A DNA stretch of 64,000 nucleotides, taken from Amycolatopsis camponoti (GTDB lineage Bacteria > Actinomycetota > Actinomycetes > Mycobacteriales > Pseudonocardiaceae). Each line of letters opens with the position of its first letter. The first letter of the stretch is position 1. Below are positions 1 through 64,000 of the stretch, piece by piece. Below the pieces are notes generated by a model, which saw only the letters and a list, made by a program, of their open reading frames with translations, was not told the origin of the DNA and made no database searches. The stretch spans positions 62,001 to 126,000 of the forward strand of contig NZ_CABVGP010000003.1 in assembly GCF_902497555.1 (NCBI RefSeq), given 5' to 3'. The position numbers and the translations under genes are program-made.

Positions 1-2
1 GT

Positions 3-509
3 AACGGCTGGCTCGTCGCCCGGCGCCGCAACAACCGCGGCTGGCCGCTCTACTCGGTACGCGACGTCGTCCACCTAGCGCTCACCACGCCGACGCGGAC
101 CGGCGGCCGCCACATGCCGCGAAAGTCTCGGCCGTGGCGCGGTCGACCCCCCGCGTGCCCAAATAGGCCTCGACATGACGGAGACGTGTACCCAAAGCGC
201 GAACGGCCGTACTCAGCCCAGAGGCAGCCGTTTCCTGTCGGTACCGGCCGCTACGGTGTCCAAGGAGGACTTTGTCAGCCTCACCGGACGCGGGTTTGCT
301 GCCCCAGTGAGGCCTGGGCAGCGCCCGCGCCCGGCCCGTCAGATGACGCCCATCTCGTGCAGCTTGAGCAACAAGCCGACCAAGCCGCCTGCTCCCCCGG
401 AGCCGAGCACGATGCCGGTCAACAGCTTGAGCACCTTGTAGGCGTCGGCTCGTTGATCCGGATCGTCCACGAACACGGCAACGTACCCAGCGCAGCCGAG
501 CAACAGTAG
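3..509 (+). CDS. Partial protein with MerR-like HTH tail, 5' end outside window
   Basis: An open frame enters from the left edge and stays open to a stop ending at 509. Its first residues include GWLVARRR and RGWPLYSVRDVV, the pattern seen at the end of MerR/excisionase-like winged HTH domains, where a Gly-Tyr/Trp wing is followed by a DV(V/L) helix. The start lies outside the window. The later part of the frame is Pro/Arg/Gln-rich, resembles no family, and overlaps the more convincing minus-strand gene 339-626, so the true protein may end earlier through a frameshift or the tail may be non-functional. Only the first ~35 residues support a DNA-binding role. Confidence 0.3.
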   Translation, partial: NGWLVARRRNNRGWPLYSVRDVVHLALTTPTRTGGRHMPRKSRPWRGRPPACPNRPRHDGDVYPKRERPYSAQRQPFPVGTGRYGVQGGLCQPHRTRVCCPSEAWAAPAPGPSDDAHLVQLEQQADQAACSPGAEHDAGQQLEHLVGVGSLIRIVHEHGNVPSAAEQQ

Positions 510-626
510 GAACAGCACGGCGTATCCGCCGAGGATCCAGGCCAGCACAATCTCTCCACTCGGCTTGACCAAGGACGCCGCTGGGTTCGGCTTCTCGGTC
601 AAGCACAGGCGGGGTTGGTCCGGCAA
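339..626 (-). CDS. Small two-helix membrane protein, unknown function
   Basis: This 95-residue protein starts at a TTG and has two clear hydrophobic segments: about residues 27-52 (including AWILGGYAVLFLLLLG) and about 67-88 (a Gly-rich helix ending GLLLKLHEMG). A charged linker, DDPDQRADAYK, separates them. The pattern suggests a small integral membrane protein with both helices in the bilayer. I recognise no family. No Shine-Dalgarno site decides the start. It points away from the caspase-STAND genes that begin 700 bp further on, so no shared operon is implied. Confidence 0.55.
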   Translation of the reverse strand: MPDQPRLCLTEKPNPAASLVKPSGEIVLAWILGGYAVLFLLLLGCAGYVAVFVDDPDQRADAYKVLKLLTGIVLGSGGAGGLVGLLLKLHEMGVI

Positions 627-1196
627 ACGGGCGCGCTGTGAACTCGTGTAACCCAGTACCTCATACCGCCATTCGCCGAAATATTAGGCCATTCGGGTTG
701 CAGAGGACGCGATATCACGCACGGTGAGTAATCGCTTTGAGGCATTTTTTCTTACTCTACTCCGGGCACACCTCTTTGCAGGTCAGGAGGGAGGACCGTG
801 CCTAGCTTCGCGACTTCTGGGCCGCGGTGTGGCCGAACCTGGTCGCGAATGTGCCGTGAGTGCCGGTCGCTCTGGCAGTGATGCCACCTGCGCCACCACT
901 TCGCCGACCACCGCGCCCACTTGGCGGCTGACATCGCGGTCCACCACGCCCTCGGGGCCGCCGGGCGACACTCCCGTCGGCCCGAGGACCAACTACTCGA
1001 GGAGGTGACCGGTGAACGCCCTGTGGGGCTCGGCAGTCACTCGCCGACCACGTGAACCCACGAGCGCGAAGAATGACGTAATGGCGCCACAAGCTGCCGG
1101 ACGTAACGGCGCAGCCCCGGCATGCGACTTGCCTACATCCGGCCGGAACGGGGGGGCGACGGTGCCGAGCGTGTGGGACCGACTGTCAGTACCGGA
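627..1196. other. Degenerate non-coding stretch with scattered protein-like fragments
   Basis: No convincing gene is present. Around 810-870 a short plus-strand reading gives LRDFWAAVWPNLVANV, and around 890-1010 another frame gives a His-rich helix-like stretch. These are interrupted by stops and lie in different frames, as expected of a decayed gene. A short T-rich tract occurs near 745-755. The sequence leads directly into the hydrolase remnant at 1197. Confidence 0.4.
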
Positions 1197-1356
1197 GAAG
1201 GTCGTCGTCGCCCTGGAGAAGGACTTCCGGCCAGGGTTCGACCCCAATGTGAACAACGCCGTGGTCCACAACGGAGCCCATGCGCCCTCCGTCACCGCCT
1301 ACCTCACCGACAGACTCACCGGCGCCGCCATAGCGGGAGGTTCGCATGCGCGATGA
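1197..1356 (+). pseudogene. C-terminal remnant of alpha/beta-hydrolase gene
   Basis: The reading frame ending at 1356 encodes about 53 residues homologous to the C-terminus of the intact hydrolase at 5838-6701. Shared blocks include VVALEKD, NAVVHNGAHA, VTAYLTD and LTG(A/T)AIA. Upstream of residue EKVVVALEKD the similarity stops abruptly, and the part carrying the nucleophilic serine is gone. The stop codon overlaps the start of the following caspase-STAND gene by 11 nt (1346-1356), exactly as in the intact pair (6691-6701). This indicates deletion after duplication of a two-gene unit. The remnant may survive only to provide translation initiation for the downstream gene. An open frame reaches back to 1012, but its N-terminal part is unlike any protein. 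Confidence 0.75.
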
Positions 1357-4300
1357 CAGCGAGCCGCGGCGGTATCTGATCGCAACCGCTATCGCGAACT
1401 ACCCGAATCAGCCTAGCTGGAACCGGCCCAGGCTCGGCGCAGCACGCGACGAAATCGTCTGGCTCTTCACGCAGGATCTCGGGTACAAGCACATCAGCGA
1501 CTTAGGTTTGAACCCGACTCGCGGACAGCTGACAACGCTGCTGCGAGACTTCTGCCGGCACAAGGACCGTCGTGAAGACGACCTGTTAGCCGTCTACATC
1601 GGCGGGCACGGCGAAGTCCTCGACGCCACCCATGAGCACGTCCTACTCACCACGGACACGACACCAGACGACATCGAGGACGCGCTGCCGACCGCGGAGC
1701 TGGCCCGCAAGATGCTGCTCGGCACCAAGGTCCGCCGGGTGCTCCTGATGCTGGACACCTGCTACTCCGGCCAGGGCGGCAGTGAACTCACCGCGGCCGC
1801 GATCACCAAGATGACCCGCAACTGGGGCGATGACGACGGGGCAGGCCTGGCCGTCATCACGTCCGCACAGCCGTCCGAGCAAGCCGGAACGGGCGCCTTC
1901 TCACTGCTTCTGCGCGACGCGGTCCGCAGCCTGCCTGTGGCTGGATACAACCCCGCTACGTTGCCACTGGACTCGATCGTCAAGGCCATGAACGCGAACG
2001 CGAGCAAACCCGGCTATCAGACAATCGGACACAGCATCGCTGGCCTGACCGGGGAGGTCCCGCCTTTCCTGCCCAATCCGCGGCGCCACCCGCGGATGAC
2101 TGAGGTCGACCTGTCGATACAGCACGCCAGTGAATTCGAGATTCAGGCCGAACGCCGCGACACGGAGCTTCGGACTCGGCTGCTGGTGCGCGCAATGGGC
2201 GGCAGCAGCCGAGGCAACGGCGGCTGGTGGTTCGCGGGCCGCCGCACCGCGCTACTGGACATCACCGCCTGGCTGCACGCCCCTGATCCGGAGCGGCCAT
2301 TGCAGGTTGTTACCGGTAACCCGGGATCCGGCAAGACCGCTGTTCTCGGTCTGATCGCCACCCTCACCCACCCCCAACGCCGCGCGACCGTTCCGCTGCA
2401 CGCCCTCAGACTTCCCGCTGCAGCCGTGCCCAGGTTAGGCGCAGTCGACGTGGCGATCTACGCCCAGAGCCTGACCACCGACCAAGTCTTGGCCGGCATC
2501 GCTGCCGCCGTGCGTTCCCACGCCAGCACACCTGGCCAGCTCCTGGAGGAGCTCAGCTGCAGGGACACACCGCTGACCGTGCTTATTGACGCCCTCGACG
2601 AAGCTGCCGACCCCGACCACCTCACTCGCCGACTGCTCCGCCCCTTGGTCGATCACGCCGAAGGGCAACTGCGGCTGCTGGTCGGCACCCGGGACTTCCT
2701 GCTCGCCCGCCTCGGCCTGGACCGAGAAGACAGTGTCGACCTAGATGCCGACCGCTACGCCGATCTCGACGCGCTCACCGCCTACGCCGCGCGCGGCCTA
2801 CTCGAAGCCAACCCCAACAGCCCCTACCTCGACGCACCGCCGCCGATGATCCGAGCCGTCGCAGACGCTGTCGCCGCGGCCGCCAACCCCTCGTTTCTGG
2901 TCGCACGGATCACCAGCGCCACCCTCGCCGCGCAGGACGAGGCCGTCGACCCAGCCAATGATGCTTGGCGACGATCATTGCCGGCCTATCCCGGCGATGC
3001 GATGCGCCACGACCTGGAAAGCCGGCTCGGCGCCAATGCCGCCAAGGCGCGCGACCTGCTCCGTCCACTTGCTTTTGCCGAAGGCCAGGGCTTGCCCTGG
3101 GAAGACATTTGGGCTGCCGTGGCCTCCCGCGCGGCCGGTACCACCTATACCGACGACGATCTGTTCTGGCTGCGCGAGCACGCCGGTTCCTACGTCGTGG
3201 AAGCCGCCGAATCCGATCGCTCCACTTACCGGCTCTACCATCGGGCCCTTGCCGACCACCTCCAAGCCGATGTCGACGCCACCGCGATGCATAGGGCCAT
3301 TGCAGAGGTTCTGGTGACCCGAGTTCCGCGTGCGCTCGACGGCCGCCGCGACTGGACGCATGCCCACCCGTACACCCTCCGCCACCTCGCGACCCACGCC
3401 GCGCGAGCCGGCCACATCGACAATCTGGTCGCCGACACTGAGTATCTCGTGCACGCCGAGCCCGATGCGCTCTTGCTGGCTCTACACAAGACCACCACTG
3501 AGACCTGCTCGCGCGCCGCCGCGGTGTACCGCTGCTCCGCCGACATCCATCGTCACCTGCCAGCATCACGCCGTCGCCAGGTTCTTGCTGTCGACGCCGC
3601 CCGCTTCCTGGCCACACAACTCCAACGCGATCTGTGCGCGCTGCTGACGTGGCAACCACGCTGGGCGACTGGACAGCAAGCCGACCCGGCCCTGCACGCG
3701 ACTTTCTCGGGCCATACCGACTGGGTGAGGGCAGCAGCTTGCGGTGCCCTTGATGGTCGCCCGGTCGCCATCACCGGCGGTGATGATAAGACTGTCCGGG
3801 TTTGGGACCTCGCCACCGGCAGCGAGGTCGCCGCCTTCACTGGCCATACCGACTGGGTGAACGCAGTGGCATGTGCTGCCCTTGACGGCCGCCCGGTCGC
3901 CATCACCGGCAGCGACGACGACACGGTGCGGGTCTGGGACCTCGCCACCGCAGGAGAATTGACCACATTTACCGGCCACACCGACTGGGTGAACGCAGTG
4001 GCATGTGCCGCCCTTGACGGCCGCCCGGTCGCCATCACCGGCAGCGACGACTACACGGTGCGGGTCTGGGACCTCGCCACAGGCAGCGAGCTCGCCACCT
4101 TCACCGGCCACACCGGCTCCATCCGCGCGGTGGCCTGCGCTGAGCTTGACGGCCGCCCAGTCGCCATCACGGGCAGCGACGACAAGACCGTGCGGGTCTG
4201 GGACCTCGCCACCGCACAGGAACTAACCACATTCACCGGCCACACCGGCTCCATCCGCGCGGTGGCCTGCGCTGAGCTTGACGGCCGCCCAGTCGCCATC

Positions 4301-5524
4301 ACGGGCAGCGACGACAAGACCGTGCGGGTCTGGGACCTCGCCACCGCACAGGAACTAACCACATTCACCGGCCACACCGGCTCCATCCGCGCGGTGGCCT
4401 GCGCTGAGCTTGACGGCCGCCCAGTCGCCATCACGGGCAGCGACGACAAGACCGTGCGGGTCTGGGACCTCGCCACCGCACAGGAACTAACCACATTCAC
4501 CGGCCACACCGACTGGGTGAACGCAGTGGCATGTGCTGCCCTTGACCGCCGCCCGGTCGCTGTCACCGTCGGTGACGATGCGACTGCGCGGGTTTGGCGA
4601 TTGCCCATCGAAGCTGTCGTTTTGCCTGCAGGTCCCGGTCACTCTGCCGATATCCGTGCTGAGACAAGCTGCGTGCTTGATGGCTGTCCGGTCGCGATCA
4701 CCGCTGGCGACGACAAGTCCGTGCGGGTCTGGGACCTCGCTACCGGCAGCGAGCTCGCCATCTTCACCGGCCACACCGGCTCCGTCCGCGCGGTGGCTTG
4801 CGCTGAGCTTGACGGCCACCCAGTCGCCATCACTGCCAGCAGCGACAAGACTGCGCGGGTCTGGGACCTCGCCACCGGCAGCGAGCTCGCCACCTTCACC
4901 GGCCACACCGGCCCGGTCCGCGCGGTGGCCTGCGCTGAGCTTGATGGCCGCTCTGTCGCTGTGACCGGCGACGACAAGACCACGCATGTGTGGGACATAG
5001 CCACGGCAGAGGAACTCGACTATTTCACCGGCCGCCACACCGGTTGGGCGAAGCAGTTGGCTTGTGCTGAGCTCGGTGGTCGCTCGGTCGCCGTTGCCGT
5101 CGGGGGCGACGGGGCCGTACCGGTCTGGGACCTAGCCACCGGCAGTCAGCTTGCCATTTTCACCGGCCACACCGGCTCCGTCCACGCGGTGGCTTGCGCC
5201 GAGCTTGACGGCCACCCAGTCGCCATCACCGCCGGCGATGACAAGATCGTGCGAGTGTGGAACCTTGCCACCGCGGAGGAACTGACCACGTTCACCGGCC
5301 ACACCGGCTCGGTGCACGCGGTGGCCTCCGGCGTTCTTGATGGCCGCCCGATAGCCGTTACCGCCAGCGACAAGATCGCGCGGGTGTGGGACCTCGCCAC
5401 CGCGAAGGAGCTCGCCGTCTGCGACCTCCGCAATATCGGCCGTGTCGCGATTGGACCTGGCGGTGAACTCATGATCACAGCAGGCTGGGACCTCGTCGTC
5501 CTCGACCGTATCGGGAACTCATGA
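1346..5524 (+). CDS. Caspase-like peptidase - STAND NTPase - WD40 receptor-like protein (copy 1)
   Basis: The 1392-residue protein has three parts. Residues ~8-240 form a peptidase C14 (caspase/metacaspase-like) domain, with the catalytic histidine in GGHGE (H88) and the catalytic cysteine in DTCYSG (C139). Residues ~300-560 form a P-loop NTPase with Walker A GNPGSGKT (324-331) and Walker B VLIDALDEA (412-420), typical of STAND/NACHT proteins, followed by a helical region. From residue ~789 to the end are fourteen WD40 repeats of 42-44 residues, consistent with two seven-bladed propellers. Repeats 4-6 are identical at the DNA level. In this architecture the propellers are expected to sense a ligand, the NTPase to oligomerise and the caspase to be the proteolytic output; that is family knowledge. 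The target is unknown. The start overlaps the hydrolase remnant by 11 nt, suggesting translational coupling. Confidence 0.93.
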   Translation: MRDDSEPRRYLIATAIANYPNQPSWNRPRLGAARDEIVWLFTQDLGYKHISDLGLNPTRGQLTTLLRDFCRHKDRREDDLLAVYIGGHGEVLDATHEHVLLTTDTTPDDIEDALPTAELARKMLLGTKVRRVLLMLDTCYSGQGGSELTAAAITKMTRNWGDDDGAGLAVITSAQPSEQAGTGAFSLLLRDAVRSLPVAGYNPATLPLDSIVKAMNANASKPGYQTIGHSIAGLTGEVPPFLPNPRRHPRMTEVDLSIQHASEFEIQAERRDTELRTRLLVRAMGGSSRGNGGWWFAGRRTALLDITAWLHAPDPERPLQVVTGNPGSGKTAVLGLIATLTHPQRRATVPLHALRLPAAAVPRLGAVDVAIYAQSLTTDQVLAGIAAAVRSHASTPGQLLEELSCRDTPLTVLIDALDEAADPDHLTRRLLRPLVDHAEGQLRLLVGTRDFLLARLGLDREDSVDLDADRYADLDALTAYAARGLLEANPNSPYLDAPPPMIRAVADAVAAAANPSFLVARITSATLAAQDEAVDPANDAWRRSLPAYPGDAMRHDLESRLGANAAKARDLLRPLAFAEGQGLPWEDIWAAVASRAAGTTYTDDDLFWLREHAGSYVVEAAESDRSTYRLYHRALADHLQADVDATAMHRAIAEVLVTRVPRALDGRRDWTHAHPYTLRHLATHAARAGHIDNLVADTEYLVHAEPDALLLALHKTTTETCSRAAAVYRCSADIHRHLPASRRRQVLAVDAARFLATQLQRDLCALLTWQPRWATGQQADPALHATFSGHTDWVRAAACGALDGRPVAITGGDDKTVRVWDLATGSEVAAFTGHTDWVNAVACAALDGRPVAITGSDDDTVRVWDLATAGELTTFTGHTDWVNAVACAALDGRPVAITGSDDYTVRVWDLATGSELATFTGHTGSIRAVACAELDGRPVAITGSDDKTVRVWDLATAQELTTFTGHTGSIRAVACAELDGRPVAITGSDDKTVRVWDLATAQELTTFTGHTGSIRAVACAELDGRPVAITGSDDKTVRVWDLATAQELTTFTGHTDWVNAVACAALDRRPVAVTVGDDATARVWRLPIEAVVLPAGPGHSADIRAETSCVLDGCPVAITAGDDKSVRVWDLATGSELAIFTGHTGSVRAVACAELDGHPVAITASSDKTARVWDLATGSELATFTGHTGPVRAVACAELDGRSVAVTGDDKTTHVWDIATAEELDYFTGRHTGWAKQLACAELGGRSVAVAVGGDGAVPVWDLATGSQLAIFTGHTGSVHAVACAELDGHPVAITAGDDKIVRVWNLATAEELTTFTGHTGSVHAVASGVLDGRPIAVTASDKIARVWDLATAKELAVCDLRNIGRVAIGPGGELMITAGWDLVVLDRIGNS
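3710..5503 (+). repeat. Fourteen WD40 repeats, copy 1
   Basis: The region codes for fourteen consecutive WD40 units with the recurring elements GHT, AVAC, LDGRPVAI and VRVWDLAT. Unit 7 ends atypically (RVWRLP) and is followed by a longer linker before unit 8, which marks the boundary between two sets of seven. The last unit is divergent (GPGGELMITAGWDL). Differences between units cluster just after the GH dipeptide and around the SDDxT turn. Confidence 0.85.
4106..4501 (+). repeat. Three perfect tandem copies of a 132-bp WD40 unit
   Basis: Copies at 4106-4237, 4238-4369 and 4370-4501 read as identical base for base, each encoding one 44-residue WD40 repeat beginning GHTGSIRAVAC. Such identity, including third codon positions, shows very recent unit duplication or gene conversion inside the gene. 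Confidence 0.95.
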
Positions 5525-5837
5525 ATTGACTCGGTCAATACATGGCCACGAGTCCAGTTTCCCGTTTCATGTTTGCAAACCGTTACTCTCGAACGGAACG
5601 TTGTTCGAATCATTGCAGATTGCGCTGGGGTCGGGCCTATACTCGAGCGTGCACTATTCCCTGAGGGTGCCCTGGGCACCTGCGGCACTTGGTTCGACAC
5701 GGCGCACCTCGATCGCGCTATCGAAACGCTGGGCCATTCGAGTGTTCGATAGTCCGGGCAGGAACGGGTACGCCGTAGCCGACGATCACTAGCCGTAGCG
5801 TGCCGTGAAGTGGTGTGCACTCGTGTTGGGAGGCATG
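5525..5837 (+). promoter_or_regulatory. Intergenic region with candidate promoter and inverted repeat
   Basis: No gene is evident between the first receptor gene and the intact hydrolase. A small hairpin, ATTGAC-TCG-GTCAAT (5525-5539), follows the stop codon. At 5589-5608 there is an inverted repeat, TCGAAC-N8-GTTCGA. Just downstream, TTGCAG (5613-5618) and TATACT (5638-5643) could be a -35/-10 pair with a long 19-bp spacer. Together these could form a regulated promoter for the hydrolase and second receptor gene. The LexA-like half sites are 8 rather than 4 bp apart, so this is not a standard SOS box. Confidence 0.35.
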
Positions 5838-6701
5838 ATGGGGCGGATCGTCTGCGTGCACGGCATCGGCCAGCACGCGGTCGGCGAGGAACTGCTGCTC
5901 CGCGACTGGCAGCCGGCCCTGCTGGACGGACTCACTCGCGCCGACCATCGCGACGCCGTTAACGCCAGCGACGTCGCGATGGCGTTCTACGGGCATCTGT
6001 TCCGCCCAGCCGGGGAACGCCTGGCCGTCGGCGATCCGTTCTTCACCGCCGACGACGTCGAAACAGGCCTCGAGGAGGACCTCTTGCTGGCGTGGTGGAC
6101 GGAGGCCGCGCGGGTGGATCCGAAAGTCGCGCCACCGGGAGCGGACACGCTCGTGCGCGTACCCGGCTCGGTGCAGGCGGCGCTCCGGCAGCTGTCCCGT
6201 TCCCGCTTTTTCGGTGGCCTGGCTTTGCGAGCGATGGTGTTCGACCTCAAACAGGTCAGCCGCTACCTCCGCGATCCGCACCTACGGGAGGCGGCGCAAG
6301 CCACGGTGGGGAAGCTGATCACCGAGGACACCCGGGTAGTGGTGGCGCATTCGCTGGGGTCGGTGGTGGCCTACGAAACGCTCGCGGCGATGCCCGGCCA
6401 TCAGGTGCGAGCGCTGGTGACACTGGGGTCGCCGCTGGGGATCGCGAACCTGATCTTCGACCGGCTAGAACCGGCGCCCCGCGACGGGCTCGGCGCCTGG
6501 CCCGGCTCCGACGACCTGACTTGGACGAACATCGCCGACCACGGCGACGTCGTCGCGCTGGAAAAAGACCTGCGCCCCCGGTTCGGGCCGCGGGTGGACA
6601 ACGCCGTCGTGCACAACGGCGCCCACGCCCACGCCGTCACCGCCTACCTCACCGACAAGCTCACCGGAACCGCGATCGCGGACGGCCTGCATGTCCGCTG
6701 A
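5838..6701 (+). CDS. Alpha/beta-hydrolase (esterase/lipase-like) paired with caspase-STAND gene
   Basis: The protein is about 287 residues long when started at the ATG at 5838, which has GGGAGG 4 nt upstream; an in-frame ATG at 5835 is too close to that site. VCVHGIGQ near the N-terminus is the oxyanion-hole strand-turn of alpha/beta-hydrolases, and AHSLGS (S172) is the nucleophile elbow. The C-terminal VVHNGAHAH carries a plausible catalytic histidine. There is no signal peptide, so it should act in the cytoplasm, possibly on lipids or esters. Its stop overlaps the start of the next gene by 11 nt, indicating coupled production. A truncated homologue sits in the same place before the first receptor gene. 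A role as partner or second effector of the caspase-STAND protein is inferred from this linkage. Confidence 0.85.
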   Translation: MGRIVCVHGIGQHAVGEELLLRDWQPALLDGLTRADHRDAVNASDVAMAFYGHLFRPAGERLAVGDPFFTADDVETGLEEDLLLAWWTEAARVDPKVAPPGADTLVRVPGSVQAALRQLSRSRFFGGLALRAMVFDLKQVSRYLRDPHLREAAQATVGKLITEDTRVVVAHSLGSVVAYETLAAMPGHQVRALVTLGSPLGIANLIFDRLEPAPRDGLGAWPGSDDLTWTNIADHGDVVALEKDLRPRFGPRVDNAVVHNGAHAHAVTAYLTDKLTGTAIADGLHVR

Positions 6702-9700
6702 CACCACGCGACCGCGCCGCTACCTGATCGCCACCGCGATCGCCCACTACCCGAACGCCCCGCAGTTGGACAAACCCGGCCTAGTCGAGGCCCGTGACCA
6801 GATCATCACCCTGTTCACCGAGGATCTCGGCTACGAGCACGTCCACACCCTCGGCCTCGACCCGACCCGAGAGCAGCTGCCCCGCCTGCTGCGCGCCTTC
6901 TGCCGTGACGAGGCCCGGCATCCTGAGGACATCGTGGCCGTCTACATCACCGGCCACGGCGAAGTCCTCGACGACACCCACGAACACGTCCTACTGACCT
7001 CCGACGCCGATCCCGACGACGTCGAAGACGCGATGCGCACCGCACACCTGGCTCAGAAAATGCTCCACGGAACCCGGGTCCGGCGGGTGCTGCTGATGCT
7101 GGACACCTGCTACTCCGGCCACGGCGGCAACGAACTCACTGCCGCAGCCATCACCGCCATGACGCAGAGGTGGGGCGACGAACCCGGATCCGGGCTGGCC
7201 GTCATCACCTCCGCCCAGCCAGCCCAGCAAGCCGAAACCGGCGCCTTCCCACGCCTGCTGCGCGACGCGATCCAAGCACTGCCGACCGCCGGGTCCAACC
7301 CGGCCGCGTTACCCCTGGACGCTCTCGTGGCCGCGATGAACACCAACGCGAGCCGGCCTGGCTACCAGACCATCGGGTACGGCGTCACCGGGCTGACCGG
7401 CGAGATCCCGCCGTTCCTCCCCAACCCCCGCCACGACCTGCAGATGACCGAGGTCGACCTGGCCATCCAGCAGGCCAGGGAGTTCGAGACGCAGGCCGAC
7501 CGCCGCGACACCGAACTGCGGACCCGGTTGCTGGTGCGGGCGATGGGCGGCAGTAGCAACGGCACCGGCGGCTGGTGGTTCGCCGGCCGGCACGCCGCAC
7601 TGCTCGAAGTCACCGCCTGGCTGCGGCATCCGAACCCGGCGCGGCCGCTGCAGGTCGTCACCGGCAACCCCGGATCCGGGAAGACCGCCGTCCTCGGCCT
7701 CATCGCCACCCTCACCCACCCCGAGCGCCGGGCCACGGTTCCCCTGCACAGCCTCGCGCTCCCCGCTGCCGCGGTCCCACAGGTCGGGGCGGTGGATGTC
7801 GCGATCTACGCGCAGAGCCTGACCACCGACCAGGTGCTGGCCGGGATCGCCGCCGCCGTGCACTCCCGCGCCGACACCCCCGGCCGGCTCCTGGATGACC
7901 TCCTCGGCCGGGACACACCGTTGACGGTTCTCGTCGACGCCCTCGACGAAGCCAGCGACCCCGACCACCTCGTTCGCAGCCTGCTGCGCCCACTAGCCGA
8001 ACACGCGGCAGGACGGCTGCGGCTGCTGCTGGGCACCCGGGACTTCCTACTCGACCTGCTCGGCCTGCGCCGCGACACTGCCATCGATCTGGACGCCGAC
8101 CGCTACGCCGACCCTCTCGCCCTGACCACCTACGCCGCTCGTGGCCTGCTCGAGGCCCATCCCGACAGCCCCTACCGCGATCAGCCACCGGAGCTGCTGC
8201 GCGCCGTCGCCGACGCCGTCGCCACGGCCGCGCACCCCTCGTTCCTGGTCGCACGGATCACCAGCGCCACCCTCGCTGCGCAACCCGACGCCGCCGACCC
8301 ACGCGATCCGGCCTGGCGCCGGAGCTTGCCGCGGCTGCCGGGCGAGGCGATGCGCCGCGACCTGGATACCAGACTCGGCCGCAAAGCGGCCATGGTGCGA
8401 GACCTGCTGCGCCCGCTGGCCTTCGCCGAAGGCCAAGGCCTGCCCTGGGAGGACATCTGGGCCGCCGTCGCCTCCCGTGCGGCCGGCGCCTCATATACCG
8501 ACGACGACCTGTTCTGGCTGCGCAGGCATGCCGGGTCCTACGTCGTCGAAGCCACCGAAGGCGGCCATTCCACCTACCGGCTTTACCACCGGGCCCTCGC
8601 CGACTACCTTCGCGAGGACGTCGACGCGACCGCCGCTCACAAGGCCATCGTCGACGTACTGCTGACCCGGGTACCGCGCGCACTCGCCGGGTCTCGGGAC
8701 TGGACGCGCGCGCACCCTTACACGCTGCGCCACCTCGCCACCCACGCCGCCCTCGCCGGTGAGATCGACGCGCTCGTCGCCGACACTGAGTACCTGGTCC
8801 ACGCCGAGCCTGGCACGCTCCTGCCGGCCCTGCACCGGACCAGCACAGATGCCGCGGCGCTTATCGCTGCGGTCTACCGCTGCTCCGCAGATACCCATCG
8901 CCAGCTGCCGCCGCTAGGACGTCGACAGCTGCTGGCCGCCGATGCCGCCCGCTTCCGGGCCACACGGCTTCACCACGAGTTATCTGCACCGCTGGTGTGG
9001 CGGCCACGCTGGGCGACCGGAGGGCAAACGACCCACGCCCTCCACACCACCCTCACCGGCGCTGTTGTAGCGGTGGCGTGCAGCACCCTCGACGGCCGCC
9101 CAGTCGCCGTCACCACCAGCCACGACGGGACTGCGTGGGTCTGGGACCTCGCTACCGGCACCACCATCACCACCTTCACCGGCCACGCCGGCGCGGTAGT
9201 GGCGGTGGCCTGCAGCACCCTCGACGGCCGACCGGTCGCCGTCACCACCAGCGACGACGACACCACGCGGGTCTGGGACCTCGCTACCGGCACCACCATC
9301 ACCACCTTCACCGGCCACATCGGCGCGGTGGTGGCGGTGGCCTGCAGCACCCTCAACGGGCGTCCGGTTGCTGTCACCGGCGGCTCCGACGGGACTGCGT
9401 GGGTCTGGGACCTCGCTACCGGCACCACCATCACCACCTTCACCGGCCACGCCGGCGCGGTAGTGGCGGTGGCCTGCAGCACCCTCAACGGGCGTCCGCT
9501 TGCCGTCACCGGCGGCTCCGACCAGACCGCACGGGTCTGGGACCTCGCTACCGGCACCACCATCACCACCACCGGCCACAGCAGCCCGGTACTGGCGGTG
9601 GCCTGCAGCACCCTCAACGGCCACCCAGTCGACGTCACTGTCGGCCACGACGCTGCGCGGGTCTGGGACCTTGCCACCGGCACCACCATCACCACCTTCA

Positions 9701-10854
9701 CCGGCCACACCTACCCGATGGGGGCGGTGGCCTGCAGCACCCTGAACGGCCGACCGATCGCGGTCACCGCCAGCTACAACACCGCACGGGTCTGGGACCT
9801 CGCTACCGGCACCACCATCACCACCTTCACCACCCACACCGACTCGGTGGTGGCGGTGGCCTGCGGCACCCTCGACGGCCGACCGGTCGCCGTCACCGCC
9901 AGCTACGACGGGACCGTGCGGGTTTGGTCATTCTTGGCCGAGGCATTCCGGGCGTCCGCCGCACTCGGTCACTCAGGCGCAATCCATGCTCAGGCAAGCA
10001 CGGTCCTCCATGGCTGCCCGGTCGCCGTCACCGCCAGCTACGACGGGACCGCGCGGGTCTGGGACCTCGCCACCGGCACCACCATCACCACCTTCACCGG
10101 CCACAGCTACCCGGTGGGGGCAGTGGCCTGCAGCACCCTCGACGGGCGCCCGGTCGCCGTCACCGGCGGCTCCGACGGGACTGCGTGGGTCTGGGACCTC
10201 GCGACCGGCACCACCATCACCGCCTTCACCAGCCGCTACCCGGTGGGGGCGGTGGCCTGCAGCACCCTCGACGGGCGCCCAGTCGCCGTCACCGCCAGCC
10301 ACGACAGGACCGCGCGAGTCTGGGACCTCGCCACCGGCACCACCATCACCGACTTCACTGGCCACACCGGCGCAGTACTGGCGGTGGCCTGCAACACCCT
10401 CGACGGCCGATCGATCGCCGTCACCGGCGGCTCCGACGACACCGCGCGAGTCTGGGACCTGGCTACCCGCACCACCGTCACCACCTTCACCCGCCACACC
10501 GGCGCGGTAACGGCGGTGGCCTGCCACACCCTCGACGGGCGCCCAGTCGCCGTCACCACCAGCCACGACAGGACCGCGCGAGTCTGGGACCTCGCCACCG
10601 GCACCACCATCACCGACTTCACTGGCCACACCGGCGCGGTACTGGCGGCGGCCTGCAACACCCTCGACGGGCGCCCAGTCGCCGTCACCGCAAGCCACGA
10701 CGGGACCGCGCGGATCTGGGACCTTTCTACAGGTGAGGAGGTCGCAGTCTTCGACATTCGCGGTATCGGCGCCGTGGCGTTCGGGCCTGGCGGAGTTCTC
10801 ATGATCGCGGCGGGATGGGACCTCATCGTGTTCGACCGCGTTGCGCAACACTGA
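6691..10854 (+). CDS. Caspase-like peptidase - STAND NTPase - WD40 receptor-like protein (copy 2)
   Basis: This 1387-residue paralogue of the 1346-5524 product has the same order: a peptidase C14 domain with GHGE (H89) and DTCYSG (C140), an NTPase with Walker A GNPGSGKT (325-332) and Walker B VLVDALDEA (413-421), a helical linker and fourteen WD40 repeats. The first ~780 residues align with copy 1 almost without gaps, whereas the WD40 units are homogenised within each gene. Here they carry STLDGRPVAV and LATGTTITTFTGH, in copy 1 AELDGRPVAI and LATGSEL. The catalytic residues are intact in both copies. The gene overlaps the upstream hydrolase by 11 nt. It is expected to be a ligand-triggered oligomerising protease; the trigger and substrates are unknown. 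Confidence 0.93.
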   Translation: MSADTTRPRRYLIATAIAHYPNAPQLDKPGLVEARDQIITLFTEDLGYEHVHTLGLDPTREQLPRLLRAFCRDEARHPEDIVAVYITGHGEVLDDTHEHVLLTSDADPDDVEDAMRTAHLAQKMLHGTRVRRVLLMLDTCYSGHGGNELTAAAITAMTQRWGDEPGSGLAVITSAQPAQQAETGAFPRLLRDAIQALPTAGSNPAALPLDALVAAMNTNASRPGYQTIGYGVTGLTGEIPPFLPNPRHDLQMTEVDLAIQQAREFETQADRRDTELRTRLLVRAMGGSSNGTGGWWFAGRHAALLEVTAWLRHPNPARPLQVVTGNPGSGKTAVLGLIATLTHPERRATVPLHSLALPAAAVPQVGAVDVAIYAQSLTTDQVLAGIAAAVHSRADTPGRLLDDLLGRDTPLTVLVDALDEASDPDHLVRSLLRPLAEHAAGRLRLLLGTRDFLLDLLGLRRDTAIDLDADRYADPLALTTYAARGLLEAHPDSPYRDQPPELLRAVADAVATAAHPSFLVARITSATLAAQPDAADPRDPAWRRSLPRLPGEAMRRDLDTRLGRKAAMVRDLLRPLAFAEGQGLPWEDIWAAVASRAAGASYTDDDLFWLRRHAGSYVVEATEGGHSTYRLYHRALADYLREDVDATAAHKAIVDVLLTRVPRALAGSRDWTRAHPYTLRHLATHAALAGEIDALVADTEYLVHAEPGTLLPALHRTSTDAAALIAAVYRCSADTHRQLPPLGRRQLLAADAARFRATRLHHELSAPLVWRPRWATGGQTTHALHTTLTGAVVAVACSTLDGRPVAVTTSHDGTAWVWDLATGTTITTFTGHAGAVVAVACSTLDGRPVAVTTSDDDTTRVWDLATGTTITTFTGHIGAVVAVACSTLNGRPVAVTGGSDGTAWVWDLATGTTITTFTGHAGAVVAVACSTLNGRPLAVTGGSDQTARVWDLATGTTITTTGHSSPVLAVACSTLNGHPVDVTVGHDAARVWDLATGTTITTFTGHTYPMGAVACSTLNGRPIAVTASYNTARVWDLATGTTITTFTTHTDSVVAVACGTLDGRPVAVTASYDGTVRVWSFLAEAFRASAALGHSGAIHAQASTVLHGCPVAVTASYDGTARVWDLATGTTITTFTGHSYPVGAVACSTLDGRPVAVTGGSDGTAWVWDLATGTTITAFTSRYPVGAVACSTLDGRPVAVTASHDRTARVWDLATGTTITDFTGHTGAVLAVACNTLDGRSIAVTGGSDDTARVWDLATRTTVTTFTRHTGAVTAVACHTLDGRPVAVTTSHDRTARVWDLATGTTITDFTGHTGAVLAAACNTLDGRPVAVTASHDGTARIWDLSTGEEVAVFDIRGIGAVAFGPGGVLMIAAGWDLIVFDRVAQH
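9055..10830 (+). repeat. Fourteen WD40 repeats, copy 2
   Basis: Fourteen units of about 42 residues share ATGTTITTFTGH and CSTLDGRPVAVT. As in copy 1, unit 7 ends atypically (RVWSF) and a longer linker containing LGHSG precedes unit 8. The final unit is the divergent GPGGVLMIAAGWDL form. Long stretches are repeated at nucleotide level, such as the segment coding for DLATGTTITTFTGH. Confidence 0.85.
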
Positions 10855-11080
10855 CCCTCCGTCGCAGCACCGCAGAAGGTAAGCAAGTATCAGCGAAGCA
10901 CGTCGCGCCGACAATACCTCTGCCCAGTGTGCCGGGGTAATGCACATATTCGAGGGTGCGAAATACAAGCTTCGACGACCAGGTGTTCGAAGCAGCATGA
11001 GCCGTCGGCGCGTCGGCCTGGGTGGCCGCTCAGCAGCGAAGCCGAGCAGCATTAGCGTGTCCCCGTTCCAACCAGGATTA

Positions 11081-11313
11081 CTAGCCGATCAGCGTCCTGG
11101 TGGTCGGGATCCACCAGCGACCGCGGACACGTCCTGCCCCGGCCCGGGACGCCAGCGCCTTGGGTCGGCCCACTGCCTGCGCCGACGCCACGTCGGCGAG
11201 CAGGCCGGGCCGTCGGAGGCGGCCGGTGGACCGGGGTTGAGCAGGTCGTGGACGAACCCCAGCACGCCCGGGGCTGACGGGACGCCGTACCGCGCGGCGG
11301 CGAGCCTCGTCAC
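11081..11313 (-). pseudogene. Broken N-terminal fragment of a CGNR zinc-finger family regulator
   Basis: From a GTG at 11313 the minus strand encodes VTRLAAARYGVPSAPG followed by LGFVHDLLN, resembling the start of the ABATE domain of actinobacterial CGNR zinc-finger proteins. After a frameshift the similarity continues with LLADVASAQA, then degenerates to a stop at 11081. The zinc finger itself is missing. Family assignment rests on short motifs only. The rest of 10855-11372 shows nothing recognisable. Confidence 0.4.
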
Positions 11314-11372
11314 GAAATAAGAATAGCGAATTAGCCTATTTTGTACGCATTTCTGTGGGATCAAGGCCTTGG

Positions 11373-11981
11373 TCAGACGGGTTCGCTCGCGCTCTCGATG
11401 AGCGTCTTCGCCAGCTCTTCGGCGTCGTCAAGCGGTCCCATGTCGTTGAGCGAGGTGGACAGTGCGCGAGCGCCCTCGAACAGCACCGCAAGCTGCCGAC
11501 CCAGGGCTTCGGGCTGGGGCGCGCCTGCTTCGGCGGCGGTCTCGACCAGCCGCGCGGCGAACTCCCGCTTGTGCCGCTCGACCGCCGCCGAGGCCTCAGG
11601 CAGCGTCCCGGCCGATTCGACGGCGGCGTTGTGCAGTGGGCAGCCGCGCACCACTTTCGCCGAAGGCGAGCCGGCCGGGCGTTCGGCAAACAGGCGCAGG
11701 AGACGCTCCCGCGCGCCGAGGTCACGGCGCTCCAGAACGGTCTCCCCGAGGATCGCCCCGTCGGACTCGATGCGCTGCAAATATGCGCTGACCAGCGCTT
11801 CCTTGCTGGGGAAGTGCTGGTAGAGGGTCCGCGTCGACACATGCGCCACGTCGGCCAGTTTGGCGACACCGGTGGCGTGGATGCCTTCGCTCGCGAACAA
11901 CTCGACCGCCGCGCGCATGATGCGCTCGCGCGCTCCGCGTCCACCTCGGGTGGCGCCGGCCGTCGCTTCACTCGTCTCCAT
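11373..11981 (-). CDS. TetR/AcrR family transcriptional regulator
   Basis: The 202-residue protein has an N-terminal TetR HTH at about residues 15-65, with the recognition helix in VSTRTLYQHFPSKEALV, and a C-terminal ligand-binding domain containing GCPLHNAA. It is transcribed away from the DUF302 gene at 12074. Two palindromes lie between them, so it very likely represses both itself and the DUF302-amidase operon. The ligand is unknown. The start is the ATG at 11981, directly beside the first palindrome. Confidence 0.88.
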   Translation of the reverse strand: METSEATAGATRGGRGARERIMRAAVELFASEGIHATGVAKLADVAHVSTRTLYQHFPSKEALVSAYLQRIESDGAILGETVLERRDLGARERLLRLFAERPAGSPSAKVVRGCPLHNAAVESAGTLPEASAAVERHKREFAARLVETAAEAGAPQPEALGRQLAVLFEGARALSTSLNDMGPLDDAEELAKTLIESASEPV

Positions 11982-11986
11982 GACGC

Positions 11987-12008
11987 AAGTATATCGATCG
12001 TTTTACTT
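11987..12008. promoter_or_regulatory. Palindromic TetR operator, proximal
   Basis: AAGTA-TATCGATCGTT-TTACTT is an imperfect 22-bp palindrome centred on CGATCG, six bases from the tetR start codon. Its outer arms AAGTA/TACTT match those of the second palindrome at 12031-12054, which supports binding of one regulator to both. Confidence 0.7.
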
Positions 12009-12030
12009 CTGCGGAGGTGCCTGCTACGTT

Positions 12031-12054
12031 CAAGTACAGCGATCGTTGTACTTG
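12031..12054. promoter_or_regulatory. Palindromic TetR operator, distal
   Basis: CAAGTACA-GCGATCGT-TGTACTTG is a near-perfect 24-bp palindrome ending 19 nt before the DUF302 start codon. It shares the AAGTA..CGATCG..TACTT layout with 11987-12008. Binding here would cover the promoter or ribosome-binding region of the DUF302 gene. Confidence 0.75.
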
Positions 12055-12073
12055 ATGAGAGGAGCACGACCCC

Positions 12074-12604
12074 ATGCAGCACTTGACTGAGACCCGCCAC
12101 GAGGTGGTCCGGTGGTCGATCGACACCCAGGCACCCTTCGACGAATTCCGGGCGCGCTATGAGGCCGCCGTGCCGGCGGTGGACCTCGAGCGGATGACGC
12201 GGCTGCGCGCCGGGCACGCGAGCTGGGACGCAGTACTCGCCGACGCCGCGGAGAGCGCCCCGCACGGGTTTTTGCGGTTCTGGAGCACGGATGTCGGGGA
12301 TCTCATGCGCCTCGCGGGCCATCACAGCTCTTGCGCCACCTACCTGATGGGAAACCACACCATCGCCGAACGCATGTACCGGCACGACCCGGCCGTGATG
12401 CTCTACGCGCCGCTGCGCACGACGATCCACGAAGACCGGCAAGGCGTCACGCGGTTCTCCATCGACCGGCCCAGCAGCCGCTTCTCCAGCTTCGGCGACC
12501 CGGACATCACGTCCGTCGGGCTCGAACTGGACCACAAGGTCGTCAACCTCCTGCGAGTGCTGGACGTCCCGGTGCCCGCCGCTCTCACCGTTCACCAGGA
12601 CTAG
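12074..12604 (+). CDS. DUF302 domain-containing protein
   Basis: This 176-residue cytoplasmic protein resembles DUF302, a small alpha/beta domain of unknown biochemical role. Features include a tryptophan-rich N-terminus (VVRWSID), YLMGNHTIAERM and the C-terminal strand TRFSIDRPSSRFSSFGD. It follows the two operators and precedes the amidase by 10 nt, so it is probably co-expressed with it. An in-frame GAGAGG lies upstream of the ATG at 12074. No catalytic residues can be assigned. Confidence 0.7.
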   Translation: MQHLTETRHEVVRWSIDTQAPFDEFRARYEAAVPAVDLERMTRLRAGHASWDAVLADAAESAPHGFLRFWSTDVGDLMRLAGHHSSCATYLMGNHTIAERMYRHDPAVMLYAPLRTTIHEDRQGVTRFSIDRPSSRFSSFGDPDITSVGLELDHKVVNLLRVLDVPVPAALTVHQD

Positions 12605-12614
12605 CGAGGTACTC

Positions 12615-14039
12615 ATGGCAGACGACAACCTGGCCGAACTCGGTGTCGCCGCGGCAGCCGCCGCGATCCGTGACGGCGACACCACCTCCGAGTCCTACAC
12701 TTCCGCGCTTCTCCGCCGCGCTCGGGAAAACGCCGACCTGAACTCGTTCATCACGATCGACGACTCCGCCGTGCTGGCCGCGGCCGGTGACGCCGACAAG
12801 GCACGCGCAGCCGGCTCCGACGCGCCACTCCTCGGGGTCCCTCTCGGAGTAAAAGACAGCTACGCGACGCGCGGGCTGCGTACGACCTTGGGCGTGGAAA
12901 CCCTCGCAGATTTCGAGCCGGGCGACGATGCCGTCGTCGTCGGCGCGATCAAGGACGCAGGCGGCATCGTCTTCGGCAAGAACAACCTCGTCGAAATGTC
13001 GTTCGGGCTGACCGGAAGCAACCGGCGCTACGGCCAGGTGAAGAACCCTTACGCTCCCGATCGCGTGCCGGGCGGGTCTTCGAGTGGCTCCGCAGCGGCT
13101 GTGTCGGCCCGGATCGTGCCCGCGGCGTTCGGAGGCGACACGGTCGGTTCGATCAGGGTTCCCGCGGCGCTGTGCGGCGTAGTGGGCTTCAAGCCGACCA
13201 CGGGCCGCTGGCCGGGCCGTGGCGTCGCGCCGATCTCGCACACGCTCGACACGACAGGCATCCTGGCTCGCGACGTCGAAGACTGCGCGCTGATCGATCG
13301 GATCGTCACGAAGGAGACGGGTCCGCCTCCCTCGGATCGTTCCGATCTGACTGGAGCACGGTTCGCCTATGCGCCCAGGCAGTACCTCGAGCTGGTCGAC
13401 CCGGAAACGGAATCCTCGTTCAGGGAAGCACTTCGGCGGCTGCGGGACGCGGGTGCGGAAGTCGCTGAAATCGACCTCGGCGACGACTTCTCCGCACTAG
13501 CGGACCGGACGACGTGGAACGTCTTCTTCCGCGAGGCGAGAGACGCGGTGTCGAAGTTCCTGCGCGACAACGGTTTTCCAGTTTCCTTCGAGCAGATCTA
13601 TGACGACCTCAAGCCGGAACTCAGGGAGGTGTGGAGCCACTTGGTCCTGCCGACCGGAGCAGGCTTCTTGGCGCAAGGGGACTACGACGCGACGCTGTCG
13701 ATCGATCGCCCGGAACTCCAGCGCAGGTTCGGAGAAGTGTTCACCCGGCAGGGATTCGACGCGCTGATCCTCCCGACGACGCCCTGCCCCGCTCCGCTGA
13801 TCGACCGGCAGGCGAAGTTCACGGTCGCGGGTGAAGAGGTCAGTGACCTGTTCCTCGCGAAGAACACCGTTCCCGCCAGTGGAGCAGGCTTGCCCGGCAT
13901 CAGCATTCCCCTCGGGCTGACCGGAAACGGGCTCCCGATCGGCATCGAGTTCGACGGCGCGCCCGGCCACGACCGTGCGCTCCTGGACTTGACGCGTCGA
14001 GCGCAGGCCGTTCTCGGCACTCTGCCCGCGCCCGTGTGA
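12615..14039 (+). CDS. Amidase signature family hydrolase
   Basis: The 474-residue enzyme belongs to the amidase signature family, which hydrolyses carboxylic amides with a Ser-cisSer-Lys triad. The lysine is K80 in GVKDSY, the serine-rich segment GGSSSGSA spans 153-160, and the nucleophile is probably S179 in VGSIRVP. The usual G-T-D-T-G-G-S is GGDTVGS here, a small deviation next to the nucleophile. It has no signal peptide. It lies 10 nt behind the DUF302 gene under presumed TetR control, which suggests an inducible catabolic or detoxifying role. The substrate cannot be deduced. Confidence 0.88.
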   Translation: MADDNLAELGVAAAAAAIRDGDTTSESYTSALLRRARENADLNSFITIDDSAVLAAAGDADKARAAGSDAPLLGVPLGVKDSYATRGLRTTLGVETLADFEPGDDAVVVGAIKDAGGIVFGKNNLVEMSFGLTGSNRRYGQVKNPYAPDRVPGGSSSGSAAAVSARIVPAAFGGDTVGSIRVPAALCGVVGFKPTTGRWPGRGVAPISHTLDTTGILARDVEDCALIDRIVTKETGPPPSDRSDLTGARFAYAPRQYLELVDPETESSFREALRRLRDAGAEVAEIDLGDDFSALADRTTWNVFFREARDAVSKFLRDNGFPVSFEQIYDDLKPELREVWSHLVLPTGAGFLAQGDYDATLSIDRPELQRRFGEVFTRQGFDALILPTTPCPAPLIDRQAKFTVAGEEVSDLFLAKNTVPASGAGLPGISIPLGLTGNGLPIGIEFDGAPGHDRALLDLTRRAQAVLGTLPAPV

Positions 14040-14120
14040 GAAGCGCTCAGGCGCTGCTTCCGAGGCCGCGGACGAAATGATCCGCCGTGACCAGGGCGGT
14101 CATCCCGTCCGCGGGCCGGC

Positions 14121-16253
14121 TCACTTCTCGCCAGGCCGGCTGTCGTACCCGAGCCACGTGCCTGCCGTTCCGTGCGGTCCGATTCCCGGTTTGCCGTAGT
14201 CACACACACCGCTGGGGAAGGCAGCGCGCAGTTCAGCGCGTTCGGTGCGGGTGAACGACACCGGGTAGTCGCCGAAATCGAGGGGTTTGCGGGCGCAGGC
14301 AGCGACGTCTTCGGTGAGCGGCCCGCCTGCTTGGAGCCGGGGGTTGGCCCCGGTCGGGTAGACGGTGCCGCACCGGCCGGTGGCCGGGTAGGTCAGCGGT
14401 TGCCCGAGGCGTTCGGCCGCCGAGAGGTAACAGCCGTCGGTCAGGTCGGGCGGCTTGTTCGCGATCACCTTGGCCTGGCGGTTGTGCGGGGAGTGGTCCG
14501 CCTCGATGGCGGTCAGCCACCGGTCCATCGCCGCCAGTTCGTAGGCGTTGGCCGCCGCGAGCTGGTCGGGCGTGTACTGGTTCTCGATGATCACTTGGTT
14601 GGCTGCGGTGTGGTTGGCCTTCTCCAGTCGCGCGCGCATGACGAACGACCACTCGCTCGTGTGGATGTCCAGCAGCGGCCCGGCCGTGTCGATGTGGACC
14701 CGCTGGTCGATGATCGGTGTCGTGCGCAGGCCGTTGCCGCCACTGGGGACGATGTCGTCGCGGTAGGCCGCGTGGACTGCCCGGGGATCGGCCTTGCTGC
14801 GCTCGGCGACCGGTGTGCCGGCTGCGTCGTACCCGCCGATGCCCGCGTTGAGCGCGGTGAACTGCGCGGGGCTGATCCGGCCCTGTTCCAGTGCGGTCAG
14901 TCCGTATTGGACACCCGTGTTGTCGGCGAGGCCGCGGACGAAACCGGTTTTCGGGTCGCGGCCGAACTGGTTGGCGTACTGTTCGGCGACGCTGCACTTG
15001 ACGCCGCCGGGGTTGGTGACGGGGTCGTAGATCGCCGACGCCGGGATCGCGGTGTTGTCGTCGGTGGCGATCCCGTGGTTGCAGCTGCCGGCCGCGGTGA
15101 GCCGGCTGGCGTAGCTGTTGTCCCAGGAGGTGCAGCTGTCGTAGTCGAGGAACCCGGCCACCGCCTGCCGTTCGGGGGCGGTGAACGCGACGCCGGGCTT
15201 CGCGAAGTACCGGTTGAGCAGCCGGCAGTCTCCGGCGACGTCGAGCACGGTGAAGGGATCGGGGAAGGAGAAGCCTGGGATGATGCCGTCCAGGATGCCG
15301 GGGTAGGCGTCGGCGATGTCGTACTGCTGGATCGATCCGCCGGATCCGCCCCAGCCGATCGTGTGCGCCACCGGTCCGTAGGTGGTGATGAAGTGTTCCT
15401 TGACCATCATCGCCGCCTCGGCCGAGATGATCGTGGAGCAGTTGTTCTCCAGGACGTTGAGGCTGGACGAGGCGACCGCGTATCCCTGCGACAGGAACAG
15501 GTCGTCGAGGACGTCTCCGGTACTGCTGCCCTGGTGGTGCCCGCCGTTGCAGCCGCCGCCGAAGGAGTAGACCAGGCTCCGGTTCCAGCTCGTGTCCGGC
15601 CGCAGCGGGGACGGCTCGTGCCCGTCGTAGAGCGCGGCCGTCTGGTAGACGGCGCGGTCGATCGTGCCGGTTTCGATCCGGACGACGTAGGGTGCGGCGT
15701 GGCCGTCGACCTTGGCGGTGGCCAGGTCGGCGGGTCGGTCGTCCGGGTCGGTCAGTGCACGGAAGGCGCCGCCGGTGGTGCGGTACTGGTAGCTGACCAC
15801 GGTCGATGCGGCACATGACGGGCCGGCGGCCGGGGCGAGGCCGAACGCGGTGGTCTCGCAGTAGAAGGGCTGCTGCTGGGGTCCCGAGAACACCGGGCCC
15901 GAGGCGGCGTGGTCGATCACCGTCACCGCGGCCTGACGACGACCGGATTCCGCGACGAGGTGGTGCACTCCGGGGCGGAGCCCGCGCACGAGCCCGAGGA
16001 AGCTCCCGTCCGCCTGTCGCGTCAGGCCCTCCACCGGGTGCCCGTCGGCCCGCAGGACAACCGAGCCGGGTGCGGTTATCCGGACCAGCACGTCCGGGCC
16101 GCTGACCAGGTCCGGCCGTGAGTTGGACACGGTGGTGATGGTGACGCCGGGCCCGTCGTGTGCTGACGCGGTCGCCGGTACCGCGGCGGCCAGCAGGGCA
16201 ACGCTCGCCAGTCCCACCGCGGCGGACCAGGTTCGGCTGTGTGCGGGTTGCAT
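14121..16253 (-). CDS. Secreted DUF6351-type hydrolase-like protein
   Basis: The 710-residue protein starts with a clear signal peptide (VGLASVALLAAAVPATASA, residues ~13-31), so it is exported. It resembles the large secreted actinobacterial DUF6351 proteins, related to hydroxybutyrate-oligomer hydrolases of the alpha/beta fold. GWGGSGGSIQQYDIADAYPG contains a Gly-rich nucleophile-like turn. Paired cysteines (YCETTAFG, GDCRLL, DSCTSW) would suit an extracellular enzyme. Only 3 nt separate it from the upstream aldo-keto reductase gene, so the two are co-transcribed. The substrate is unknown; an ester or polymer is plausible. Confidence 0.75.
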   Translation of the reverse strand: MQPAHSRTWSAAVGLASVALLAAAVPATASAHDGPGVTITTVSNSRPDLVSGPDVLVRITAPGSVVLRADGHPVEGLTRQADGSFLGLVRGLRPGVHHLVAESGRRQAAVTVIDHAASGPVFSGPQQQPFYCETTAFGLAPAAGPSCAASTVVSYQYRTTGGAFRALTDPDDRPADLATAKVDGHAAPYVVRIETGTIDRAVYQTAALYDGHEPSPLRPDTSWNRSLVYSFGGGCNGGHHQGSSTGDVLDDLFLSQGYAVASSSLNVLENNCSTIISAEAAMMVKEHFITTYGPVAHTIGWGGSGGSIQQYDIADAYPGILDGIIPGFSFPDPFTVLDVAGDCRLLNRYFAKPGVAFTAPERQAVAGFLDYDSCTSWDNSYASRLTAAGSCNHGIATDDNTAIPASAIYDPVTNPGGVKCSVAEQYANQFGRDPKTGFVRGLADNTGVQYGLTALEQGRISPAQFTALNAGIGGYDAAGTPVAERSKADPRAVHAAYRDDIVPSGGNGLRTTPIIDQRVHIDTAGPLLDIHTSEWSFVMRARLEKANHTAANQVIIENQYTPDQLAAANAYELAAMDRWLTAIEADHSPHNRQAKVIANKPPDLTDGCYLSAAERLGQPLTYPATGRCGTVYPTGANPRLQAGGPLTEDVAACARKPLDFGDYPVSFTRTERAELRAAFPSGVCDYGKPGIGPHGTAGTWLGYDSRPGEK

Positions 16254-16256
16254 GGC

Positions 16257-17126
16257 TCACGCCTCCGTGGCGAGGTCGGTGATCGCCGCGACGTGCTCGC
16301 CGGACAGCTCGATTTCCGCTGCCGCCAGGTTGTCCTGCAGGTGCGCGACGCTGGTCGTGCCCGGGATCGGCAGCATCACCGGCGAACGGTGCAGCAACCA
16401 CGCCAGCGCGATCTGCCGGGCCGTCACCCCGTGCCGGGCGGCGATCGGCTCGATCACCGCCATGACCTTGTCCGTGTCCGGCCCTTCGGTGAGCGTGACC
16501 GGGTGCCAGGGTGAGAAGACCGCACCGCTGTTCTCGGCTGCCCGCAGGAGGTCCGCGCCGGTGCGCGCACTGGCGTTGAAATGGGCTGTGACCGCCGCGA
16601 TCTCCACGATGTCCTGGGCGGCCCGGAACTGTTCGAGGGTCACATTGGACAGTCCGACGTGCCGGATCAGCCCTTCCTCCCGCAACGCCGCGAGAGTGGC
16701 GACCTGGTCCTCGAACGGCACGTCCGTGGCGCGACCGCTGTGCAGGTAGTAGAGGTCGATCGTGTCCACCCCCAGCCGGCGCGCGCTCAGGTGGGCACTC
16801 TGCCGCAGGTAGTTCGCATTGCCGACCGCGCCGAGGGTCGCGTAGTCGAATCCGCCGCGCACGAACCCGCCCTTGGTCGCGATGACCAGGTCGTCCGGGT
16901 AAGGGTGGAGCGCGTCGCGGATGAGGACCTCGTTGGTGTGCGGCCCGTAGACGTCGGCGGTGTCGATGAACGTGACACCGGCGTCGACGGCCGCGCGCAG
17001 CACGGCGATGCCGCCGTCGCGGTCGGGGTACTCGCCCCAGACCTGCTTTCCGGTCAGCTGCATGGCACCGAAACCGATCCGGCCGACCCGCAGGTCACCG
17101 CCGATGGTGAGAACTCTCGAAGTCAT
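16257..17126 (-). CDS. Aldo/keto reductase
   Basis: This roughly 289-residue NADPH-dependent oxidoreductase starts at the ATG at 17126, which has AGGAGGT just upstream; a longer frame to 17162 lacks a site. It shows the AKR TIM-barrel landmarks: FIDTADVYGPHTNE with catalytic Asp/Tyr, VIATKGG with the lysine, the YYLHSGR strand with the histidine, and GLSNVTLEQ. The C-terminal LPIPGTTS is part of the cofactor site. It is divergent from the TetR gene at 17209 and followed by the DUF6351 gene. Confidence 0.9.
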   Translation of the reverse strand: MTSRVLTIGGDLRVGRIGFGAMQLTGKQVWGEYPDRDGGIAVLRAAVDAGVTFIDTADVYGPHTNEVLIRDALHPYPDDLVIATKGGFVRGGFDYATLGAVGNANYLRQSAHLSARRLGVDTIDLYYLHSGRATDVPFEDQVATLAALREEGLIRHVGLSNVTLEQFRAAQDIVEIAAVTAHFNASARTGADLLRAAENSGAVFSPWHPVTLTEGPDTDKVMAVIEPIAARHGVTARQIALAWLLHRSPVMLPIPGTTSVAHLQDNLAAAEIELSGEHVAAITDLATEA

Positions 17127-17208
17127 CCGGACCTCCTGATAGAGTGATAGACGACTTCTCATTTTAACGGAGTCCAGTTATCACTTACAAGAGCTGGAGG
17201 TATCCCGG

Positions 17209-17775
17209 TTGACGCTCGCCGAGTTGCTCGCCGAACGCCGCCCACACCGCGCCGACGCCCGGCGCAACTTCGACGCCCTGGTCGCCGCCGCCACCGAGGC
17301 GTACACCGAGCTCGGCGCGGACGTGCCCATGGAGGAAATCGCCCGGCGCGCCAGCGTCGGCATCGCCACGCTCTACCGCAACTTCCCAACCCGCACGGAC
17401 TTGATGGAGTACGTCTACCTGACCTCCGTCGACGAACTCGTCCGCTACGGGCGGCAGCTCGACCAGTCCGACCCGTGGGCGGCTCTCTCCGATTGGCTGA
17501 GCCGGTTCGTCACGCACCTGGCGACCAAGCACGTGCTCACCACGGTCCTCACCCGCGAGTCCCCGGCGTACCTGCCCAGCCGCGAAGCGATCTACGGCGT
17601 CGCCGACCCGCTGTTCGAGCTGGCCCAGCGAACCGGGGTGGTGCGTGCCGATGTCAACGCCGATGACGTCATGCGCCTGGTGTTCGCGGTGACCGCCGGG
17701 ATCTACGTCGACGACACGCAGCGCAAGCGCGTCATCGGGATCGTGCTCGACGGGATCCGCCCCGCGGCAAGCTGA
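17209..17775 (+). CDS. TetR family transcriptional regulator
   Basis: The 188-residue protein begins at a TTG at 17209 supported by GGAGG 8 nt upstream. The HTH lies at residues ~20-65 (VPMEEIARRASVGIATLYRN), followed by FPTRTDLMEYVY, typical of the subgroup with a SBP-like C-terminal domain. It is divergent from the aldo-keto reductase operon and most likely its repressor. The intergenic region holds GTGATA (17144-17149) and TATCAC (17179-17184) as an inverted pair 29 bp apart, a weak operator candidate. Confidence 0.87.
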   Translation: MTLAELLAERRPHRADARRNFDALVAAATEAYTELGADVPMEEIARRASVGIATLYRNFPTRTDLMEYVYLTSVDELVRYGRQLDQSDPWAALSDWLSRFVTHLATKHVLTTVLTRESPAYLPSREAIYGVADPLFELAQRTGVVRADVNADDVMRLVFAVTAGIYVDDTQRKRVIGIVLDGIRPAAS

Positions 17776-17784
17776 CACGGGCGG

Positions 17785-18375
17785 TCAGCCGGCGACAGGG
17801 GCACCACCGAGGGCAGCCGTGACGCTGCGAAGCGTGGCCGCGCGGATCGCCCGGCTGCGTTCGCCCGAGGGAAGCGCGCGGGCGATCGTCACGGCACCCA
17901 CGACCGAGGCCACCAGAGCCCACGCGGACTCGGCCTGTTCCGCCGGGGAGCCGGCCATCGCCGGGGTGAGCAGCTCGACCAGGGTCGCCATGCGACGCTC
18001 ATAGGCCTCCCGGACCGCCTCGCTCGCGCGGGAGACGTCCGCGGTGAGCGCCGGCATGAGGCAGCCGTCCGCCACGGCCGCGCAGTGCTCGTCGCTCAGG
18101 TAGAAGTGCAGGAACTCGGCGAGGCGGCGACGCCGCTCAGCCGGGTCCGGGTCGTCGATCACCGCGAACTCGGCCCCGAGCTGCTCGGCCACCACCTGCT
18201 CGAGGAACGCCTCCTTGCTGCCGAAGTTCGAGTAGATGGCTCCGGACGTCACGTCCGCGGCTGCCGCGAGGCCGTCGACGCCGACGCCTCCGAAACCTTT
18301 CTCCTTCAGCGGGCGAGCCGCCGCGGCCAGGATCGCGGCGCGCGCCGTCTTCTTGTGGTCCTTCGGGTACCGCAC
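17785..18375 (-). CDS. TetR family transcriptional regulator
   Basis: This 196-residue regulator has an N-terminal HTH (VDGLAAAADVTSGAIYSNF, residues ~30-50) and the YSNFGSKEAFLEQV continuation typical of the family. The C-terminal domain contains GCLMPALTADV. It converges on the preceding tetR gene with only 9 bp between stops and is divergent from the alpha/beta-hydrolase at 18501. The duplicated palindrome at 18425-18452 is its likely operator. Confidence 0.88.
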   Translation of the reverse strand: MRYPKDHKKTARAAILAAAARPLKEKGFGGVGVDGLAAAADVTSGAIYSNFGSKEAFLEQVVAEQLGAEFAVIDDPDPAERRRRLAEFLHFYLSDEHCAAVADGCLMPALTADVSRASEAVREAYERRMATLVELLTPAMAGSPAEQAESAWALVASVVGAVTIARALPSGERSRAIRAATLRSVTAALGGAPVAG

Positions 18376-18424
18376 GCCGGGTCCTCACCTTCCGCCCTTG
18401 CCTTCGCGCTGGCGCCACCATACG

Positions 18425-18452
18425 ATAGCGATCGTTATATAGCGATCGTTAT
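18425..18452. promoter_or_regulatory. Tandem palindromic TetR operator
   Basis: The 14-mer ATAGCGATCGTTAT occurs twice, head to tail, at 18425-18438 and 18439-18452. Each copy is an imperfect palindrome around CGATCG. The pair sits between the divergent tetR and hydrolase genes, where a dimer-of-dimers could bind. Confidence 0.8.
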
Positions 18453-18500
18453 TCTATGGCGGATCGCTCCTCGGATCGTGAAGAGAAAGGAGACACCCCC

Positions 18501-19340
18501 ATGTCCACGAGCCACAACGAAGCCCCCACCCGCACGGTGGACGTCGACGGAACCGCTTTCGCCTACCGGGAACTCGGCACCGGATCGGGCGTTCCGGTCA
18601 TCCTGCTGCACCACTTCACGGCGGTTCTCGACGACTGGGACCCCGCCGTGGTCGACGGCTTGGCCGCGGAACGCCGGGTCATCCTGGTCGACCTGCGCGG
18701 CGTCGGCGCCACGGGCGGCAGCACACCCGACAGCGTGGAGGCCATGGCCGCGGACGCCGTCGCCTTCGTTCGCGCGCTCGGCCTGGCGACCGTCGACCTG
18801 CTCGGCTTCTCCCTCGGCGGCATGGTCGCGCAAGCGTTCGTCCGGCAGGAACCGGACCTCGTCCGCCGCCTGATCCTGGCGGGCACCTCACCCGCGGGCG
18901 ACGCCGGACCGGCGAACGCCTTCCCGGTGCTGCAGGAGGCCATCGAGAAGGCAACCGGCGCGGGCAAGCACCCCAAGCACTTCCTGTTCTTCTCCCCCAC
19001 GGAGACCAGCCAGGCCGCCGCCGACGCGTTCCTCGGCCGTCTTGAGCAGCGCACCGCCGACCGCGACCCGGCGGCCACGAACGAGACCATCGGGGCCCAG
19101 GTCACCGCGCTGGCCAAGTGGGAGCGCAGCAGCACACCGGCCGGCCTCGCGAACGTCTCGCAGCCCGTCCTGGTGGTCAACGGGGACAACGACGTCATGA
19201 TCCCGACGATCAGCTCGTTCACCCTCGCCCGGGCGCTGCCGAACGCCCGGCTGAGCATCTACCCGGACTCGGGCCACGGGGCGCTCTTCCAGCACCACGA
19301 GCTGTTCGTCCGGCAGGCGCTGGACTTCCTCCGCGACTGA
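18501..19340 (+). CDS. Alpha/beta-hydrolase (3-oxoadipate enol-lactonase/haloperoxidase-like)
   Basis: The protein has about 279 residues from the ATG at 18501, which follows AAAGGAG; an upstream in-frame start at 18456 lies inside the promoter region. PVILLHHFTAVLDDWDP supplies the oxyanion region, LLGFSLGGMVAQ the nucleophile serine, VVNGDNDVMIP the acid, and YPDSGHGALFQ the histidine. These give a complete Ser-Asp-His triad of the epoxide hydrolase/haloperoxidase-like group. It is divergent from and presumably controlled by the TetR at 17785. Confidence 0.87.
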   Translation: MSTSHNEAPTRTVDVDGTAFAYRELGTGSGVPVILLHHFTAVLDDWDPAVVDGLAAERRVILVDLRGVGATGGSTPDSVEAMAADAVAFVRALGLATVDLLGFSLGGMVAQAFVRQEPDLVRRLILAGTSPAGDAGPANAFPVLQEAIEKATGAGKHPKHFLFFSPTETSQAAADAFLGRLEQRTADRDPAATNETIGAQVTALAKWERSSTPAGLANVSQPVLVVNGDNDVMIPTISSFTLARALPNARLSIYPDSGHGALFQHHELFVRQALDFLRD

Positions 19341-19347
19341 CCGCCGG

Positions 19348-21009
19348 CTACTTCACCACGGGCAGGACGATGTTCGACGGGTGGGCCGCGTCGTGGTGAA
19401 CGGTGTGTGTCACCGGGGTGAGCGTCGTCGCCGTCCCCGGTGCTTCTCCAGTGCCGGGGTTGCGGGCGAACCGCGGGAACGCGCCGCCCGAGAGCTGCAG
19501 CCGGATGCGGTGTCCGGCGTCGAACCGGTGGGCCGTGGGGTCGAGCGTGATCTCGACCCTGCGGACTTCGCCGGGCGTCGCATCCGCCTCGGCGAATCGG
19601 ATGATCCGGTCGGTGACGTTGGTCGAGCGACCGGCGGGGTCGACGTCGCACACGCGGGCGAAGAGATCGGCGTGTGCGTTGTCGGAGGCCAGGTGCAGCT
19701 CCACGACCGGCCGGCCGTGCACTTCGACGGAAGCGATCAGCGGCGCGGTCGTGAACGTGAGCACGTCGGCGCGCTGTTCCAGTTTCCGGTTGTCCCGGGC
19801 TCCGCCGCTGGGAGCCATGAGACGTCCACCGACCGACGGCGTCGGATCCGCCGGGTCGTAGCGCAACCGCGTGGTTCCGGCATCGTCCGCGGGCGGCGCC
19901 GGGGTGAGCTGCCGCGCCGCCCCCAAGTACCAGGTGGTCGGCGTCGTGTTTTCGGGCGGCCAGCTCTGGTGCTGCTGCCATTCGCCGGCTCCGCCGACGA
20001 ACATTTGGACCGGCGCTTCGCGGGTCTCGGCGGAACGGCCCGCGACGTGGGTGTCCAGCCAGGCGATCGCCTGCGGCATCGAGACCTTGTTGTCGACGGT
20101 GAGGTGCGTCCACGGGCCGATGGTCAGCGCGACCTCGACGTCGCGTGAGCGCAAGGTCCGGTACTGCTCCAGCGTCTGGTTGAGGAAGTAGTCGTGCCAG
20201 CCGCCGATCAGCAGCGTGGGTACCGTGGTCCGCGTCAGCGCTTCGGTGACGCGGAACCGTTCCCAGTAGGGATCGTGGACGTCGGGGTGGTCGATCCAGT
20301 CGTCGTACCAGGGCGCGCCCTTGCCGCCCAGGTCGTCCATCGCGCCGCGCAGTGGCAGCCGATTCAGTGCGCCGCGCAGCCGGTGTTCGGCGCGCACCAT
20401 CCGGATCAGACCGGTGACCGGGCCGGTGGTTTCCTGGTGGGACAGGAGATCGGCCCAGCTGAGCATGTTGAACAGGTCGAGCGGGCCCTGCTGGTAGGCG
20501 GCGTCGGCGAGGTCGTGCACGCCGATCATGACGACCATGGCTTTCAGCTCGGGCGGAGGATCCGTTGCCAGTGCCCACTGCGTGAAGCCCAGGTAGCTGC
20601 CGCCGGCGGTGGCGAGGCGTCCGTCGAACCAGTCCTGCGTGCGCAGCCACGCGACGGTGTCGTGGGCGTCGTCGGCTTCGCTGACGCCCGGCTCGAAGGC
20701 GCCTCCGGAGCCAAAAGTGCCTCGGGTGCTTTGGAACAGGACGTGGTAGCCGCGTTCGGCGTAGAGCTGGGCCGACAGCAGCGCGTAGAGCAGTCCGCGG
20801 CCGTACGGGCAGCGGACCAGGATGGTGGGAACGGGCTCGGTGATCACCGGGATGTAGTGATCGGCGAGCAAAGTCACGCCGTCCCGCATCCGCACCGGGA
20901 CGTTCCGCTCGACCCGAACCCGGTTGCGCTTGGCGGGCAGCCGCCACTGCCGTCCGGCGGCCGCACCGAGGAAGCTCTGGACGGGTCCGAGTGGCTTACC
21001 GCTGCGCAT
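19348..21009 (-). CDS. CocE/NonD family (X-Pro dipeptidyl-peptidase-like) hydrolase
   Basis: This 553-residue protein has the S15 alpha/beta-hydrolase domain: VRMRDGVTLLADHY at the N-terminus, RGTFGSGG, the nucleophile elbow GGSYLGFTQW, and LLIGGWHDYF carrying the acid. It is followed by the C-terminal jelly-roll domain of the CocE family (LRYDPADPTPSVGG, then VELHLASDN and HRIRLQLSGGAFP). There is no signal peptide. Members hydrolyse esters or acyl peptides. The next gene upstream is an SDR 31 nt away on the same strand, so the two may be co-transcribed. Confidence 0.88.
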   Translation of the reverse strand: MRSGKPLGPVQSFLGAAAGRQWRLPAKRNRVRVERNVPVRMRDGVTLLADHYIPVITEPVPTILVRCPYGRGLLYALLSAQLYAERGYHVLFQSTRGTFGSGGAFEPGVSEADDAHDTVAWLRTQDWFDGRLATAGGSYLGFTQWALATDPPPELKAMVVMIGVHDLADAAYQQGPLDLFNMLSWADLLSHQETTGPVTGLIRMVRAEHRLRGALNRLPLRGAMDDLGGKGAPWYDDWIDHPDVHDPYWERFRVTEALTRTTVPTLLIGGWHDYFLNQTLEQYRTLRSRDVEVALTIGPWTHLTVDNKVSMPQAIAWLDTHVAGRSAETREAPVQMFVGGAGEWQQHQSWPPENTTPTTWYLGAARQLTPAPPADDAGTTRLRYDPADPTPSVGGRLMAPSGGARDNRKLEQRADVLTFTTAPLIASVEVHGRPVVELHLASDNAHADLFARVCDVDPAGRSTNVTDRIIRFAEADATPGEVRRVEITLDPTAHRFDAGHRIRLQLSGGAFPRFARNPGTGEAPGTATTLTPVTHTVHHDAAHPSNIVLPVVK

Positions 21010-21040
21010 GAAAGTCTCCTTGGTCGTGGTCGGGTGCGCG

Positions 21041-21799
21041 TCAGGGCACGGTGTAGCCGCCGTCGATCGGCAGCGCCACGCCGGTGATGAAGCCGGCCTT
21101 GTCGGAGCAGAGCCAGACGACGGCGTCGGCGATCTCGGCGGCTTGGGCGATCCGGCCGACCGGGTGCGCCGCGAGGAGCGACTTCATCGGCTCGGCCGCG
21201 GGATCCATGGACGCGATCATCGGAGTTTCGACCAGACCCGGGCACAGCGCGTTGACCCGGACACCCAGCGGGGCGACCTCGAGCGCCGAGCTCTTGGTCA
21301 TGCTGATCTCCGCCGCTTTCGTCGCGGTGTACCCCGAGAAACCGGCCACACCGACCAGTCCCGCGCCCGACGACATGTTCACCACCGAGCCGAAGCCCTG
21401 CGCCGCCATCTGCTTCAGCTCGTGCTTCATCGACAGGAAGACACCGCGGACGTTGATCGCGATCATCTTGTCCAGCATGTCGGTCGGATAGTCGGCGGTG
21501 AGCTGGTACTCCCCGTCGTAGCCGGCGTTGTTCACAGCGATGTCCAGCCGGCCGGTGTCCCCGATCGCGGCTGCGACCGCAGCCTCGACGGCCGACTCGA
21601 CGGTCACGTCCGCCACGACGTGGCGGGCCGCTCCCCCGTTGGCCTGGACCAGCCGCACGGTTTCGTCCAGCGTGTCCCGGGTGCGACCGGCGACGGTGAC
21701 CAACGCGCCTTCGGCGGCCAGTGCGAGCGCTGTCGCGCGCCCGATGCCGGAACCGCCGCCGGTGACGAGCGCCGTCCTGCCTGCGAACTGCTGTGTCAT
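21041..21799 (-). CDS. Short-chain dehydrogenase/reductase
   Basis: The 252-residue classical SDR has the cofactor motif TGGGSGIG near the N-terminus, NNAG at the end of strand 4, a catalytic Ser in NMSSGAG, and YTATK with catalytic Tyr/Lys. C-terminal PIDGGYT is typical. The ATG at 21799 follows GGAGAGG; the much longer open frame upstream is a shadow of the neighbouring gene. It probably oxidises or reduces an alcohol/ketone together with the neighbouring aldo-keto reductase and CocE hydrolase, all on the minus strand. Confidence 0.93.
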   Translation of the reverse strand: MTQQFAGRTALVTGGGSGIGRATALALAAEGALVTVAGRTRDTLDETVRLVQANGGAARHVVADVTVESAVEAAVAAAIGDTGRLDIAVNNAGYDGEYQLTADYPTDMLDKMIAINVRGVFLSMKHELKQMAAQGFGSVVNMSSGAGLVGVAGFSGYTATKAAEISMTKSSALEVAPLGVRVNALCPGLVETPMIASMDPAAEPMKSLLAAHPVGRIAQAAEIADAVVWLCSDKAGFITGVALPIDGGYTVP

Positions 21800-21828
21800 G
21801 TCGCCTCTCCTCCTGCCGGGGACGGTGC

Positions 21829-22902
21829 TCAGTACCGGACGTCGGCAGCGCGAAGCAACGGGGACACCGCCGAAGGCCGGCCGTCCACGGTGGCTCCCGC
21901 GAACTGCATGCTCGGCGCCAGCACCGCGTTGTTCTCGGCGGGAAAGTTCAGTCTCGGAGCCGACACCTCGTCCAGCGCCGCGCGGTGGGCCTCGTCCAGC
22001 GTCACCGCCAGGGCACCGAGGTTGGTCTCGAACTGGTCCATCCGGCGCGCACCGATCACGACGGAGCTGATCCCTGGCCGCCGCAGCGCCCAAGCCAGGG
22101 CGACCTGAGCGGCCGGGACACCGATTTCCCCGGCGACGGTGTTGAGCGCGTCGATCACGACCAGCTCGGCGTCGCCGGGCATCCGCGCCCGCGTGGTGTC
22201 GACGTCGGTCCTGGTGGCGCTGGAGTACTTGCCGGACAGGAACCCGCCCCGCAGCGGCGACCACGGCAGCACGCCCATGCCCATGGCTTGGGCCATCGGG
22301 ATCAGCTCACCTTCCGAGGTCCGTTCCAGCAGGGAGTACTCCAGTTGCAGGGCGATCACCGGAGCCCAGCCACGCAGCTGCGCGATGGTGGCCGCTTCGG
22401 CGGTGGCCCAGGCCGGGATGTCCGAGAACCCGACGTAGCGGATCTTGCCGGCGCTGACGAGATCGTCGAGCGCGCGCAGGGTTTCCTCGACCGGCGTGGC
22501 GGGGTCGAAGTTGTGCAGCCAGTAGAGGTCGACGTAATCGGTCTGCAGGCGCCGCAGCGAGTTCTCGAGCTGTTGCACGATCGCCTTACGGCTGGGTCCG
22601 CCGCCGTTCGGGTCGTTCTCGTACAGGTTGCCGAAGAACTTCGTGGCGAGCACGAGCCGGTCACGCAGCCCCAGCCGCTCGGTCAGGAAGTCCCCGATGA
22701 TGTGTTCCGCATGGCCGTTGGTGTAGAGGTTCGCGGTGTCGATCGAGTTGCCACCACGGTCCACATAGGCCTCAAGGATCTTCTTCGACTCATCGGGACT
22801 CGCGCCCCAGCCCCAATCTTCCCCGAACGTCATCGTGCCCAGCGTGAACGGGCTGATCCGAAGACCTGATCGGCCAAGGGTGACGTAGTCGTCCAGGGAC
22901 AC
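21829..22902 (-). CDS. Aldo/keto reductase
   Basis: I place the start at the GTG at 22902 (VSLDDYVTLGRSG), which has GGAGGT 5 nt upstream; an open frame extends to 22935 without a site. Landmarks are SIDTANLYTNGHAE with catalytic Asp/Tyr, VLATKFF with the lysine, DLYWLHNFDP with the histidine, and GFSDIPAW. It ends 29 nt before the SDR start, so AKR, SDR and CocE hydrolase may be one operon. The AraC regulator at 23086 is divergent from it. Confidence 0.92.
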   Translation of the reverse strand: MSLDDYVTLGRSGLRISPFTLGTMTFGEDWGWGASPDESKKILEAYVDRGGNSIDTANLYTNGHAEHIIGDFLTERLGLRDRLVLATKFFGNLYENDPNGGGPSRKAIVQQLENSLRRLQTDYVDLYWLHNFDPATPVEETLRALDDLVSAGKIRYVGFSDIPAWATAEAATIAQLRGWAPVIALQLEYSLLERTSEGELIPMAQAMGMGVLPWSPLRGGFLSGKYSSATRTDVDTTRARMPGDAELVVIDALNTVAGEIGVPAAQVALAWALRRPGISSVVIGARRMDQFETNLGALAVTLDEAHRAALDEVSAPRLNFPAENNAVLAPSMQFAGATVDGRPSAVSPLLRAADVRY

Positions 22903-23085
22903 TGTGGACCTCCGGGTTGCTGGGCGGTGGGACACACCGGCGAGGTCATCCCCCCGGCACCGCCAGTGAACCCCCGCCGCTGTCGATCACCTAGACCGAT
23001 GCGCTCGACTCGATGCACGATCCGCTCAAGTTCGCCCCGATAGTGGGTATGGACCAGCCAGTCACGGCTGTGCTTCACTCGAACG

Positions 23086-23976
23086 GTGAGTCATCTCGCG
23101 GAGCTCGGACGCCGCATCACGCGGCTGGCCGGCGACGACCTGCGCCCGGCCTGGCTCGGCGACGTGCTGCTGTTCACCGCCGCCCACGTCACCGAACCGA
23201 TGAGCTCGGTGACCGAACCGATGCTCGTCCTCGTCGTGCAGGGCGCGAAGCGGTCGGCGCTCGGCGATCGCGTCTTCGAACACCACCCCGGCCAGGCCGT
23301 CGTCTTCACCGTCGACCTGCCGCTGATCTCCCAGATCATCGACGCCAGCCCGCGCAAGCCGTTCCTCACACTCGGCCTGCGCCTGCGGCCCGCGACGATC
23401 GCGCAGCTGCTGATCGACGGCGGACCGGTCCCGGCCGGCCCGCACGACGGATCGGGAATGGCGATCAGCGACGCGGACGACGACCTGCTCGACGCGCTGG
23501 TCCGGCTCCTGCGGCTGTTCGACGACCCACGCGACCTCAAAGTCCTGGGCGCCGGCGTCCGGCGCGAAATCCACTGGCGACTGCTGAACGGCCCCCACGC
23601 CGCCCTGATGAGGCAGGCCGGCCTGGCCGACAGCCGTGTCGCGCTCGTCGCCCGCGCGACCGAATGGGTCCGCGCGCGCTACGACCGCGTGATCCACATC
23701 GACGAACTGGCCGCCGACATCGGCACCAGCACCTCGTCCCTCAACCGGCACTTCCGCGCCGTCACCACGATGAGCCCCCTCCAGTACCAGAAGCAGATCC
23801 GGCTGCAGAAAGCCCGGATGGAACTCATCGCCGCACCGCACGACGTCGCGGCAATCGGCCACGCGGTCGGCTACGACAGTTCGTCGCAGTTCAGCCGCGA
23901 GTACCGGCGGACGTTCGGCGCCCCACCGGGACAGGACGCCCTCCGCCTCCAGTCAGCCGTGATCGTCCGCGAATAG
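23086..23976 (+). CDS. AraC family transcriptional regulator
   Basis: The 296-residue protein has an N-terminal AraC-type cupin domain (LVLVVQGAKRSALGDRVFEH) and a C-terminal pair of HTH motifs (IHIDELAADIGTSTSSLNRH and VAAIGHAVGYDSSSQFSREY). The YQKQIRLQKAR linker is characteristic of the family. It starts at a GTG. Divergent placement from the AKR-SDR-CocE genes suggests it activates them in response to a small molecule. Its 3' end overlaps the convergent hydrolase gene by 24 nt. Confidence 0.93.
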   Translation: MSHLAELGRRITRLAGDDLRPAWLGDVLLFTAAHVTEPMSSVTEPMLVLVVQGAKRSALGDRVFEHHPGQAVVFTVDLPLISQIIDASPRKPFLTLGLRLRPATIAQLLIDGGPVPAGPHDGSGMAISDADDDLLDALVRLLRLFDDPRDLKVLGAGVRREIHWRLLNGPHAALMRQAGLADSRVALVARATEWVRARYDRVIHIDELAADIGTSTSSLNRHFRAVTTMSPLQYQKQIRLQKARMELIAAPHDVAAIGHAVGYDSSSQFSREYRRTFGAPPGQDALRLQSAVIVRE

Positions 23977-24885
23977 GGGAGCCGACAGGTGCCGCACGAA
24001 CCAGTCGCGCGCCGCCTGCGAGGCCACGGCGAAGCCCTGGCCGGTGTAGGCGTCGAAATGACCGCCCGGCAGGAAGACGATGTCCTTCGGTTCGGCGGCG
24101 CTGGAGTAGGCGACGGCGGCGAGGTTGCCGCCGGTCAGGCCGTCTTCGCTGCCGACGATCATCAGCAGCGGCGTCGGCGTGACCTCCGGCAGGTACTTCG
24201 CCGGCTCGTAGCAGTAGTAGTTGTCCAGGCTGCGCAGCGTGACCTCGTTGGGCCACGCCGGATCGAGCTCGGCCCGCGCGTGGGTGAACCACTCGTGGGA
24301 GTCCCGCGTCGGCAGCCCGACCAGCCGCCCCGGGTCGGCCCCGACCACCGGGATGGTCGCGGCTGCCTCGCCCCGCGCGCGAGCCCGGCGGTCGGCCGTG
24401 AACACGTCCGGGCCGACGACCTGGTTGTCCACCCGCGCCAGGTTCGCGTAGGTCGCGCGGCCACTGACGAACGGCGCCTGCGTGACCACGGCCTTCACCC
24501 GCCGGTCCATCGCCGCGACGACGTAGGCGTGCGCACCCGAGAAACTCGTCCCCCACACACCGATGCGGTCGGGGTCCACTTCGGACCGGTTCTGGGCGTA
24601 AGTGATGGCGTGCCGGTAGTCGCCGACCTGAACCCACGGGTCGATCTCGTGCCGCGGCTGCCCCGGCGCCGCCTCGGAATCGCCCCAGCCGCGGTTGTCG
24701 TACACCAGCACAGCCAGCCCCGCGGCGGCGAACACCTCCGCGAACCGATCGAGGTACATCCGCCTCGTCGAACTCCAGCCGTGGGCCATCACGACACACG
24801 GCGCCCGCCCGCCGGCCCCCTCGGCCTCGTAGAACCAGCCTCGCAGCAACGCTCCTTCGGCATCGAATTCGATGTCGTGACGCAT
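23953..24885 (-). CDS. Alpha/beta-hydrolase (DLH/acetyl-xylan esterase-like)
   Basis: This ~310-residue enzyme starts at the ATG at 24885, with AGGAGG about 5 nt upstream; another ATG lies one codon earlier. VMAHGWSSTRRMYLDR forms the oxyanion region, GVWGTSFSGAHAYV the nucleophile, MIVGSEDGLTGG the acid and PGGHFDAYTG the histidine. Its ATG overlaps the TGA of the preceding esterase gene, so expression is coupled. It is the third gene of an epimerase-esterase-hydrolase operon. The substrate is unknown. Confidence 0.88.
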   Translation of the reverse strand: MRHDIEFDAEGALLRGWFYEAEGAGGRAPCVVMAHGWSSTRRMYLDRFAEVFAAAGLAVLVYDNRGWGDSEAAPGQPRHEIDPWVQVGDYRHAITYAQNRSEVDPDRIGVWGTSFSGAHAYVVAAMDRRVKAVVTQAPFVSGRATYANLARVDNQVVGPDVFTADRRARARGEAAATIPVVGADPGRLVGLPTRDSHEWFTHARAELDPAWPNEVTLRSLDNYYCYEPAKYLPEVTPTPLLMIVGSEDGLTGGNLAAVAYSSAAEPKDIVFLPGGHFDAYTGQGFAVASQAARDWFVRHLSAPLFADDHG

Positions 24886-25547
24886 CATTCCTCCTCGAAA
24901 ACCCGCTGGCGGATCTGCTTGCCGACAAAGCCGGCTACGTCGTCGATCTCCCGGCCGCGCACGTCGTGGCCCAGCCCGGGATACACGTGGACCTCGGCGG
25001 TGGCGTGGCGAGCGAGCCACCGTTCGGTGCGCACGAGCGCGCCGGCCGGGATGACCCGGTCGTCCCGCCCCCGCCCCCAGTAGACGGGCGGCCGCGTGAC
25101 GCTGAGCGATGCGTCGCCGGGCTGCTCGTCCCGCACGACGAACCCCGCCAGGTTCACGCAGTAGGCGAACCGGTGCGGCGCCAACCGCATGAGCTGATGG
25201 GCCATGGCGCCGCCTTGCGAAAAGCCGAGCAGCCCGATCGACGGCGCCTCGATGGTCTCCAGCCACGAGAGCACGTCCAGCGCCGCCGCGTTCGCCACCG
25301 CCGGCCGCGGATCACCGATCGGGTTGCCCGTACTGGGGAACCACGCATAGCCACCGGCTTCGGGAATCCTCGCCCGCACCGAGGCGACCACGACCTCCTC
25401 CGGCAATCGCGGCGTGACCAGCCGGTACAGGTGCGTCTCGTCGTAGCTCCAGCCGTGCAGCATCACCAGCAGCGGCCGTGCCCCGCGGGCACGCTCCTCT
25501 TCGGACCACAGCACCGCCCCGCGGTCCATCCCCGGTTCCCGGTTCAT
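24885..25547 (-). CDS. Carboxylesterase/phospholipase-like serine hydrolase
   Basis: The 220-residue protein resembles the phospholipase/carboxylesterase family: LLVMLHGWSYDE, GFSQGGAMAHQLM with the nucleophile serine, GRGRDDRVIP with the acid, and YPGLGHDV with the histidine. Its start (ATG at 25547) overlaps the stop of the upstream epimerase gene by 4 nt, and its stop overlaps the next ATG. This is a tightly coupled cytoplasmic operon. Confidence 0.9.
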   Translation of the reverse strand: MNREPGMDRGAVLWSEEERARGARPLLVMLHGWSYDETHLYRLVTPRLPEEVVVASVRARIPEAGGYAWFPSTGNPIGDPRPAVANAAALDVLSWLETIEAPSIGLLGFSQGGAMAHQLMRLAPHRFAYCVNLAGFVVRDEQPGDASLSVTRPPVYWGRGRDDRVIPAGALVRTERWLARHATAEVHVYPGLGHDVRGREIDDVAGFVGKQIRQRVFEEE

Positions 25548-26401
25548 GCTGCGGCGAGCTCGTTCAGCGGGTCGGTGTGCGCGGGCGTCCAGCCCAGCTC
25601 ACGCTGCGCTTTGGCCGAGGTGAGCTGCTGGTCGAGGGCGAAGGCGTCGGCGATCGGACCCATCTGCTCGCGGGCCTGCTCGAGGGTGAGGGAGACGGTC
25701 TTCCCGTCGAGCCCGGCGGCGCGGGCGCACGCCTCGGCGACCTCCTTGGCGGTCGGGTTGACCCCGCCCACGCCGAGGTACACCGAGCCCGCCGGAGCCG
25801 ACAGCGCCGCCGCGTAGAGCCGGGCGAGGTCGTCGAGGTGGATCAGCGCCCAGTGGTTGCCGCCGTCGCCGATGTACGGGATCGCCCCGCTTTCCTTGCC
25901 CGGCTGCACGACGAAGATGTCGATCAGGCGGTTGTCGCCGCCGTAGAGCAGGCCGGGCTGGACGACGACCGGCCGCCCGCCGCCGGCCGCCCGGGCCAGC
26001 ACCGCGTCCTCGACGGCCCGGCGCCACGCCACGATGGCCGGCGGATTCCACGGTGCGCTCTCGTCCTGCACGCCGTCGGTGTCGCCGTAGACCCAGCTGC
26101 CGCCGGTGTGGACGTAGGTGCCGCCGCCGACGCCGTCCTGCATCGCGGTGGCGGCCGCCAGGTCCTCCTCGCCGCTGGTTGCCTGGGCGAGGTGGATCAC
26201 GGCTTCCGCCCGCGCCGCCGCCTGGTTGAGCACGCCGAGGTCGGTCAGGCCACCACGGACCGCGCTCGCCCCGGCGGCGACCACGGCCGCCTCGGCACGC
26301 TCGCTGCGCGCGAGCGCCTCGACGGTGTGCCCGCGCCCCACTAGTTCGCCGATCGTCGCCCGGCCGATGTAACCCGAACCGCCCGTGAGGAAAATCTTCA
26401 T
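25544..26401 (-). CDS. NAD-dependent epimerase/dehydratase family protein
   Basis: The extended SDR of about 285 residues starts at the ATG at 26401 (MKIFLTGGSGYIGRATIGEL), carrying the TGGSGYIG dinucleotide-binding motif; the open frame to 26437 has no better start. GGSWVYGDT stands where the catalytic YxxxK segment is usually found, but the lysine is not obvious, so catalysis may be altered. It is the first gene of the coupled operon 26401-23953. It is divergent from the LysR gene, and a perfect palindrome lies between them. Confidence 0.87.
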   Translation of the reverse strand: MKIFLTGGSGYIGRATIGELVGRGHTVEALARSERAEAAVVAAGASAVRGGLTDLGVLNQAAARAEAVIHLAQATSGEEDLAAATAMQDGVGGGTYVHTGGSWVYGDTDGVQDESAPWNPPAIVAWRRAVEDAVLARAAGGGRPVVVQPGLLYGGDNRLIDIFVVQPGKESGAIPYIGDGGNHWALIHLDDLARLYAAALSAPAGSVYLGVGGVNPTAKEVAEACARAAGLDGKTVSLTLEQAREQMGPIADAFALDQQLTSAKAQRELGWTPAHTDPLNELAAA

Positions 26402-26484
26402 CGCTGTCCCTTCAACCGGAATCCGTTCTTCCTCCACGGTGGCCCGGGCACCCGCTGTGCGTCCAAGACCCGTTTCGTGCGCTG

Positions 26485-26503
26485 TGATGCCCTGACGGCA
26501 TCA
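26485..26503. promoter_or_regulatory. LysR-type operator between divergent genes
   Basis: TGATGCC-CTGAC-GGCATCA is a perfect 7-5-7 palindrome in the intergenic region of lysR and the epimerase operon. It has the dyad symmetry expected of a LysR-type binding box. Confidence 0.75.
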
Positions 26504-26546
26504 CCGACCTGCGATGATGGGTGACGAGAGCGGGAGGTGCGCCGAC

Positions 26547-27410
26547 GTGGACTTCGACTTGCGGAAGCTGCGGTACTTCGTCGCGGTGGCCGAAGAGCTG
26601 CACTTCGGGCGGGCCGCCGCGCAGCTGCACATCGCCCAGCCGGCGTTGTCGCGCCAGATCCGCGCCCTCGAGGACGAGCTGAAGACGCTCCTGTTCGTCC
26701 GCGACCGCCGGACCACGGTCCTCACCGTGGCCGGTGAACAGCTCCTGGCCGACGCCCGCGACCTGCTGGCGGCGGCCGAAGCCGTGCACCGGAGGGTCAC
26801 AGCCGCGGGCGAGGCGAAGCCGGTGCTCACGGTCGGGTTCATGCCGGGCATCGTGGTCACCCCGGCGGTGCGGGTGCTGGCCCGGCAGCGGCCGGACGTC
26901 GGCGTCCGGTTGCTGCGCACGAGCTGGCACGACCAGGTGGAGGTCGTCCACGACGGCCGCGTGGACGTCAGCATCGTCCGGCTGCCGATCGACCAGCGCG
27001 GGCTGACCGTGCGGCCGCTGTTCACCGAACCCCGCGTCGTGATGGTGCCCGCCGGGCACCGGCTGGCCGGGAAGGAGTCCGTGTCGGTCACCGAACTCGC
27101 CGACGAGCACCTGCTGCAGGACCCCGACGCCGTCCCGGAGTGGCGGGACATCGCGCTCGAACTGCGCAAGCCGGACCGCCCCGAGGTCCCGCGCATCCAC
27201 AGTGTCGAAGAGAAACTGGAACTGGTGGCCGCCGGAGCGGGTATCAGCGTCATCCCGTTGTCGACGGCGACGTTCTACACCCGCCCGGACGTCATCGCCA
27301 TCCCGGTCGAGGACGTCGGCCCGAACCAGGTTTGCCTGGCTTGGCTCACGACGCGCCGGTCACCCCTGATCGACGCCTTCCTCGACGCCGCTGCAAGCCT
27401 GGTGCCCTAG
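26547..27410 (+). CDS. LysR family transcriptional regulator
   Basis: The 287-residue protein starts at the GTG at 26547, 8 nt after GGGAGGTG. The N-terminal winged HTH is clear (LRKLRYFVAVAEELHFGRAA, then HIAQPALSRQIRALEDEL). A periplasmic-binding-like sensor domain follows, with GFMPGIVV and ISVIPLS. It should regulate the divergent epimerase-esterase-hydrolase operon through the palindrome at 26485-26503. The inducer is unknown. Confidence 0.93.
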   Translation: MDFDLRKLRYFVAVAEELHFGRAAAQLHIAQPALSRQIRALEDELKTLLFVRDRRTTVLTVAGEQLLADARDLLAAAEAVHRRVTAAGEAKPVLTVGFMPGIVVTPAVRVLARQRPDVGVRLLRTSWHDQVEVVHDGRVDVSIVRLPIDQRGLTVRPLFTEPRVVMVPAGHRLAGKESVSVTELADEHLLQDPDAVPEWRDIALELRKPDRPEVPRIHSVEEKLELVAAGAGISVIPLSTATFYTRPDVIAIPVEDVGPNQVCLAWLTTRRSPLIDAFLDAAASLVP

Positions 27411-27523
27411 ACCTGGCAAGCACGCCAGTCGGCTTCCGCGAACGCACCGCTCAGCGCGACGATGTCTGGCATCACACCGCGTCATCGAATCCGCTTCGGA
27501 CAGGCCCAGCACCTTCTCGCAAC

Positions 27524-29569
27524 TCAGCGGTCGCCGCTCTGGCTGAACGCCGCAGACCGGTCAGCTGACGACGGGCGCGGCCGTTCGGCCTCCTCGCGCG
27601 ACGCTGACGAGTTCGCCGCACAGGCACCGCCCTGAGCGTCGTCTTTGGCCGCGATGTAGGGCGTCCAGTGGTGACCGACTCGCTTGTTCCACGCGTCCGC
27701 AGTGGTGACCTCGATACCGGTCATGCTGGCAAGCACGGCCGCCGGCAGCTCCGCGGCGAGCGCGAGCCGTGCGGTGTTGCGCGCGGAGAGGACAGGAATG
27801 CCATGCTCACGGAGCCGGTTGTAGAGCGTGCTGGGCAGGACGGGACGGTGAGCGGCCTTACCGGGATAAGGCAGAGGTGATACGCCCGACAATTTGCTGA
27901 GCGCCCGTGTTCCGCTTGTGGGTTGCGTGGCCAGCTGCGTCAGGAGCTTGCCTAGCTTTGGTGGTATCGCCAGGAGGTGGCAGTCGACATGCAGCGACAC
28001 TGCGCCGTCGTCGACGCGGACGTGATCTCGGCGTAGCTGGACGACCTTGGTGATCGACAGGCCGAACAGCAGAGTCAGCGCTCCGGCGACTCGCACGTGT
28101 AGTGGCAGAGCCTCGTCGTCGAGACAGCGCCGGAGCTGGGCCAGCCGCTCTCCGGAATCGAGATAGTTCGCTCGTTGCGGGTAGGCCGGTAGCGGCACCC
28201 GGACCCGCGGATCCGTAATGCCTTGGGTCCGGGCCCAGTTCAGGAAAGGATACAGGTGGCGGTAGTAGCCGCGGCCCTCAGTCAGCCATTCATCCAGGAG
28301 CGACTGGGTCAGCTCCGGAAGGCCGACACCCACTTCGTCAAGCCACGTGAGAAGCCGTGCCGCGGCACGAAACAGCGGCGGAATCGGCGCCGGCACACTG
28401 CCACCGACACCACGGCGTGCCACAACACGTTGCGCCTTGGGCAGCACGTACCAGCGAACATACTGCGTCAGAATGCGAACATGGGAGGCGGGAAGAGATG
28501 CGAGTTCGTCCCGGAGCCAGGCATCGATGCGCTGCAGGTACTCCGCATCGCGCAGAGGAAGAATGTCGCATGACATCAGCAGATCCCGTATGTCGTGCAC
28601 CGGAGACCGGTGCGGCAGTTCATCGAGCATCTCGTGGGTGACGGGCGACTGCGCAGCGATCACCTCACGCAGCAAGCGCGCGACACGGCTGCGTTTGAAC
28701 CAGTTAATCATCTTCAGTGGTTCGTCCGTGGTCAGGAGTGCCTCGCGTAGCGGGGTCCATTGATCTGCCGAGCTGCCCGCCGTGGCGAATAGCTGCTGCA
28801 CCTCGGCGGTTAACGCGCAGGCGGCGCAGCACGTCCCGGTGTAAAGGTCGTTCCTGGCGTCGCAGTGGAGGCAGGCGTAATCAAAGGCGGAATCCGAGCA
28901 TCGACCACACCACCGCTCGCTCCCAGAAGGTGACCGCGCGATCAGCGGACGGGTTTCTCCGCAGATGTCGCACGGCCGCCAGGATCGCATTGTCCTGTAG
29001 TAGCAAGGCTTGCAGACGACACCGAGCGGCCACTGCACGGCCGGAGGCCGCGACGTGTCGCACAGCGCGCACGTCACCAAAGGGCGCCGACGCGGCTGCG
29101 GAGGACGAGGTGGCCGCGGCGGATGACGCATCCGGTGCAGGCATGTCGGACACAGCGGGCCGCGGGTGGTGGCGCGCCACGCGCCGCCGGTGGCGCCGCA
29201 GTCGCTGCAAGGGCGCACGAGTTCAGTGCACCGCAGGCAGATTCGCCCGTCCTCGAACGGCTCCGCGAGGAAGAAGCTGGGCTTTCGGCACCGCACGCAG
29301 TGCGGTGCCGAAATCGAAGAGCCAACGGTTCTGGAAAGAACGTGCGCCAGCGCCGGAAAGCCCGCGGGAACCGCCGACCGCGAGAGGGTGAGCGCATCGT
29401 CGTGTGCGCGGAGAAACGCGACGAGCTCGTCGACGTCACCGACATCGGCTAGGACGCTGCGAACCGCGGCTTCGAGGTCCCGCCGACCGGCCTGCGGCAG
29501 GTGCAGCTGCAAAACGGCCAAAAGCCGCCCGGTAGCCGGCGGAGACCAGGTGATCGCGTCGGCGGTCAT
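27524..29569 (-). CDS. Zinc-finger recombinase-like protein of a three-gene integrase module
   Basis: The 681-residue protein has an N-terminal half with many CxxC pairs (HCVRCRKP, CLRCTE, CSDCGA, CPTCLH, CALC, CDICGE, CLHCDA), predicting several zinc ribbons. Its C-terminal half looks like a degenerate tyrosine-recombinase domain (VAGALTLLFGLSITKVVQLR and NTARLALAAELPAAVLASM). I cannot find the full R-H-R-H-Y set, so strand-cleavage ability is doubtful. Its start overlaps the stop of the HTH gene by 4 nt. The order integrase, small protein, large recombinase-like protein parallels Tn554-type and similar recombinase trios. Confidence 0.7.
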   Translation of the reverse strand: MTADAITWSPPATGRLLAVLQLHLPQAGRRDLEAAVRSVLADVGDVDELVAFLRAHDDALTLSRSAVPAGFPALAHVLSRTVGSSISAPHCVRCRKPSFFLAEPFEDGRICLRCTELVRPCSDCGATGGAWRATTRGPLCPTCLHRMRHPPRPPRPPQPRRRPLVTCALCDTSRPPAVQWPLGVVCKPCYYRTMRSWRPCDICGETRPLIARSPSGSERWCGRCSDSAFDYACLHCDARNDLYTGTCCAACALTAEVQQLFATAGSSADQWTPLREALLTTDEPLKMINWFKRSRVARLLREVIAAQSPVTHEMLDELPHRSPVHDIRDLLMSCDILPLRDAEYLQRIDAWLRDELASLPASHVRILTQYVRWYVLPKAQRVVARRGVGGSVPAPIPPLFRAAARLLTWLDEVGVGLPELTQSLLDEWLTEGRGYYRHLYPFLNWARTQGITDPRVRVPLPAYPQRANYLDSGERLAQLRRCLDDEALPLHVRVAGALTLLFGLSITKVVQLRRDHVRVDDGAVSLHVDCHLLAIPPKLGKLLTQLATQPTSGTRALSKLSGVSPLPYPGKAAHRPVLPSTLYNRLREHGIPVLSARNTARLALAAELPAAVLASMTGIEVTTADAWNKRVGHHWTPYIAAKDDAQGGACAANSSASREEAERPRPSSADRSAAFSQSGDR

Positions 29570-29886
29570 GAGGGCTCAGGTCGACGGATTTTGCTCCGTC
29601 GCACAGTCGGCGCCGCACTAGAGCCGCCCACGGCCTTGCGCTGACCGCCGGCTGCCGGCCTGACCTCAATGAGGTCGTTGGGCTGACAGTCCAGGATGTT
29701 GCACAGCGCCGCGAACACGTCCATCGACAACCGTTGCGGCGGTGACGTCACCAATCGGTAGACCTGTTCGCGCGAGAGGGAGATACCGTGCTCACGCAGC
29801 GGTTTGACCAGGTCAGAGGTCTGAAACATGCCTCGTTCGGCCATCCGCAACCGTAGATGCCACTCGAACGTCATCGTCTTCGCCAT
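29566..29886 (-). CDS. Small Cro/XRE-type HTH protein
   Basis: The ~106-residue protein starts at 29886 (MAKTMTFEW); its ATG shares a base with the integrase TGA, so it is translationally coupled. ISLSREQVYRLVTSPPQRLS and DVFAALCNILDCQPNDLIEV are the hallmark of the Cro/C1-type HTH used in small transposon-encoded regulators. A basic tail (RRSKIRRPEPS) follows. It probably assists or regulates the flanking recombinases. Confidence 0.82.
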   Translation of the reverse strand: MAKTMTFEWHLRLRMAERGMFQTSDLVKPLREHGISLSREQVYRLVTSPPQRLSMDVFAALCNILDCQPNDLIEVRPAAGGQRKAVGGSSAAPTVRRSKIRRPEPS

Positions 29887-31010
29887 CAGGTCTCCCACAG
29901 CTCCGGTGCCCACGAGGCGACAGCCTTCTGCATCAGCCGATTCCGGTAGTCGTCCGACACGCCCGTGTAGATCGCCGTGGTGCTGGCATGCCGGTGGCCC
30001 ACCTGTTCCTGCACGAACCGGGGCGGGTAGCCGAACTCCACCAGGTGGGTGACGTAGGAGTGCCGTAGGCAGTGCAGGTCAAGCTCCGGATCCAGCCCTG
30101 CAGCATCCCTGACGGCCTGGAACGCCTCACTGATCCCGCGCCGCGCGAGCCGGCTGCCGCGTTCGGTGACCAGCAGCGCCGACTGCGACCTACGAATCAG
30201 CGTCGGACGGATTTCTTCGAGCCACTGCTCGAGCGGTTCGAGCACCCAGTCCATCTCGGGCACCAGCAGTACCGTGCGCGGTTTTGGCGGGCTGCCGTTG
30301 GACGACTTGCCCCACCGGACGAACAGTCCACCGCAGGTGCCGAACCGTGGAACGTGTGGGTTGGTCCGGAAGTCCGGCAGGTCAATTCCCCACGCTTCAC
30401 GGCGCCGCAGACCGAACGCGTAGACCACTTTCAGCACCAGGGCGTTGCGCATGGCAGTCACAGATCCTTTGCGGCCTCGCGCTCGGATCTGCTCGATCAG
30501 GCCATCGGCGGTATCGAACAGCGCCTGCACTTCGTCGTAACTCAGCGGTCGCCGTCCTGGCCGGCATTCCACGTCTGCGACATGCCGGATGCTGTTGAAC
30601 TCGTGCAGCACCATCTGCGGCGCGGAGCCGAAACGCTGCTCGCACACCACCGGCCAGCCATACCGCGGATCCGTGACATAGCCTAGAAAGAGCCGCAGCA
30701 CGCACTCGTAGCCACGCATCGTCGACATCGCCAAAGGTCGCCCATTCGAGGTCAGATCAGCGAAGAACGCCTCGACCTCCGCGGATGTCCACTGCCATGG
30801 GTACTGGTTGGACACCCGCGCGACACGGCGCACGAAACCGACCCGGTTTTCGATCACCTGCGGCTTGACCGCACGCACACGCTGCTGTCGGTCCCAGCCG
30901 GACAACATCGCCTCGAAGACCGACGTCTCAGGATCGAGATAGGCGACCCCGTCGACGAGCATCAAGCCGGCGGAGCCCGTCAACTCAGTGCCGTTCTCCA
31001 TGCGTTGCAT
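29886..31010 (-). CDS. Tyrosine recombinase/integrase
   Basis: The 374-residue integrase has an N-terminal SAM-like DNA-binding domain (WTSAEVEAFFADL, MRGYECVLRLFLGYV) and a complete catalytic domain. The first arginine is in FGLRRREAW, HCLRHSYVTHL supplies H-x-x-R, VQEQVGHRHASTTAIYTGV contains the second histidine and the nucleophilic tyrosine, and a lysine lies near RWGKSS. It is the first gene of the module. It points away from dnaE2, whose regulatory region begins ~250 bp away. The attachment site could not be identified. Confidence 0.92.
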   Translation of the reverse strand: MQRMENGTELTGSAGLMLVDGVAYLDPETSVFEAMLSGWDRQQRVRAVKPQVIENRVGFVRRVARVSNQYPWQWTSAEVEAFFADLTSNGRPLAMSTMRGYECVLRLFLGYVTDPRYGWPVVCEQRFGSAPQMVLHEFNSIRHVADVECRPGRRPLSYDEVQALFDTADGLIEQIRARGRKGSVTAMRNALVLKVVYAFGLRRREAWGIDLPDFRTNPHVPRFGTCGGLFVRWGKSSNGSPPKPRTVLLVPEMDWVLEPLEQWLEEIRPTLIRRSQSALLVTERGSRLARRGISEAFQAVRDAAGLDPELDLHCLRHSYVTHLVEFGYPPRFVQEQVGHRHASTTAIYTGVSDDYRNRLMQKAVASWAPELWET

Positions 31011-31340
31011 TTAACACAACATTGTGGCAACGAGCCAGCGGATCGCCATCCGGATAGCCTAACGAGTGACAACCGCAGGCCGACGCGCCGGCCGCCGCCT
31101 CAGCTGCCACCTTTCGCGCCTGTCGGGTCGCAGCTCGGGTGGCGCTACCAGGCGCGTGAGCTGCGGCTTTCCGGCCATCTGGCCATGTTGTGACTGATGC
31201 AACTCTGCCCGGTCTCGATTTGACTGTAGCTGCTGGTCCGACGCATGATGACGACACCTCTGGAACAAGTGTTCGAGCAGGTTGTGACGGTGTGGCTACC
31301 GCCTTCCCCGCGGTGCTCGTGGCGCGTGTGGGAGTACGTG
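31011..31340. other. Intergenic region between integrase and dnaE2
   Basis: No gene is supported here. imuA' and imuB, which often precede dnaE2, are absent on this side. The dnaE2 reading frame is open upstream of its likely GTG start, but that part contains the SOS box and is unlikely to be translated. Adjacent recombinase genes suggest the original upstream neighbourhood was displaced. Confidence 0.5.
31261..31276. promoter_or_regulatory. LexA SOS box upstream of dnaE2
   Basis: TGGAACAAGTGTTCGA matches the actinobacterial LexA consensus TCGAAC-N4-GTTCGA with one mismatch, in the second base. It ends 64 nt before the GTG at 31341, a normal position for DNA-damage control, and its location rules against the longer dnaE2 start at 31245. 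Confidence 0.85.
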
Positions 31341-34300
31341 GTGTCCAGATTCAACGGCGGTGCGGGACGAAGCTGGCGGGAGCTGGAACGGATCGCCTCC
31401 GGCCGGGCCCCGGCGGTGCAGGGCGACGGCGGGGACTCGCCGGCCTGGAGCCGGAAGCGCGACGGCTACCATGCGCCGGCGGACGTGCCGGTGCGGCGCA
31501 GCCGCGACGACGGCGCGGGCGAGCTGCGGCGCCCCTACGCCGAGCTGCACGCCCACAGCTACTTCAGCTTCCTCGACGGCGTGAGCGCGCCCGAAGCTCT
31601 GGTCGAGGAGGCCGCCCGGCTCGGGCTCGACGCGATCATGCTCACCGACCACGACGGCATGTACGGCGCCGTCCGCTTCAGCGTTGCTGCGCGCGAACTC
31701 GGGATCCGCGCCGGGTACGGCGCCGAGCTAAGCCTCGGGCTGTCCGCCCCACAGGCCGGCGTCCCGGATCCCGAAGGGACGCACCTGCTGGTGCTCGCGC
31801 GCGACATCGAGGGCTACCGCCGGGTGTGCCGGGTGATCTCCCACGCTCAGCTCGCGGGAGAGGAGAAGGGCCGCCCGGTCTACGACCTGGATGAGGTCGT
31901 CGACGAGCTGGCCGGGCACGTGCAGGTGCTGACCGGCTGCCGCAAGGGCGCCGTCCGCCAGGCCCTCGTCCAGCGCGGCCCGGCCGCGGCCGCCGACGAA
32001 CTCGCGCTGCTGGTCAACCGGTTCGGGCACCGCAACGTCGCGGTGGAGCTGATCGACCACCGCCAGCCGCTCGACTCCACGCATAACGACCACCTCGCCG
32101 CGATGGCCCGCGAGTTGAAGCTGCCGACGGTGGTGTCGAACAACGTGCACTACACGGGCCCGGACGACGCGTGGCACGCCGACGCCGTCGCCGCGATCCG
32201 CGCGCGGCGGTCGGCCGAGGAGCTGGAAGGGTGGCTGCCGGCGGCCGGGACCGCGTACCTGCGCTCGGGGCAGGAGCAGCTGCGCGCGTTCGAGCGCCGC
32301 TACCCGGGCGCGGTCGCCCGCGCCGCCGTGCTCGGGGTCGAGTGCAGCTTCGACCTCGCGCTGGTCGCGCCGAAGCTGCCGCCGTTTCCGGTGCCGGACG
32401 GCCATGCCGACGAGAACGCGTACTTGCGCCACCTCGTGATGGAGGGCGCGCCCGCCCGCTACGGCACGCCGGCCGACGCGCCGGAGGCCTACGAACAACT
32501 CGAGCGCGAGCTGAAGGTCATCGCCGACCTCGACTTCCCGGGCTACTTCCTGGTGGTGTGGGACATCGTCCGCTTCTGCCACGACCGCGGGATCCTCGCC
32601 CAGGGCCGCGGTTCGGCGGCGAACAGCGCGGTGTGCTTCGCGTTGAGGATCTGCAATGCCGACCCGGTCAGGTGGGGCTTGTTGTTCGAGCGGTTCTTGG
32701 CGCCGGAGCGGGACGGGCCGCCGGATATCGACGTCGACATCGAGTCCGACCGTCGGGAGGAGGCGATCCAGTACGTCTACGAACGGCACGGCAGGCTGCA
32801 CGCCGCGCAGGTCGCCAACGTCATCACCTACCGCGCGCGCTCGGCGGTCCGGGACGCGGCGAAGGCGCTCGGGCACAGCCCCGGCCAGCAGGACGCCTTC
32901 GCCAAGGCCATCGACCGGTGGCGCACAGTCGCCGACGCCGACAACCCGGGCGAGCGCGGGCACGGCGTCCCCGACGACGTCCGCGAACTGGCCGCGCGGC
33001 TGGAGGACTCCCCGCGCCACCTCGGGGTGCACTCCGGCGGGATGGTCATCGCCCACACCCCGGTCTCGGAGATCGTCCCGGTCGAGTGGGCCCGCGCCGA
33101 AGGCCGCACCGTCCTGCAGTGGGACAAGGACGACTGCGCCGAAATCGGGCTGGTCAAGTTCGACCTGCTCGGCCTCGGGATGCTCTCCGCGCTGCGCTAC
33201 TCCATCGACCTCGTCGCCGAGCACCACGGCCGCCGGGTCGACCTCGGCGAGCTAGACCTGGCCGACAAGGCGGTCTACGACATGCTGTGCGACGCCGACG
33301 CGATCGGGGTGTTCCAGGTCGAGTCCCGCGCCCAGCTCGGCACGCTGCCCCGGCTCCGGCCCCGCAAGTTCTACGACCTGGTCGTCGAGGTCGCGCTGAT
33401 CCGTCCCGGGCCGATCCAGGGTGGATCAGTGCACCCCTACATCCGGCGCCGGCGCGGCGAGGAGACCTGGCGCCACGCCCACCCGCTGCTGGCCGACAGC
33501 CTGGACCGCACGCTCGGTGTGCCCTTGTTCCAGGAGCAGGTCATGCAGATGGCCCGCGACGTCGCCTCGTTCACCGCGGCCGAAGCCGACCAGCTGCGCC
33601 GCGCGATGGGCTCGAAACGCTCGGACGCGAAGATGTTCGCGTTGATGAGCAGGTTCTTCGCCGGCTGCGCGGCCAACGGCATCGACCGCCCGCTCGCCGA
33701 GCGAATCTTCGAGCAGATCCACGCGTTCTCCGGCTACGGCTTCCCCGAAGCCCACTCGATGTCCTTCGCGCTGCTGGTCTACGCCTCGGCGTGGTTCAAG
33801 CGGTACTACCCGGCGGCGTTCTGCGCCGGGCTGCTGCGCGCGCAGCCGATGGGCTTCTACTCCCCGCAGTCCCTGGTCGCCGACGCCCGCCGGCACGGCG
33901 TCCTCACCCGCGAACCGAACATCAACGCCAGCCTCGTGCACGCCACGCTCGAACCCGACGCAGCGTCGACGGGCGGGGTGGCGCTGCGGCTCGGGCTGGC
34001 CGGGATCCGCCAAGTCAGCACCGACGTCGCCGAGACGATCGTCGCCGAGCGCGAGGCCAACGGCCCGTACGGCAGCATCGGCGAGCTGCCCGAACGGGTG
34101 CAGCTCAAGCAGCCCGTGGCCGAGGCTCTGGCCACCAGCGGCGCGTTCACCGCGCTCGGCCCGGACCGCCGGCAGGCGCTCTGGGCCGCCGGGGCGGCCG
34201 CGCGGACACGGGCCGGGCACCTGCCCGGCATCGCCACCGGCGTCGACGCGCCCGCACTGCCGGGCATGACGGCCCTGGAGATCGCCGCCGCCGACGTGTG

Positions 34301-34682
34301 GGCCACCGGCATCACCCCCGACCGGCACCCCGTCGAGTTCGTGCGCGAACACCTCGACGAGCTCGGCGTCGTCCCGGCCGCCCGCGTGCTCGACGTCGCC
34401 GACCGCAGCCGCATCCGCGTCGGCGGCGCGGTCACCCACAAGCAACGCCCCGCGACCGCCGGCGGGATCACCTTCCTCAACCTCGAAGACGAGACCGGCA
34501 TGATCAACGTCATCGTCCACCCCAGTACCTGGACAAAATTCCGACAAATCCTGGCCACCAGCTCGGCGCTGGTGATCCGCGGCCAGGCCCAGGTCACCCA
34601 GGGCACCGCGTCGGTAGTCGCCGACCAGATCACCCCGCTGGACCTGCGCGCCCTCGCCAGCAAGTCCCGTGACTTCCGCTGA
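31341..34682 (+). CDS. dnaE2: Error-prone DNA polymerase III alpha subunit (DnaE2/ImuC)
   Basis: The 1113-residue polymerase performs damage-induced mutagenic translesion synthesis with ImuA'/ImuB. I place the start at the GTG at 31341 (VSRFNGGAGRSWRELERI), downstream of the SOS box. The N-terminal PHP domain contains AELHAHSYFSFLDG and LTDHDGMYGA. The C-family polymerase core includes RGSAANSAVCF, PPDIDVDIESDRREE with catalytic aspartates, and KFDLLGLGML. A helix-hairpin-helix region and a C-terminal OB fold (FLNLEDETGMINVIV) follow. The length is normal for DnaE2. imuA'/imuB are not nearby in this window. Confidence 0.96.
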   Translation: MSRFNGGAGRSWRELERIASGRAPAVQGDGGDSPAWSRKRDGYHAPADVPVRRSRDDGAGELRRPYAELHAHSYFSFLDGVSAPEALVEEAARLGLDAIMLTDHDGMYGAVRFSVAARELGIRAGYGAELSLGLSAPQAGVPDPEGTHLLVLARDIEGYRRVCRVISHAQLAGEEKGRPVYDLDEVVDELAGHVQVLTGCRKGAVRQALVQRGPAAAADELALLVNRFGHRNVAVELIDHRQPLDSTHNDHLAAMARELKLPTVVSNNVHYTGPDDAWHADAVAAIRARRSAEELEGWLPAAGTAYLRSGQEQLRAFERRYPGAVARAAVLGVECSFDLALVAPKLPPFPVPDGHADENAYLRHLVMEGAPARYGTPADAPEAYEQLERELKVIADLDFPGYFLVVWDIVRFCHDRGILAQGRGSAANSAVCFALRICNADPVRWGLLFERFLAPERDGPPDIDVDIESDRREEAIQYVYERHGRLHAAQVANVITYRARSAVRDAAKALGHSPGQQDAFAKAIDRWRTVADADNPGERGHGVPDDVRELAARLEDSPRHLGVHSGGMVIAHTPVSEIVPVEWARAEGRTVLQWDKDDCAEIGLVKFDLLGLGMLSALRYSIDLVAEHHGRRVDLGELDLADKAVYDMLCDADAIGVFQVESRAQLGTLPRLRPRKFYDLVVEVALIRPGPIQGGSVHPYIRRRRGEETWRHAHPLLADSLDRTLGVPLFQEQVMQMARDVASFTAAEADQLRRAMGSKRSDAKMFALMSRFFAGCAANGIDRPLAERIFEQIHAFSGYGFPEAHSMSFALLVYASAWFKRYYPAAFCAGLLRAQPMGFYSPQSLVADARRHGVLTREPNINASLVHATLEPDAASTGGVALRLGLAGIRQVSTDVAETIVAEREANGPYGSIGELPERVQLKQPVAEALATSGAFTALGPDRRQALWAAGAAARTRAGHLPGIATGVDAPALPGMTALEIAAADVWATGITPDRHPVEFVREHLDELGVVPAARVLDVADRSRIRVGGAVTHKQRPATAGGITFLNLEDETGMINVIVHPSTWTKFRQILATSSALVIRGQAQVTQGTASVVADQITPLDLRALASKSRDFR

Positions 34683-34911
34683 CCCGGCTGACCGCCGTGA
34701 CGGTGCAGGGGCGGGTGCCGCGCGGGCCGGGCGTTACCTCGACGTCCCGCTGTGGTCGTGGGTCCGCCCGCCGGACGGTCCGCAAAACCTGCCCCGGCGC
34801 TGCCCCGCAGGGCACCAGCTGCAGCCCGGACTGGTGCAGGAAACCCCGAACCAGGACTACCACCTACGCGAGCTCGTGTGCTTGTGGACCCGGTTCGAGC
34901 GTGACCGTTGA
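34669..34911 (+). CDS. Small hypothetical protein overlapping dnaE2
   Basis: An 80-residue frame starts at a GTG that overlaps the dnaE2 end by 14 nt and ends overlapping the next gene by 4 nt, a pattern of coupled genes. It contains RCPAGHQLQPGLV, a possible half zinc site, and a C-terminal LRELVCLWTRFERDR. I recognise no family. Coding is supported mainly by the tight overlaps on both sides. Confidence 0.45.
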   Translation: MTSADPADRRDGAGAGAARAGRYLDVPLWSWVRPPDGPQNLPRRCPAGHQLQPGLVQETPNQDYHLRELVCLWTRFERDR

Positions 34912-35510
34912 CCACGATGAAGGCTGGCGGGCACAGCCCCGGCACCGACAGCGGACTGCCAGTCCGCCCCGCAGGTGCGCACGCGAGATGCCTGAACCGC
35001 AAGCACCACCTGGCGGTGAGCGGGCAGACCGTCAGCTACGACCACTCGCTCGGGCTGCACACCACCAGCTGCAACTCCTGCCTGGAAGCCCACGCGGACC
35101 GGGCGACGTGGCTCGAGCTCGATCTCCGCATCGCCCACCAGCCACCGGGGGACCGAGCCGGGCTCATCATCCGGGCCCGGCCACCGAGCCGGCCGGCGGC
35201 TATCGGCGACGTCGTTCTCGATCTGCACGGACAGACCGTCGGGATCCTCGGCGTGGCGCTGTGCGGGGTCGACCAGCGCGGCCTCATCACCCGAATCGAG
35301 GTCAACCCGTCGTACCGTCTTCGCCGATTCGGGACTGCACTGGTCCTCGCAGCGCTCAACCACCGCCCCGGCTACCGCTGGGCCACCACCGACATCGGCA
35401 GGTCAGCCACCGTTCGCGCGTTCTGGTCCGCGCAGCACCTGCCCGAGAACATGCAGCTCAGTGATCCCGTTTACTGCTCGCACATGAAGCAAGTGCAAGG
35501 AATTGCTTGA
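34908..35510 (+). CDS. GNAT-like acetyltransferase domain protein
   Basis: The 200-residue protein starts with a TTG overlapping the previous stop (ATG at 34917 is the alternative). The C-terminal half resembles the GNAT core: GVALCGVDQRGLITRIEV, then NPSYRLRRFGTALVLAAL as the acetyl-CoA pyrophosphate-binding turn, and TVRAFWSAQHL near the end. The N-terminal region has HTTSCNSCLEAH, a possible metal site. It is the intact member of a local family; two broken relatives follow at 35545-36040 and 36690-36780. Confidence 0.55.
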   Translation: MTTMKAGGHSPGTDSGLPVRPAGAHARCLNRKHHLAVSGQTVSYDHSLGLHTTSCNSCLEAHADRATWLELDLRIAHQPPGDRAGLIIRARPPSRPAAIGDVVLDLHGQTVGILGVALCGVDQRGLITRIEVNPSYRLRRFGTALVLAALNHRPGYRWATTDIGRSATVRAFWSAQHLPENMQLSDPVYCSHMKQVQGIA

Positions 35511-35544
35511 GTAAACAGCCGCGGGTGGGCGCTGATCCACCATC

Positions 35545-36040
35545 GGGATCCGGTCGAAGGCGATGCCTGCGCGCTCGAGCTCGCCCGCGGTGTCGACCCG
35601 GCCGGCTCGACGCCTGATTTGGCGGGAGCGGAGGTAGCGGCAGATCGGCGACGAATGGCGCCGATTCGGCGCTGGAGTCGGGGCGCGGCTCGTGGCGATC
35701 CCGCCCGACGTCCGGGCGGGGGTCGGGCTGATCCAGCTGCGGTGGGGGTGCCACGATCTACGATCAGGTCGAGCTGTCGCTGTGTCCGGTCGATCGATGC
35801 GGTCTGCTGCTCGGCCTGTACGTCGAGGTCCGACTCCGTCGACGCGGCGTCGGCCGCGTCCTGGCCCACGCGGCGGCCGCCCGAGGAACCGGGTTCGCCT
35901 GGAGCGCGAATCGACCGGAGGAACCCGGTGCAGCCGCGTTCTGGGCGAAGATCGCGACGCCGCGATCGCCGGCTAGCCCGTGCTCGCACCAGGAAGCCGC
36001 CGGGCTGCACATCGCACTCCGCAGGCAGAAATGGTGTTAA
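35545..36040 (+). pseudogene. Frameshifted GNAT-like gene, paralogue of 34908-35510
   Basis: From 35732 to the stop at 36040 one frame encodes VELSLCPVDRCGLLLGLYVE, then VRLRRRGVGRVLAHAAAARG and a tail with AAAFWAKI and CSHQEAAG. This parallels GVDQRGLITRIEV, YRLRRFGTALVLAAL, VRAFWSAQH and CSH of the intact neighbour. The frame is closed by a TGA at 35729; similarity continues upstream in other frames (RAGVGLIQLRWG), indicating at least one frameshift. It cannot make the full protein. Confidence 0.55.
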
Positions 36041-36046
36041 CGCCGG

Positions 36047-36597
36047 CTAGCAAAAGCTCTGCCAGCCCGGTCCCGGATCTCCAGCAGCGGCAGGTTCATC
36101 AGCCCGCCGCGGTACACCATGCTCAGCCGGATCGAATGCGCGTCCACCGTACACCGCCCCTTCGAACCGCGCGTTGCCGCCGAACTTCGCCTCGTCGAAC
36201 CGCGCGTTGCCACCAAACTTCGCCCCCTCGAACAAGGCGTCGCCGCCGAACTCCGCCCCGCCGAACGCCGCCCCCGGCAACCAAGCGTCGCCACCGAACT
36301 CCGCACCGCCGAACTCTGGCTGGTCGAATCGGTCGTCGCCGCCGAACCCGCCCCACGGAACCGTGCGTCGCCGCCAAACTTCACCCCTTCAAACCGGGCG
36401 TAGCCGCCGAACGCCGCCTCGTCGAACCCTGCGTCGGCACGCACACTGTCCTGTTCGACCAGCACCGCACCGGGTGGGACCTGCTCACCCACGGCCTCCC
36501 GGCCAACTCGCTCGCGTCGCCCGGACAGCGCACTTGCACAATGTCGACACCGGACACCGACTGACGGAACTCGGCCGCTCGAAGCGCCCGGCGCCAT
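36047..36597 (-). pseudogene. Pentapeptide-repeat protein gene with a frameshift
   Basis: The minus strand encodes pentapeptide repeats of the A(N/D)LxX class, here mostly xxFGG. The first part, from 36597, reads DEAAFGGYARFEGVKFGGDARFRGA. Near 36343-36355, in a G/C run, the repeats switch frame and continue as EFGGAEFGGDAWLPGAAFGG and KFGGNARFDEAKFGGNARFE down to a stop at 36047. Joined together, the two frames give one uninterrupted right-handed beta-helix of about 20 repeats. This is either a true frameshift mutation, a sequencing error or programmed slippage. Members often bind or mimic DNA; the role is unknown. Confidence 0.65.
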
Positions 36598-36689
36598 GAG
36601 TCCCCCAGCGCTCGCCGAGCAGAACAGCTAGAGCACCGGGTGACAATTTCAGCTGGAACGCAACCGGCGGACGAGTAGGACGGTGCCGC

Positions 36690-36780
36690 GTTGAAGGCCG
36701 AGTGTCAGTCCCACCAGCACCGGCGAGCCCGTGCTCGCACCGAGAAGCTACCTGGGTGTGCTTCGGACTCCGTACGCCGA
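36690..36780 (+). pseudogene. Short terminal fragment of a GNAT-like gene
   Basis: AGCCCGTGCTCGCACC occurs here (about 36729-36744) and at the 3' end of the frameshifted GNAT gene (35974-35989). The following codons are similar in both, giving PCSHREATW versus PCSHQEAAG. Only the last part of the gene is present, so this is a decayed copy. Confidence 0.35.
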
Positions 36781-36825
36781 TGTGGTGGCGACAGTCGTCG
36801 CCGCGGAGCTGACGCCGACGGCTGG

Positions 36826-38322
36826 TCAGGCTGGCATTGCCCGGCTTGCAGCGGTCACTACCAGCGGCCACGCCTCCAAGCTCTGGTTGCTCTTGTCGAT
36901 GACGGTGATCGGTTGTCCGAAGGCCATGTTCTGCGGGAGCGCGTGGCCCGGGGCGCTGACGGTGCGCTTATGCACGCGGGGCGAGGTGAACAGGGCCAGC
37001 GCACCACCGACAACGTTGGTGACGTTGCGGACCGGGTCGCTTTCGATCAGGCGCAGCTGGTTGATGACCAGCTGACTGGAGAAGGCCCGGCCGCCGCCGT
37101 TCACGACGCCGACGTCGATGTGGACCCGCAGCTGAAGCTGGTCGGTGTGCCGCGTGTTGCTGGTCTCCAGCGCCCGCTGGGTGCGCATCGCCAACGACGC
37201 GACGAAGCCGGGAGCCCACGCGTCCAGCGGAAGCAGCACAAGCAGGGCGTCACCGGCCGGGACGACGCCGGCGGGGCTGGGAATGACATCCGCGACGATC
37301 TCCTCGAGGCGGTCGCGGGCACACTCGCGCTGGCGCTTGGAGCGCTGGCTCAGGCGGGCGATGTCGAAGGCGATCAGGATCATCTCGGGGTGCGTGACGA
37401 CCGCTGCGCTGGTCGTGTCCGGCTCTGCCGCCGCTATCTCGCTCAGCATCGCGAGCATGTCGTCGATGGTGTCGAGACCCAGCTGGAGCCGGCCGGCCAG
37501 CGACCGGCGGGCCTGATGCAGGCTGACGCGGGCGCTGTTGGGGGTGATGCCCAGCTGATCCGCGATCGCGCTGGGCGACAGCCCGCCGTAAACGGCGTAG
37601 TTCAGCACCTCACGCTGCCGGGGTGGCAGCGTCCGGATCGTGTTCTCCACGATCGAGTGCTGAGAAACCTCTGGCTGGGGGTCGGCGATGATCGCCGCGG
37701 CGCGGCCGCGAGTGTCCCACTCTGTGCCCTGGACTAGGCGCCAAGCGTGGTCTCGCGCCCAAGCCACCTGCTTGGGCGCGATCTCGACCAGGGCGGCCAC
37801 CTCATGCACTTTCCACCCGGCGGCCAGCAGCTGGACAACCTCCAGCTCGGTCTCGGACAACCCGGCTTTGAGATGATCCAGAAGCCCACTAAACGCGGCC
37901 GGGTCCGAGACCGGGTGGGTGATCGGCCGTCCGGCGACCTCGTCGAGGTCCTGGCTCAGCCCCGCCGACAGCTCGCGGGGGGTGGACACGCGCATAAGGT
38001 GCCGCTTGGCGACCGACGTGAGCCAGGCCACGACCTGCACCGGGTCGCCGATGGTGTCTGCCCTGCGGCTCAGCTCGAAGTATGCGACCAGGAGGGCGTC
38101 TTCGATGCCGTCCTCAGGCCAGCCGAGCCGCCGCAGGTTCGCAGCGATCACGCGGCGCGTATGGCTCATGATCTGCTCAAGCGCTGACGGGTCCGTAGGA
38201 ACACTCGTCACGAGGTGGCCAACGGTCTCCCGGAACGCCCGCCAGGTGGTGCCGGCTTTGGGAGAGGCCGGCACCACCGACGGAGCGTGAGCGCCGAGCA
38301 GACCGGGCTGCTCAGGCGCCAT
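36826..38322 (-). CDS. Sigma-70-like factor fused to a degenerate nucleotide-cyclase-like domain
   Basis: The 498-residue protein begins with sigma region 2-like sequence (RVIAANLRRLGWPEDGIEDALLVAYFELSRR), then two sigma region 4-like HTH motifs: LSETELEVVQLLAAGWKVHEVAALVEI and LPPRQREVLNYAVYGGLSPSAIADQLGI. The last ~170 residues (GDALLVLLPLDA, LRVHIDVGVVNGGGRAFSS, LVINQLRLIESDPVRN) resemble the divergent cyclase-homology domain of many actinobacterial signalling proteins, without obvious catalytic metal-binding aspartates. It probably senses a ligand and controls transcription. Its start overlaps the upstream membrane-protein gene by 11 nt. Confidence 0.75.
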   Translation of the reverse strand: MAPEQPGLLGAHAPSVVPASPKAGTTWRAFRETVGHLVTSVPTDPSALEQIMSHTRRVIAANLRRLGWPEDGIEDALLVAYFELSRRADTIGDPVQVVAWLTSVAKRHLMRVSTPRELSAGLSQDLDEVAGRPITHPVSDPAAFSGLLDHLKAGLSETELEVVQLLAAGWKVHEVAALVEIAPKQVAWARDHAWRLVQGTEWDTRGRAAAIIADPQPEVSQHSIVENTIRTLPPRQREVLNYAVYGGLSPSAIADQLGITPNSARVSLHQARRSLAGRLQLGLDTIDDMLAMLSEIAAAEPDTTSAAVVTHPEMILIAFDIARLSQRSKRQRECARDRLEEIVADVIPSPAGVVPAGDALLVLLPLDAWAPGFVASLAMRTQRALETSNTRHTDQLQLRVHIDVGVVNGGGRAFSSQLVINQLRLIESDPVRNVTNVVGGALALFTSPRVHKRTVSAPGHALPQNMAFGQPITVIDKSNQSLEAWPLVVTAASRAMPA

Positions 38323-38575
38323 GGGCCGCTGCGGTGGAGCTCGCCCCGCCCTGGGGGAGGGCGGTGTAGCCGATCAGCAACGCGATGAGCCCGGTGATCT
38401 CGGTGACCGACCAGCGGGCGATCATCCCGATGAAAACGATCAGCAGCCACGGGATCGCTCGGACGATGTCCCGCCACGGCGACGGCTCCGAGCCGCCTCC
38501 CGGCGTGGGGAGCGCGGCGATGAAGCCGGGTAGGGTGAAGCGGCGGCCCTGAGGGCCGTCCGAGTTGTCGGGCAC
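38312..38575 (-). CDS. Small membrane protein co-encoded with the sigma-cyclase protein
   Basis: The GTG at 38575 (VPDNSDGPQG) is preceded by AAGGAG at 5 nt, favouring an 87-residue protein over longer frames reaching 38722. A cytoplasmic N-terminus is followed by two hydrophobic segments (IPWLLIVFIGMIARW and EITGLIALLIGYTAL). Its 3' end overlaps the sigma-cyclase start, so the two proteins are made together. It may act as a membrane anchor or anti-sigma-like partner; this is inference from context. Confidence 0.65.
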   Translation of the reverse strand: MPDNSDGPQGRRFTLPGFIAALPTPGGGSEPSPWRDIVRAIPWLLIVFIGMIARWSVTEITGLIALLIGYTALPQGGASSTAAAHGA

Positions 38576-39064
38576 AGCATCTCCTTGTTGATGGTGTTCA
38601 CGCTCCGCCACCCCTGCACTCCGGCCAGAAGTCGACATGACGAACCGCGTTTGGTGACTCTGAGTTTCCTCAGCCGCTCGCGGGGAAGGCAACAAGATCC
38701 CCCACAAGCTAATGGGTGGCAAGGATCACAAGCGGTTGACGCACCCGCGGAAGGTGATCATTGATGCTTGTTTCCCCTGCTGAGAGACACCTCCGAGCGG
38801 AGGGTCGATTGACCCCTCCAGCCGAGGCGGAACTCTCGCATGTGGTTCACATCACATGGGACTAATGGTGCAAGCTCATCCCGCGACGCACTACTGGACG
38901 CACGGGGTTTCGGGTAGCGAGACTTCTGTGCAACGGGTCACTCCCGTTGATGGTGGTCCCGCCGCTCCTGCACTCCGGCCAGAGACGCATTCGAGGCGGC
39001 GGGACCGAGCTTCCCCGGCTGGGCCCGGCCGATGTGCCAGGCCCAGCCGCAGGGCATTTCCAAG
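38576..39064. other. Long intergenic region with a short sequence repeat
   Basis: No gene is convincing. A ~35-bp motif ending CCTGCACTCCGGCCAGA occurs near 38590-38630 and again near 38948-38985, both shortly after GTTGATGGTG. A small hairpin, CCTCCG-AG-CGGAGG, lies at about 38790. GGCCCGGCCGATGTGCCAGGCCC at about 39021-39045 could form a stem downstream of the ECF gene. This region probably holds the promoter of the 38575 gene and the end of the ECF transcript. Confidence 0.4.
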
Positions 39065-39880
39065 TTAGAACTCGTCGTCGCGGATCATGCCGCGCAGCCG
39101 GGTCAGCGCGCGATGCTGCGTGACTCGCACGTTGCCCGCGGAGATGCCGAGCGCTTCGGCGGTCTCCTGCGCCGAGAAGCCGACCGCGATGCGCAGGGTC
39201 AGGATCTCCTGCTGGACCCGCGGCAGCGAGGCGAGCAGGCGGCCGAGGCGGGCGCCGAGGTCGAGGTGCAGCGCGTGGGTCTCGGGTTCGTTGCCTGCGA
39301 CGAGCGGACGGTCCGGGAGCTCGGGGACGGGCTCGGAGCGGTCGCGGGCGACGGCGCGGCGGGCGTCGGCGACCTTGTTGGCGGCGACCGCGTGGACGAG
39401 GTAAAGGAACGAGCCACCGCGGTCCTGATAGTCCGGCAGCGCCTTCAGCACGGCCAGGCACACCTCCTGGGCCACGTCGTCGGCCGACAGGTAGGAGAGG
39501 TCGCGGCCACCCATCCGCGCGCGGCAGTAGCGGACTACCACGGGCTCGATCATCTGGAGCAGGCAGTGGATCGCAGCCGGGTTGCCCTCACCGGCGTCCT
39601 TCACTACCGGATCGAGGTCCTCCTTGGCGAGGCGCCCGCTGGGCCGGGGTCGCGACTCCAGCGTGGCGTACCGCTCGTTGATGTACTGCTCGCTGTGACC
39701 GGTTGTGCGGGCCGTGCCGGGGGAGGGCTCGGTCCGGTGTGCGCGATCCAGCACGGCCGCCACCGCATCGGGCGAGACCTTCGCGGCCAGCTGGCGCGCG
39801 CCGCGGGTGCCTACCGAGGACCGGTTCACCAGTGCTTCCGCGTGTTCCCGGGAAATCACCGCTGCACTCGATTCAGGCAT
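39065..39880 (-). CDS. ECF sigma factor, ShbA-like
   Basis: The 271-residue protein has sigma region 2 (VVVRYCRARMGG, LSADDVAQEVCLAVLKAL) and region 4 (LPRVQQEILTLRIAVGFSAQ, then ETAEALGISAGNVRVTQHRALTRLR). The core is close to streptomycete ShbA, which drives transcription of the principal sigma gene hrdB; that resemblance is from memory of the family. An ~85-residue Arg/Ser/Ala-rich N-terminal extension precedes it. The ATG at 39880 overlaps the end of the upstream sigma-like gene by 8 nt, so they form an operon. Confidence 0.85.
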   Translation of the reverse strand: MPESSAAVISREHAEALVNRSSVGTRGARQLAAKVSPDAVAAVLDRAHRTEPSPGTARTTGHSEQYINERYATLESRPRPSGRLAKEDLDPVVKDAGEGNPAAIHCLLQMIEPVVVRYCRARMGGRDLSYLSADDVAQEVCLAVLKALPDYQDRGGSFLYLVHAVAANKVADARRAVARDRSEPVPELPDRPLVAGNEPETHALHLDLGARLGRLLASLPRVQQEILTLRIAVGFSAQETAEALGISAGNVRVTQHRALTRLRGMIRDDEF

Positions 39881-40760
39881 GCAGGTCTCCTTCGCGCTGC
39901 AATTCCTTGATGTAGGAGCGGTAGGCGGCGCGAACGCCGCGCACCGCCTTGAGTGTGTAAGTCGCGGTCTCGCTGTTGATCAGCTCGACGATGGCGGGGA
40001 CGTCGTAGCCGAGAACCAGGTAGTTCAGCACGACGCGGGCCACATCCGGTGGCACTCCCAGCTTGCCCAGCTTCCCGAGCTTGCCGGTCAGCGCGACGTC
40101 GATGTCCATCTTGGCGAGGGCGACGCGCTCGGCCGATGGGACGCTGGCTTCGTGCCAGTCGAACCCGGACACGAACACGTCACGCTCGGCGCGTCGGCGC
40201 GTGCTCAGCTGCTTGCGACAGGAGTTGGCGAAGCACAGCACGCACGAGCCGAGGAAGTAGGTGGACAGCCGGGCGCCCCGGTCCGGGCGCCAGCCGTCAT
40301 CCTGCAGGGCACGTTCCTGGAACAGCCGAACCCCTGCGCCGACTGTTTCGTACGCCAGCTCGATCTGCTCGTCCCGGGCGAACTCCGGTCGCGGCGGCCG
40401 TACCGGTCGGCCCTTCTCGGTGGCCCGGCGGTAGATCTCCCCCGTGCTGATCCAGGCGCCGATGACTCCGACGCCGTAGCCGGCAAGACGGTTCTCCAGC
40501 TCCGACCACACCAGCCCGTCGAAGCCGTCGGCTTCCAGCGCGCATTGCAGCTCCAGGTCGGGAACCGACATTCGCCGCGCCGGGCCTTGCCCCATCCACA
40601 GCTCATCGGCCGGCGCGGGGCCGTCCGGCAGCACCAGGTCGAGCAACTCCTCCAGCTCTGCGCGACGGCGAGTCTCCGCCACGGGCGCTACCTGCCGCAG
40701 TGGCGGCAGGCCCCGCCCGCGAGGCGCCCTTTCGAGCGCATGATCTTTCTCGAACGTCAT
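39873..40760 (-). CDS. Sigma-factor-like protein of unknown role
   Basis: From the ATG at 40760 (MTFEKDHALER) the protein has about 295 residues; a frame to 40793 lacks a better site. WSELENRLAGYGVGVIGAWI, then GAGVRLFQERAL and GARLSTYFLGSCVLCFANSC resemble the region 2-like core of large actinobacterial sigma-related proteins in which an RGA-LxTYFxGxC motif recurs. The C-terminal VPPDVARVVLNYLVLGYDVP with SETATYTLKAVRGVRAAYR looks like a region 4 HTH. It is first in an operon with the ECF sigma gene. Confidence 0.6.
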   Translation of the reverse strand: MTFEKDHALERAPRGRGLPPLRQVAPVAETRRRAELEELLDLVLPDGPAPADELWMGQGPARRMSVPDLELQCALEADGFDGLVWSELENRLAGYGVGVIGAWISTGEIYRRATEKGRPVRPPRPEFARDEQIELAYETVGAGVRLFQERALQDDGWRPDRGARLSTYFLGSCVLCFANSCRKQLSTRRRAERDVFVSGFDWHEASVPSAERVALAKMDIDVALTGKLGKLGKLGVPPDVARVVLNYLVLGYDVPAIVELINSETATYTLKAVRGVRAAYRSYIKELQREGDLHA

Positions 40761-40985
40761 AGAAGTTGCTCTCCGGTGGATGAGCGGTGACATGGCGGCT
40801 ACCGGCGCCCGCGAAGACCTCGGTAAACCCGGACGTCAGCTTTATAGGTGCGCTCGAACGCACGCCAGCCCATCACGTTACTCTTTCGTTATATTCTACT
40901 TGTAACAACCGAACGCAAGCCTGATGTAGTCACTTCTAGCGACTGGCCCCGCTGGAGGGGTTTCAGAGCTTAAGTGCGTACCGCG

Positions 40986-41408
40986 TCACAATCCGTGATC
41001 ATCGCTTGTGAGCGGTCGTCGGCTTTCGTGCCAGCGTCGAGCCATGACGTCGACTTCTAAACCCGTGGGGTACGGCATGAGGATGATGTCGGCGGGCCAC
41101 GTCAACAGTGCGAGCGCGACGATGTCATCGGTCGGGAGCGCATCCTTGGAAGCGGCGGGATCCGCTGGGGACCTTGACCGGAGTGCTCGGCGACGGCGTG
41201 GGCGTCGATCCGTTCCGGCGAGGCTCGCTACAGCCAGGACTGGGAGGCTAGCCGGGCAGCCGTTCGCGGCATGCCACGCCGGTGTTCTGGTCAGTCGCCG
41301 ATCTAGCGGTGGCCACGTCGTCCTCCTGCAGGGCGAGCTTGCCCCCTGAAGGGGAGGCGGGTCGATGCACCCGGCCGCGACGCCATCGGGGTTGTCCGGT
41401 CCGGACAC
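40986..41408 (-). CDS. Hypothetical protein, weakly supported
   Basis: A 140-residue minus-strand frame has a protein-like C-terminal part (DDIVALALLTWPADIILMPY then GLEVDVMARRW) and a low-complexity Arg/Pro-rich N-terminal part. It may be the intact end of a decayed gene. No family or ribosome-binding site was recognised. The competing plus-strand frame at 41008-41349 looks like a shadow. Confidence 0.3.
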   Translation of the reverse strand: MSGPDNPDGVAAGCIDPPPLQGASSPCRRTTWPPLDRRLTRTPAWHAANGCPASLPVLAVASLAGTDRRPRRRRALRSRSPADPAASKDALPTDDIVALALLTWPADIILMPYPTGLEVDVMARRWHESRRPLTSDDHGL

Positions 41409-41534
41409 CGACGCGGGCAGGCTTCCTGCCGCCAGCGCAGCTGGAACCAGCGCAGCTGGAACGGGGCGATCGGGCTGCGCTGACTCCTCGATGACGATCG
41501 CGCGGGCAGGCCTTTGATCTTCGTGCAGCCGAGG

Positions 41535-42368
41535 TCACTGAGTGATCGCACCGGCTATTTCAAGTTGCGGTGTGGGCATCGCGATCGCGATGGTCTTGTC
41601 GTCGTGCCGTTTCGCACGCGGCAGGTTCACCCCCGCAGGGTCGTCCCGAGCCTCCCAGTTCTCGCATCGACGCAGGATCTGTTCGAGGACCTCAGGATCA
41701 ACGGATGCCAGCTGCGGCCAGTCGTCCAGGTGAAGGTGCTGCATAGGCCTGTACGCGCCATCGGTGGCCAAACCGACCCACGGAACGTCGATTGTTCGGA
41801 AGCGGTGAACGAGGGCGTTCCGGGCTGCAGCAGGCTCCGCCTCAGCGATCCAGTATCCCCCCGGCCGGTTGCGACAAGCGGCCTGCTGCGTCTGCAGCTC
41901 GCGCAGGATAGCTCGGTGAGCCGCGTCGAACCCGAAGCCACGGGCGAGGCGCCGCCGGTACCGCCTGCTTGGCTCAAGATCGAGCAGGCTCAGTCGCCTG
42001 TCCGTAATTTCCGCCTCGGGCAGCACGACGAGGTTGTCACCCAGCAGCAACAGATCGAGCCAACCGTCGTGCTCACGCAGAATCGTTACCGTGCTCGAGG
42101 GCGACTTGCCTGGGCAAAGATCCAGGCGTGCCGCGACGTCGTGGATTGCCTCCTCAAGGACCTCGACAAGATCTGCCCCGGGCGCGTGGACGAGGTGGTC
42201 TTTCAGTTGTGCGCCGAGCTCCGCGGCATAGACCGCCGGAGGAACTGGCACCGGCACGAACGCCGAGGCCCCGTCGAGCATGATTACCCCGTTGGCCATG
42301 GTGACGATCTTGTCGTCGCTAGTGTGGATTGCAGGAAGCTGAGCGGATGCTGTCTCCACGTGGCTCAC
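41535..42368 (-). CDS. PP2C-like protein phosphatase domain protein
   Basis: The GTG at 42368 overlaps the stop of the upstream HTH gene by 4 nt (GTGA) and gives 277 residues; an open frame further upstream is a shadow. HTSDDKIVTMANGVIMLDGA resembles the N-terminal metal-binding strand of PPM/PP2C phosphatases (normally ED..DG..V.DG). DNLVVLPEAEITDRRL resembles the later D-N region, and VPWVGLATDGAYRP the DG strand. Some metal ligands appear replaced, so activity is uncertain. It likely works with the coupled HTH protein in a signalling pair. Confidence 0.65.
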   Translation of the reverse strand: MSHVETASAQLPAIHTSDDKIVTMANGVIMLDGASAFVPVPVPPAVYAAELGAQLKDHLVHAPGADLVEVLEEAIHDVAARLDLCPGKSPSSTVTILREHDGWLDLLLLGDNLVVLPEAEITDRRLSLLDLEPSRRYRRRLARGFGFDAAHRAILRELQTQQAACRNRPGGYWIAEAEPAAARNALVHRFRTIDVPWVGLATDGAYRPMQHLHLDDWPQLASVDPEVLEQILRRCENWEARDDPAGVNLPRAKRHDDKTIAIAMPTPQLEIAGAITQ

Positions 42369-43192
42369 CACATGAAGGGGCCGGCGAGGAGCTCGCTGGC
42401 AGTGACGTGCCGGTCGTTGACGAAGCAACGAATCACCATCGAGCAGGACGCGTCACCGGTCATGGCGAACAGCGCTGCGAGATTGTTGGCCAGGAAATGA
42501 GCGGCACCGAGCGAGCCAATCGTGTGAATCCCGGCGATGTGCACGACCACTCGCCCGTCCCGGATTTGCCTTGCAAGATAGGCAATGTCGCCAGATTGCG
42601 GCGCGGGTTCATCCGCCGGAGAGCCGTGCCGAACACTGCTGCCTGCCTCCTCGATCCACCAGCGAGATCCGGACTGGACCATGCGCAGCGCCGGGCCGGC
42701 GTCGAGCAGATGCGCACCGACTGGTGCCGACTTCGGTCCACACACGACAACGGCGTCGCCGTCAGGGAGCGCTGCCTGCTCGGGTTCGATCTGACGACGG
42801 GTGACAACGAAGGACAAGGAGTGGAGCAGCTCGGCCAACTGGCCGGCGGCCTCGGCGTCTTCGGCTGCAATCAGAGGCCTTTCCCGATCGGTGGTTTGAT
42901 AGCGGAACGGGACGCTGATACTGACCGGGCCATGGCCATAGAAGAGGCGTTCGGCAACCGGTGCTGTCTTCATCAGCTGTGAGAGCCGACTCTTGGTCAG
43001 CCCGACTTCCGGGGCGATGTCCTTGTCCTTCATGTCGAGGTCGGTTCGAGCGCACTCGATCGCGTGTCGGCGGATGCGGGCAAGCTCAGCGGCCAACTGG
43101 TTGTAGTACGTCAGCAATTCGGTCGCACGGCGCCCACGGCGCAGCGGATCCGGGTCACTACGCAGCTCATCGAACTCGCGGTCGATACTCAC
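42365..43192 (-). CDS. HTH DNA-binding protein with C-terminal sensor-like domain
   Basis: The 275-residue protein begins at a GTG. Residues ~25-75 hold a helical HTH region (YYNQLAAELARIRRHAIECA, then DIAPEVGLTKSRLSQLMKT). The rest contains GDAVVVCGPKSAPVGAHLL and VVVHIAGIHTIGSLGAAHFL, reminiscent of a Rossmann-like sensor domain placing a NAD- or nucleotide-type ligand. It is coupled to the PP2C-like gene downstream and divergent from the lanthipeptide cluster. Inverted repeats in between suggest it regulates the cluster or itself. Confidence 0.6.
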   Translation of the reverse strand: MSIDREFDELRSDPDPLRRGRRATELLTYYNQLAAELARIRRHAIECARTDLDMKDKDIAPEVGLTKSRLSQLMKTAPVAERLFYGHGPVSISVPFRYQTTDRERPLIAAEDAEAAGQLAELLHSLSFVVTRRQIEPEQAALPDGDAVVVCGPKSAPVGAHLLDAGPALRMVQSGSRWWIEEAGSSVRHGSPADEPAPQSGDIAYLARQIRDGRVVVHIAGIHTIGSLGAAHFLANNLAALFAMTGDASCSMVIRCFVNDRHVTASELLAGPFMW

Positions 43193-43242
43193 CCAGCGAG
43201 TTTAGACCCCTTGACTAGCTCGCTCACCGACGCCTAGCATCT

Positions 43243-43303
43243 GGTTGACACCCCTAAACCAAGCAGTTGAGACACACGAGAATCGAGTTGAGGGGTATCA
43301 ACC
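43243..43303. promoter_or_regulatory. Inverted repeat between HTH gene and lanthipeptide cluster
   Basis: GGTTGACACCCCT (43243-43255) and AGGGGTATCAACC (43291-43303) are inverted with 12 of 13 bases paired, 35 bp apart. A further ACCCCTT half-like site occurs near 43205-43212. The arrangement suits a DNA-looping regulator binding between two divergent transcription units. Confidence 0.6.
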
Positions 43304-43388
43304 GTAGCGAAGGGACCCGGATGACACGAGCAGGACGACTGCGCCACGCGCACCTGACCGCACCGCCCACCAAAGCGCCTTCTACTCC

Positions 43389-43514
43389 ATGACCGTTTAT
43401 GACAACTGGCGTCGTCCGCTCGACGACATCCACTAGACGCACAATCGTGCAGGTCAGGCAATCCGACGAGGCTGGGCTGCCCGTATCGACCAGCCGACGA
43501 CGGAGACCTTCCGA
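43389..43514 (+). repeat. Duplicated upstream module, copy A (before lanthipeptide cluster)
   Basis: This segment is similar over its full length to 54647-54777. It opens with ATGACCGTTTATGACAACTG, in which ATGAC is directly repeated with 10-bp spacing, one helical turn. Identical blocks include CTCGACGACATCCA, ACAATCGTGCAGGTCAGGCA and CGACGACGGAGACCTTCCGA. It lies 141 nt before the first plus-strand gene of the cluster and is non-coding in appearance. Confidence 0.85.
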
Positions 43515-43654
43515 CCACGGACGAGCGGCGGAGTCGAGGGAGAGTCAAGTCGGCACACAGAAGACCGCAGACCACGGCGTCGCAATACATGCAGCCGCCT
43601 GCCGACTCGCATCCTCAGCCCCCAGCGAGTTCGATCGCGAAAGGAGCCCATTTG

Positions 43655-44092
43655 ATGACCGCAATCCTGACTGCATCCAGGAACTCCCTGTCCGATCTCG
43701 TCACCCGTATGAAGCGTGTGAACCACCGGCTCGATCACGAGGCCAAGTTGATCGCCGATCTGCGGCGATCAAGCTTGACCCCTGCATGCTTCGTGCCGGG
43801 CATCGAGCACCACGCCGCCGCAGCGATCATCCGCGCCGGCCTGCCCGCCATCGAACACCACCGCCGCCCGCTGCAGCCGCGCATCGACGAGCACCTGTTC
43901 CTCGACGTCGCTGCCCGGACAGGAGTGCGAATCCTGGCCTGCTGGGACGACCGTGCGCACCGCGTGCGGATGCAAGTCGCCGAGGTCGGCGAACCGGACC
44001 TGTGGGACCGCATCGTCGTCCTCTTCACCCAGTGGGAGATGAATGGCCGTCCGGTTCCGGTCACAACCAGGACGCATGGATCGGCCTCGTGA
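43655..44092 (+). CDS. Hypothetical protein, first gene of the lanthipeptide cluster
   Basis: The ATG at 43655 follows AAGGAG at 9 nt, giving 145 residues. The N-terminus is helical (NSLSDLVTRMKRVNHRLDHE, then AKLIADLRRS). The C-terminal part contains HLFLDVAARTGVRILACWDD and LWDRIVVLFTQWEMNGRPVP. I recognise no family. It ends overlapping the DUF4254 gene start (GTGA), so it belongs to the same transcript. A role in regulation or maturation is possible but unproven. Confidence 0.7.
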   Translation: MTAILTASRNSLSDLVTRMKRVNHRLDHEAKLIADLRRSSLTPACFVPGIEHHAAAAIIRAGLPAIEHHRRPLQPRIDEHLFLDVAARTGVRILACWDDRAHRVRMQVAEVGEPDLWDRIVVLFTQWEMNGRPVPVTTRTHGSAS

Positions 44093-44643
44093 CTCTCGCA
44101 ACCGAGGTCCCGACGGGCACGCCAGCGGGCGGTTCGCCCGCGCCGCCGCACGCGACAGCTGTGGTCCGTGCATTCACCACCATTCCGCCCGGCGGCTACC
44201 AGCACCCAGTGTTGGCGGCTGCTGCGGCGCTAGCCGCCGAATCCCGGTTACGCGCCAGCGACTATCGGATCGTCTGCGATCCCCGGGCCGACGATCCGAT
44301 AGTCGCTTCGGCCGCGCGGACTGTGCGTTCCCGGGACGCCGAGTGCGCTGTGCTGGTCGACCGGATAGACCGGTGGGCCGCCACGAAACTCGCCGAAGGC
44401 CGCGCAGGGGTGCTGCACACCGAGTCGCTCGGGCAGCTCATCAACCGGATGGTGACGGTCTGGATGCGCGGCCAACTCTTGGCCGACACCTGCACCTCCG
44501 CGACCGACGCGCAGGTGCGGGTCGCCTCGGCGCAGCTGGGTGAGCTGGGCCGCGCCTACGACGACCTGATCACCGACCTGAGGTTGGGGCGGCGCCGTCT
44601 TCCGGAGCTGCAGACGCCTACCGGGCCACAGGGAATGGCGTGA
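44089..44643 (+). CDS. DUF4254 domain protein
   Basis: This 184-residue protein starts at the GTG overlapping the previous stop. Residues ~70-160 carry the DUF4254 hallmark: CAVLVDRIDRWAATKL, then LHTESLGQLINRMVTVWMR, a helical bundle with conserved D, H and E residues. The biochemical role of this family is unknown. It sits in a compact series of plus-strand genes leading to the FxLD methyltransferase and precursor, so it is probably co-expressed. Confidence 0.75.
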   Translation: MTLATEVPTGTPAGGSPAPPHATAVVRAFTTIPPGGYQHPVLAAAAALAAESRLRASDYRIVCDPRADDPIVASAARTVRSRDAECAVLVDRIDRWAATKLAEGRAGVLHTESLGQLINRMVTVWMRGQLLADTCTSATDAQVRVASAQLGELGRAYDDLITDLRLGRRRLPELQTPTGPQGMA

Positions 44644-44649
44644 ACCTCG

Positions 44650-44961
44650 ATGGAGGGGGCGAACATCCGGCCGATGGCCGGAGTGATGGTCGCGGCGGAC
44701 AGCCCGGCCGGGCGAGCTGCCGAGGCGATCAACGAGCTGACACGGCACCTGCCGGAACCCGATGCACCTGCGGTCTGTCCGACGTGCGCGGGCCGGTTCT
44801 GGCCCTGCACGTACTTCCACGACGCCGCCCATCGCTTGCACACCGCACGGCTGCGAGTCGGCGACGTGGTCCCGCTGGAATTGCACCCTCGCTTGTGGCC
44901 GCAGGGCGCAAATTCTGCGTCGCCCGGGACGAATGCATGGCCATCCAACTCCCCTGACTAG
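44650..44961 (+). CDS. Small hypothetical protein with CxxC motif
   Basis: The 103-residue protein contains CPTCAGRFWPC, a likely metal or redox centre, followed by FHDAAHRLHTARLRVGD. It begins 6 nt after the DUF4254 stop. No homologous family is recognised. It may bind zinc and act as an accessory factor of the cluster. Confidence 0.6.
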   Translation: MEGANIRPMAGVMVAADSPAGRAAEAINELTRHLPEPDAPAVCPTCAGRFWPCTYFHDAAHRLHTARLRVGDVVPLELHPRLWPQGANSASPGTNAWPSNSPD

Positions 44962-44971
44962 GAGACCGACC

Positions 44972-45400
44972 GTGGATGAAGTTCTGAGCTCAGCCTTGCA
45001 GAGCGCAGTGTGCGGGCGGCTGGATTACCTCGACCGGCTCTGCCACGAGGGCGATGAGCAGTCCAAGGCCGCGCTCGCCAACACCGAGATCACCCGCTTG
45101 ACTGAGGCGTGGCGGAGCCTGCTGGCCGCACACCAGCCGGACAAGCGCGGCCGGTGCCCGGAGTGCTCGGGCCGCCGCCAGCCCCGGCGCCATCCCTGTT
45201 CCGTGTGGACCATCGCCCACCAGCACTTGCTCGCAGCCGACAGTCCGTCCGCGACCCGAAACTTAGACGTGCCACTGTCACCGGTCGGTCGGCCGTCGCG
45301 ACGCTGGAAGCTTCGTGACCCGGGGCACACCGCATCCCCCACTCGTGGCGCACCCCAGCTTTCCGAGCGCGCAGGCCGCAAAACTGTCACCCCTCTTTGA
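44972..45400 (+). CDS. Hypothetical protein with CxxC and HPCSVW motifs
   Basis: The GTG at 44972 is preceded by GGAG, giving 142 residues. The N-terminal ~75 residues are helical (GRLDYLDRLCHEGDEQSKAA). GRCPECSGRRQPRRHPCSVW is a probable zinc-binding element, and the C-terminal part is Pro/Arg-rich and disordered in appearance. It is 12 nt upstream of the methyltransferase gene and likely in the same operon. No function can be assigned. Confidence 0.55.
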   Translation: MDEVLSSALQSAVCGRLDYLDRLCHEGDEQSKAALANTEITRLTEAWRSLLAAHQPDKRGRCPECSGRRQPRRHPCSVWTIAHQHLLAADSPSATRNLDVPLSPVGRPSRRWKLRDPGHTASPTRGAPQLSERAGRKTVTPL

Positions 45401-45412
45401 GAGAGTAACCAC

Positions 45413-46660
45413 GTGAACACACTCCGACACGACGACGCTAGCGCCGCGACGTTCCGCGATGCTCTGGTTGACACGCTTCTCGCCAACAAGATGATCACCT
45501 CGCCGCTGGTGGAGCGAGCCTTCCGCACGGTCCCCCGGCACCTGTTTGTCGTCGAGGGCACACCGCTGGAAGTCACCTATAACGTCGACAACTCGGTCGC
45601 GATCAAGCGCGACCCGGACGGCGTGGTCATCTCCTCGACCAGCGCGGCCTACATCCAGGCCCGAATGATCGAGCAGGCCGCCCTCGGTCCGGGCATGAGC
45701 GTGCTGGAGATCGGATCCGGTGGCTTTAATGCCGCTCTGCTGGCCGAGATCGTCGGTCCGCAGGGGCGGGTGGTCAGCGTGGACATCGACGCGGAGGTCA
45801 CCGACCGCGCCCGCGACCTGCTGAAGCAGACCGGATACAGCGACCGGGTCGACGTGGTGCTCGCAGACGCGGAGAACCCGCTGCTGGGGCTGGACGAACC
45901 GTTCGACGCGATCCTGGTGACGGTCGGGGCCTGGGACCTGGCGCCAGCGTGGCTGGAACACCTATCCGCGGGCGGCACGATCGTCGTTCCATTGCGGATG
46001 AACGGGATCACCCGCGTCATCGGCTTTCGCCGAGAGCGCGACCACCTGGTGAGCACGTCGTCCGAGGTCGCCGGGTTCGTCGCGATGCAAGGCGAGGGCG
46101 CCCGCGACGAGCGAGTCTTCCTGCTACCTGACCGCAACGGTCACCACGTCAAGCTGCGCTTCGAAGGAGAGGTGCCGGACGCGGTGAACCTGCTGGACGG
46201 AGTGCTGGCGACCGAACGCACCGAGGCATGGTCCGGTGTCACGATCAAGCACGGCGTGTCCTTCGCCGACCTGCACTTGTGGCTCGCGGTGTCTCTGCCC
46301 GGCTTCTGCAAGCTGGCCGTGGACGAAGGCACCGACCTGGCCGCCGAACGCAAGGGCTGGTTCCCCTTCGGCATGGTGCACGGTGACTCGTTCGCCTACC
46401 TGGCTGTCCGCCCCATTCCCGAAGGCGGCGAAGCGGAGTTCGGCGCACGTGCCTACGGCGCGCACGGTGAGGCTGCTGCCGCCGCGATGGTCAACCAGAT
46501 CCAGGCGTGGAATCGCCAGGCCCGCGCCGTCGAGCCGACCTTCACCTACTGGCCAAACGGCGCCGACCGTCCCGAATTCGGCAAGGACACGGCCGTGATG
46601 GTCAAAACGCACGGTGTGGCCACGATCTCCTGGTCACCGGCGGCCGACGCCACTCGGTGA
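45413..46660 (+). CDS. Protein-L-isoaspartate-type methyltransferase of FxLD lanthipeptide systems
   Basis: The 415-residue SAM-dependent enzyme has a PIMT-like N-terminal domain (FRTVPRHLFV; motif I VLEIGSGGFNAALLAEI starting at residue 97; DAILVTVGAWDLAP) and a C-terminal domain specific to the FxLD group. In related lanthipeptide pathways such enzymes methylate an aspartate of the modified peptide, leading to an aspartimide or isoaspartate. It lies 43 nt before the precursor peptide, which has Asp residues in its core (D44, D47), so that peptide is its likely substrate. Confidence 0.88.
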   Translation: MNTLRHDDASAATFRDALVDTLLANKMITSPLVERAFRTVPRHLFVVEGTPLEVTYNVDNSVAIKRDPDGVVISSTSAAYIQARMIEQAALGPGMSVLEIGSGGFNAALLAEIVGPQGRVVSVDIDAEVTDRARDLLKQTGYSDRVDVVLADAENPLLGLDEPFDAILVTVGAWDLAPAWLEHLSAGGTIVVPLRMNGITRVIGFRRERDHLVSTSSEVAGFVAMQGEGARDERVFLLPDRNGHHVKLRFEGEVPDAVNLLDGVLATERTEAWSGVTIKHGVSFADLHLWLAVSLPGFCKLAVDEGTDLAAERKGWFPFGMVHGDSFAYLAVRPIPEGGEAEFGARAYGAHGEAAAAAMVNQIQAWNRQARAVEPTFTYWPNGADRPEFGKDTAVMVKTHGVATISWSPAADATR

Positions 46661-46703
46661 CCAGGTCGCCCTGCACAACCCGAGAAGTGAAGGAGTGAAT
46701 CGA

Positions 46704-46904
46704 ATGTCGGCAGCACTGGTACTTGAGCACGTTGAGTCCCCGGACTCCTCGGCCGGCCCCGTGGATGACGCGGAGTTCGAGCTGGACCTGCGCGTGGTGG
46801 AGTCCACCACGAAGCTCGTGATCACGATGTGCGACACGAGCGACGGCTGCGGCAGCACCTGCAGCACCAGCGCGTGCACCACGTTTTCCAACGACCCGTA
46901 CTGA
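46704..46904 (+). CDS. FxLD family lanthipeptide precursor
   Basis: The 66-residue peptide starts at the ATG at 46704, 8 nt after AAGGAG. The leader contains FELDLRVV (F25 to V32), the FxLD motif recognised by the LanB of this class. The C-terminal core, roughly residues 34-66, is rich in Ser/Thr and holds four cysteines (C43, C49, C53, C58): TMCDTSDGCGSTCSTSACTT. LanB would dehydrate Ser/Thr and LanC would form up to four thioether rings, while the PIMT-like enzyme may modify an Asp. The leader cleavage site is not obvious. The gene is followed by a strong stem-loop. Confidence 0.93.
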   Translation: MSAALVLEHVESPDSSAGPVDDAEFELDLRVVESTTKLVITMCDTSDGCGSTCSTSACTTFSNDPY

Positions 46905-46913
46905 TCCACCCCC

Positions 46914-46952
46914 TGCCGTCGGCGTCCGGGTCTGGCCCGGGCGCCGACGGCA
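46914..46952 (+). terminator. Strong stem-loop between precursor and LanB genes
   Basis: TGCCGTCGGCG (46914-46924) pairs perfectly with CGCCGACGGCA (46942-46952), with an inner CCGGG/CCCGG stem (46926-46930 with 46936-46940) and a five-base loop. No T-tract follows, so it may be a partial terminator or an mRNA-stabilising element. Either would give more precursor than enzyme message. Confidence 0.8.
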
Positions 46953-46995
46953 AAGGGTGCCCTTGATCGTGACCAGGTGAGGAAAGCCGACCGCC

Positions 46996-49900
46996 ATGAC
47001 CGTGTCCCCGCGTTACCAGCATGCCGGCATCCTCCTGGCCCGCGTCACCACAGACCCCGGTGACCTCGACCCACCGACCCAGCTGAATCCGGCCGACGCA
47101 GCCGCGGTCGAGCAGGAAGGCCGCGCGTGGCTGGCGAAAGTGTGGGCGCGCCCGGAGGTGCGAGACGCGGTGGCGCTGGCTAGCCCCGTCCTCGGCGCCC
47201 GCGTCGACCGCATCGTCAGCGACGGCGCCATCGGGGGCACGGTAAAGGAGTTACGTCGTGCCGTGGTGTCTGTGGCGTCCTACTTGTTGCGCTGGCAGCG
47301 GCGGTCGACGCCGTTCGGCCTGTTCGCTGGCGTCGGCATTGTCGACATCGGTCCCGCGAGGTCCGCCGTAGGCACGCGGCATCGGGCCGTGGCACGGGTG
47401 GACGGCGACTGGCTCACCGCGCTGATCGACCGGCTCGAACGGCATCCCGCCCTGCGCCGGCGTCTGACGGTTGTGGTGGACGACGCGCGGATCGTGCGCG
47501 ATGAACGGGTGATCGTGCATCGCCGGGCCGGGGTCGGTGCCGCTACACCCGGGCCGCTGCGGGAGTCCTCGGTGCGACTCACCCGCCCGGTGCGGTTCGC
47601 GCTGGCCGCGGCCGGTGCGCCGACCCGCTTCGACACCCTCGCCGATCGTATGACCGGCGAGTTCCCGTCCGCGTCGCCCGGCAAGATCGACGCCTTGCTG
47701 CACGGCCTGGTCAACGCCGGCGCCCTGATCACGAGCCTGCGGCCGCCGATGACCAGCGTCGACACCGTGTCCCACCTGATCGATGCCTTGCGCGCGGCCG
47801 AAGCGGACACTCTCGACGACGTCGCCGCGGTCCTGCGTGACCTCGATGCGCTCAACGTCGACCTCGCCCGGCACAACCGCGTTGAGGACCCTGATCAGGT
47901 ACGGGACATCCGCGTGGCGATCGCGATCCGAATGCGTGCCCTAGTCCCCGATGCCCGCGATGTACTGGCCGTTGACGTGCGCCTCGACGCGGCGATCACC
48001 CTGCCCGCGCGGGTGCTCTACGAGGCCACGCAGGCCGCCACCGTGCTGCTGCAGACCACGACACAGCCGTTCGGGACGGCCGCATGGCTGGACTACCAGG
48101 CCCGCTTCCTCGCCCGCTACGGTCCCGGCGCGCTCGTACCGGTGCGGGACCTGATCGCCGAGTCCGGCCTTGGCTACCCGGCAGGCTACCTCGGCGCACC
48201 CCGAGCCCGGCCCGCGTGGCGTGCGCTGACCGACCGCGACGCCGCCCTCCTCGCGCTGATCCAGCAGGCCACCCTGTCCGGAGCGCAGGAGATCGAACTG
48301 ACCGACAGCGACGTCGAGGCCCTGACCGTCGGGGAGCACGCCGACACCAATCCGCCTCAACGGATCGAATTGGGCGTCGCCGTCCATGCCACATCGACGG
48401 CGGCGATTGACCGCGGCGAGTTCCAGTTGCAGGTCATGGCCGCGCCCCGCGCGTACACCAGCATGGCCGGCCGATTCGCCGACCTGCTCGACGACGTCGA
48501 CCAGGCCCGGCTGGTCGCGACCTACAGTGCACCACAGTCTCCGTCGCATCAGGACGTTCCGGCCACGGCGGCCATGAACGTGGTGGCCGTGCAGCTGTCG
48601 TTCCCGCCGCGCCGACCGCACAACGAGAACGTGGCGCGGGTGCCGCCACAGCTGGACAACGTCGTGTCGCTGTCGGAGCATCCCGATCCGATGCGCCCTG
48701 ACCTGACCGCCATCGGGGTGGACGACTTGGCGGTCACTGCCGACGCCGAGCAGCTGTATCTGGTGCAGCTCTCCACCGGTCGGCGGGTGGTACCTCGGAT
48801 TCCGCACGCGCTGGACACCTCGGTGCAGAGCCCGCCGCTGGCCCGGTTCCTCGCCGAGGTCGCCGACGCGCGCAGCGCGGTGTTTCGCGGCTTCGATCTC
48901 GGCGCCGCCCGGGTTCTGCCCTACGTTCCTCGCATCCGCTACCGCCGCTCGGTCCTGGCCGCCGGTCGCTGGCTCCTCTCCGACACCGACCTGGCCGTGC
49001 GTCCCGTTGCGGCAGATGATGACGAGGCGTTGCGGGCGTGGCGGCAGCGATGGCGGGTACCGGCCCGGGTGGTGCTTGTCCACGGCGAGCTCCGCCTGCC
49101 CGTAGACCTCGACCTGGCCCTCGACCGCGCGCTGCTGCGTTCCCGCCTGGCGCGAGCGGGCCGGGTCGAATTGCACGAAGACGGCCCGCCGGACGGGCAA
49201 GGGTGGATCGGGCGACCGGCAGAGCTGCTGATCCCGATGACCGCTATCGCTCCGCCAGACCGGCCCTTACCCGCCACCGCCGCTTCCGGTGCCGTCCTGC
49301 AGCCCGGTGACTCCGCCCTGGTGCACGCGCAGATCGTCGGCAACCCGGCACGCTTCGACGAGATCCTCACCGCGCACCTGCCCCGGTTCGCCGCCGAACT
49401 CCACGACGCCGGTGACTCGAACAGCCTGGTCGCGTCGTGGTGGGTGCGACGGCACCGCGACATGATCCGGCCCGAGGCCGACCAGCATCTCGCGGTGTTC
49501 TTGCGCCTGACCGATCCGCGGCACTACGGCGCCGTCGCTGCGCGGCTGGCCGCGTTCGCGGCCGACCTCGATTCCCGCGGGCTTCCCGGCCAGCTCACGC
49601 TCGCCCCCGCGCCGCAGCACCCCGCCCGCTACGGCGACGGCCCCGCGCGCACCGCCGCGGAGCAGGTCTTCGCCGCCGACACCGCAGCCGCTGTCGCTCA
49701 GCTCAGCGCGGCGCAGGTGTCCGGGATTCCCGCCCAAGCGCTGGCAGCGACGTCAATGGCGCACCTGGCCAGGACCTTCGCACCTGACTCACAGACCGGG
49801 TACCGGGCACTGCTGGGATGCCTACCGCAGGAGCAAGGGCCGCTGGACCGTGAGCTGCGCGACCACGCGCTCACGCTGGCCGACCCTGACCAGCAATACC

Positions 49901-50145
49901 GCGCGGTTCGTGCGATGTCGGGTGGCGACGTGGTCGGCACCGCCTGGCGGGCTCGCGACACCGCGCTGCACGCCTACCACGACGCCCTTGTCCAGCAGGG
50001 GCGAGAGCCTGGCGGAGTGCTGCGGACGTTGCTGCACGAGCACCACGTCCGCGCCGTCGGCGTCGATCCGACGTTTGAGAAGGACACCGGCCGACTTGCC
50101 CGCGTCGTCGCCCTGCGTCTGCTCGCCCTGGCCGGTGCCCGGTGA
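46996..50145 (+). CDS. lanB: Class I lanthipeptide dehydratase LanB (full-length)
   Basis: The 1049-residue enzyme dehydrates Ser/Thr in the precursor using glutamyl-tRNA. The glutamylation domain (RWQRRSTPFGLFAGVGIVDIG near residue 95, YATYSAPQ-like segments later) is followed by the C-terminal elimination domain (SLVASWWVRRHRDMIRPEAD and HLAVFLRLTDP, residues ~810-870). The length is normal for fused LanBs. It is preceded by the precursor and stem-loop, and its stop overlaps the LanC start by 4 nt. Generic symbol only, as the product is unnamed. Confidence 0.94.
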   Translation: MTVSPRYQHAGILLARVTTDPGDLDPPTQLNPADAAAVEQEGRAWLAKVWARPEVRDAVALASPVLGARVDRIVSDGAIGGTVKELRRAVVSVASYLLRWQRRSTPFGLFAGVGIVDIGPARSAVGTRHRAVARVDGDWLTALIDRLERHPALRRRLTVVVDDARIVRDERVIVHRRAGVGAATPGPLRESSVRLTRPVRFALAAAGAPTRFDTLADRMTGEFPSASPGKIDALLHGLVNAGALITSLRPPMTSVDTVSHLIDALRAAEADTLDDVAAVLRDLDALNVDLARHNRVEDPDQVRDIRVAIAIRMRALVPDARDVLAVDVRLDAAITLPARVLYEATQAATVLLQTTTQPFGTAAWLDYQARFLARYGPGALVPVRDLIAESGLGYPAGYLGAPRARPAWRALTDRDAALLALIQQATLSGAQEIELTDSDVEALTVGEHADTNPPQRIELGVAVHATSTAAIDRGEFQLQVMAAPRAYTSMAGRFADLLDDVDQARLVATYSAPQSPSHQDVPATAAMNVVAVQLSFPPRRPHNENVARVPPQLDNVVSLSEHPDPMRPDLTAIGVDDLAVTADAEQLYLVQLSTGRRVVPRIPHALDTSVQSPPLARFLAEVADARSAVFRGFDLGAARVLPYVPRIRYRRSVLAAGRWLLSDTDLAVRPVAADDDEALRAWRQRWRVPARVVLVHGELRLPVDLDLALDRALLRSRLARAGRVELHEDGPPDGQGWIGRPAELLIPMTAIAPPDRPLPATAASGAVLQPGDSALVHAQIVGNPARFDEILTAHLPRFAAELHDAGDSNSLVASWWVRRHRDMIRPEADQHLAVFLRLTDPRHYGAVAARLAAFAADLDSRGLPGQLTLAPAPQHPARYGDGPARTAAEQVFAADTAAAVAQLSAAQVSGIPAQALAATSMAHLARTFAPDSQTGYRALLGCLPQEQGPLDRELRDHALTLADPDQQYRAVRAMSGGDVVGTAWRARDTALHAYHDALVQQGREPGGVLRTLLHEHHVRAVGVDPTFEKDTGRLARVVALRLLALAGAR

Positions 50146-51332
50146 CGCACGAACCGAACCGGAGCTCGGACGATGGGGTGACGTTGACCCTTGACGAGGT
50201 GGCCGGTCAGTCTCTGGCCCGCGGCGCGGTCGCGGAGGCGCTGCTGCACGTCGAACGCGCCTGGATCGGCACCGGCAGCTGGACCATGGCGCAGGCCCAC
50301 GTCCGCCGGGTGGCGGCGGGGCCGGTCGACGCCGCCGACCACACCGGCCTGTACTACGGGGCGCCCGCGGTCGCGTTCCTGCTGCACGCCGCCGCCAGCC
50401 GCCACCCCAGCTACCACGCGGCCAGCCAAACGATGGACGAGCACGTGCTGCGGCTGACCCGCCGGCGGCTGGCCACCGCCGCCACCCGCATCGACCGCAG
50501 CCAAGCCGCAACGTTCGCTGAATACGACCTGTTCTACGGTCTCACCGGCATCGGCGCTCTGCTGCTGCGCCGTCACCCTGACAGCGACGAGCTGGCCGGG
50601 ATTCTGCGGTACGTGGTCACTCTGGTCACGCGGCCTCGCCACGAGGACGGCGTCGCGCTGCCGGGCTGGTGGGTGGCTCACGACCCGGACGAGATCCTGC
50701 CGACTCCTGGCGGTCACGCGAACTTCGGCATGGCCCACGGTGCAGCAGGGTTGTTGTCATTGATTGCCCTGGCCACTTTGCGCTGCCGCGTGGTCGACGG
50801 CCAGCACTACGCGATCGCCGCACTCACTCAGTGGTTCGATCGGTGGCGCCAGGACGGACCGGAAGGACCGTGGTGGCCGCAATGGATCACCCGCGATGAG
50901 CTGCGCACGGGCCGCCCGGTCCTTAACGGTTCTGGTCGGGCCTCCTGGTGCTACGGGACGGTCGGCATCGCCCGCGCCCAGCAGCTGGCCGCCTTGGCCA
51001 CTGGCGACACTCAGCGTCAGGAAGCCGCCGAGAACGCCCTGGCCGCGAGCCTGACCGACACCCAGCTCGACCGGATCACCGAGCCGGGTCTGTGCCACGG
51101 CATCGCCGGGGTGTTCCAGACGTCCTTCCGCGCCTGCCTTGACGCCCGCAGTCCTGCCCTCGCCCGACGGCTTCCGGCGCTCGCCGAACGAATCGCCAGG
51201 CACACGCGGTCGCTTGGCGACGAGGCGAACGGACTGCTCACTGGACGCGCCGGCGTGGACCTGGCACTCGAGACCGCGCGGCACAGCACGCCGCCTCACA
51301 CAGGATGGGACGCATGCCTGCTGATCACCTAG
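50142..51332 (+). CDS. lanC: Lanthionine synthetase LanC-like cyclase
   Basis: The 396-residue protein starts at a GTG overlapping the LanB stop. It has the alpha-toroid LanC motifs: GHANFGMAHGAAG with the base-like histidine H199, SWCYGTVG with zinc ligand C270, and GLCHGIAG with zinc ligands C318 and H319. All active-site residues are present, so it should add precursor cysteines to dehydrated residues to make (methyl)lanthionines. Confidence 0.94.
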   Translation: MTHEPNRSSDDGVTLTLDEVAGQSLARGAVAEALLHVERAWIGTGSWTMAQAHVRRVAAGPVDAADHTGLYYGAPAVAFLLHAAASRHPSYHAASQTMDEHVLRLTRRRLATAATRIDRSQAATFAEYDLFYGLTGIGALLLRRHPDSDELAGILRYVVTLVTRPRHEDGVALPGWWVAHDPDEILPTPGGHANFGMAHGAAGLLSLIALATLRCRVVDGQHYAIAALTQWFDRWRQDGPEGPWWPQWITRDELRTGRPVLNGSGRASWCYGTVGIARAQQLAALATGDTQRQEAAENALAASLTDTQLDRITEPGLCHGIAGVFQTSFRACLDARSPALARRLPALAERIARHTRSLGDEANGLLTGRAGVDLALETARHSTPPHTGWDACLLIT

Positions 51333-52294
51333 CCACCCCGCCCCAGACGACCCCGCCCACCGGCCTCAACGCAGCCGTGCTGGCGGTGCTCGCGGGTGCC
51401 GACCCAGCCGCCGTCGCCACCCGCCACGCGCTGGGTCTGGCCGACCTCGACGACGCTGTAGCGACCTACCAGGCCGCCGGACTCGCATCGTTGGAAAAAC
51501 GAGCTGACGACGCTTGGTACCAGGTGCGTGTCCAGTTCACCGACTGGTCGGCCGCTGAGACGGCCGGCGCGACGACTCTCGGCCCGGCCCTCGACCGGCT
51601 CCGCGCCGACGGCGCGACGGCCGGCTGGTGGTTTCTGCGCAAACACCCCTGCTGGCGGCTGCGCCTGCTGCGCGCGGACGCCGCGGCCGTCGACAGTGCG
51701 CTCGACGAACTGACCAGCAGCGGCGTCCTTGCTCGCTGGTGGCCGACGATGTACGAGCCGGAGACCGCCGCCTTTGGCGGCCCCACCGCCATGGACAGCG
51801 TTCACGACCTCTTCTGCGCAGACAGTGCAGGCGTGCTCGACTATCTGCGCCAGGACACGCCCGGCCTCGGCCGCCGGGAACTGTCCATCCTGCTTCTAAG
51901 CGGACTGATGCGTACCGCCGGGCTCGACGCTTTCGAGTGCGGTGACGTCTTCGACCGAGTCGCACGGCTGCGCCCCGCACCTTCCGAAGCCGACGCCGCG
52001 CGCACCGACACGCTGGCGGACAACGTGCGTGTGCTCCTGTCGATCCCCGACCTGGCCGACAGCGCGTTGTTCGCCCCCGATGGGCCGGGAGCGCACGCCG
52101 AGCCATGGCTCGCTGCGTTGTGCGCCGCTAGCGGACGGCTCGGTCATGCGGCCGCCGCCGGGCACTTGGACCGCGGCCTGCGGGCCATCATCAGTCACGT
52201 GGTGATCTTCCATTGGAACCGCTTCGGCCTCTCCGCCACTAGCCAGGGCATTCTCGCCCGCGCGGCGGCCACAGCGCTCCTGCCCCGGAACTAA
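51305..52294 (+). CDS. Stand-alone thiopeptide-type elimination-domain protein
   Basis: The protein is 329 residues from the ATG at 51305 (alternative ATG at 51314) and overlaps lanC by 28 nt. An N-terminal helical segment is followed by the SpaB C-terminal/thiopeptide-type fold: AWYQVRVQFTDWSAAETAG, then WWFLRKHPCWRLRLL and ARWWPTMYEPETAAFGGPTA. Such proteins perform glutamate elimination or, in thiopeptides, cyclisation. Here the LanB already has its own elimination domain, so this one is either redundant, acts on a subset of sites or has another chemistry. Confidence 0.88.
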   Translation: MGRMPADHLATPPQTTPPTGLNAAVLAVLAGADPAAVATRHALGLADLDDAVATYQAAGLASLEKRADDAWYQVRVQFTDWSAAETAGATTLGPALDRLRADGATAGWWFLRKHPCWRLRLLRADAAAVDSALDELTSSGVLARWWPTMYEPETAAFGGPTAMDSVHDLFCADSAGVLDYLRQDTPGLGRRELSILLLSGLMRTAGLDAFECGDVFDRVARLRPAPSEADAARTDTLADNVRVLLSIPDLADSALFAPDGPGAHAEPWLAALCAASGRLGHAAAAGHLDRGLRAIISHVVIFHWNRFGLSATSQGILARAAATALLPRN

Positions 52295-52631
52295 TCATCA
52301 ATCCGACGCCAAACGCGTCCACGTTGACCGCCGTGATCTTCGCCTTTCCGCTGTTAAAGGCCCCGCCCCGTCTGCCCCTTCCTACCGCTCGAATCACGCA
52401 GATCGCCGACATCGCGCACGCCGCCGGGCAGCAACCTGCTCAGCGGTTGACCGTCGGCATCGACCTGCTCGTCGACCGCCACACATTGCTCGGCAGGACC
52501 AATTTCGGCCGCTGGTTCGGCCAGTCCGCGAAACCAAACTCTGATGGGCAAACCTCTGAGCCGCGCGGGTTAGCCAGACGCTGCTCATTCACCAGGCGGA
52601 TGACCACGTCTATGCGGCACCATGGGTGCCT
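52295..52631. other. Intergenic region after the lanthipeptide operon
   Basis: A TTG-started plus-strand frame (52324-52677) and a minus-strand frame (52354-52551) are present, but neither has protein-like conservation and both overlap the next gene or its control region. I see no terminator hairpin with a T-tract. The promoter of the peptidase E-like gene is probably here. Confidence 0.4.
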
Positions 52632-53351
52632 ATGGCAGCCAGTCAACCTACTCTCATCGCTACGTCCATGGGGCTGAACCGCGCACGCGAGCCTTGGGCT
52701 CCCGGCCCTGTTTTCGGCTACGCCATCGAACTCGCGCAGCCGGCGAAGACGCCGAAACTGTGCGTAATCACAACGGCTGGCGGCGACCAAGCCGAAACGA
52801 TCACCCGGTTCGAACAGGCTTTCGCCGAGAATGACGTCGAGCTCTCCGTTCTCGCGCTGTTCGACCGTCCCAGTGTCACGGACGTCTCTGAGCATCTCCG
52901 CGCTCAGGACGTCGTCTGGTGCGACCGCGGCAGCTTGGTGAATCTGCTCGCGGTGTGGCGCGCGCACGGTCTCGACAAGGTACTACGCGAGTGCTGGGAA
53001 GAAGGCGTTGTACTCGGCGGTGAGTCCGCCGGCTCGCTGTGCTGGTTCAGCGCTTCGACCACCGACTCCTTCGGACCAGTGCGCCCGCATCACGACGGGC
53101 TCGGGCTCCTGCCATTCGCCAATTCAGTGCATTACGGCGACCGGCGCGAACAGTTCCACGACCTACTCGCCGACGGCAGCATCACCACCGGCTATGCCAC
53201 TGACGCCGGTGCGGGGCTGCACTTCGAGGGCGCCAAGCTGGTCACGGCGATCAGCGACCGCCCGCGTGCCGGCGCTTACGAGGTTCACCGCGGCCCGGAT
53301 GGGCGTGTGCACGAAACGCAACTGGAAGTGCGTCGACTCAAACGAGCTTGA
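52632..53351 (+). CDS. Peptidase E-like (S51) serine hydrolase
   Basis: The ~239-residue protein starts at the ATG at 52632 (a GTG at 52626 is in frame). It belongs to the S51 family, related to aspartyl dipeptidase and cyanophycinase. VLGGESAGSLCW carries the nucleophile S132; VVWCDRGSLVNLLAVWRAHG and LGLLPFANSVHYGDR, with a likely catalytic histidine, follow the family pattern. Substrates are typically peptides with N-terminal Asp. Its position next to a peptide maturation cluster with Asp-directed chemistry suggests a role in trimming or self-protection, which is inference. It converges on the XRE gene with a 14-nt overlap. Confidence 0.82.
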   Translation: MAASQPTLIATSMGLNRAREPWAPGPVFGYAIELAQPAKTPKLCVITTAGGDQAETITRFEQAFAENDVELSVLALFDRPSVTDVSEHLRAQDVVWCDRGSLVNLLAVWRAHGLDKVLRECWEEGVVLGGESAGSLCWFSASTTDSFGPVRPHHDGLGLLPFANSVHYGDRREQFHDLLADGSITTGYATDAGAGLHFEGAKLVTAISDRPRAGAYEVHRGPDGRVHETQLEVRRLKRA

Positions 53352-54633
53352 CGGCACCCAGCGGCATCCGGTGCAGCAACTCGGCGACGTCGTCCCGACG
53401 GTGCCACTGCTGCAGCGGCACCAGCGCGCGACGAATTTCCCGCGACGTCGACTGCGACTCGATGGCTTTGGCCTGCTCGAGAGCGTTCATGGCCAGCTGA
53501 GCTGCTTGAGTCGGCAAACCGACGTTCGCGTAAGCGTGGGCAAGCTTTCCGGTAGTGATCGCCGCAGTCCGCGGCGAGGCCGCCGACAGTCGGGACAGCC
53601 GTGGCTGAAGGACGTCGATTGCCTGCTCACCGCGACCGAGATGGACGGCGCAGGTCGCCTGGAAGATTGCGTAGAGGTCGTCGCCAGGAACGCTTCGCTG
53701 GCCCAGTTCGCCAGCACTCTCGTCGTGGCCCGCAGCCAGCAGTTCCATCGCGGTATCCAGCGCGCGGGCACTGGCGTCGGCGTTGTGCGCGATGGCGTGG
53801 CCGAACGCGGCCTGCTTGGCCGCCAGGCCGCGGATGCGCGCAGGGACGCCTGGCATGGCCAGCGCGGTCTCGGCGAGTTCGATTGCCCGGCCGCTGTCAT
53901 CCGCAGCTGTGAGCACCAGCATCGACCGGCGGACGTAGGTGTAGCCGGCTAAGCCGTTCCAACCGCCGATCTGGGCCCATTCACCCGCACGGTCGAGCCA
54001 AAACAGCGCATCCTCCGTCCGTCCCGCCTCCTCGTTGAGCCAACTCAGTGACTCTGCGTAGCGACCCTGCAGGGCAAGAAAGGCTCGCCTCAGCGCGCCA
54101 GAAGTGCGTCGGCGCAGTAGGTCCAGCACAACGGCGCGCCCGGCCATAGCGTCGATGAGCCGCGTCGGCGCCATCGTGCGGACGGCAATCTGATAGCCCT
54201 CGAACGCTGCAGTGTAGTCGGCAAGCAGACCCTGAGTCGGCGTCAGCGCCGAAACAGTCTGCTCGAGCGCGATGGCCGCCGAGCTGCCGAGCAAGCCCAC
54301 TCCAACGGTGGCCAGGAGCTGCCGTCGCGATACCGCCATCGGCGGACCTCCTCCCGGTAGCTGGACCAACACCAATCCATCCGGTGATACCCGCCCGCCG
54401 GTCAGGTGACTCGTGACGTCGCCGTTGTGCAGCAGATCCGTGACCATCGAACCTGTCAGATAGACCTCGTCTAGCGCTATGGCTAACCAGCGCGGCAGCG
54501 CGCGTAGGCCTGATTCGATCTTCGACAAGAGCGACTGGTCGCACCCGGCACGCCGGGCCACAAAACCCTGAGTGAGATTCCGGGTTACACGCAGTTGCCG
54601 CAGCACCGCACCCAAGGCGGTATCTCCCGGCAT
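53338..54633 (-). CDS. XRE-family regulator with TPR-like C-terminal region
   Basis: The 431-residue protein has a Cro/C1 HTH at residues ~8-60 (LRQLRVTRNLTQGFVARRAG, SLLSKIESGLRALP). SRRQLLATVGVGLLGSSAA (residues ~100-125) is a hydrophobic stretch common in this actinobacterial group. About 280 residues of TPR-like helices follow (GRYAESLSWLNEEAGRTEDA). GAGGAG precedes the ATG at 54633. The duplicated module at 54647-54777 begins 14 nt upstream, so the protein may autoregulate and also act on copy A before the lanthipeptide genes. TPR-type regulators often respond to signalling peptides. Confidence 0.87.
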   Translation of the reverse strand: MPGDTALGAVLRQLRVTRNLTQGFVARRAGCDQSLLSKIESGLRALPRWLAIALDEVYLTGSMVTDLLHNGDVTSHLTGGRVSPDGLVLVQLPGGGPPMAVSRRQLLATVGVGLLGSSAAIALEQTVSALTPTQGLLADYTAAFEGYQIAVRTMAPTRLIDAMAGRAVVLDLLRRRTSGALRRAFLALQGRYAESLSWLNEEAGRTEDALFWLDRAGEWAQIGGWNGLAGYTYVRRSMLVLTAADDSGRAIELAETALAMPGVPARIRGLAAKQAAFGHAIAHNADASARALDTAMELLAAGHDESAGELGQRSVPGDDLYAIFQATCAVHLGRGEQAIDVLQPRLSRLSAASPRTAAITTGKLAHAYANVGLPTQAAQLAMNALEQAKAIESQSTSREIRRALVPLQQWHRRDDVAELLHRMPLGAVKLV

Positions 54634-54646
54634 CGCGTCTCCTCAC

Positions 54647-54777
54647 ATGACTGTTTATGACAACTGTCGACGTCTGCTCGACGACATCCAGTGAAACACA
54701 CAATCGTGCAGGTCAGGCACTCCGACGAGCCGGGCCACCCACACTGCGCTTACAGCCCGACGACGGAGACCTTCCGA
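54647..54777 (+). repeat. Duplicated upstream module, copy B
   Basis: This is the second copy of the 43389-43514 module, opening with ATGACTGTTTATGACAACTG. It lies between the divergent XRE gene (14 nt away) and the resolvase-like gene (26 nt away) and probably contains both promoters. The ATGAC direct repeat at 10-bp spacing is retained. Confidence 0.85.
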
Positions 54778-54803
54778 GCACGAGGGAAGACGGCGGAGAC
54801 AGA

Positions 54804-55286
54804 GTGACCAACTTCGACAACAACCCTACCGAAATGCCTGTTCCGTACGGCCCCTTAGGAGAGGTCGCCTACGGCTACATGCGAGTTCCATGCAGGATTT
54901 CGGACCGCAAGGTCAAGGCGATGGAGGCGCGCATGCGTGCCCTCGCGGATCGACACGGCTGGACGCTGGCTCAAATTTTCTCGGAGTTCAATTGCGGTTC
55001 TCACAGTGCGTTCGACGAGCTGCTCACCGCGTTGGAGTCCGCGCCGTCGCGAACGGTTGTCGTGCCGAACCTGCGCCATCTCGCCATCAACCCCTTTTTG
55101 CAGGATCAGATGATCCTGCAACTAGAGGGCTGGGATAGTGACCAAGGCCTTGGGGTTCTTGACCTGGAGGAGTACGAGAACGTGGGTTGTCCGGCGACGA
55201 AGCTGGGAGACGTCGAGATCCCCAGTGCAAGGAGGGGCAGTCGAGAAAGACGCCTTGCCAGCCATTCGCAGAGCCGCGTCGGCTAG
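54804..55286 (+). CDS. Resolvase-like N-terminal domain protein lacking catalytic serine
   Basis: The 160-residue protein begins at the GTG at 54804, 6 nt after GGAG. VAYGYMRVPCRISDRKVKAM, then LADRHGWTLAQIFSEF, FDELLTALESAPSRTVVVPN and LRHLAINPFLQD follow the serine-recombinase catalytic domain fold. The nucleophile of the YxRVS motif is replaced by proline (YMRVP), and no DNA-binding domain follows. It is therefore probably a non-recombining regulatory derivative. It shares its upstream module with the lanthipeptide cluster. Its stop overlaps the convergent GNAT gene by 4 nt. Confidence 0.75.
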   Translation: MTNFDNNPTEMPVPYGPLGEVAYGYMRVPCRISDRKVKAMEARMRALADRHGWTLAQIFSEFNCGSHSAFDELLTALESAPSRTVVVPNLRHLAINPFLQDQMILQLEGWDSDQGLGVLDLEEYENVGCPATKLGDVEIPSARRGSRERRLASHSQSRVG

Positions 55287-55870
55287 CGACCGCCGGAGTT
55301 ATACGGCCTTTCGTGAAGATCTTTAAGCATTACATCGAATGTCGGTGCGCCGGGCAAGGGGTTGGACTTCTGGGCCACGCGGTGCCACCCCCAAGCACGG
55401 TAGGCGTGCTGGGCAGGATGCGCGTCGGGCAGCACGGTCAGCGTGGCCCGTTGTTCAGGTCGTCCGTCCAGCAGGCGATCGTGCAGCCGCTTGGCGATAC
55501 CCCGCCGGCGCCAGGGTCGTGACACCAGCAGCTCGACGAGCGCGAACGTCCGGCCAGGCCACTCGGTCACCAGCTCAGTGTCGACGGGCGTCGTCACCGT
55601 CGTCCACCACGGAGTGTTCGGCTGCAGCGTGACGCCGAACGCGTAGCCGACGACGTCGCCGCCGGCGCGGGCGACCACGAGATCGAACCCCGGAGCCTGG
55701 CGCTGGGCTGCGAAGCGTTCGGCGAACAACTGAGCGTGCTCCTTACCCCAGAAGTAGGGCGGCTCGGCGTACACGCTCGAGTAGATGTCGGTCAACGTGG
55801 ACTTCAGTCCCGCCGCCTGGTCGGCGACCTGGTCGATCGACGTAGGCGTTTCGCTGGCTGGAGCGGTCAC
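55283..55870 (-). CDS. GNAT family N-acetyltransferase
   Basis: The 195-residue protein has the GNAT core: VVARAGGDVVGYAFGVTLQP, FALVELLVSRPWRRRGIAKR with the acetyl-CoA pyrophosphate loop, LHDRLLDGRPEQRATLTV, and the C-terminal AHPAQHAYRAWGWHRV. Its ATG overlaps the stop of the XRE gene by 4 nt, so the two are one transcript. The acceptor substrate is unknown; small-molecule or antibiotic acetylation is possible. Confidence 0.88.
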   Translation of the reverse strand: MTAPASETPTSIDQVADQAAGLKSTLTDIYSSVYAEPPYFWGKEHAQLFAERFAAQRQAPGFDLVVARAGGDVVGYAFGVTLQPNTPWWTTVTTPVDTELVTEWPGRTFALVELLVSRPWRRRGIAKRLHDRLLDGRPEQRATLTVLPDAHPAQHAYRAWGWHRVAQKSNPLPGAPTFDVMLKDLHERPYNSGGR

Positions 55871-57327
55871 GAAGTCCCTCCCTGGGCGGAGTCCTGAACG
55901 TAGGCAGTCAGAGCTTCAACGAAATCGGAGACCTCCGCAACGGCCCCGTAGTCCTTGTTCAGTGGACCGGCCAGACCAATCAACCACTTCGTCACCACGG
56001 TAGACCGCATCTCACTGGCCTGCCGCAGAGCACTGATTCCGATCCGGGCTGCCTCCGCTGGCTCATGCTGAGCGAGTCGGATTCGACCCAGCCGGAGTTC
56101 ATCCAGGATCCGGCTGCGCAGGTAGATTCCTCCGCGGGCGTCGATGGTGTTGGCGACATGCTGCTCAGCCTGAGCGGCGTAGGTGGTCGAGAGCGCGTGC
56201 CGCCGTTCTGCCAGCGCCAGCTCGGTGAAGGCATTGGCCGCCAGGCACTCAGCCTCGGCGCGATTGAGGTAGTGAACCCAATCCGGCTTGTCCGATGACG
56301 CGTTGTCGAACGTGTCGAGGCAGGCGTCGATCGCGCGCCGCGCTGATGAGGCCTCCGCGGGCCCGAGCTGCGCGCAGGCTCGCGCCTCGAGCCCGAACAG
56401 CTCCGATCGGACCAGCGCGTTCCCGTTGCGCGGCAGGGTCGCGACCGCCGTACGCACCAGCGACAGGCTTTCGTCGTACCACCCCAGTGCCGTCGACATC
56501 TGCGTCATGTCGCCGATGATCTTGGCTCCGAGGTCGGCGGCGCCCGCGTGCCGGCACGCGTCGAGCGCGAGGAGGTAATAGCGCTGGGCCAGCCCGAAAG
56601 CGCCAGTGTCGTAGGTCATCCAGCCGGCCAGCTGCGCCAGCTCGGCGACCACCTGCAGCAATCGCCGGTGCGTCGCTGGGGATGCCGGCTGGCTCGCGGC
56701 CTCGGCCACCGCGACCAGCTGACCGACCACCGCCTTGCGGTGTAGCCCGCCGCGGCCGGAGGAATCCCATTGTCGGAAGAAGACCACCGACTGCTCCAAG
56801 CCTCCCATCTCCGGGTCGCCGAGCTGATCGGCTTGCACCTGCACGAGCGGGAGCGACGCCGTCCACCGGCGGACCTGCTGGACGAGCTGCTCACCCGCCA
56901 GCAGCGACAGCCCCACGAGAACCGACCGCCTGGTCGCCATGTCCCTCGCCGCGAATTCCTCGATCGTGCGCACCGTGTCGTCAAGCGAGGCGTCGAACTC
57001 GCCTCCCGGCACCTCCAGACTTACGTCGGCAGGCAGCGCGCTGTCAACGGTAGTAACCGACGCCTTTGACAGCGCGGTCGCCTGCCGATGCTCACGCACT
57101 CCTTGCGCGAAACGCTCCTGCCCGTCCTCTCCGGCTCTGGCCAAGGCCGTGTCGAGGATCGCCTGCGACACGGGTGCCGGCGTGATGGTTTCTCCGCGAG
57201 CTTCCCAGCCGCTCACCGTCGTGGCTGCCACGCCAAGTCTGGAAGCGAATTCGCGAAGAGTCATCCGCATCGCGGCGCGCAGGATCGCCGCTTCACGTCC
57301 GGTCCAATGCAGCTGGGTCATGTCCAA
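55867..57327 (-). CDS. XRE-family regulator with helical repeat C-terminal region
   Basis: The protein has about 486 residues; either the codon at 57327 or the ATG at 57321 could start it. The HTH lies at residues ~10-50 (LRAAMRMTLREFASRLGVAA, TTVSGWEARG). TRRSVLVGLSLLAGEQLVQQ is the hydrophobic segment found in this class. The rest is TPR-like helices (AFGLAQRYYLLALDACRHAG, GWYDESLSLVRTAVATLP). It is coupled to the GNAT gene and is divergent from the leader at 57349-57490, which it may control. Confidence 0.87.
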   Translation of the reverse strand: MDMTQLHWTGREAAILRAAMRMTLREFASRLGVAATTVSGWEARGETITPAPVSQAILDTALARAGEDGQERFAQGVREHRQATALSKASVTTVDSALPADVSLEVPGGEFDASLDDTVRTIEEFAARDMATRRSVLVGLSLLAGEQLVQQVRRWTASLPLVQVQADQLGDPEMGGLEQSVVFFRQWDSSGRGGLHRKAVVGQLVAVAEAASQPASPATHRRLLQVVAELAQLAGWMTYDTGAFGLAQRYYLLALDACRHAGAADLGAKIIGDMTQMSTALGWYDESLSLVRTAVATLPRNGNALVRSELFGLEARACAQLGPAEASSARRAIDACLDTFDNASSDKPDWVHYLNRAEAECLAANAFTELALAERRHALSTTYAAQAEQHVANTIDARGGIYLRSRILDELRLGRIRLAQHEPAEAARIGISALRQASEMRSTVVTKWLIGLAGPLNKDYGAVAEVSDFVEALTAYVQDSAQGGTS

Positions 57328-57348
57328 ACCTTCGTCAGATCACTGATA

Positions 57349-57490
57349 GGTAACGAAGCAGGGTGGCTTGGGTGTAGCACGGCTGTGGCAGCACGTTGTT
57401 CCCATGCGACGCCTGGACCACGAAACTAACCCCCGCCACTCATTCGAGGTCATCTCAACACCAAACCTCTGTCAGAAGGAGCACGCACCG
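57349..57490 (+). promoter_or_regulatory. Duplicated leader, copy 1
   Basis: GGTAACG (57349-57355) and GTGTAGCAC (57372-57380) are spaced like -35/-10 elements. A CCACGAAA-TAAC block follows, and the leader ends with AGAAGGAGC and CACCGTTG. The same order and similar spacing occur at 59157-59290. The copies look like related promoters or leaders placed before short TTG-started frames. Confidence 0.6.
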
Positions 57491-57670
57491 TTGCCTACCA
57501 ACAACCTATTGGGTGAGCGAGGCGGCGGCACGTTCCTTCGTCAGAACACCGTGGCCGTCAACTGCGCGCCAAGGTGTTCTGCGGCATTGCGAGTGGTGGA
57601 GGTCGCGGCCCCATCCCCGCCGCGGCCACTGCCTCTGACGAGCGGTACGCGGGGCGGCAGTCGGCTGTAA
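57491..57670 (+). CDS. Possible small peptide behind duplicated leader
   Basis: A TTG at 57491 with GGAG 9 nt upstream opens a 59-residue frame (MPTNNLLGERGGGTFLRQNT, then CAPRCSAAL). The N-terminal half looks more protein-like than the Pro/Arg/Ser-rich tail. The same SD-9 nt-TTG geometry occurs at 59291. It might be a leader peptide or a small product; no family is recognised. The stretch 57671-57851 up to the protease shows nothing further. Confidence 0.25.
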   Translation: MPTNNLLGERGGGTFLRQNTVAVNCAPRCSAALRVVEVAAPSPPRPLPLTSGTRGGSRL

Positions 57671-57851
57671 CACGAGCGTTTCGTCCCGTCCGGTCCGCGC
57701 TCCTCACGCTCACTCGCAGACCGGCGCGGCTGCCGATCGAACTCCTCCGTTCCCGGTTTCAACTTCTGAATCCGCCGGAAGACGGGGAAGCGCTGCCTGG
57801 AACAGGCAGCGAGCACTCAGGTAAACGCACTCAATCGAAGGAACTAGTTTC

Positions 57852-58787
57852 TTGCACTGTTTCAGCAGATGGGCCGTCGCAATCGCGGCATCAGCCGTCG
57901 CGATAGGCCTCACCCTCAGCGGCGTCGCTGCTTCGGCCGAGGCGGCGCCGCCTCCTCCGACCGGGGGCCCGGTACAGCCGAACATCGTCGGAGGACACCC
58001 GCCCTCCCTGCAGTACCCGGCCGGGGCGTTCGCCGCGCTCATCTACGACGCCCCCGCCCACGACATCAAGGATCATTTCACCTGCACCACCGCGCAGCTG
58101 AACGGCCGCTTCTTCTTGATCGCCGCGCACTGCGTGACCGACCCTCCGGCCGCGCTCAAGGCCGCGCTGATGCGGTTCTACGGGCTGGACGCCACGAGCG
58201 CGGCGATCCCGACCGCGGATAAGAAGTTCAGGGTCCGGGTCGGTTCGCCCGACCGGACCGCCGGCGGCACCGTCGTCGGAGCGTCGGTCTTCTACGTGCA
58301 CCCCGGCTGGAACTGGGGTCAGGGCCCCGAGAGCGACGACATCGCGCTCCTGCGGGCCGACGAGTACGTCAACGGCTACGCGCTGCCGATCGCGCCCCGG
58401 AAGCCCCGGTCCGGTGAGACCGTCTTCACCCTCGGGTTCGGTGGCACCGAGCAGGTTTTCAACGGCGAGTTGCCGACCCAGATCCACGAGCTCAACCGCA
58501 AGGTCGTCCCCGCCAAGAAGTGTGTCGACGCGGGCATCACCTCGCGCGACATCTGCCTCGGCAACCCCGCGGGCGACAGCGGCGACTGCAACGGCGACTC
58601 CGGCGGGCCGAATGTCGTCGAGCAAGACGGGGTCCTCTACAACGCCGGGCCGACCAGCCGCGGCGGCTCCGCGATCTGCGGCGCGACCCCCGACGTCGCC
58701 ACCTCGGCGTCGGAATTCAGGGACGAACTGGACGACGCCATGCGCGGCAACGCGCCGGTTTTGGCCCACGGCACACCGATCCGCTAA
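57852..58787 (+). CDS. Secreted trypsin-like serine protease
   Basis: The 311-residue protein starts at a TTG at 57852 preceded by AAGGAAC. The signal peptide runs from residue ~6 to 31 (WAVAIAASAVAIGLTLSG, then VAASAEAA). PNIVGG resembles the trypsin activation site, suggesting a short propeptide. The triad is complete: H93 in LIAAHC, D163 in DDIALL and S250 in GDSGGP. Extra cysteines would form disulphides. It is exported and could process extracellular peptides; a link with the lanthipeptide 5 kb away is only possible by proximity. Confidence 0.92.
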   Translation: MHCFSRWAVAIAASAVAIGLTLSGVAASAEAAPPPPTGGPVQPNIVGGHPPSLQYPAGAFAALIYDAPAHDIKDHFTCTTAQLNGRFFLIAAHCVTDPPAALKAALMRFYGLDATSAAIPTADKKFRVRVGSPDRTAGGTVVGASVFYVHPGWNWGQGPESDDIALLRADEYVNGYALPIAPRKPRSGETVFTLGFGGTEQVFNGELPTQIHELNRKVVPAKKCVDAGITSRDICLGNPAGDSGDCNGDSGGPNVVEQDGVLYNAGPTSRGGSAICGATPDVATSASEFRDELDDAMRGNAPVLAHGTPIR

Positions 58788-59156
58788 GACAGCCTCCGGC
58801 ACGGCTGAAGGCCAGCTCGTCCGAAGGCAACCTGCACGCTTCTCCAGCGTGAGCCGAAGGACATCCCCTCCCGGGTCGAAGTTCTCAGTCCGTCGGTCAA
58901 CGAGAGGGTCGGTGTGCGGTCACCTCAGCGGCGGTGACCGCACACCGCCCGGTGAGCAGGTTCTGGGAACCGTCGAACAGTTCACTGGGCCGGCGCTCCC
59001 GGTCAAGTCGTCGATCTCAAGGCGCGGTTACGACCGGCCGGGAGCGTCCACCCTTAACCTGTGGAACCGATGCCCTCGTGCTAACGAAAACTCCACTTCG
59101 CGATCGCAATCCGGAGTCACCTCAGCGAATCCGCGCCGAGCACAAGGTCACCAAAT
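58788..59156. other. Intergenic region after protease
   Basis: No gene is supported. Overlapping frames are shadows with low-complexity composition. GGTGACCGCACACCGCC (near 58935) echoes CGGTGTGCGGTCACC (about 58910-58924) and could form a long-stem hairpin (GGTGTGCGGTCACC with GGTGACCGCACACC), a good candidate terminator for the protease transcript although no T-run follows. Confidence 0.5.
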
Positions 59157-59290
59157 GGTAACGGACGCGATGACGTCGGTGTAGCACCGCTGGAGCAACA
59201 ACTCATTCCCTCCCGTGCCAGCTGCCACGAAAATAACTGCCGAATTCATAGCCATTCCGCGGAAACCCGGTCACAGAGGAGCGCCCACCG
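59157..59290 (+). promoter_or_regulatory. Duplicated leader, copy 2
   Basis: GGTAACG (59157-59163), GTGTAGCACCGCTG (about 59179-59192), CCACGAAAATAAC and the ending AGAGGAGC-CACCGTTG repeat the order seen at 57349-57490. It precedes a TTG at 59291 whose 111-residue frame (59291-59626) is Arg/Ala-rich with one hydrophobic stretch (LACVLVTVVLSLGVI) and runs into the start of the GPP34 gene. Whether that frame is translated is uncertain. Confidence 0.55.
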
Positions 59291-59622
59291 TTGCTGGCAA
59301 TCAGCCTTTCAGGTGGTCCGGCAGAGGATAGCCGCTGCCTCAACACGCCCGTCCACTACGCCGCCCACGCGGGGACACGCCGTCCAGGTCACATTCCCGG
59401 CCTCGCCTGTGTTCTCGTCACGGTCGTGCTCTCCCTCGGCGTTATCCGGCGCGTACGCGCCGATGCGGAGCTCAGGAAAACGCGCGTCACCAGACGGCGC
59501 GGCAGCCTGAGTGCGCAACGCCGACGCCCCGCGCTCGACGCCGCACGGCCCGCGCCAGCGACCATGCCTGATCCGGTCGGGCGCCGACCTGCTGGGGCGG
59601 CTTCTCCGGCAGGAGGTGTTCG

Positions 59623-60639
59623 ATGACCCCGAACGTCGCCGACGCCAGCTCCACGAGGTCCCCGCACAGCGCTCACGATCCGATGGACTGGGCCCTGGGA
59701 CGCCACGCCGTCCAGCCGATCCCCGAACCGCCGCTCCCCTGCGGCGCGCAGTCCTTCGCCGAGGCGGCGACGCAGCAGTTCCCCGCGCTCGCAGCTGGAA
59801 CCGTGCGAGGCGGCCGAGCGCCGGTCCCTGTCCAGCGATCCGCTCAACCTCAGTGCGCGGGCGGTCACCACGCCGCGAGGACCGGAACAGAGCCTGCTCC
59901 CCAGCTGTCCGCAGCACCAGCAACGCAATCTGGTCACTCCGCGGTTGCCTATCCGCCGCAACTCGATCCAGCCCCCGTGAAGGCGCTGCGTTTCACCGTG
60001 TCGCGCTACCACGGTTCCGATCGTCTGGCATCCGTTCTGTTGACCGCACCGTGGTGCCGGGACAGCAACCGTCCCCTCGTGCACGACGACGACCGGATCG
60101 CCTGTGTCGTCGGGTGCATGCTGCTGCTCGAGCTGTACTTCGACGGGAACATCGGCGTCGACGCCGGCGGGAGGATCCGGCCGGTGGGCACCACGTCCGA
60201 TGATGACCCCGCACTCAAGGATCTGCTGACGGCGATCAGGGGTGCGCTGCCGCCGCGCCCCGCTCTCTCCTGGCTCCACTACCTCACCCAGCAGCACCGC
60301 GCCATCACGATGGTCTGGCAACGGCTGGTCGACGCCGGAGTGGCCGCCCCGGCCGAAAAGAGGCGGTGGCGATCCCGGCCACGACGCGTCATGACCGAAC
60401 TGCTGGCAACCGCGTGGGCACCGCATTACCTGAGCCGCAACGTCACTGTCGACGACGCCATCCCGCAACCGGCGATCGCGCTCTGGCACGGACTGAAGGC
60501 CTTGCGCCTCGATGCTCGCGCCCTCGAGATGGACCTCGCCATCGGGCAGCGGCTGGACGCTACACCGCTGCCCGCCGAGCTGCAGCCCCTGTTCAGCGCG
60601 CTAAACACCACCTTGGCACGTCTGGCCACCCCGCTCTGA
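59623..60639 (+). CDS. GPP34-domain (Golgi phosphoprotein 3-like) protein
   Basis: The open frame has 338 residues; only the last ~220 resemble the GPP34 family (RIACVVGCMLLLELYFDGNI, DPALKDLLTAIRGALPP, WLHYLTQQ). In actinobacteria this family is of unknown function and possibly lipid-binding. The N-terminal ~115 residues are low-complexity, so the true start may be the GTG at 59977. The usual N-terminal LLLLLLDD strand of the family is replaced, a sign of divergence. The APC permease gene follows 49 nt later. Confidence 0.7.
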   Translation: MTPNVADASSTRSPHSAHDPMDWALGRHAVQPIPEPPLPCGAQSFAEAATQQFPALAAGTVRGGRAPVPVQRSAQPQCAGGHHAARTGTEPAPQLSAAPATQSGHSAVAYPPQLDPAPVKALRFTVSRYHGSDRLASVLLTAPWCRDSNRPLVHDDDRIACVVGCMLLLELYFDGNIGVDAGGRIRPVGTTSDDDPALKDLLTAIRGALPPRPALSWLHYLTQQHRAITMVWQRLVDAGVAAPAEKRRWRSRPRRVMTELLATAWAPHYLSRNVTVDDAIPQPAIALWHGLKALRLDARALEMDLAIGQRLDATPLPAELQPLFSALNTTLARLATPL

Positions 60640-60688
60640 CCTTCCCGCTTCCACGCTCATCCGATCCCAACGGCCCCAAGGAGCCCCG

Positions 60689-62233
60689 ATGTCGCTTCGC
60701 CGCGGCTCAACCTCGCCCATCCCCGGGGAGCTGGACGCTTCCGACAAACTCTCCGCCTGGTCCATCGCGGGACGCGTGATCGCCGCCGCGACCCCACTGA
60801 CCGTGGTCGCCGGTGTCGACCCGGTCGGGATCGCGGTCACCGGCAACAACTTCCCGCTGGTCTTCCTGCTGATCGCCCTCGTGTACGGCCTGTTCTCCAA
60901 CGGCTACCTGGCGGCCGCCCGCGTGTGCGATGAAGAATCCCAGGACGCCAGCAGCGGCTTCTACGCCCTGATCCGCAACGGCCTCGGCCGAACCGTGGGC
61001 GTCGGCGCCGGATGGCTCGCCGTCGTCGCCTACACCGCACTCACCCTGGGCCTCTACGGGCTGATCGGCTCCGTCCTGAGCACGCCATTGTCGGACCTGT
61101 TCGGCATCGCCCTGCCCTGGCAGGCCGTCGCCATCGCCGCCGCGGCGCTGGTGGGCTGGCTCGGGCTGCTGAAGTTCAAGACCCCCACTCAGGTGCTCGT
61201 CGTCCTGGTGACGTGTGAGGTGGCGATGATCGGCGCGGCCACCGTCGCCAACTGGCTCCACCCGGCCACCGGCACCCGGCCGCTGGACGCCCTGGACCCC
61301 CACCAGCTGACCGTCGGCACCCCGGTGATCGCCGCGCAACTGGCGCTCGCCGTCCTCGGCTACATCGGCACCGAGCTCACCGTGGTCCACGCCGACCACG
61401 CCCGCGGCCGCCACAGCGGCGTCGCCCGCGCGACCATCACCGTCCTGGCGATCCTGACCGTGCTCTACGTCCTCACTCCGGCCGGGCTGAGCGTGACCCT
61501 CGGCATCGACGGCGTGGTCACCGCCGCCCAGACCGACCCGGCCGGCCTGTTCGTCCGCACCGCGGAGGCCAACCTCGGCCCGCAGTTCGCCGCGATCCTG
61601 CAGATCCTGTTCGCCACCAGCGTTCTCGCCGGCGCAATCAGCTTCCACGGCACCACGTCGCTGTACTGCGTTCGCCTGGCCCGCGACTCCGCCGCCCCGG
61701 CGATACTTGAGAGGACCGGCACGAAGCACGGCAGCCCCACCGCCGCCTCGGTCGCCCAGACCATCCTCGCGCTCGCCGCCATCGCCGCGGTGTGGGTCAC
61801 CGGGGCCGACCCGGTACAGGTGCTGTTCTATCTCGGCGGCACCAGCGGGGCCGTGGCGATCCTCGCCTTGCTGAGCTTCACCGCGCTGTCGACCGTGATC
61901 ATCCTGCGGCGCCATCACCGCACCGCTGAATCTCGCATCGTCGCCGCGGCTGCAGGGCTCGGCCCGGCCATCGACGACGACCGAACCGCCAGCCCGGCCC
62001 GACGAGTGTGGAGGGTAGTCGCCGCGTTGGCCGCGACACTCCTGATCGGCGCGCTGACCGTGACGGTGATGATCAAGCTCGACACGCTGCTCGGCGTCGC
62101 GCCGGACTCGCCGGCGCCGACCATCATGCGGGTCAGCTACCTCGTCGTGTTCCTGGCCGGAGTCGGATGGAACCTCTGGCACCGGCCACCCCCGGCGGCC
62201 AGGGCCACCTCGGGCTCGGAGGCGACCCGATGA
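60689..62233 (+). CDS. APC family amino acid/polyamine permease
   Basis: The 514-residue integral membrane protein has about 12 hydrophobic helices. The first contains AATPLTVVAGVDPVGIAVTG, matching the unwound TM1 of APC transporters, and the segment FLLIALVYGLFSNGYLAAAR follows. A hydrophilic loop at ~415-440 precedes the final two helices. AAGGAG lies upstream of the ATG. It should import or exchange an amino acid or amine. Its stop overlaps the start of the GNAT gene by 4 nt, so uptake and acetylation may be linked. Confidence 0.9.
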   Translation: MSLRRGSTSPIPGELDASDKLSAWSIAGRVIAAATPLTVVAGVDPVGIAVTGNNFPLVFLLIALVYGLFSNGYLAAARVCDEESQDASSGFYALIRNGLGRTVGVGAGWLAVVAYTALTLGLYGLIGSVLSTPLSDLFGIALPWQAVAIAAAALVGWLGLLKFKTPTQVLVVLVTCEVAMIGAATVANWLHPATGTRPLDALDPHQLTVGTPVIAAQLALAVLGYIGTELTVVHADHARGRHSGVARATITVLAILTVLYVLTPAGLSVTLGIDGVVTAAQTDPAGLFVRTAEANLGPQFAAILQILFATSVLAGAISFHGTTSLYCVRLARDSAAPAILERTGTKHGSPTAASVAQTILALAAIAAVWVTGADPVQVLFYLGGTSGAVAILALLSFTALSTVIILRRHHRTAESRIVAAAAGLGPAIDDDRTASPARRVWRVVAALAATLLIGALTVTVMIKLDTLLGVAPDSPAPTIMRVSYLVVFLAGVGWNLWHRPPPAARATSGSEATR

Positions 62234-62892
62234 CCCCCTCCGACGAGATCGTTGACCTGCACGTGTCCGACGCAGCCGAGATCGCCGAGCTGATCGCTCG
62301 GGTGTTCGCCGCCGAGGTCGAGATCACCTGGTGGCTCGTGCCGGACGACATCGCGACACGGACTCGGCTCCTGCGTGAGCAGTTCACCATGGTGATCCGC
62401 GCCGCCTTCGACAGCGGCGGCCGCGTCCAGGGCATCCGGCGAGGAGGCCGGCTGGACGCCGCAGCCGTGTGGAGCATCCATTCCGGGGGTCCTGTCACCG
62501 AGTCGCCCGGCTACGACGCCGCGCTGCGCGCGATCACCGGGGTCCACTACGGCCGGTTCCGTGCTCTGGACTGCACATTCAGGGAAACGACGTCCGAAGC
62601 GCCGCATCATCACCTTGAACTGCTCGCCGCCGATCCCCGCGGCGAAGGGATGGGTACCCGTCTGGTCAAGAACTATCTCGACTGGGCCGACCGGCAGCGT
62701 GGCTTTCCGGAGATCCACCTGCACGCCAGCAGCGGCAACGCCGCTCGCCTCTACGCCCGCCTCGGCTTCCACACCGGCGACCCGGCCGAGGTCCCCGGCA
62801 GCGGCCAGCTGTTCGTCTATCCGATGCGTCGCCATCCGCCCGCGGCCGTCCCGCCGAGCGGCGAGGCCGAGGTCAGCGTGTTGCGGCCGTAG
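62230..62892 (+). CDS. GNAT family N-acetyltransferase
   Basis: The 220-residue protein starts at an ATG that overlaps the permease stop (ATGA). HHLELLAADPRGEGMGTRLV is the central GNAT strand with the acetyl-CoA loop (R-G-x-G-x-G variant), followed by LHASSGNAARLYARLGFHTG, the classical C-terminal motif. The N-terminal region contains AEVEITWWLVPDD. Coupling with the permease suggests acetylation of an imported amine or amino acid analogue; the substrate is unknown. Confidence 0.9.
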   Translation: MTPSDEIVDLHVSDAAEIAELIARVFAAEVEITWWLVPDDIATRTRLLREQFTMVIRAAFDSGGRVQGIRRGGRLDAAAVWSIHSGGPVTESPGYDAALRAITGVHYGRFRALDCTFRETTSEAPHHHLELLAADPRGEGMGTRLVKNYLDWADRQRGFPEIHLHASSGNAARLYARLGFHTGDPAEVPGSGQLFVYPMRRHPPAAVPPSGEAEVSVLRP

Positions 62893-62944
62893 ACGCCGTC
62901 CACCTCGGGCAGATGATCCCCCTGTTCATGATCGAAGGACCGAG

Positions 62945-63271
62945 ATGACCGACGCCTCGTTCATCATCGCGGCGCATTGCGTCCCCGCCGGCGAGCCGCC
63001 GACGCCCACCAGCCTCGGGTCTCGGGACTGGCGCGCCGCCGAGCTTGCCTGCGCGGGTGCCGCGGTCTATACCAGCCCACCGGAGTTCCCTCCGGAGTTC
63101 CGGAGCCCGCACCGGAGCGACCTCGCAACCGCCACGGACGTCAGCGCGATCGGTGCTGACCTGGTGCCCGCCGGCGGCCCCGATGACGGCGCGCCCGGTA
63201 GTGGTCAAGCGCAGACGGCTGTCCTCAGCGAGTTGCTTCTCGTTCTCCTGTTCAGCTGGGTGCCTTGGTGA
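62945..63271 (+). CDS. Hypothetical protein
   Basis: A 108-residue frame starts at an ATG preceded by GGACCGAG. It begins MTDASFIIAAHCVPAG and ends with a hydrophobic stretch (SELLLVLLFSWVPW). No family is recognised. The C-terminal hydrophobic tail could be chance. Composition is compatible with coding but not decisive. Confidence 0.35.
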   Translation: MTDASFIIAAHCVPAGEPPTPTSLGSRDWRAAELACAGAAVYTSPPEFPPEFRSPHRSDLATATDVSAIGADLVPAGGPDDGAPGSGQAQTAVLSELLLVLLFSWVPW

Positions 63272-63478
63272 TGGCATTCGCAATCCTGTTGCGCGACCGG
63301 ATCGGCCCAGACCTGCGTTTCGGCCGGACCGGCCACGGCTGGCCGTCTCTGGTCCGAGGTGAGTTCGGCGGTGAGGGCGCCGTGCCCGCCGACCGCCTCA
63401 CCCGGACCATCTTCGCCGGTCCGGCTGTCCCTGACCACCGGCCGCCGAAGTCGAGACCGCTCCTTTCGAAAGACAGTG

Positions 63479-64000
63479 ATGACCGCGATGCCAACGCCGC
63501 CGAGCGACCCCGCCGAACCGACTCAGCGAACGGGCGCTGATCGTCGAACGGTCGCCCACGCAGGCCTATCTCAACCGAGCACGCACACCTGCGGCGCGTC
63601 CACATCGCCGTCCGAGAACCAGTTGCCGCGAGTCACCGACCGGCTGCTGGTGAGTTTACCGTCCACTTCGGACGTGGCGTTGAGGATCGCGGCGCGGCAG
63701 TGGGAGTCGACGTCGGACCTGTGTTGCCGCAGCCGGGCGCGGATCCAGAACGTCCTGCTCGGCGGAGACCACAACTACGCGCTGGAACGGACCTGGTGTG
63801 CCAACCAGAAGCGAACACTGCCGAGCCTGCAGTGTGTGTACCGGGAGGAACGTGCGTTTCTCCAGCGGGCCGTCCGCTTCGCGACGGAGGAGCGAGGCCT
63901 GCGCCGGTTTCTGGCCATCGGTACCGGGCTGCCTTACGTCGACGCCGTTCACGATCCTGTGCTCACGTACGACTCCGGCCGTGTGGTGTATGTCGACGAC
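63479..64000 (+). CDS. SAM-dependent methyltransferase (PF04672-type), 3' end outside window
   Basis: An open frame starting at the ATG at 63479 (or the in-frame ATG at 63488) runs off the right edge after 174 codons. RIQNVLLGGDHNYALER, then EERAFLQRAVRFATEERGLR and FLAIGTGLPYVDAVHD are the hallmark of the actinobacterial SAM methyltransferase family with LLGG-DN and DIGTGLPT motifs. The last visible residues, RVVYVDD, match the strand that ends in the SAM ribose-binding acid. Here D-I-G-T-G is AIGTG, an altered SAM-binding motif. The first ~75 residues are family-unlike. Confidence 0.8.
   Translation, partial: MTAMPTPPSDPAEPTQRTGADRRTVAHAGLSQPSTHTCGASTSPSENQLPRVTDRLLVSLPSTSDVALRIAARQWESTSDLCCRSRARIQNVLLGGDHNYALERTWCANQKRTLPSLQCVYREERAFLQRAVRFATEERGLRRFLAIGTGLPYVDAVHDPVLTYDSGRVVYVDD

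Follow-up and report, generated by a model that had tools for sequence, protein, structure and literature searches.

Alpha/beta-hydrolases encoded beside bacterial caspases have been described before. In the VMAP (vWA-MoxR) ternary systems, every caspase is reported to have an alpha/beta-hydrolase as its neighbour, and related hydrolases have also been placed in GTPase-centred systems (Kaur et al. 2020, PMC7159879). In a second study, alpha/beta-hydrolases were counted among the effector domains of related systems, with hydrolysis of membrane lipids as their proposed activity (Kaur et al. 2021, PMC8195603). The metacaspase-NACHT-WD40 architecture of bacteria was catalogued in 2012, in a survey that also gives Arg/Lys as the residues favoured by metacaspases (Asplund-Samuelsson et al. 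2012, PMC3501461). More recently, it has been described for Hachiman and AVAST that a pro-nuclease is opened by a sensor-fused protease, and Canu uses a caspase in the same way (2025, PMC12799240). In this study, we analysed a stretch of 64,000 nt from Amycolatopsis camponoti (GCF_902497555.1, NZ_CABVGP010000003.1, 62,001-126,000 of the forward strand), referred to below as the window, and coordinates, including those of an earlier sequence-only reading of this DNA, are window positions unless they are given with the handle of another locus (L003, L150). It contains a hydrolase-caspase gene pair with recognizable domains and intact active sites, and the linkage of the two genes is conserved.

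The window carries two large genes in tandem, both on the plus strand and each encoding a caspase, a NACHT-like STAND NTPase and 13 WD40 repeats. Copy 1 (P0001) is an ORF of 1392 aa at 1346..5524 and copy 2 (P0003) an ORF of 1387 aa at 6691..10854. The caspase domain occupies 1346..2107 in copy 1, with H88 (1607-1609) and C139 (1760-1762) as its dyad, and 6691..7455 in copy 2, with H89 (6955-6957) and C140 (7108-7110). It is followed by a STAND/NACHT-like P-loop NTPase region at 2231..2707 in copy 1, where the P-loop GNPGSGKT lies at residue 324 (2315-2338, with K330), and at 7576..8052 in copy 2, where the P-loop lies at residue 325 (7663-7686, with K331); the acidic Walker B motif is LIDALDE/LVDALDE in the two copies. 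Repeat analysis, using a WD profile derived from the two proteins' own repeats, placed the 13 VW-anchored WD repeats of each protein at 3698..5521 and 9043..10851, with a spacing of 42-45 residues. In Pfam, Peptidase_C14 scores 27.3 and 28.8 bits for copies 1 and 2 (cut-off 21.4), the NACHT-like NPHP3_N 28.7 and 26.6 bits (cut-off 24.8) and WD40 (PF00400) reaches E = 8e-76 and 7e-48, while the NACHT model itself stays under threshold, at 16 bits against a cut-off of 26.7. With a Pfam gathering score, the His-Cys dyad and a caspase fold, the N-terminal domain belongs to peptidase family C14, and with NPHP3_N over its cut-off, a P-loop, an acidic Walker B motif and WD repeats behind them, the central region belongs to the STAND/NACHT-type signal NTPases. 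ORFs, residue numbers and Pfam matches thus agree with the sequence-only reading, which had named two adjacent caspase-STAND-WD40 genes with these dyads, Walker motifs and propellers. The domain anatomy is that of an NLR-like receptor in which the repeats sense, the NTPase assembles and the caspase acts, a reading that draws on established knowledge of STAND proteins, as discussed in PMC7159879.

Copy 2 is preceded by an alpha/beta-hydrolase gene (P0002; 5838..6701, plus strand, 287 aa) with the triad S172 (6351-6353), D237 (6546-6548) and H265 (6630-6632), the serine being part of an HSLG motif. GGGAGG, a good ribosome-binding sequence, lies 5' of the hydrolase ATG, and at the other end its TGA (6699-6701) overlaps the coding sequence of copy 2 by 11 nt, so that the ATG of copy 2 (6691) falls within the hydrolase gene. 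In front of copy 1 we found a remnant of a first hydrolase gene (1204..1356, plus strand), which consists of the C-terminal 50 codons and the stop and has the same 11-nt overlap with the start of copy 1. Positions 1204-1353 align to hydrolase residues 238-287 with 76% identity (38/50); the triad Ser and Asp are absent from the remnant, and where the catalytic His would stand it has Pro. Upstream of about 1203 the DNA ceases to match the second unit. It had been proposed from the sequence that each copy follows an overlapping hydrolase gene or its remnant, and this is what we see, with the beginning of the duplicated feature at 1204 rather than 1197, 7 nt further in; the duplication of a hydrolase-plus-receptor unit is likewise real, except that only the second hydrolase survives. 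A pseudogene pair was considered and is ruled out: the dyads, the P-loops and the triad of 5838-6701 are all intact, and the remnant concerns the first hydrolase only. Further upstream, a piece before copy 1 (3-502) is 71% identical to a plasmid of Amycolatopsis japonica.

Aligned over 1391 positions, the two large proteins have an identity of 66.9%, which is highest in the STAND region (77%), followed by the caspase (69%) and the WD40 part (59%). WD repeats are on average 54 and 56% identical within a protein as compared with 46% between the proteins, in an ungapped comparison with a few repeats out of register. In copy 1, the 132 nt of repeat 5 recur unchanged in repeat 6, and repeat 4 departs from this sequence at 4/132 nt, pointing to very recent repeat amplification. 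The likeness of repeats within a protein, together with the identical repeats, indicates that repeats in the sensor part have turned over recently.

The hydrolase has the fold and the Ser-Asp-His triad of the alpha/beta-hydrolase superfamily. H171-S172-L-G, D237 and H265 are invariant in an alignment of 36 hydrolase sequences, and S172, D237 and H265 are kept in 99-100% of 126 diverse members, the closest named relatives being mostly from Amycolatopsis. Its AlphaFold model (mean pLDDT 85) has an alpha/beta-hydrolase fold, and lysosomal phospholipase A2, bacterial LipA and a mycobacterial thioesterase are among the nearest solved structures, which tie in score, with thioesterases and carboxylesterases close behind; a search of PDB sequences with the hydrolase profile gave no matches. 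The match of the predicted model therefore gives the fold of the hydrolase and leaves its substrate unfixed. Since the predicted fold starts at residue 4 with a core strand, the enzyme is probably cytosolic and an export signal is unlikely.

The sequence-only reading had made its proposal depend on the hydrolase accompanying caspase receptors in other genomes. We investigated this linkage in two sets of loci. In a GTDB-wide scan with the hydrolase alignment, using one genome per species, a caspase gene lies nearby for 78 of the 79 full-length hydrolases among the best 80 of 466 confirmed stretches, as scored with a caspase profile that was itself derived from matches beside these loci. The caspase is just downstream in 53 cases, upstream in 24 and on the other strand 2 kb away in one; the 24 include the second hydrolase of an A. 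vastitatis locus (L003), whose own caspase is a stub and for which the caspase of the neighbouring unit, 601 nt away, was counted. The only caspase-free hydrolase of this set (L039, Nocardia alni) is located near rpoB. The second set, chosen against a bias towards best hits, comprises all 56 hydrolase matches in 80 Amycolatopsis genomes, which come from 36 of them, and here a caspase is near 46/46 full-length hydrolases, 44 by profile and the other two as a Pfam caspase gene directly upstream. Fragments were left out of both counts (4 pieces in the GTDB loci and 11 in the Amycolatopsis set, 4 of these 11 without a caspase), as were two records from a plasmid collection (L001 and L002), both with a caspase beside the hydrolase, and the sets share two loci, from A. 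vastitatis (L003 = L202) and A. rifamycinica (L051 = L160). Both active sites are intact in 77/78 pairs of the best GTDB loci and in 43/44 Amycolatopsis pairs, the exception being the same A. vastitatis locus, where one tandem hydrolase has lost Ser and His. In two checks, Pfam agreed with the caspase profile for 16/23 and 9/10 proteins (E up to 0.001); the 23 were taken from 68 caspase ORFs that had at most three WD hits, some of which still match WD40 families. A group of hydrolases (matches at E about 1e-50) was considered as a caspase-free outgroup, as a single-sequence caspase search had listed none beside most of them; this was rejected when the profile search found a divergent caspase gene beside 25.

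As a control we used another alpha/beta-hydrolase family (that of window 18456-19337), at 40 places in the same Amycolatopsis genomes. Among the 150 caspase matches listed, none is within 7 kb of these places (0/40) and 1/40 has one within 10 kb, and when the local profile search applied to the 46 hydrolases was run on 20 of the 40 places, 1/20 control regions was positive, with the caspase about 6 kb off. The expectation by chance is 0.3%, at 0.2 caspases per Mb among the 150 matches listed. Chance neighbours are rejected by these control regions, and the linkage that had been predicted holds far above them, so that the sequence-only proposal is not refuted on this point. By the same list of 150, the hydrolase is within 7 kb of a caspase in 20/56 cases rather than in 46/46, because weaker, divergent partners fall outside the 150 caspases listed. 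In the reverse direction, 19 of the 150 listed Amycolatopsis caspase domains are within 7 kb of the hydrolase and 131 are not, so that caspases do not generally need such a hydrolase. The hydrolase predicts a caspase, but a caspase does not predict the hydrolase; the exception is the nearest subfamily, in which each of the top 11 listed caspase matches (11/11) has it.

The arrangement of the pair and the partner domains vary. In a quick tree of the 126 hydrolases there are seven changes among three arrangements, of which well-supported branches force two for 'downstream', two for 'upstream' and one for 'divergent', as a rough estimate given long branches. The partner has at least four WD repeats in 53/78 pairs of the best GTDB loci and in 11/44 Amycolatopsis pairs. 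At two cyanobacterial loci (L065 and L066), hydrolases 48 and 46% identical to that of the window are encoded directly upstream of a caspase-VMAP-M14-VMAP-C gene, and at an Amycolatopsis locus (L151) the partner of a more distantly related hydrolase carries VMAP-M2. Once in each of 25/80 Amycolatopsis genomes (L146 and 24 further loci, L146-L193), the hydrolase faces the caspase gene with 68-225 nt between them, the partner often having FHA and TPR domains; Pfam finds Peptidase_C14 in 10, TPR in 9 and FHA in 6 of the 11 divergent partners scanned of the 25, and the eleventh (L191), with TPR only in Pfam, matches the caspase profile at 2e-8. This divergent pair may represent the module in a core-genome form, and its presence once per genome looks like core biology more than mobile defence. 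The window-type caspase (E < 1e-60) is patchy and found in 9/80 Amycolatopsis genomes, and a related hydrolase-caspase pair is present on an Embleya plasmid (L001). One Amycolatopsis gene (L150, 6375-10442, minus strand) is a fusion of a hydrolase relative and a caspase relative with SEFIR/TIR and TPR parts, in which the caspase part no longer has the Cys, and the hydrolase part retains Ser and Asp but has lost His and the HG motif. In A. vastitatis (L003, 3342-9940) the unit also occurs in tandem: the first unit has kept its caspase gene beside a hydrolase without the catalytic Ser, and the second has kept the hydrolase, with the caspase reduced to about 30 residues. The present analysis adds that caspases are accompanied by one and the same hydrolase family in STAND-WD40, VMAP and FHA/TPR proteins.

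The strict co-occurrence, the coupled genes and the shared loss are the reasons why the hydrolase and the caspase very probably form one functional module, and a role of the unit in conflict or regulated death is likely. Our preferred reading, to which we give somewhat better than even chances, is a two-gene NLR-like conflict unit, serving abortive defence or death, in which the hydrolase is the other half of the effector. The WD40 propellers would sense a ligand or keep the protein inactive; the STAND NTPase would then switch and oligomerise, and the clustered caspase domains would turn active. The co-made hydrolase, most likely a latent intracellular lipase or esterase, would be turned on by the caspase through cleavage or direct contact, and its damage to lipids would cause the cell to stop. 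That the hydrolase acts downstream of the caspase and is activated in this way is an evenly balanced proposition, which is based on analogy with Hachiman, AVAST and Canu (PMC12799240). A membrane lipid as its substrate is possible, at a little less than even chances. Because metacaspases favour basic residues (PMC3501461), we looked for Arg or Lys conserved in at least 85% of the 126 hydrolases and found none in the low-confidence loops 57-66 and 100-130, although the cleavage preference of the window caspase may differ; the conserved R131, K138 and R150 fall in predicted helices. No conserved cleavage site like that of Canu/HamM was thus found. In addition, copy 1 persists without a hydrolase of its own, and the pairing may therefore be dispensable or served in trans.

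The two roles that the sequence-only reading gave to the hydrolase, second effector or caspase substrate, remain the best two readings. As a rival to our preferred reading, there could be two independent effectors on one sensor, both switched on by the STAND oligomer, with the caspase cutting host proteins, the hydrolase attacking lipids or acyl groups, and neither activating the other. This would be consistent with the strict conservation of both active sites, with the fact that no conserved cleavage site was found in the loops of the 126 hydrolases, and with the naming of alpha/beta-hydrolases as effectors hydrolysing membrane lipids in related systems (PMC8195603). However, independent effectors should frequently leave hydrolases without a caspase, and the single case in 79 among the best 80 of 466 loci makes us consider this explanation somewhat unlikely. 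The hydrolase could also be a regulator, for example a deacylase or thioesterase that takes off an acyl group or a ligand and either holds the caspase-STAND protein off in an antitoxin-like manner or licenses it; yet copy 1 has survived the loss of its hydrolase and A. vastitatis has an intact caspase beside a Ser-less hydrolase, and even though intact neighbours could act in trans in both cases, such a role appears very unlikely.

A different question is whether the unit is directed against phages at all, as hyphal actinobacteria might use the same caspase-hydrolase module in a programme of development or lysis. The once-per-genome divergent version would fit such a programme, as would the fact that no defence gene was recognized near the window copies by PADLOC or among the Pfam matches of the 28 other window ORFs; the patchy window type, its duplication, decay and repeat turnover and the related pair on the Embleya plasmid speak against it, and we regard it as quite improbable. 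Elsewhere in the window, a phage-type integrase gene (minus strand) adjoins one that encodes an alpha subunit of DNA polymerase III (29889-34679); on the Embleya plasmid, dnaE is less than 1 kb before the hydrolase-caspase pair, a likeness that is probably due to chance. A lanthipeptide-type cluster at 43399-52294 encodes a Lant_dehydr_N protein, a LanC-like cyclase, a separate Lant_dehydr_C protein and a PCMT-type methyltransferase.

To our knowledge, caspase relatives are common in multicellular bacteria and few of them have a known target. A hydrolase that is almost never found away from a caspase, with one exception in 79 as counted above, both active sites being kept, is a strong candidate either as native substrate or as co-effector, and the question of what bacterial caspases cut becomes directly testable with two genes. 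Nucleases and gasdermins are the known caspase-dependent killers in bacterial immunity, and, if the hydrolase is caspase-activated, a lipase would join them. Gasdermins destroy membranes by pore formation; a more far-reaching suggestion, which we consider rather doubtful, is that the hydrolase is a caspase-activated lipase and as such a bacterial executioner that destroys membranes enzymatically, and that its cassette with the caspase serves as a portable effector unit for a range of sensors, WD40-STAND, VMAP and FHA/TPR among them, in actinobacteria and cyanobacteria alike.

How does this locus then compare with the known systems? At E values up to 0.1, none of the three proteins matched a family of PADLOC-DB 2.0.0, and a literature search, which covered few subscription papers and no bioRxiv preprints, found no experimental study of such a pair. 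A related caspase belongs to the two-gene EACC1-caspase membrane system (Kaur et al. 2020), and the NCBIfam model caspase_w_EACC1 matches the two window proteins at 52.1 and 55.0 bits, well short of its cut-off of 140; the 5' gene of that system encodes a one-helix EACC1 protein, whereas the 5' gene in the window encodes the hydrolase. The metacaspase-NACHT-WD40 proteins have the same order of caspase, NACHT-like NTPase and WD40 repeats, but an alpha/beta-hydrolase partner goes unnamed in the accessible portion of PMC3501461. The Canu, Hachiman and AVAST pairs resemble the window unit in placing the gene of an effector enzyme beside a gene with a sensor-fused or sensor-linked protease, which in Canu is likewise a caspase; however, their partner is a nuclease of the metallo-beta-lactamase fold with conserved gating-loop residues and not an alpha/beta-hydrolase (PMC12799240). 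The VMAP ternary systems share with the window a caspase on a large multidomain protein next to an alpha/beta-hydrolase gene (PMC7159879), and hydrolases of the same family adjoin the caspase-VMAP genes mentioned above, more distantly so at L151. In the window proteins, the caspase is instead joined to a STAND NTPase with WD40 repeats. No VMAP domain was found in residues 1-785 of copy 1 or 1-780 of copy 2, the C-terminal halves being WD40 among the matches listed, and MoxR or vWA genes are not among the 28 other window ORFs scanned. By these scans the unit is not a VMAP ternary system, which combines a VMAP protein with MoxR and vWA partners, although it has the caspase and the neighbouring hydrolase of the same family. 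The sequence-only reading knew of no described system with this hydrolase; this is wrong in part, and as a claim that the pairing is undescribed it has to be rejected, since Kaur et al. (2020) describe the pairing for VMAP caspases (PMC7159879). What is new is the known caspase/hydrolase pairing on a STAND-WD40 sensor, with its linkage measured.
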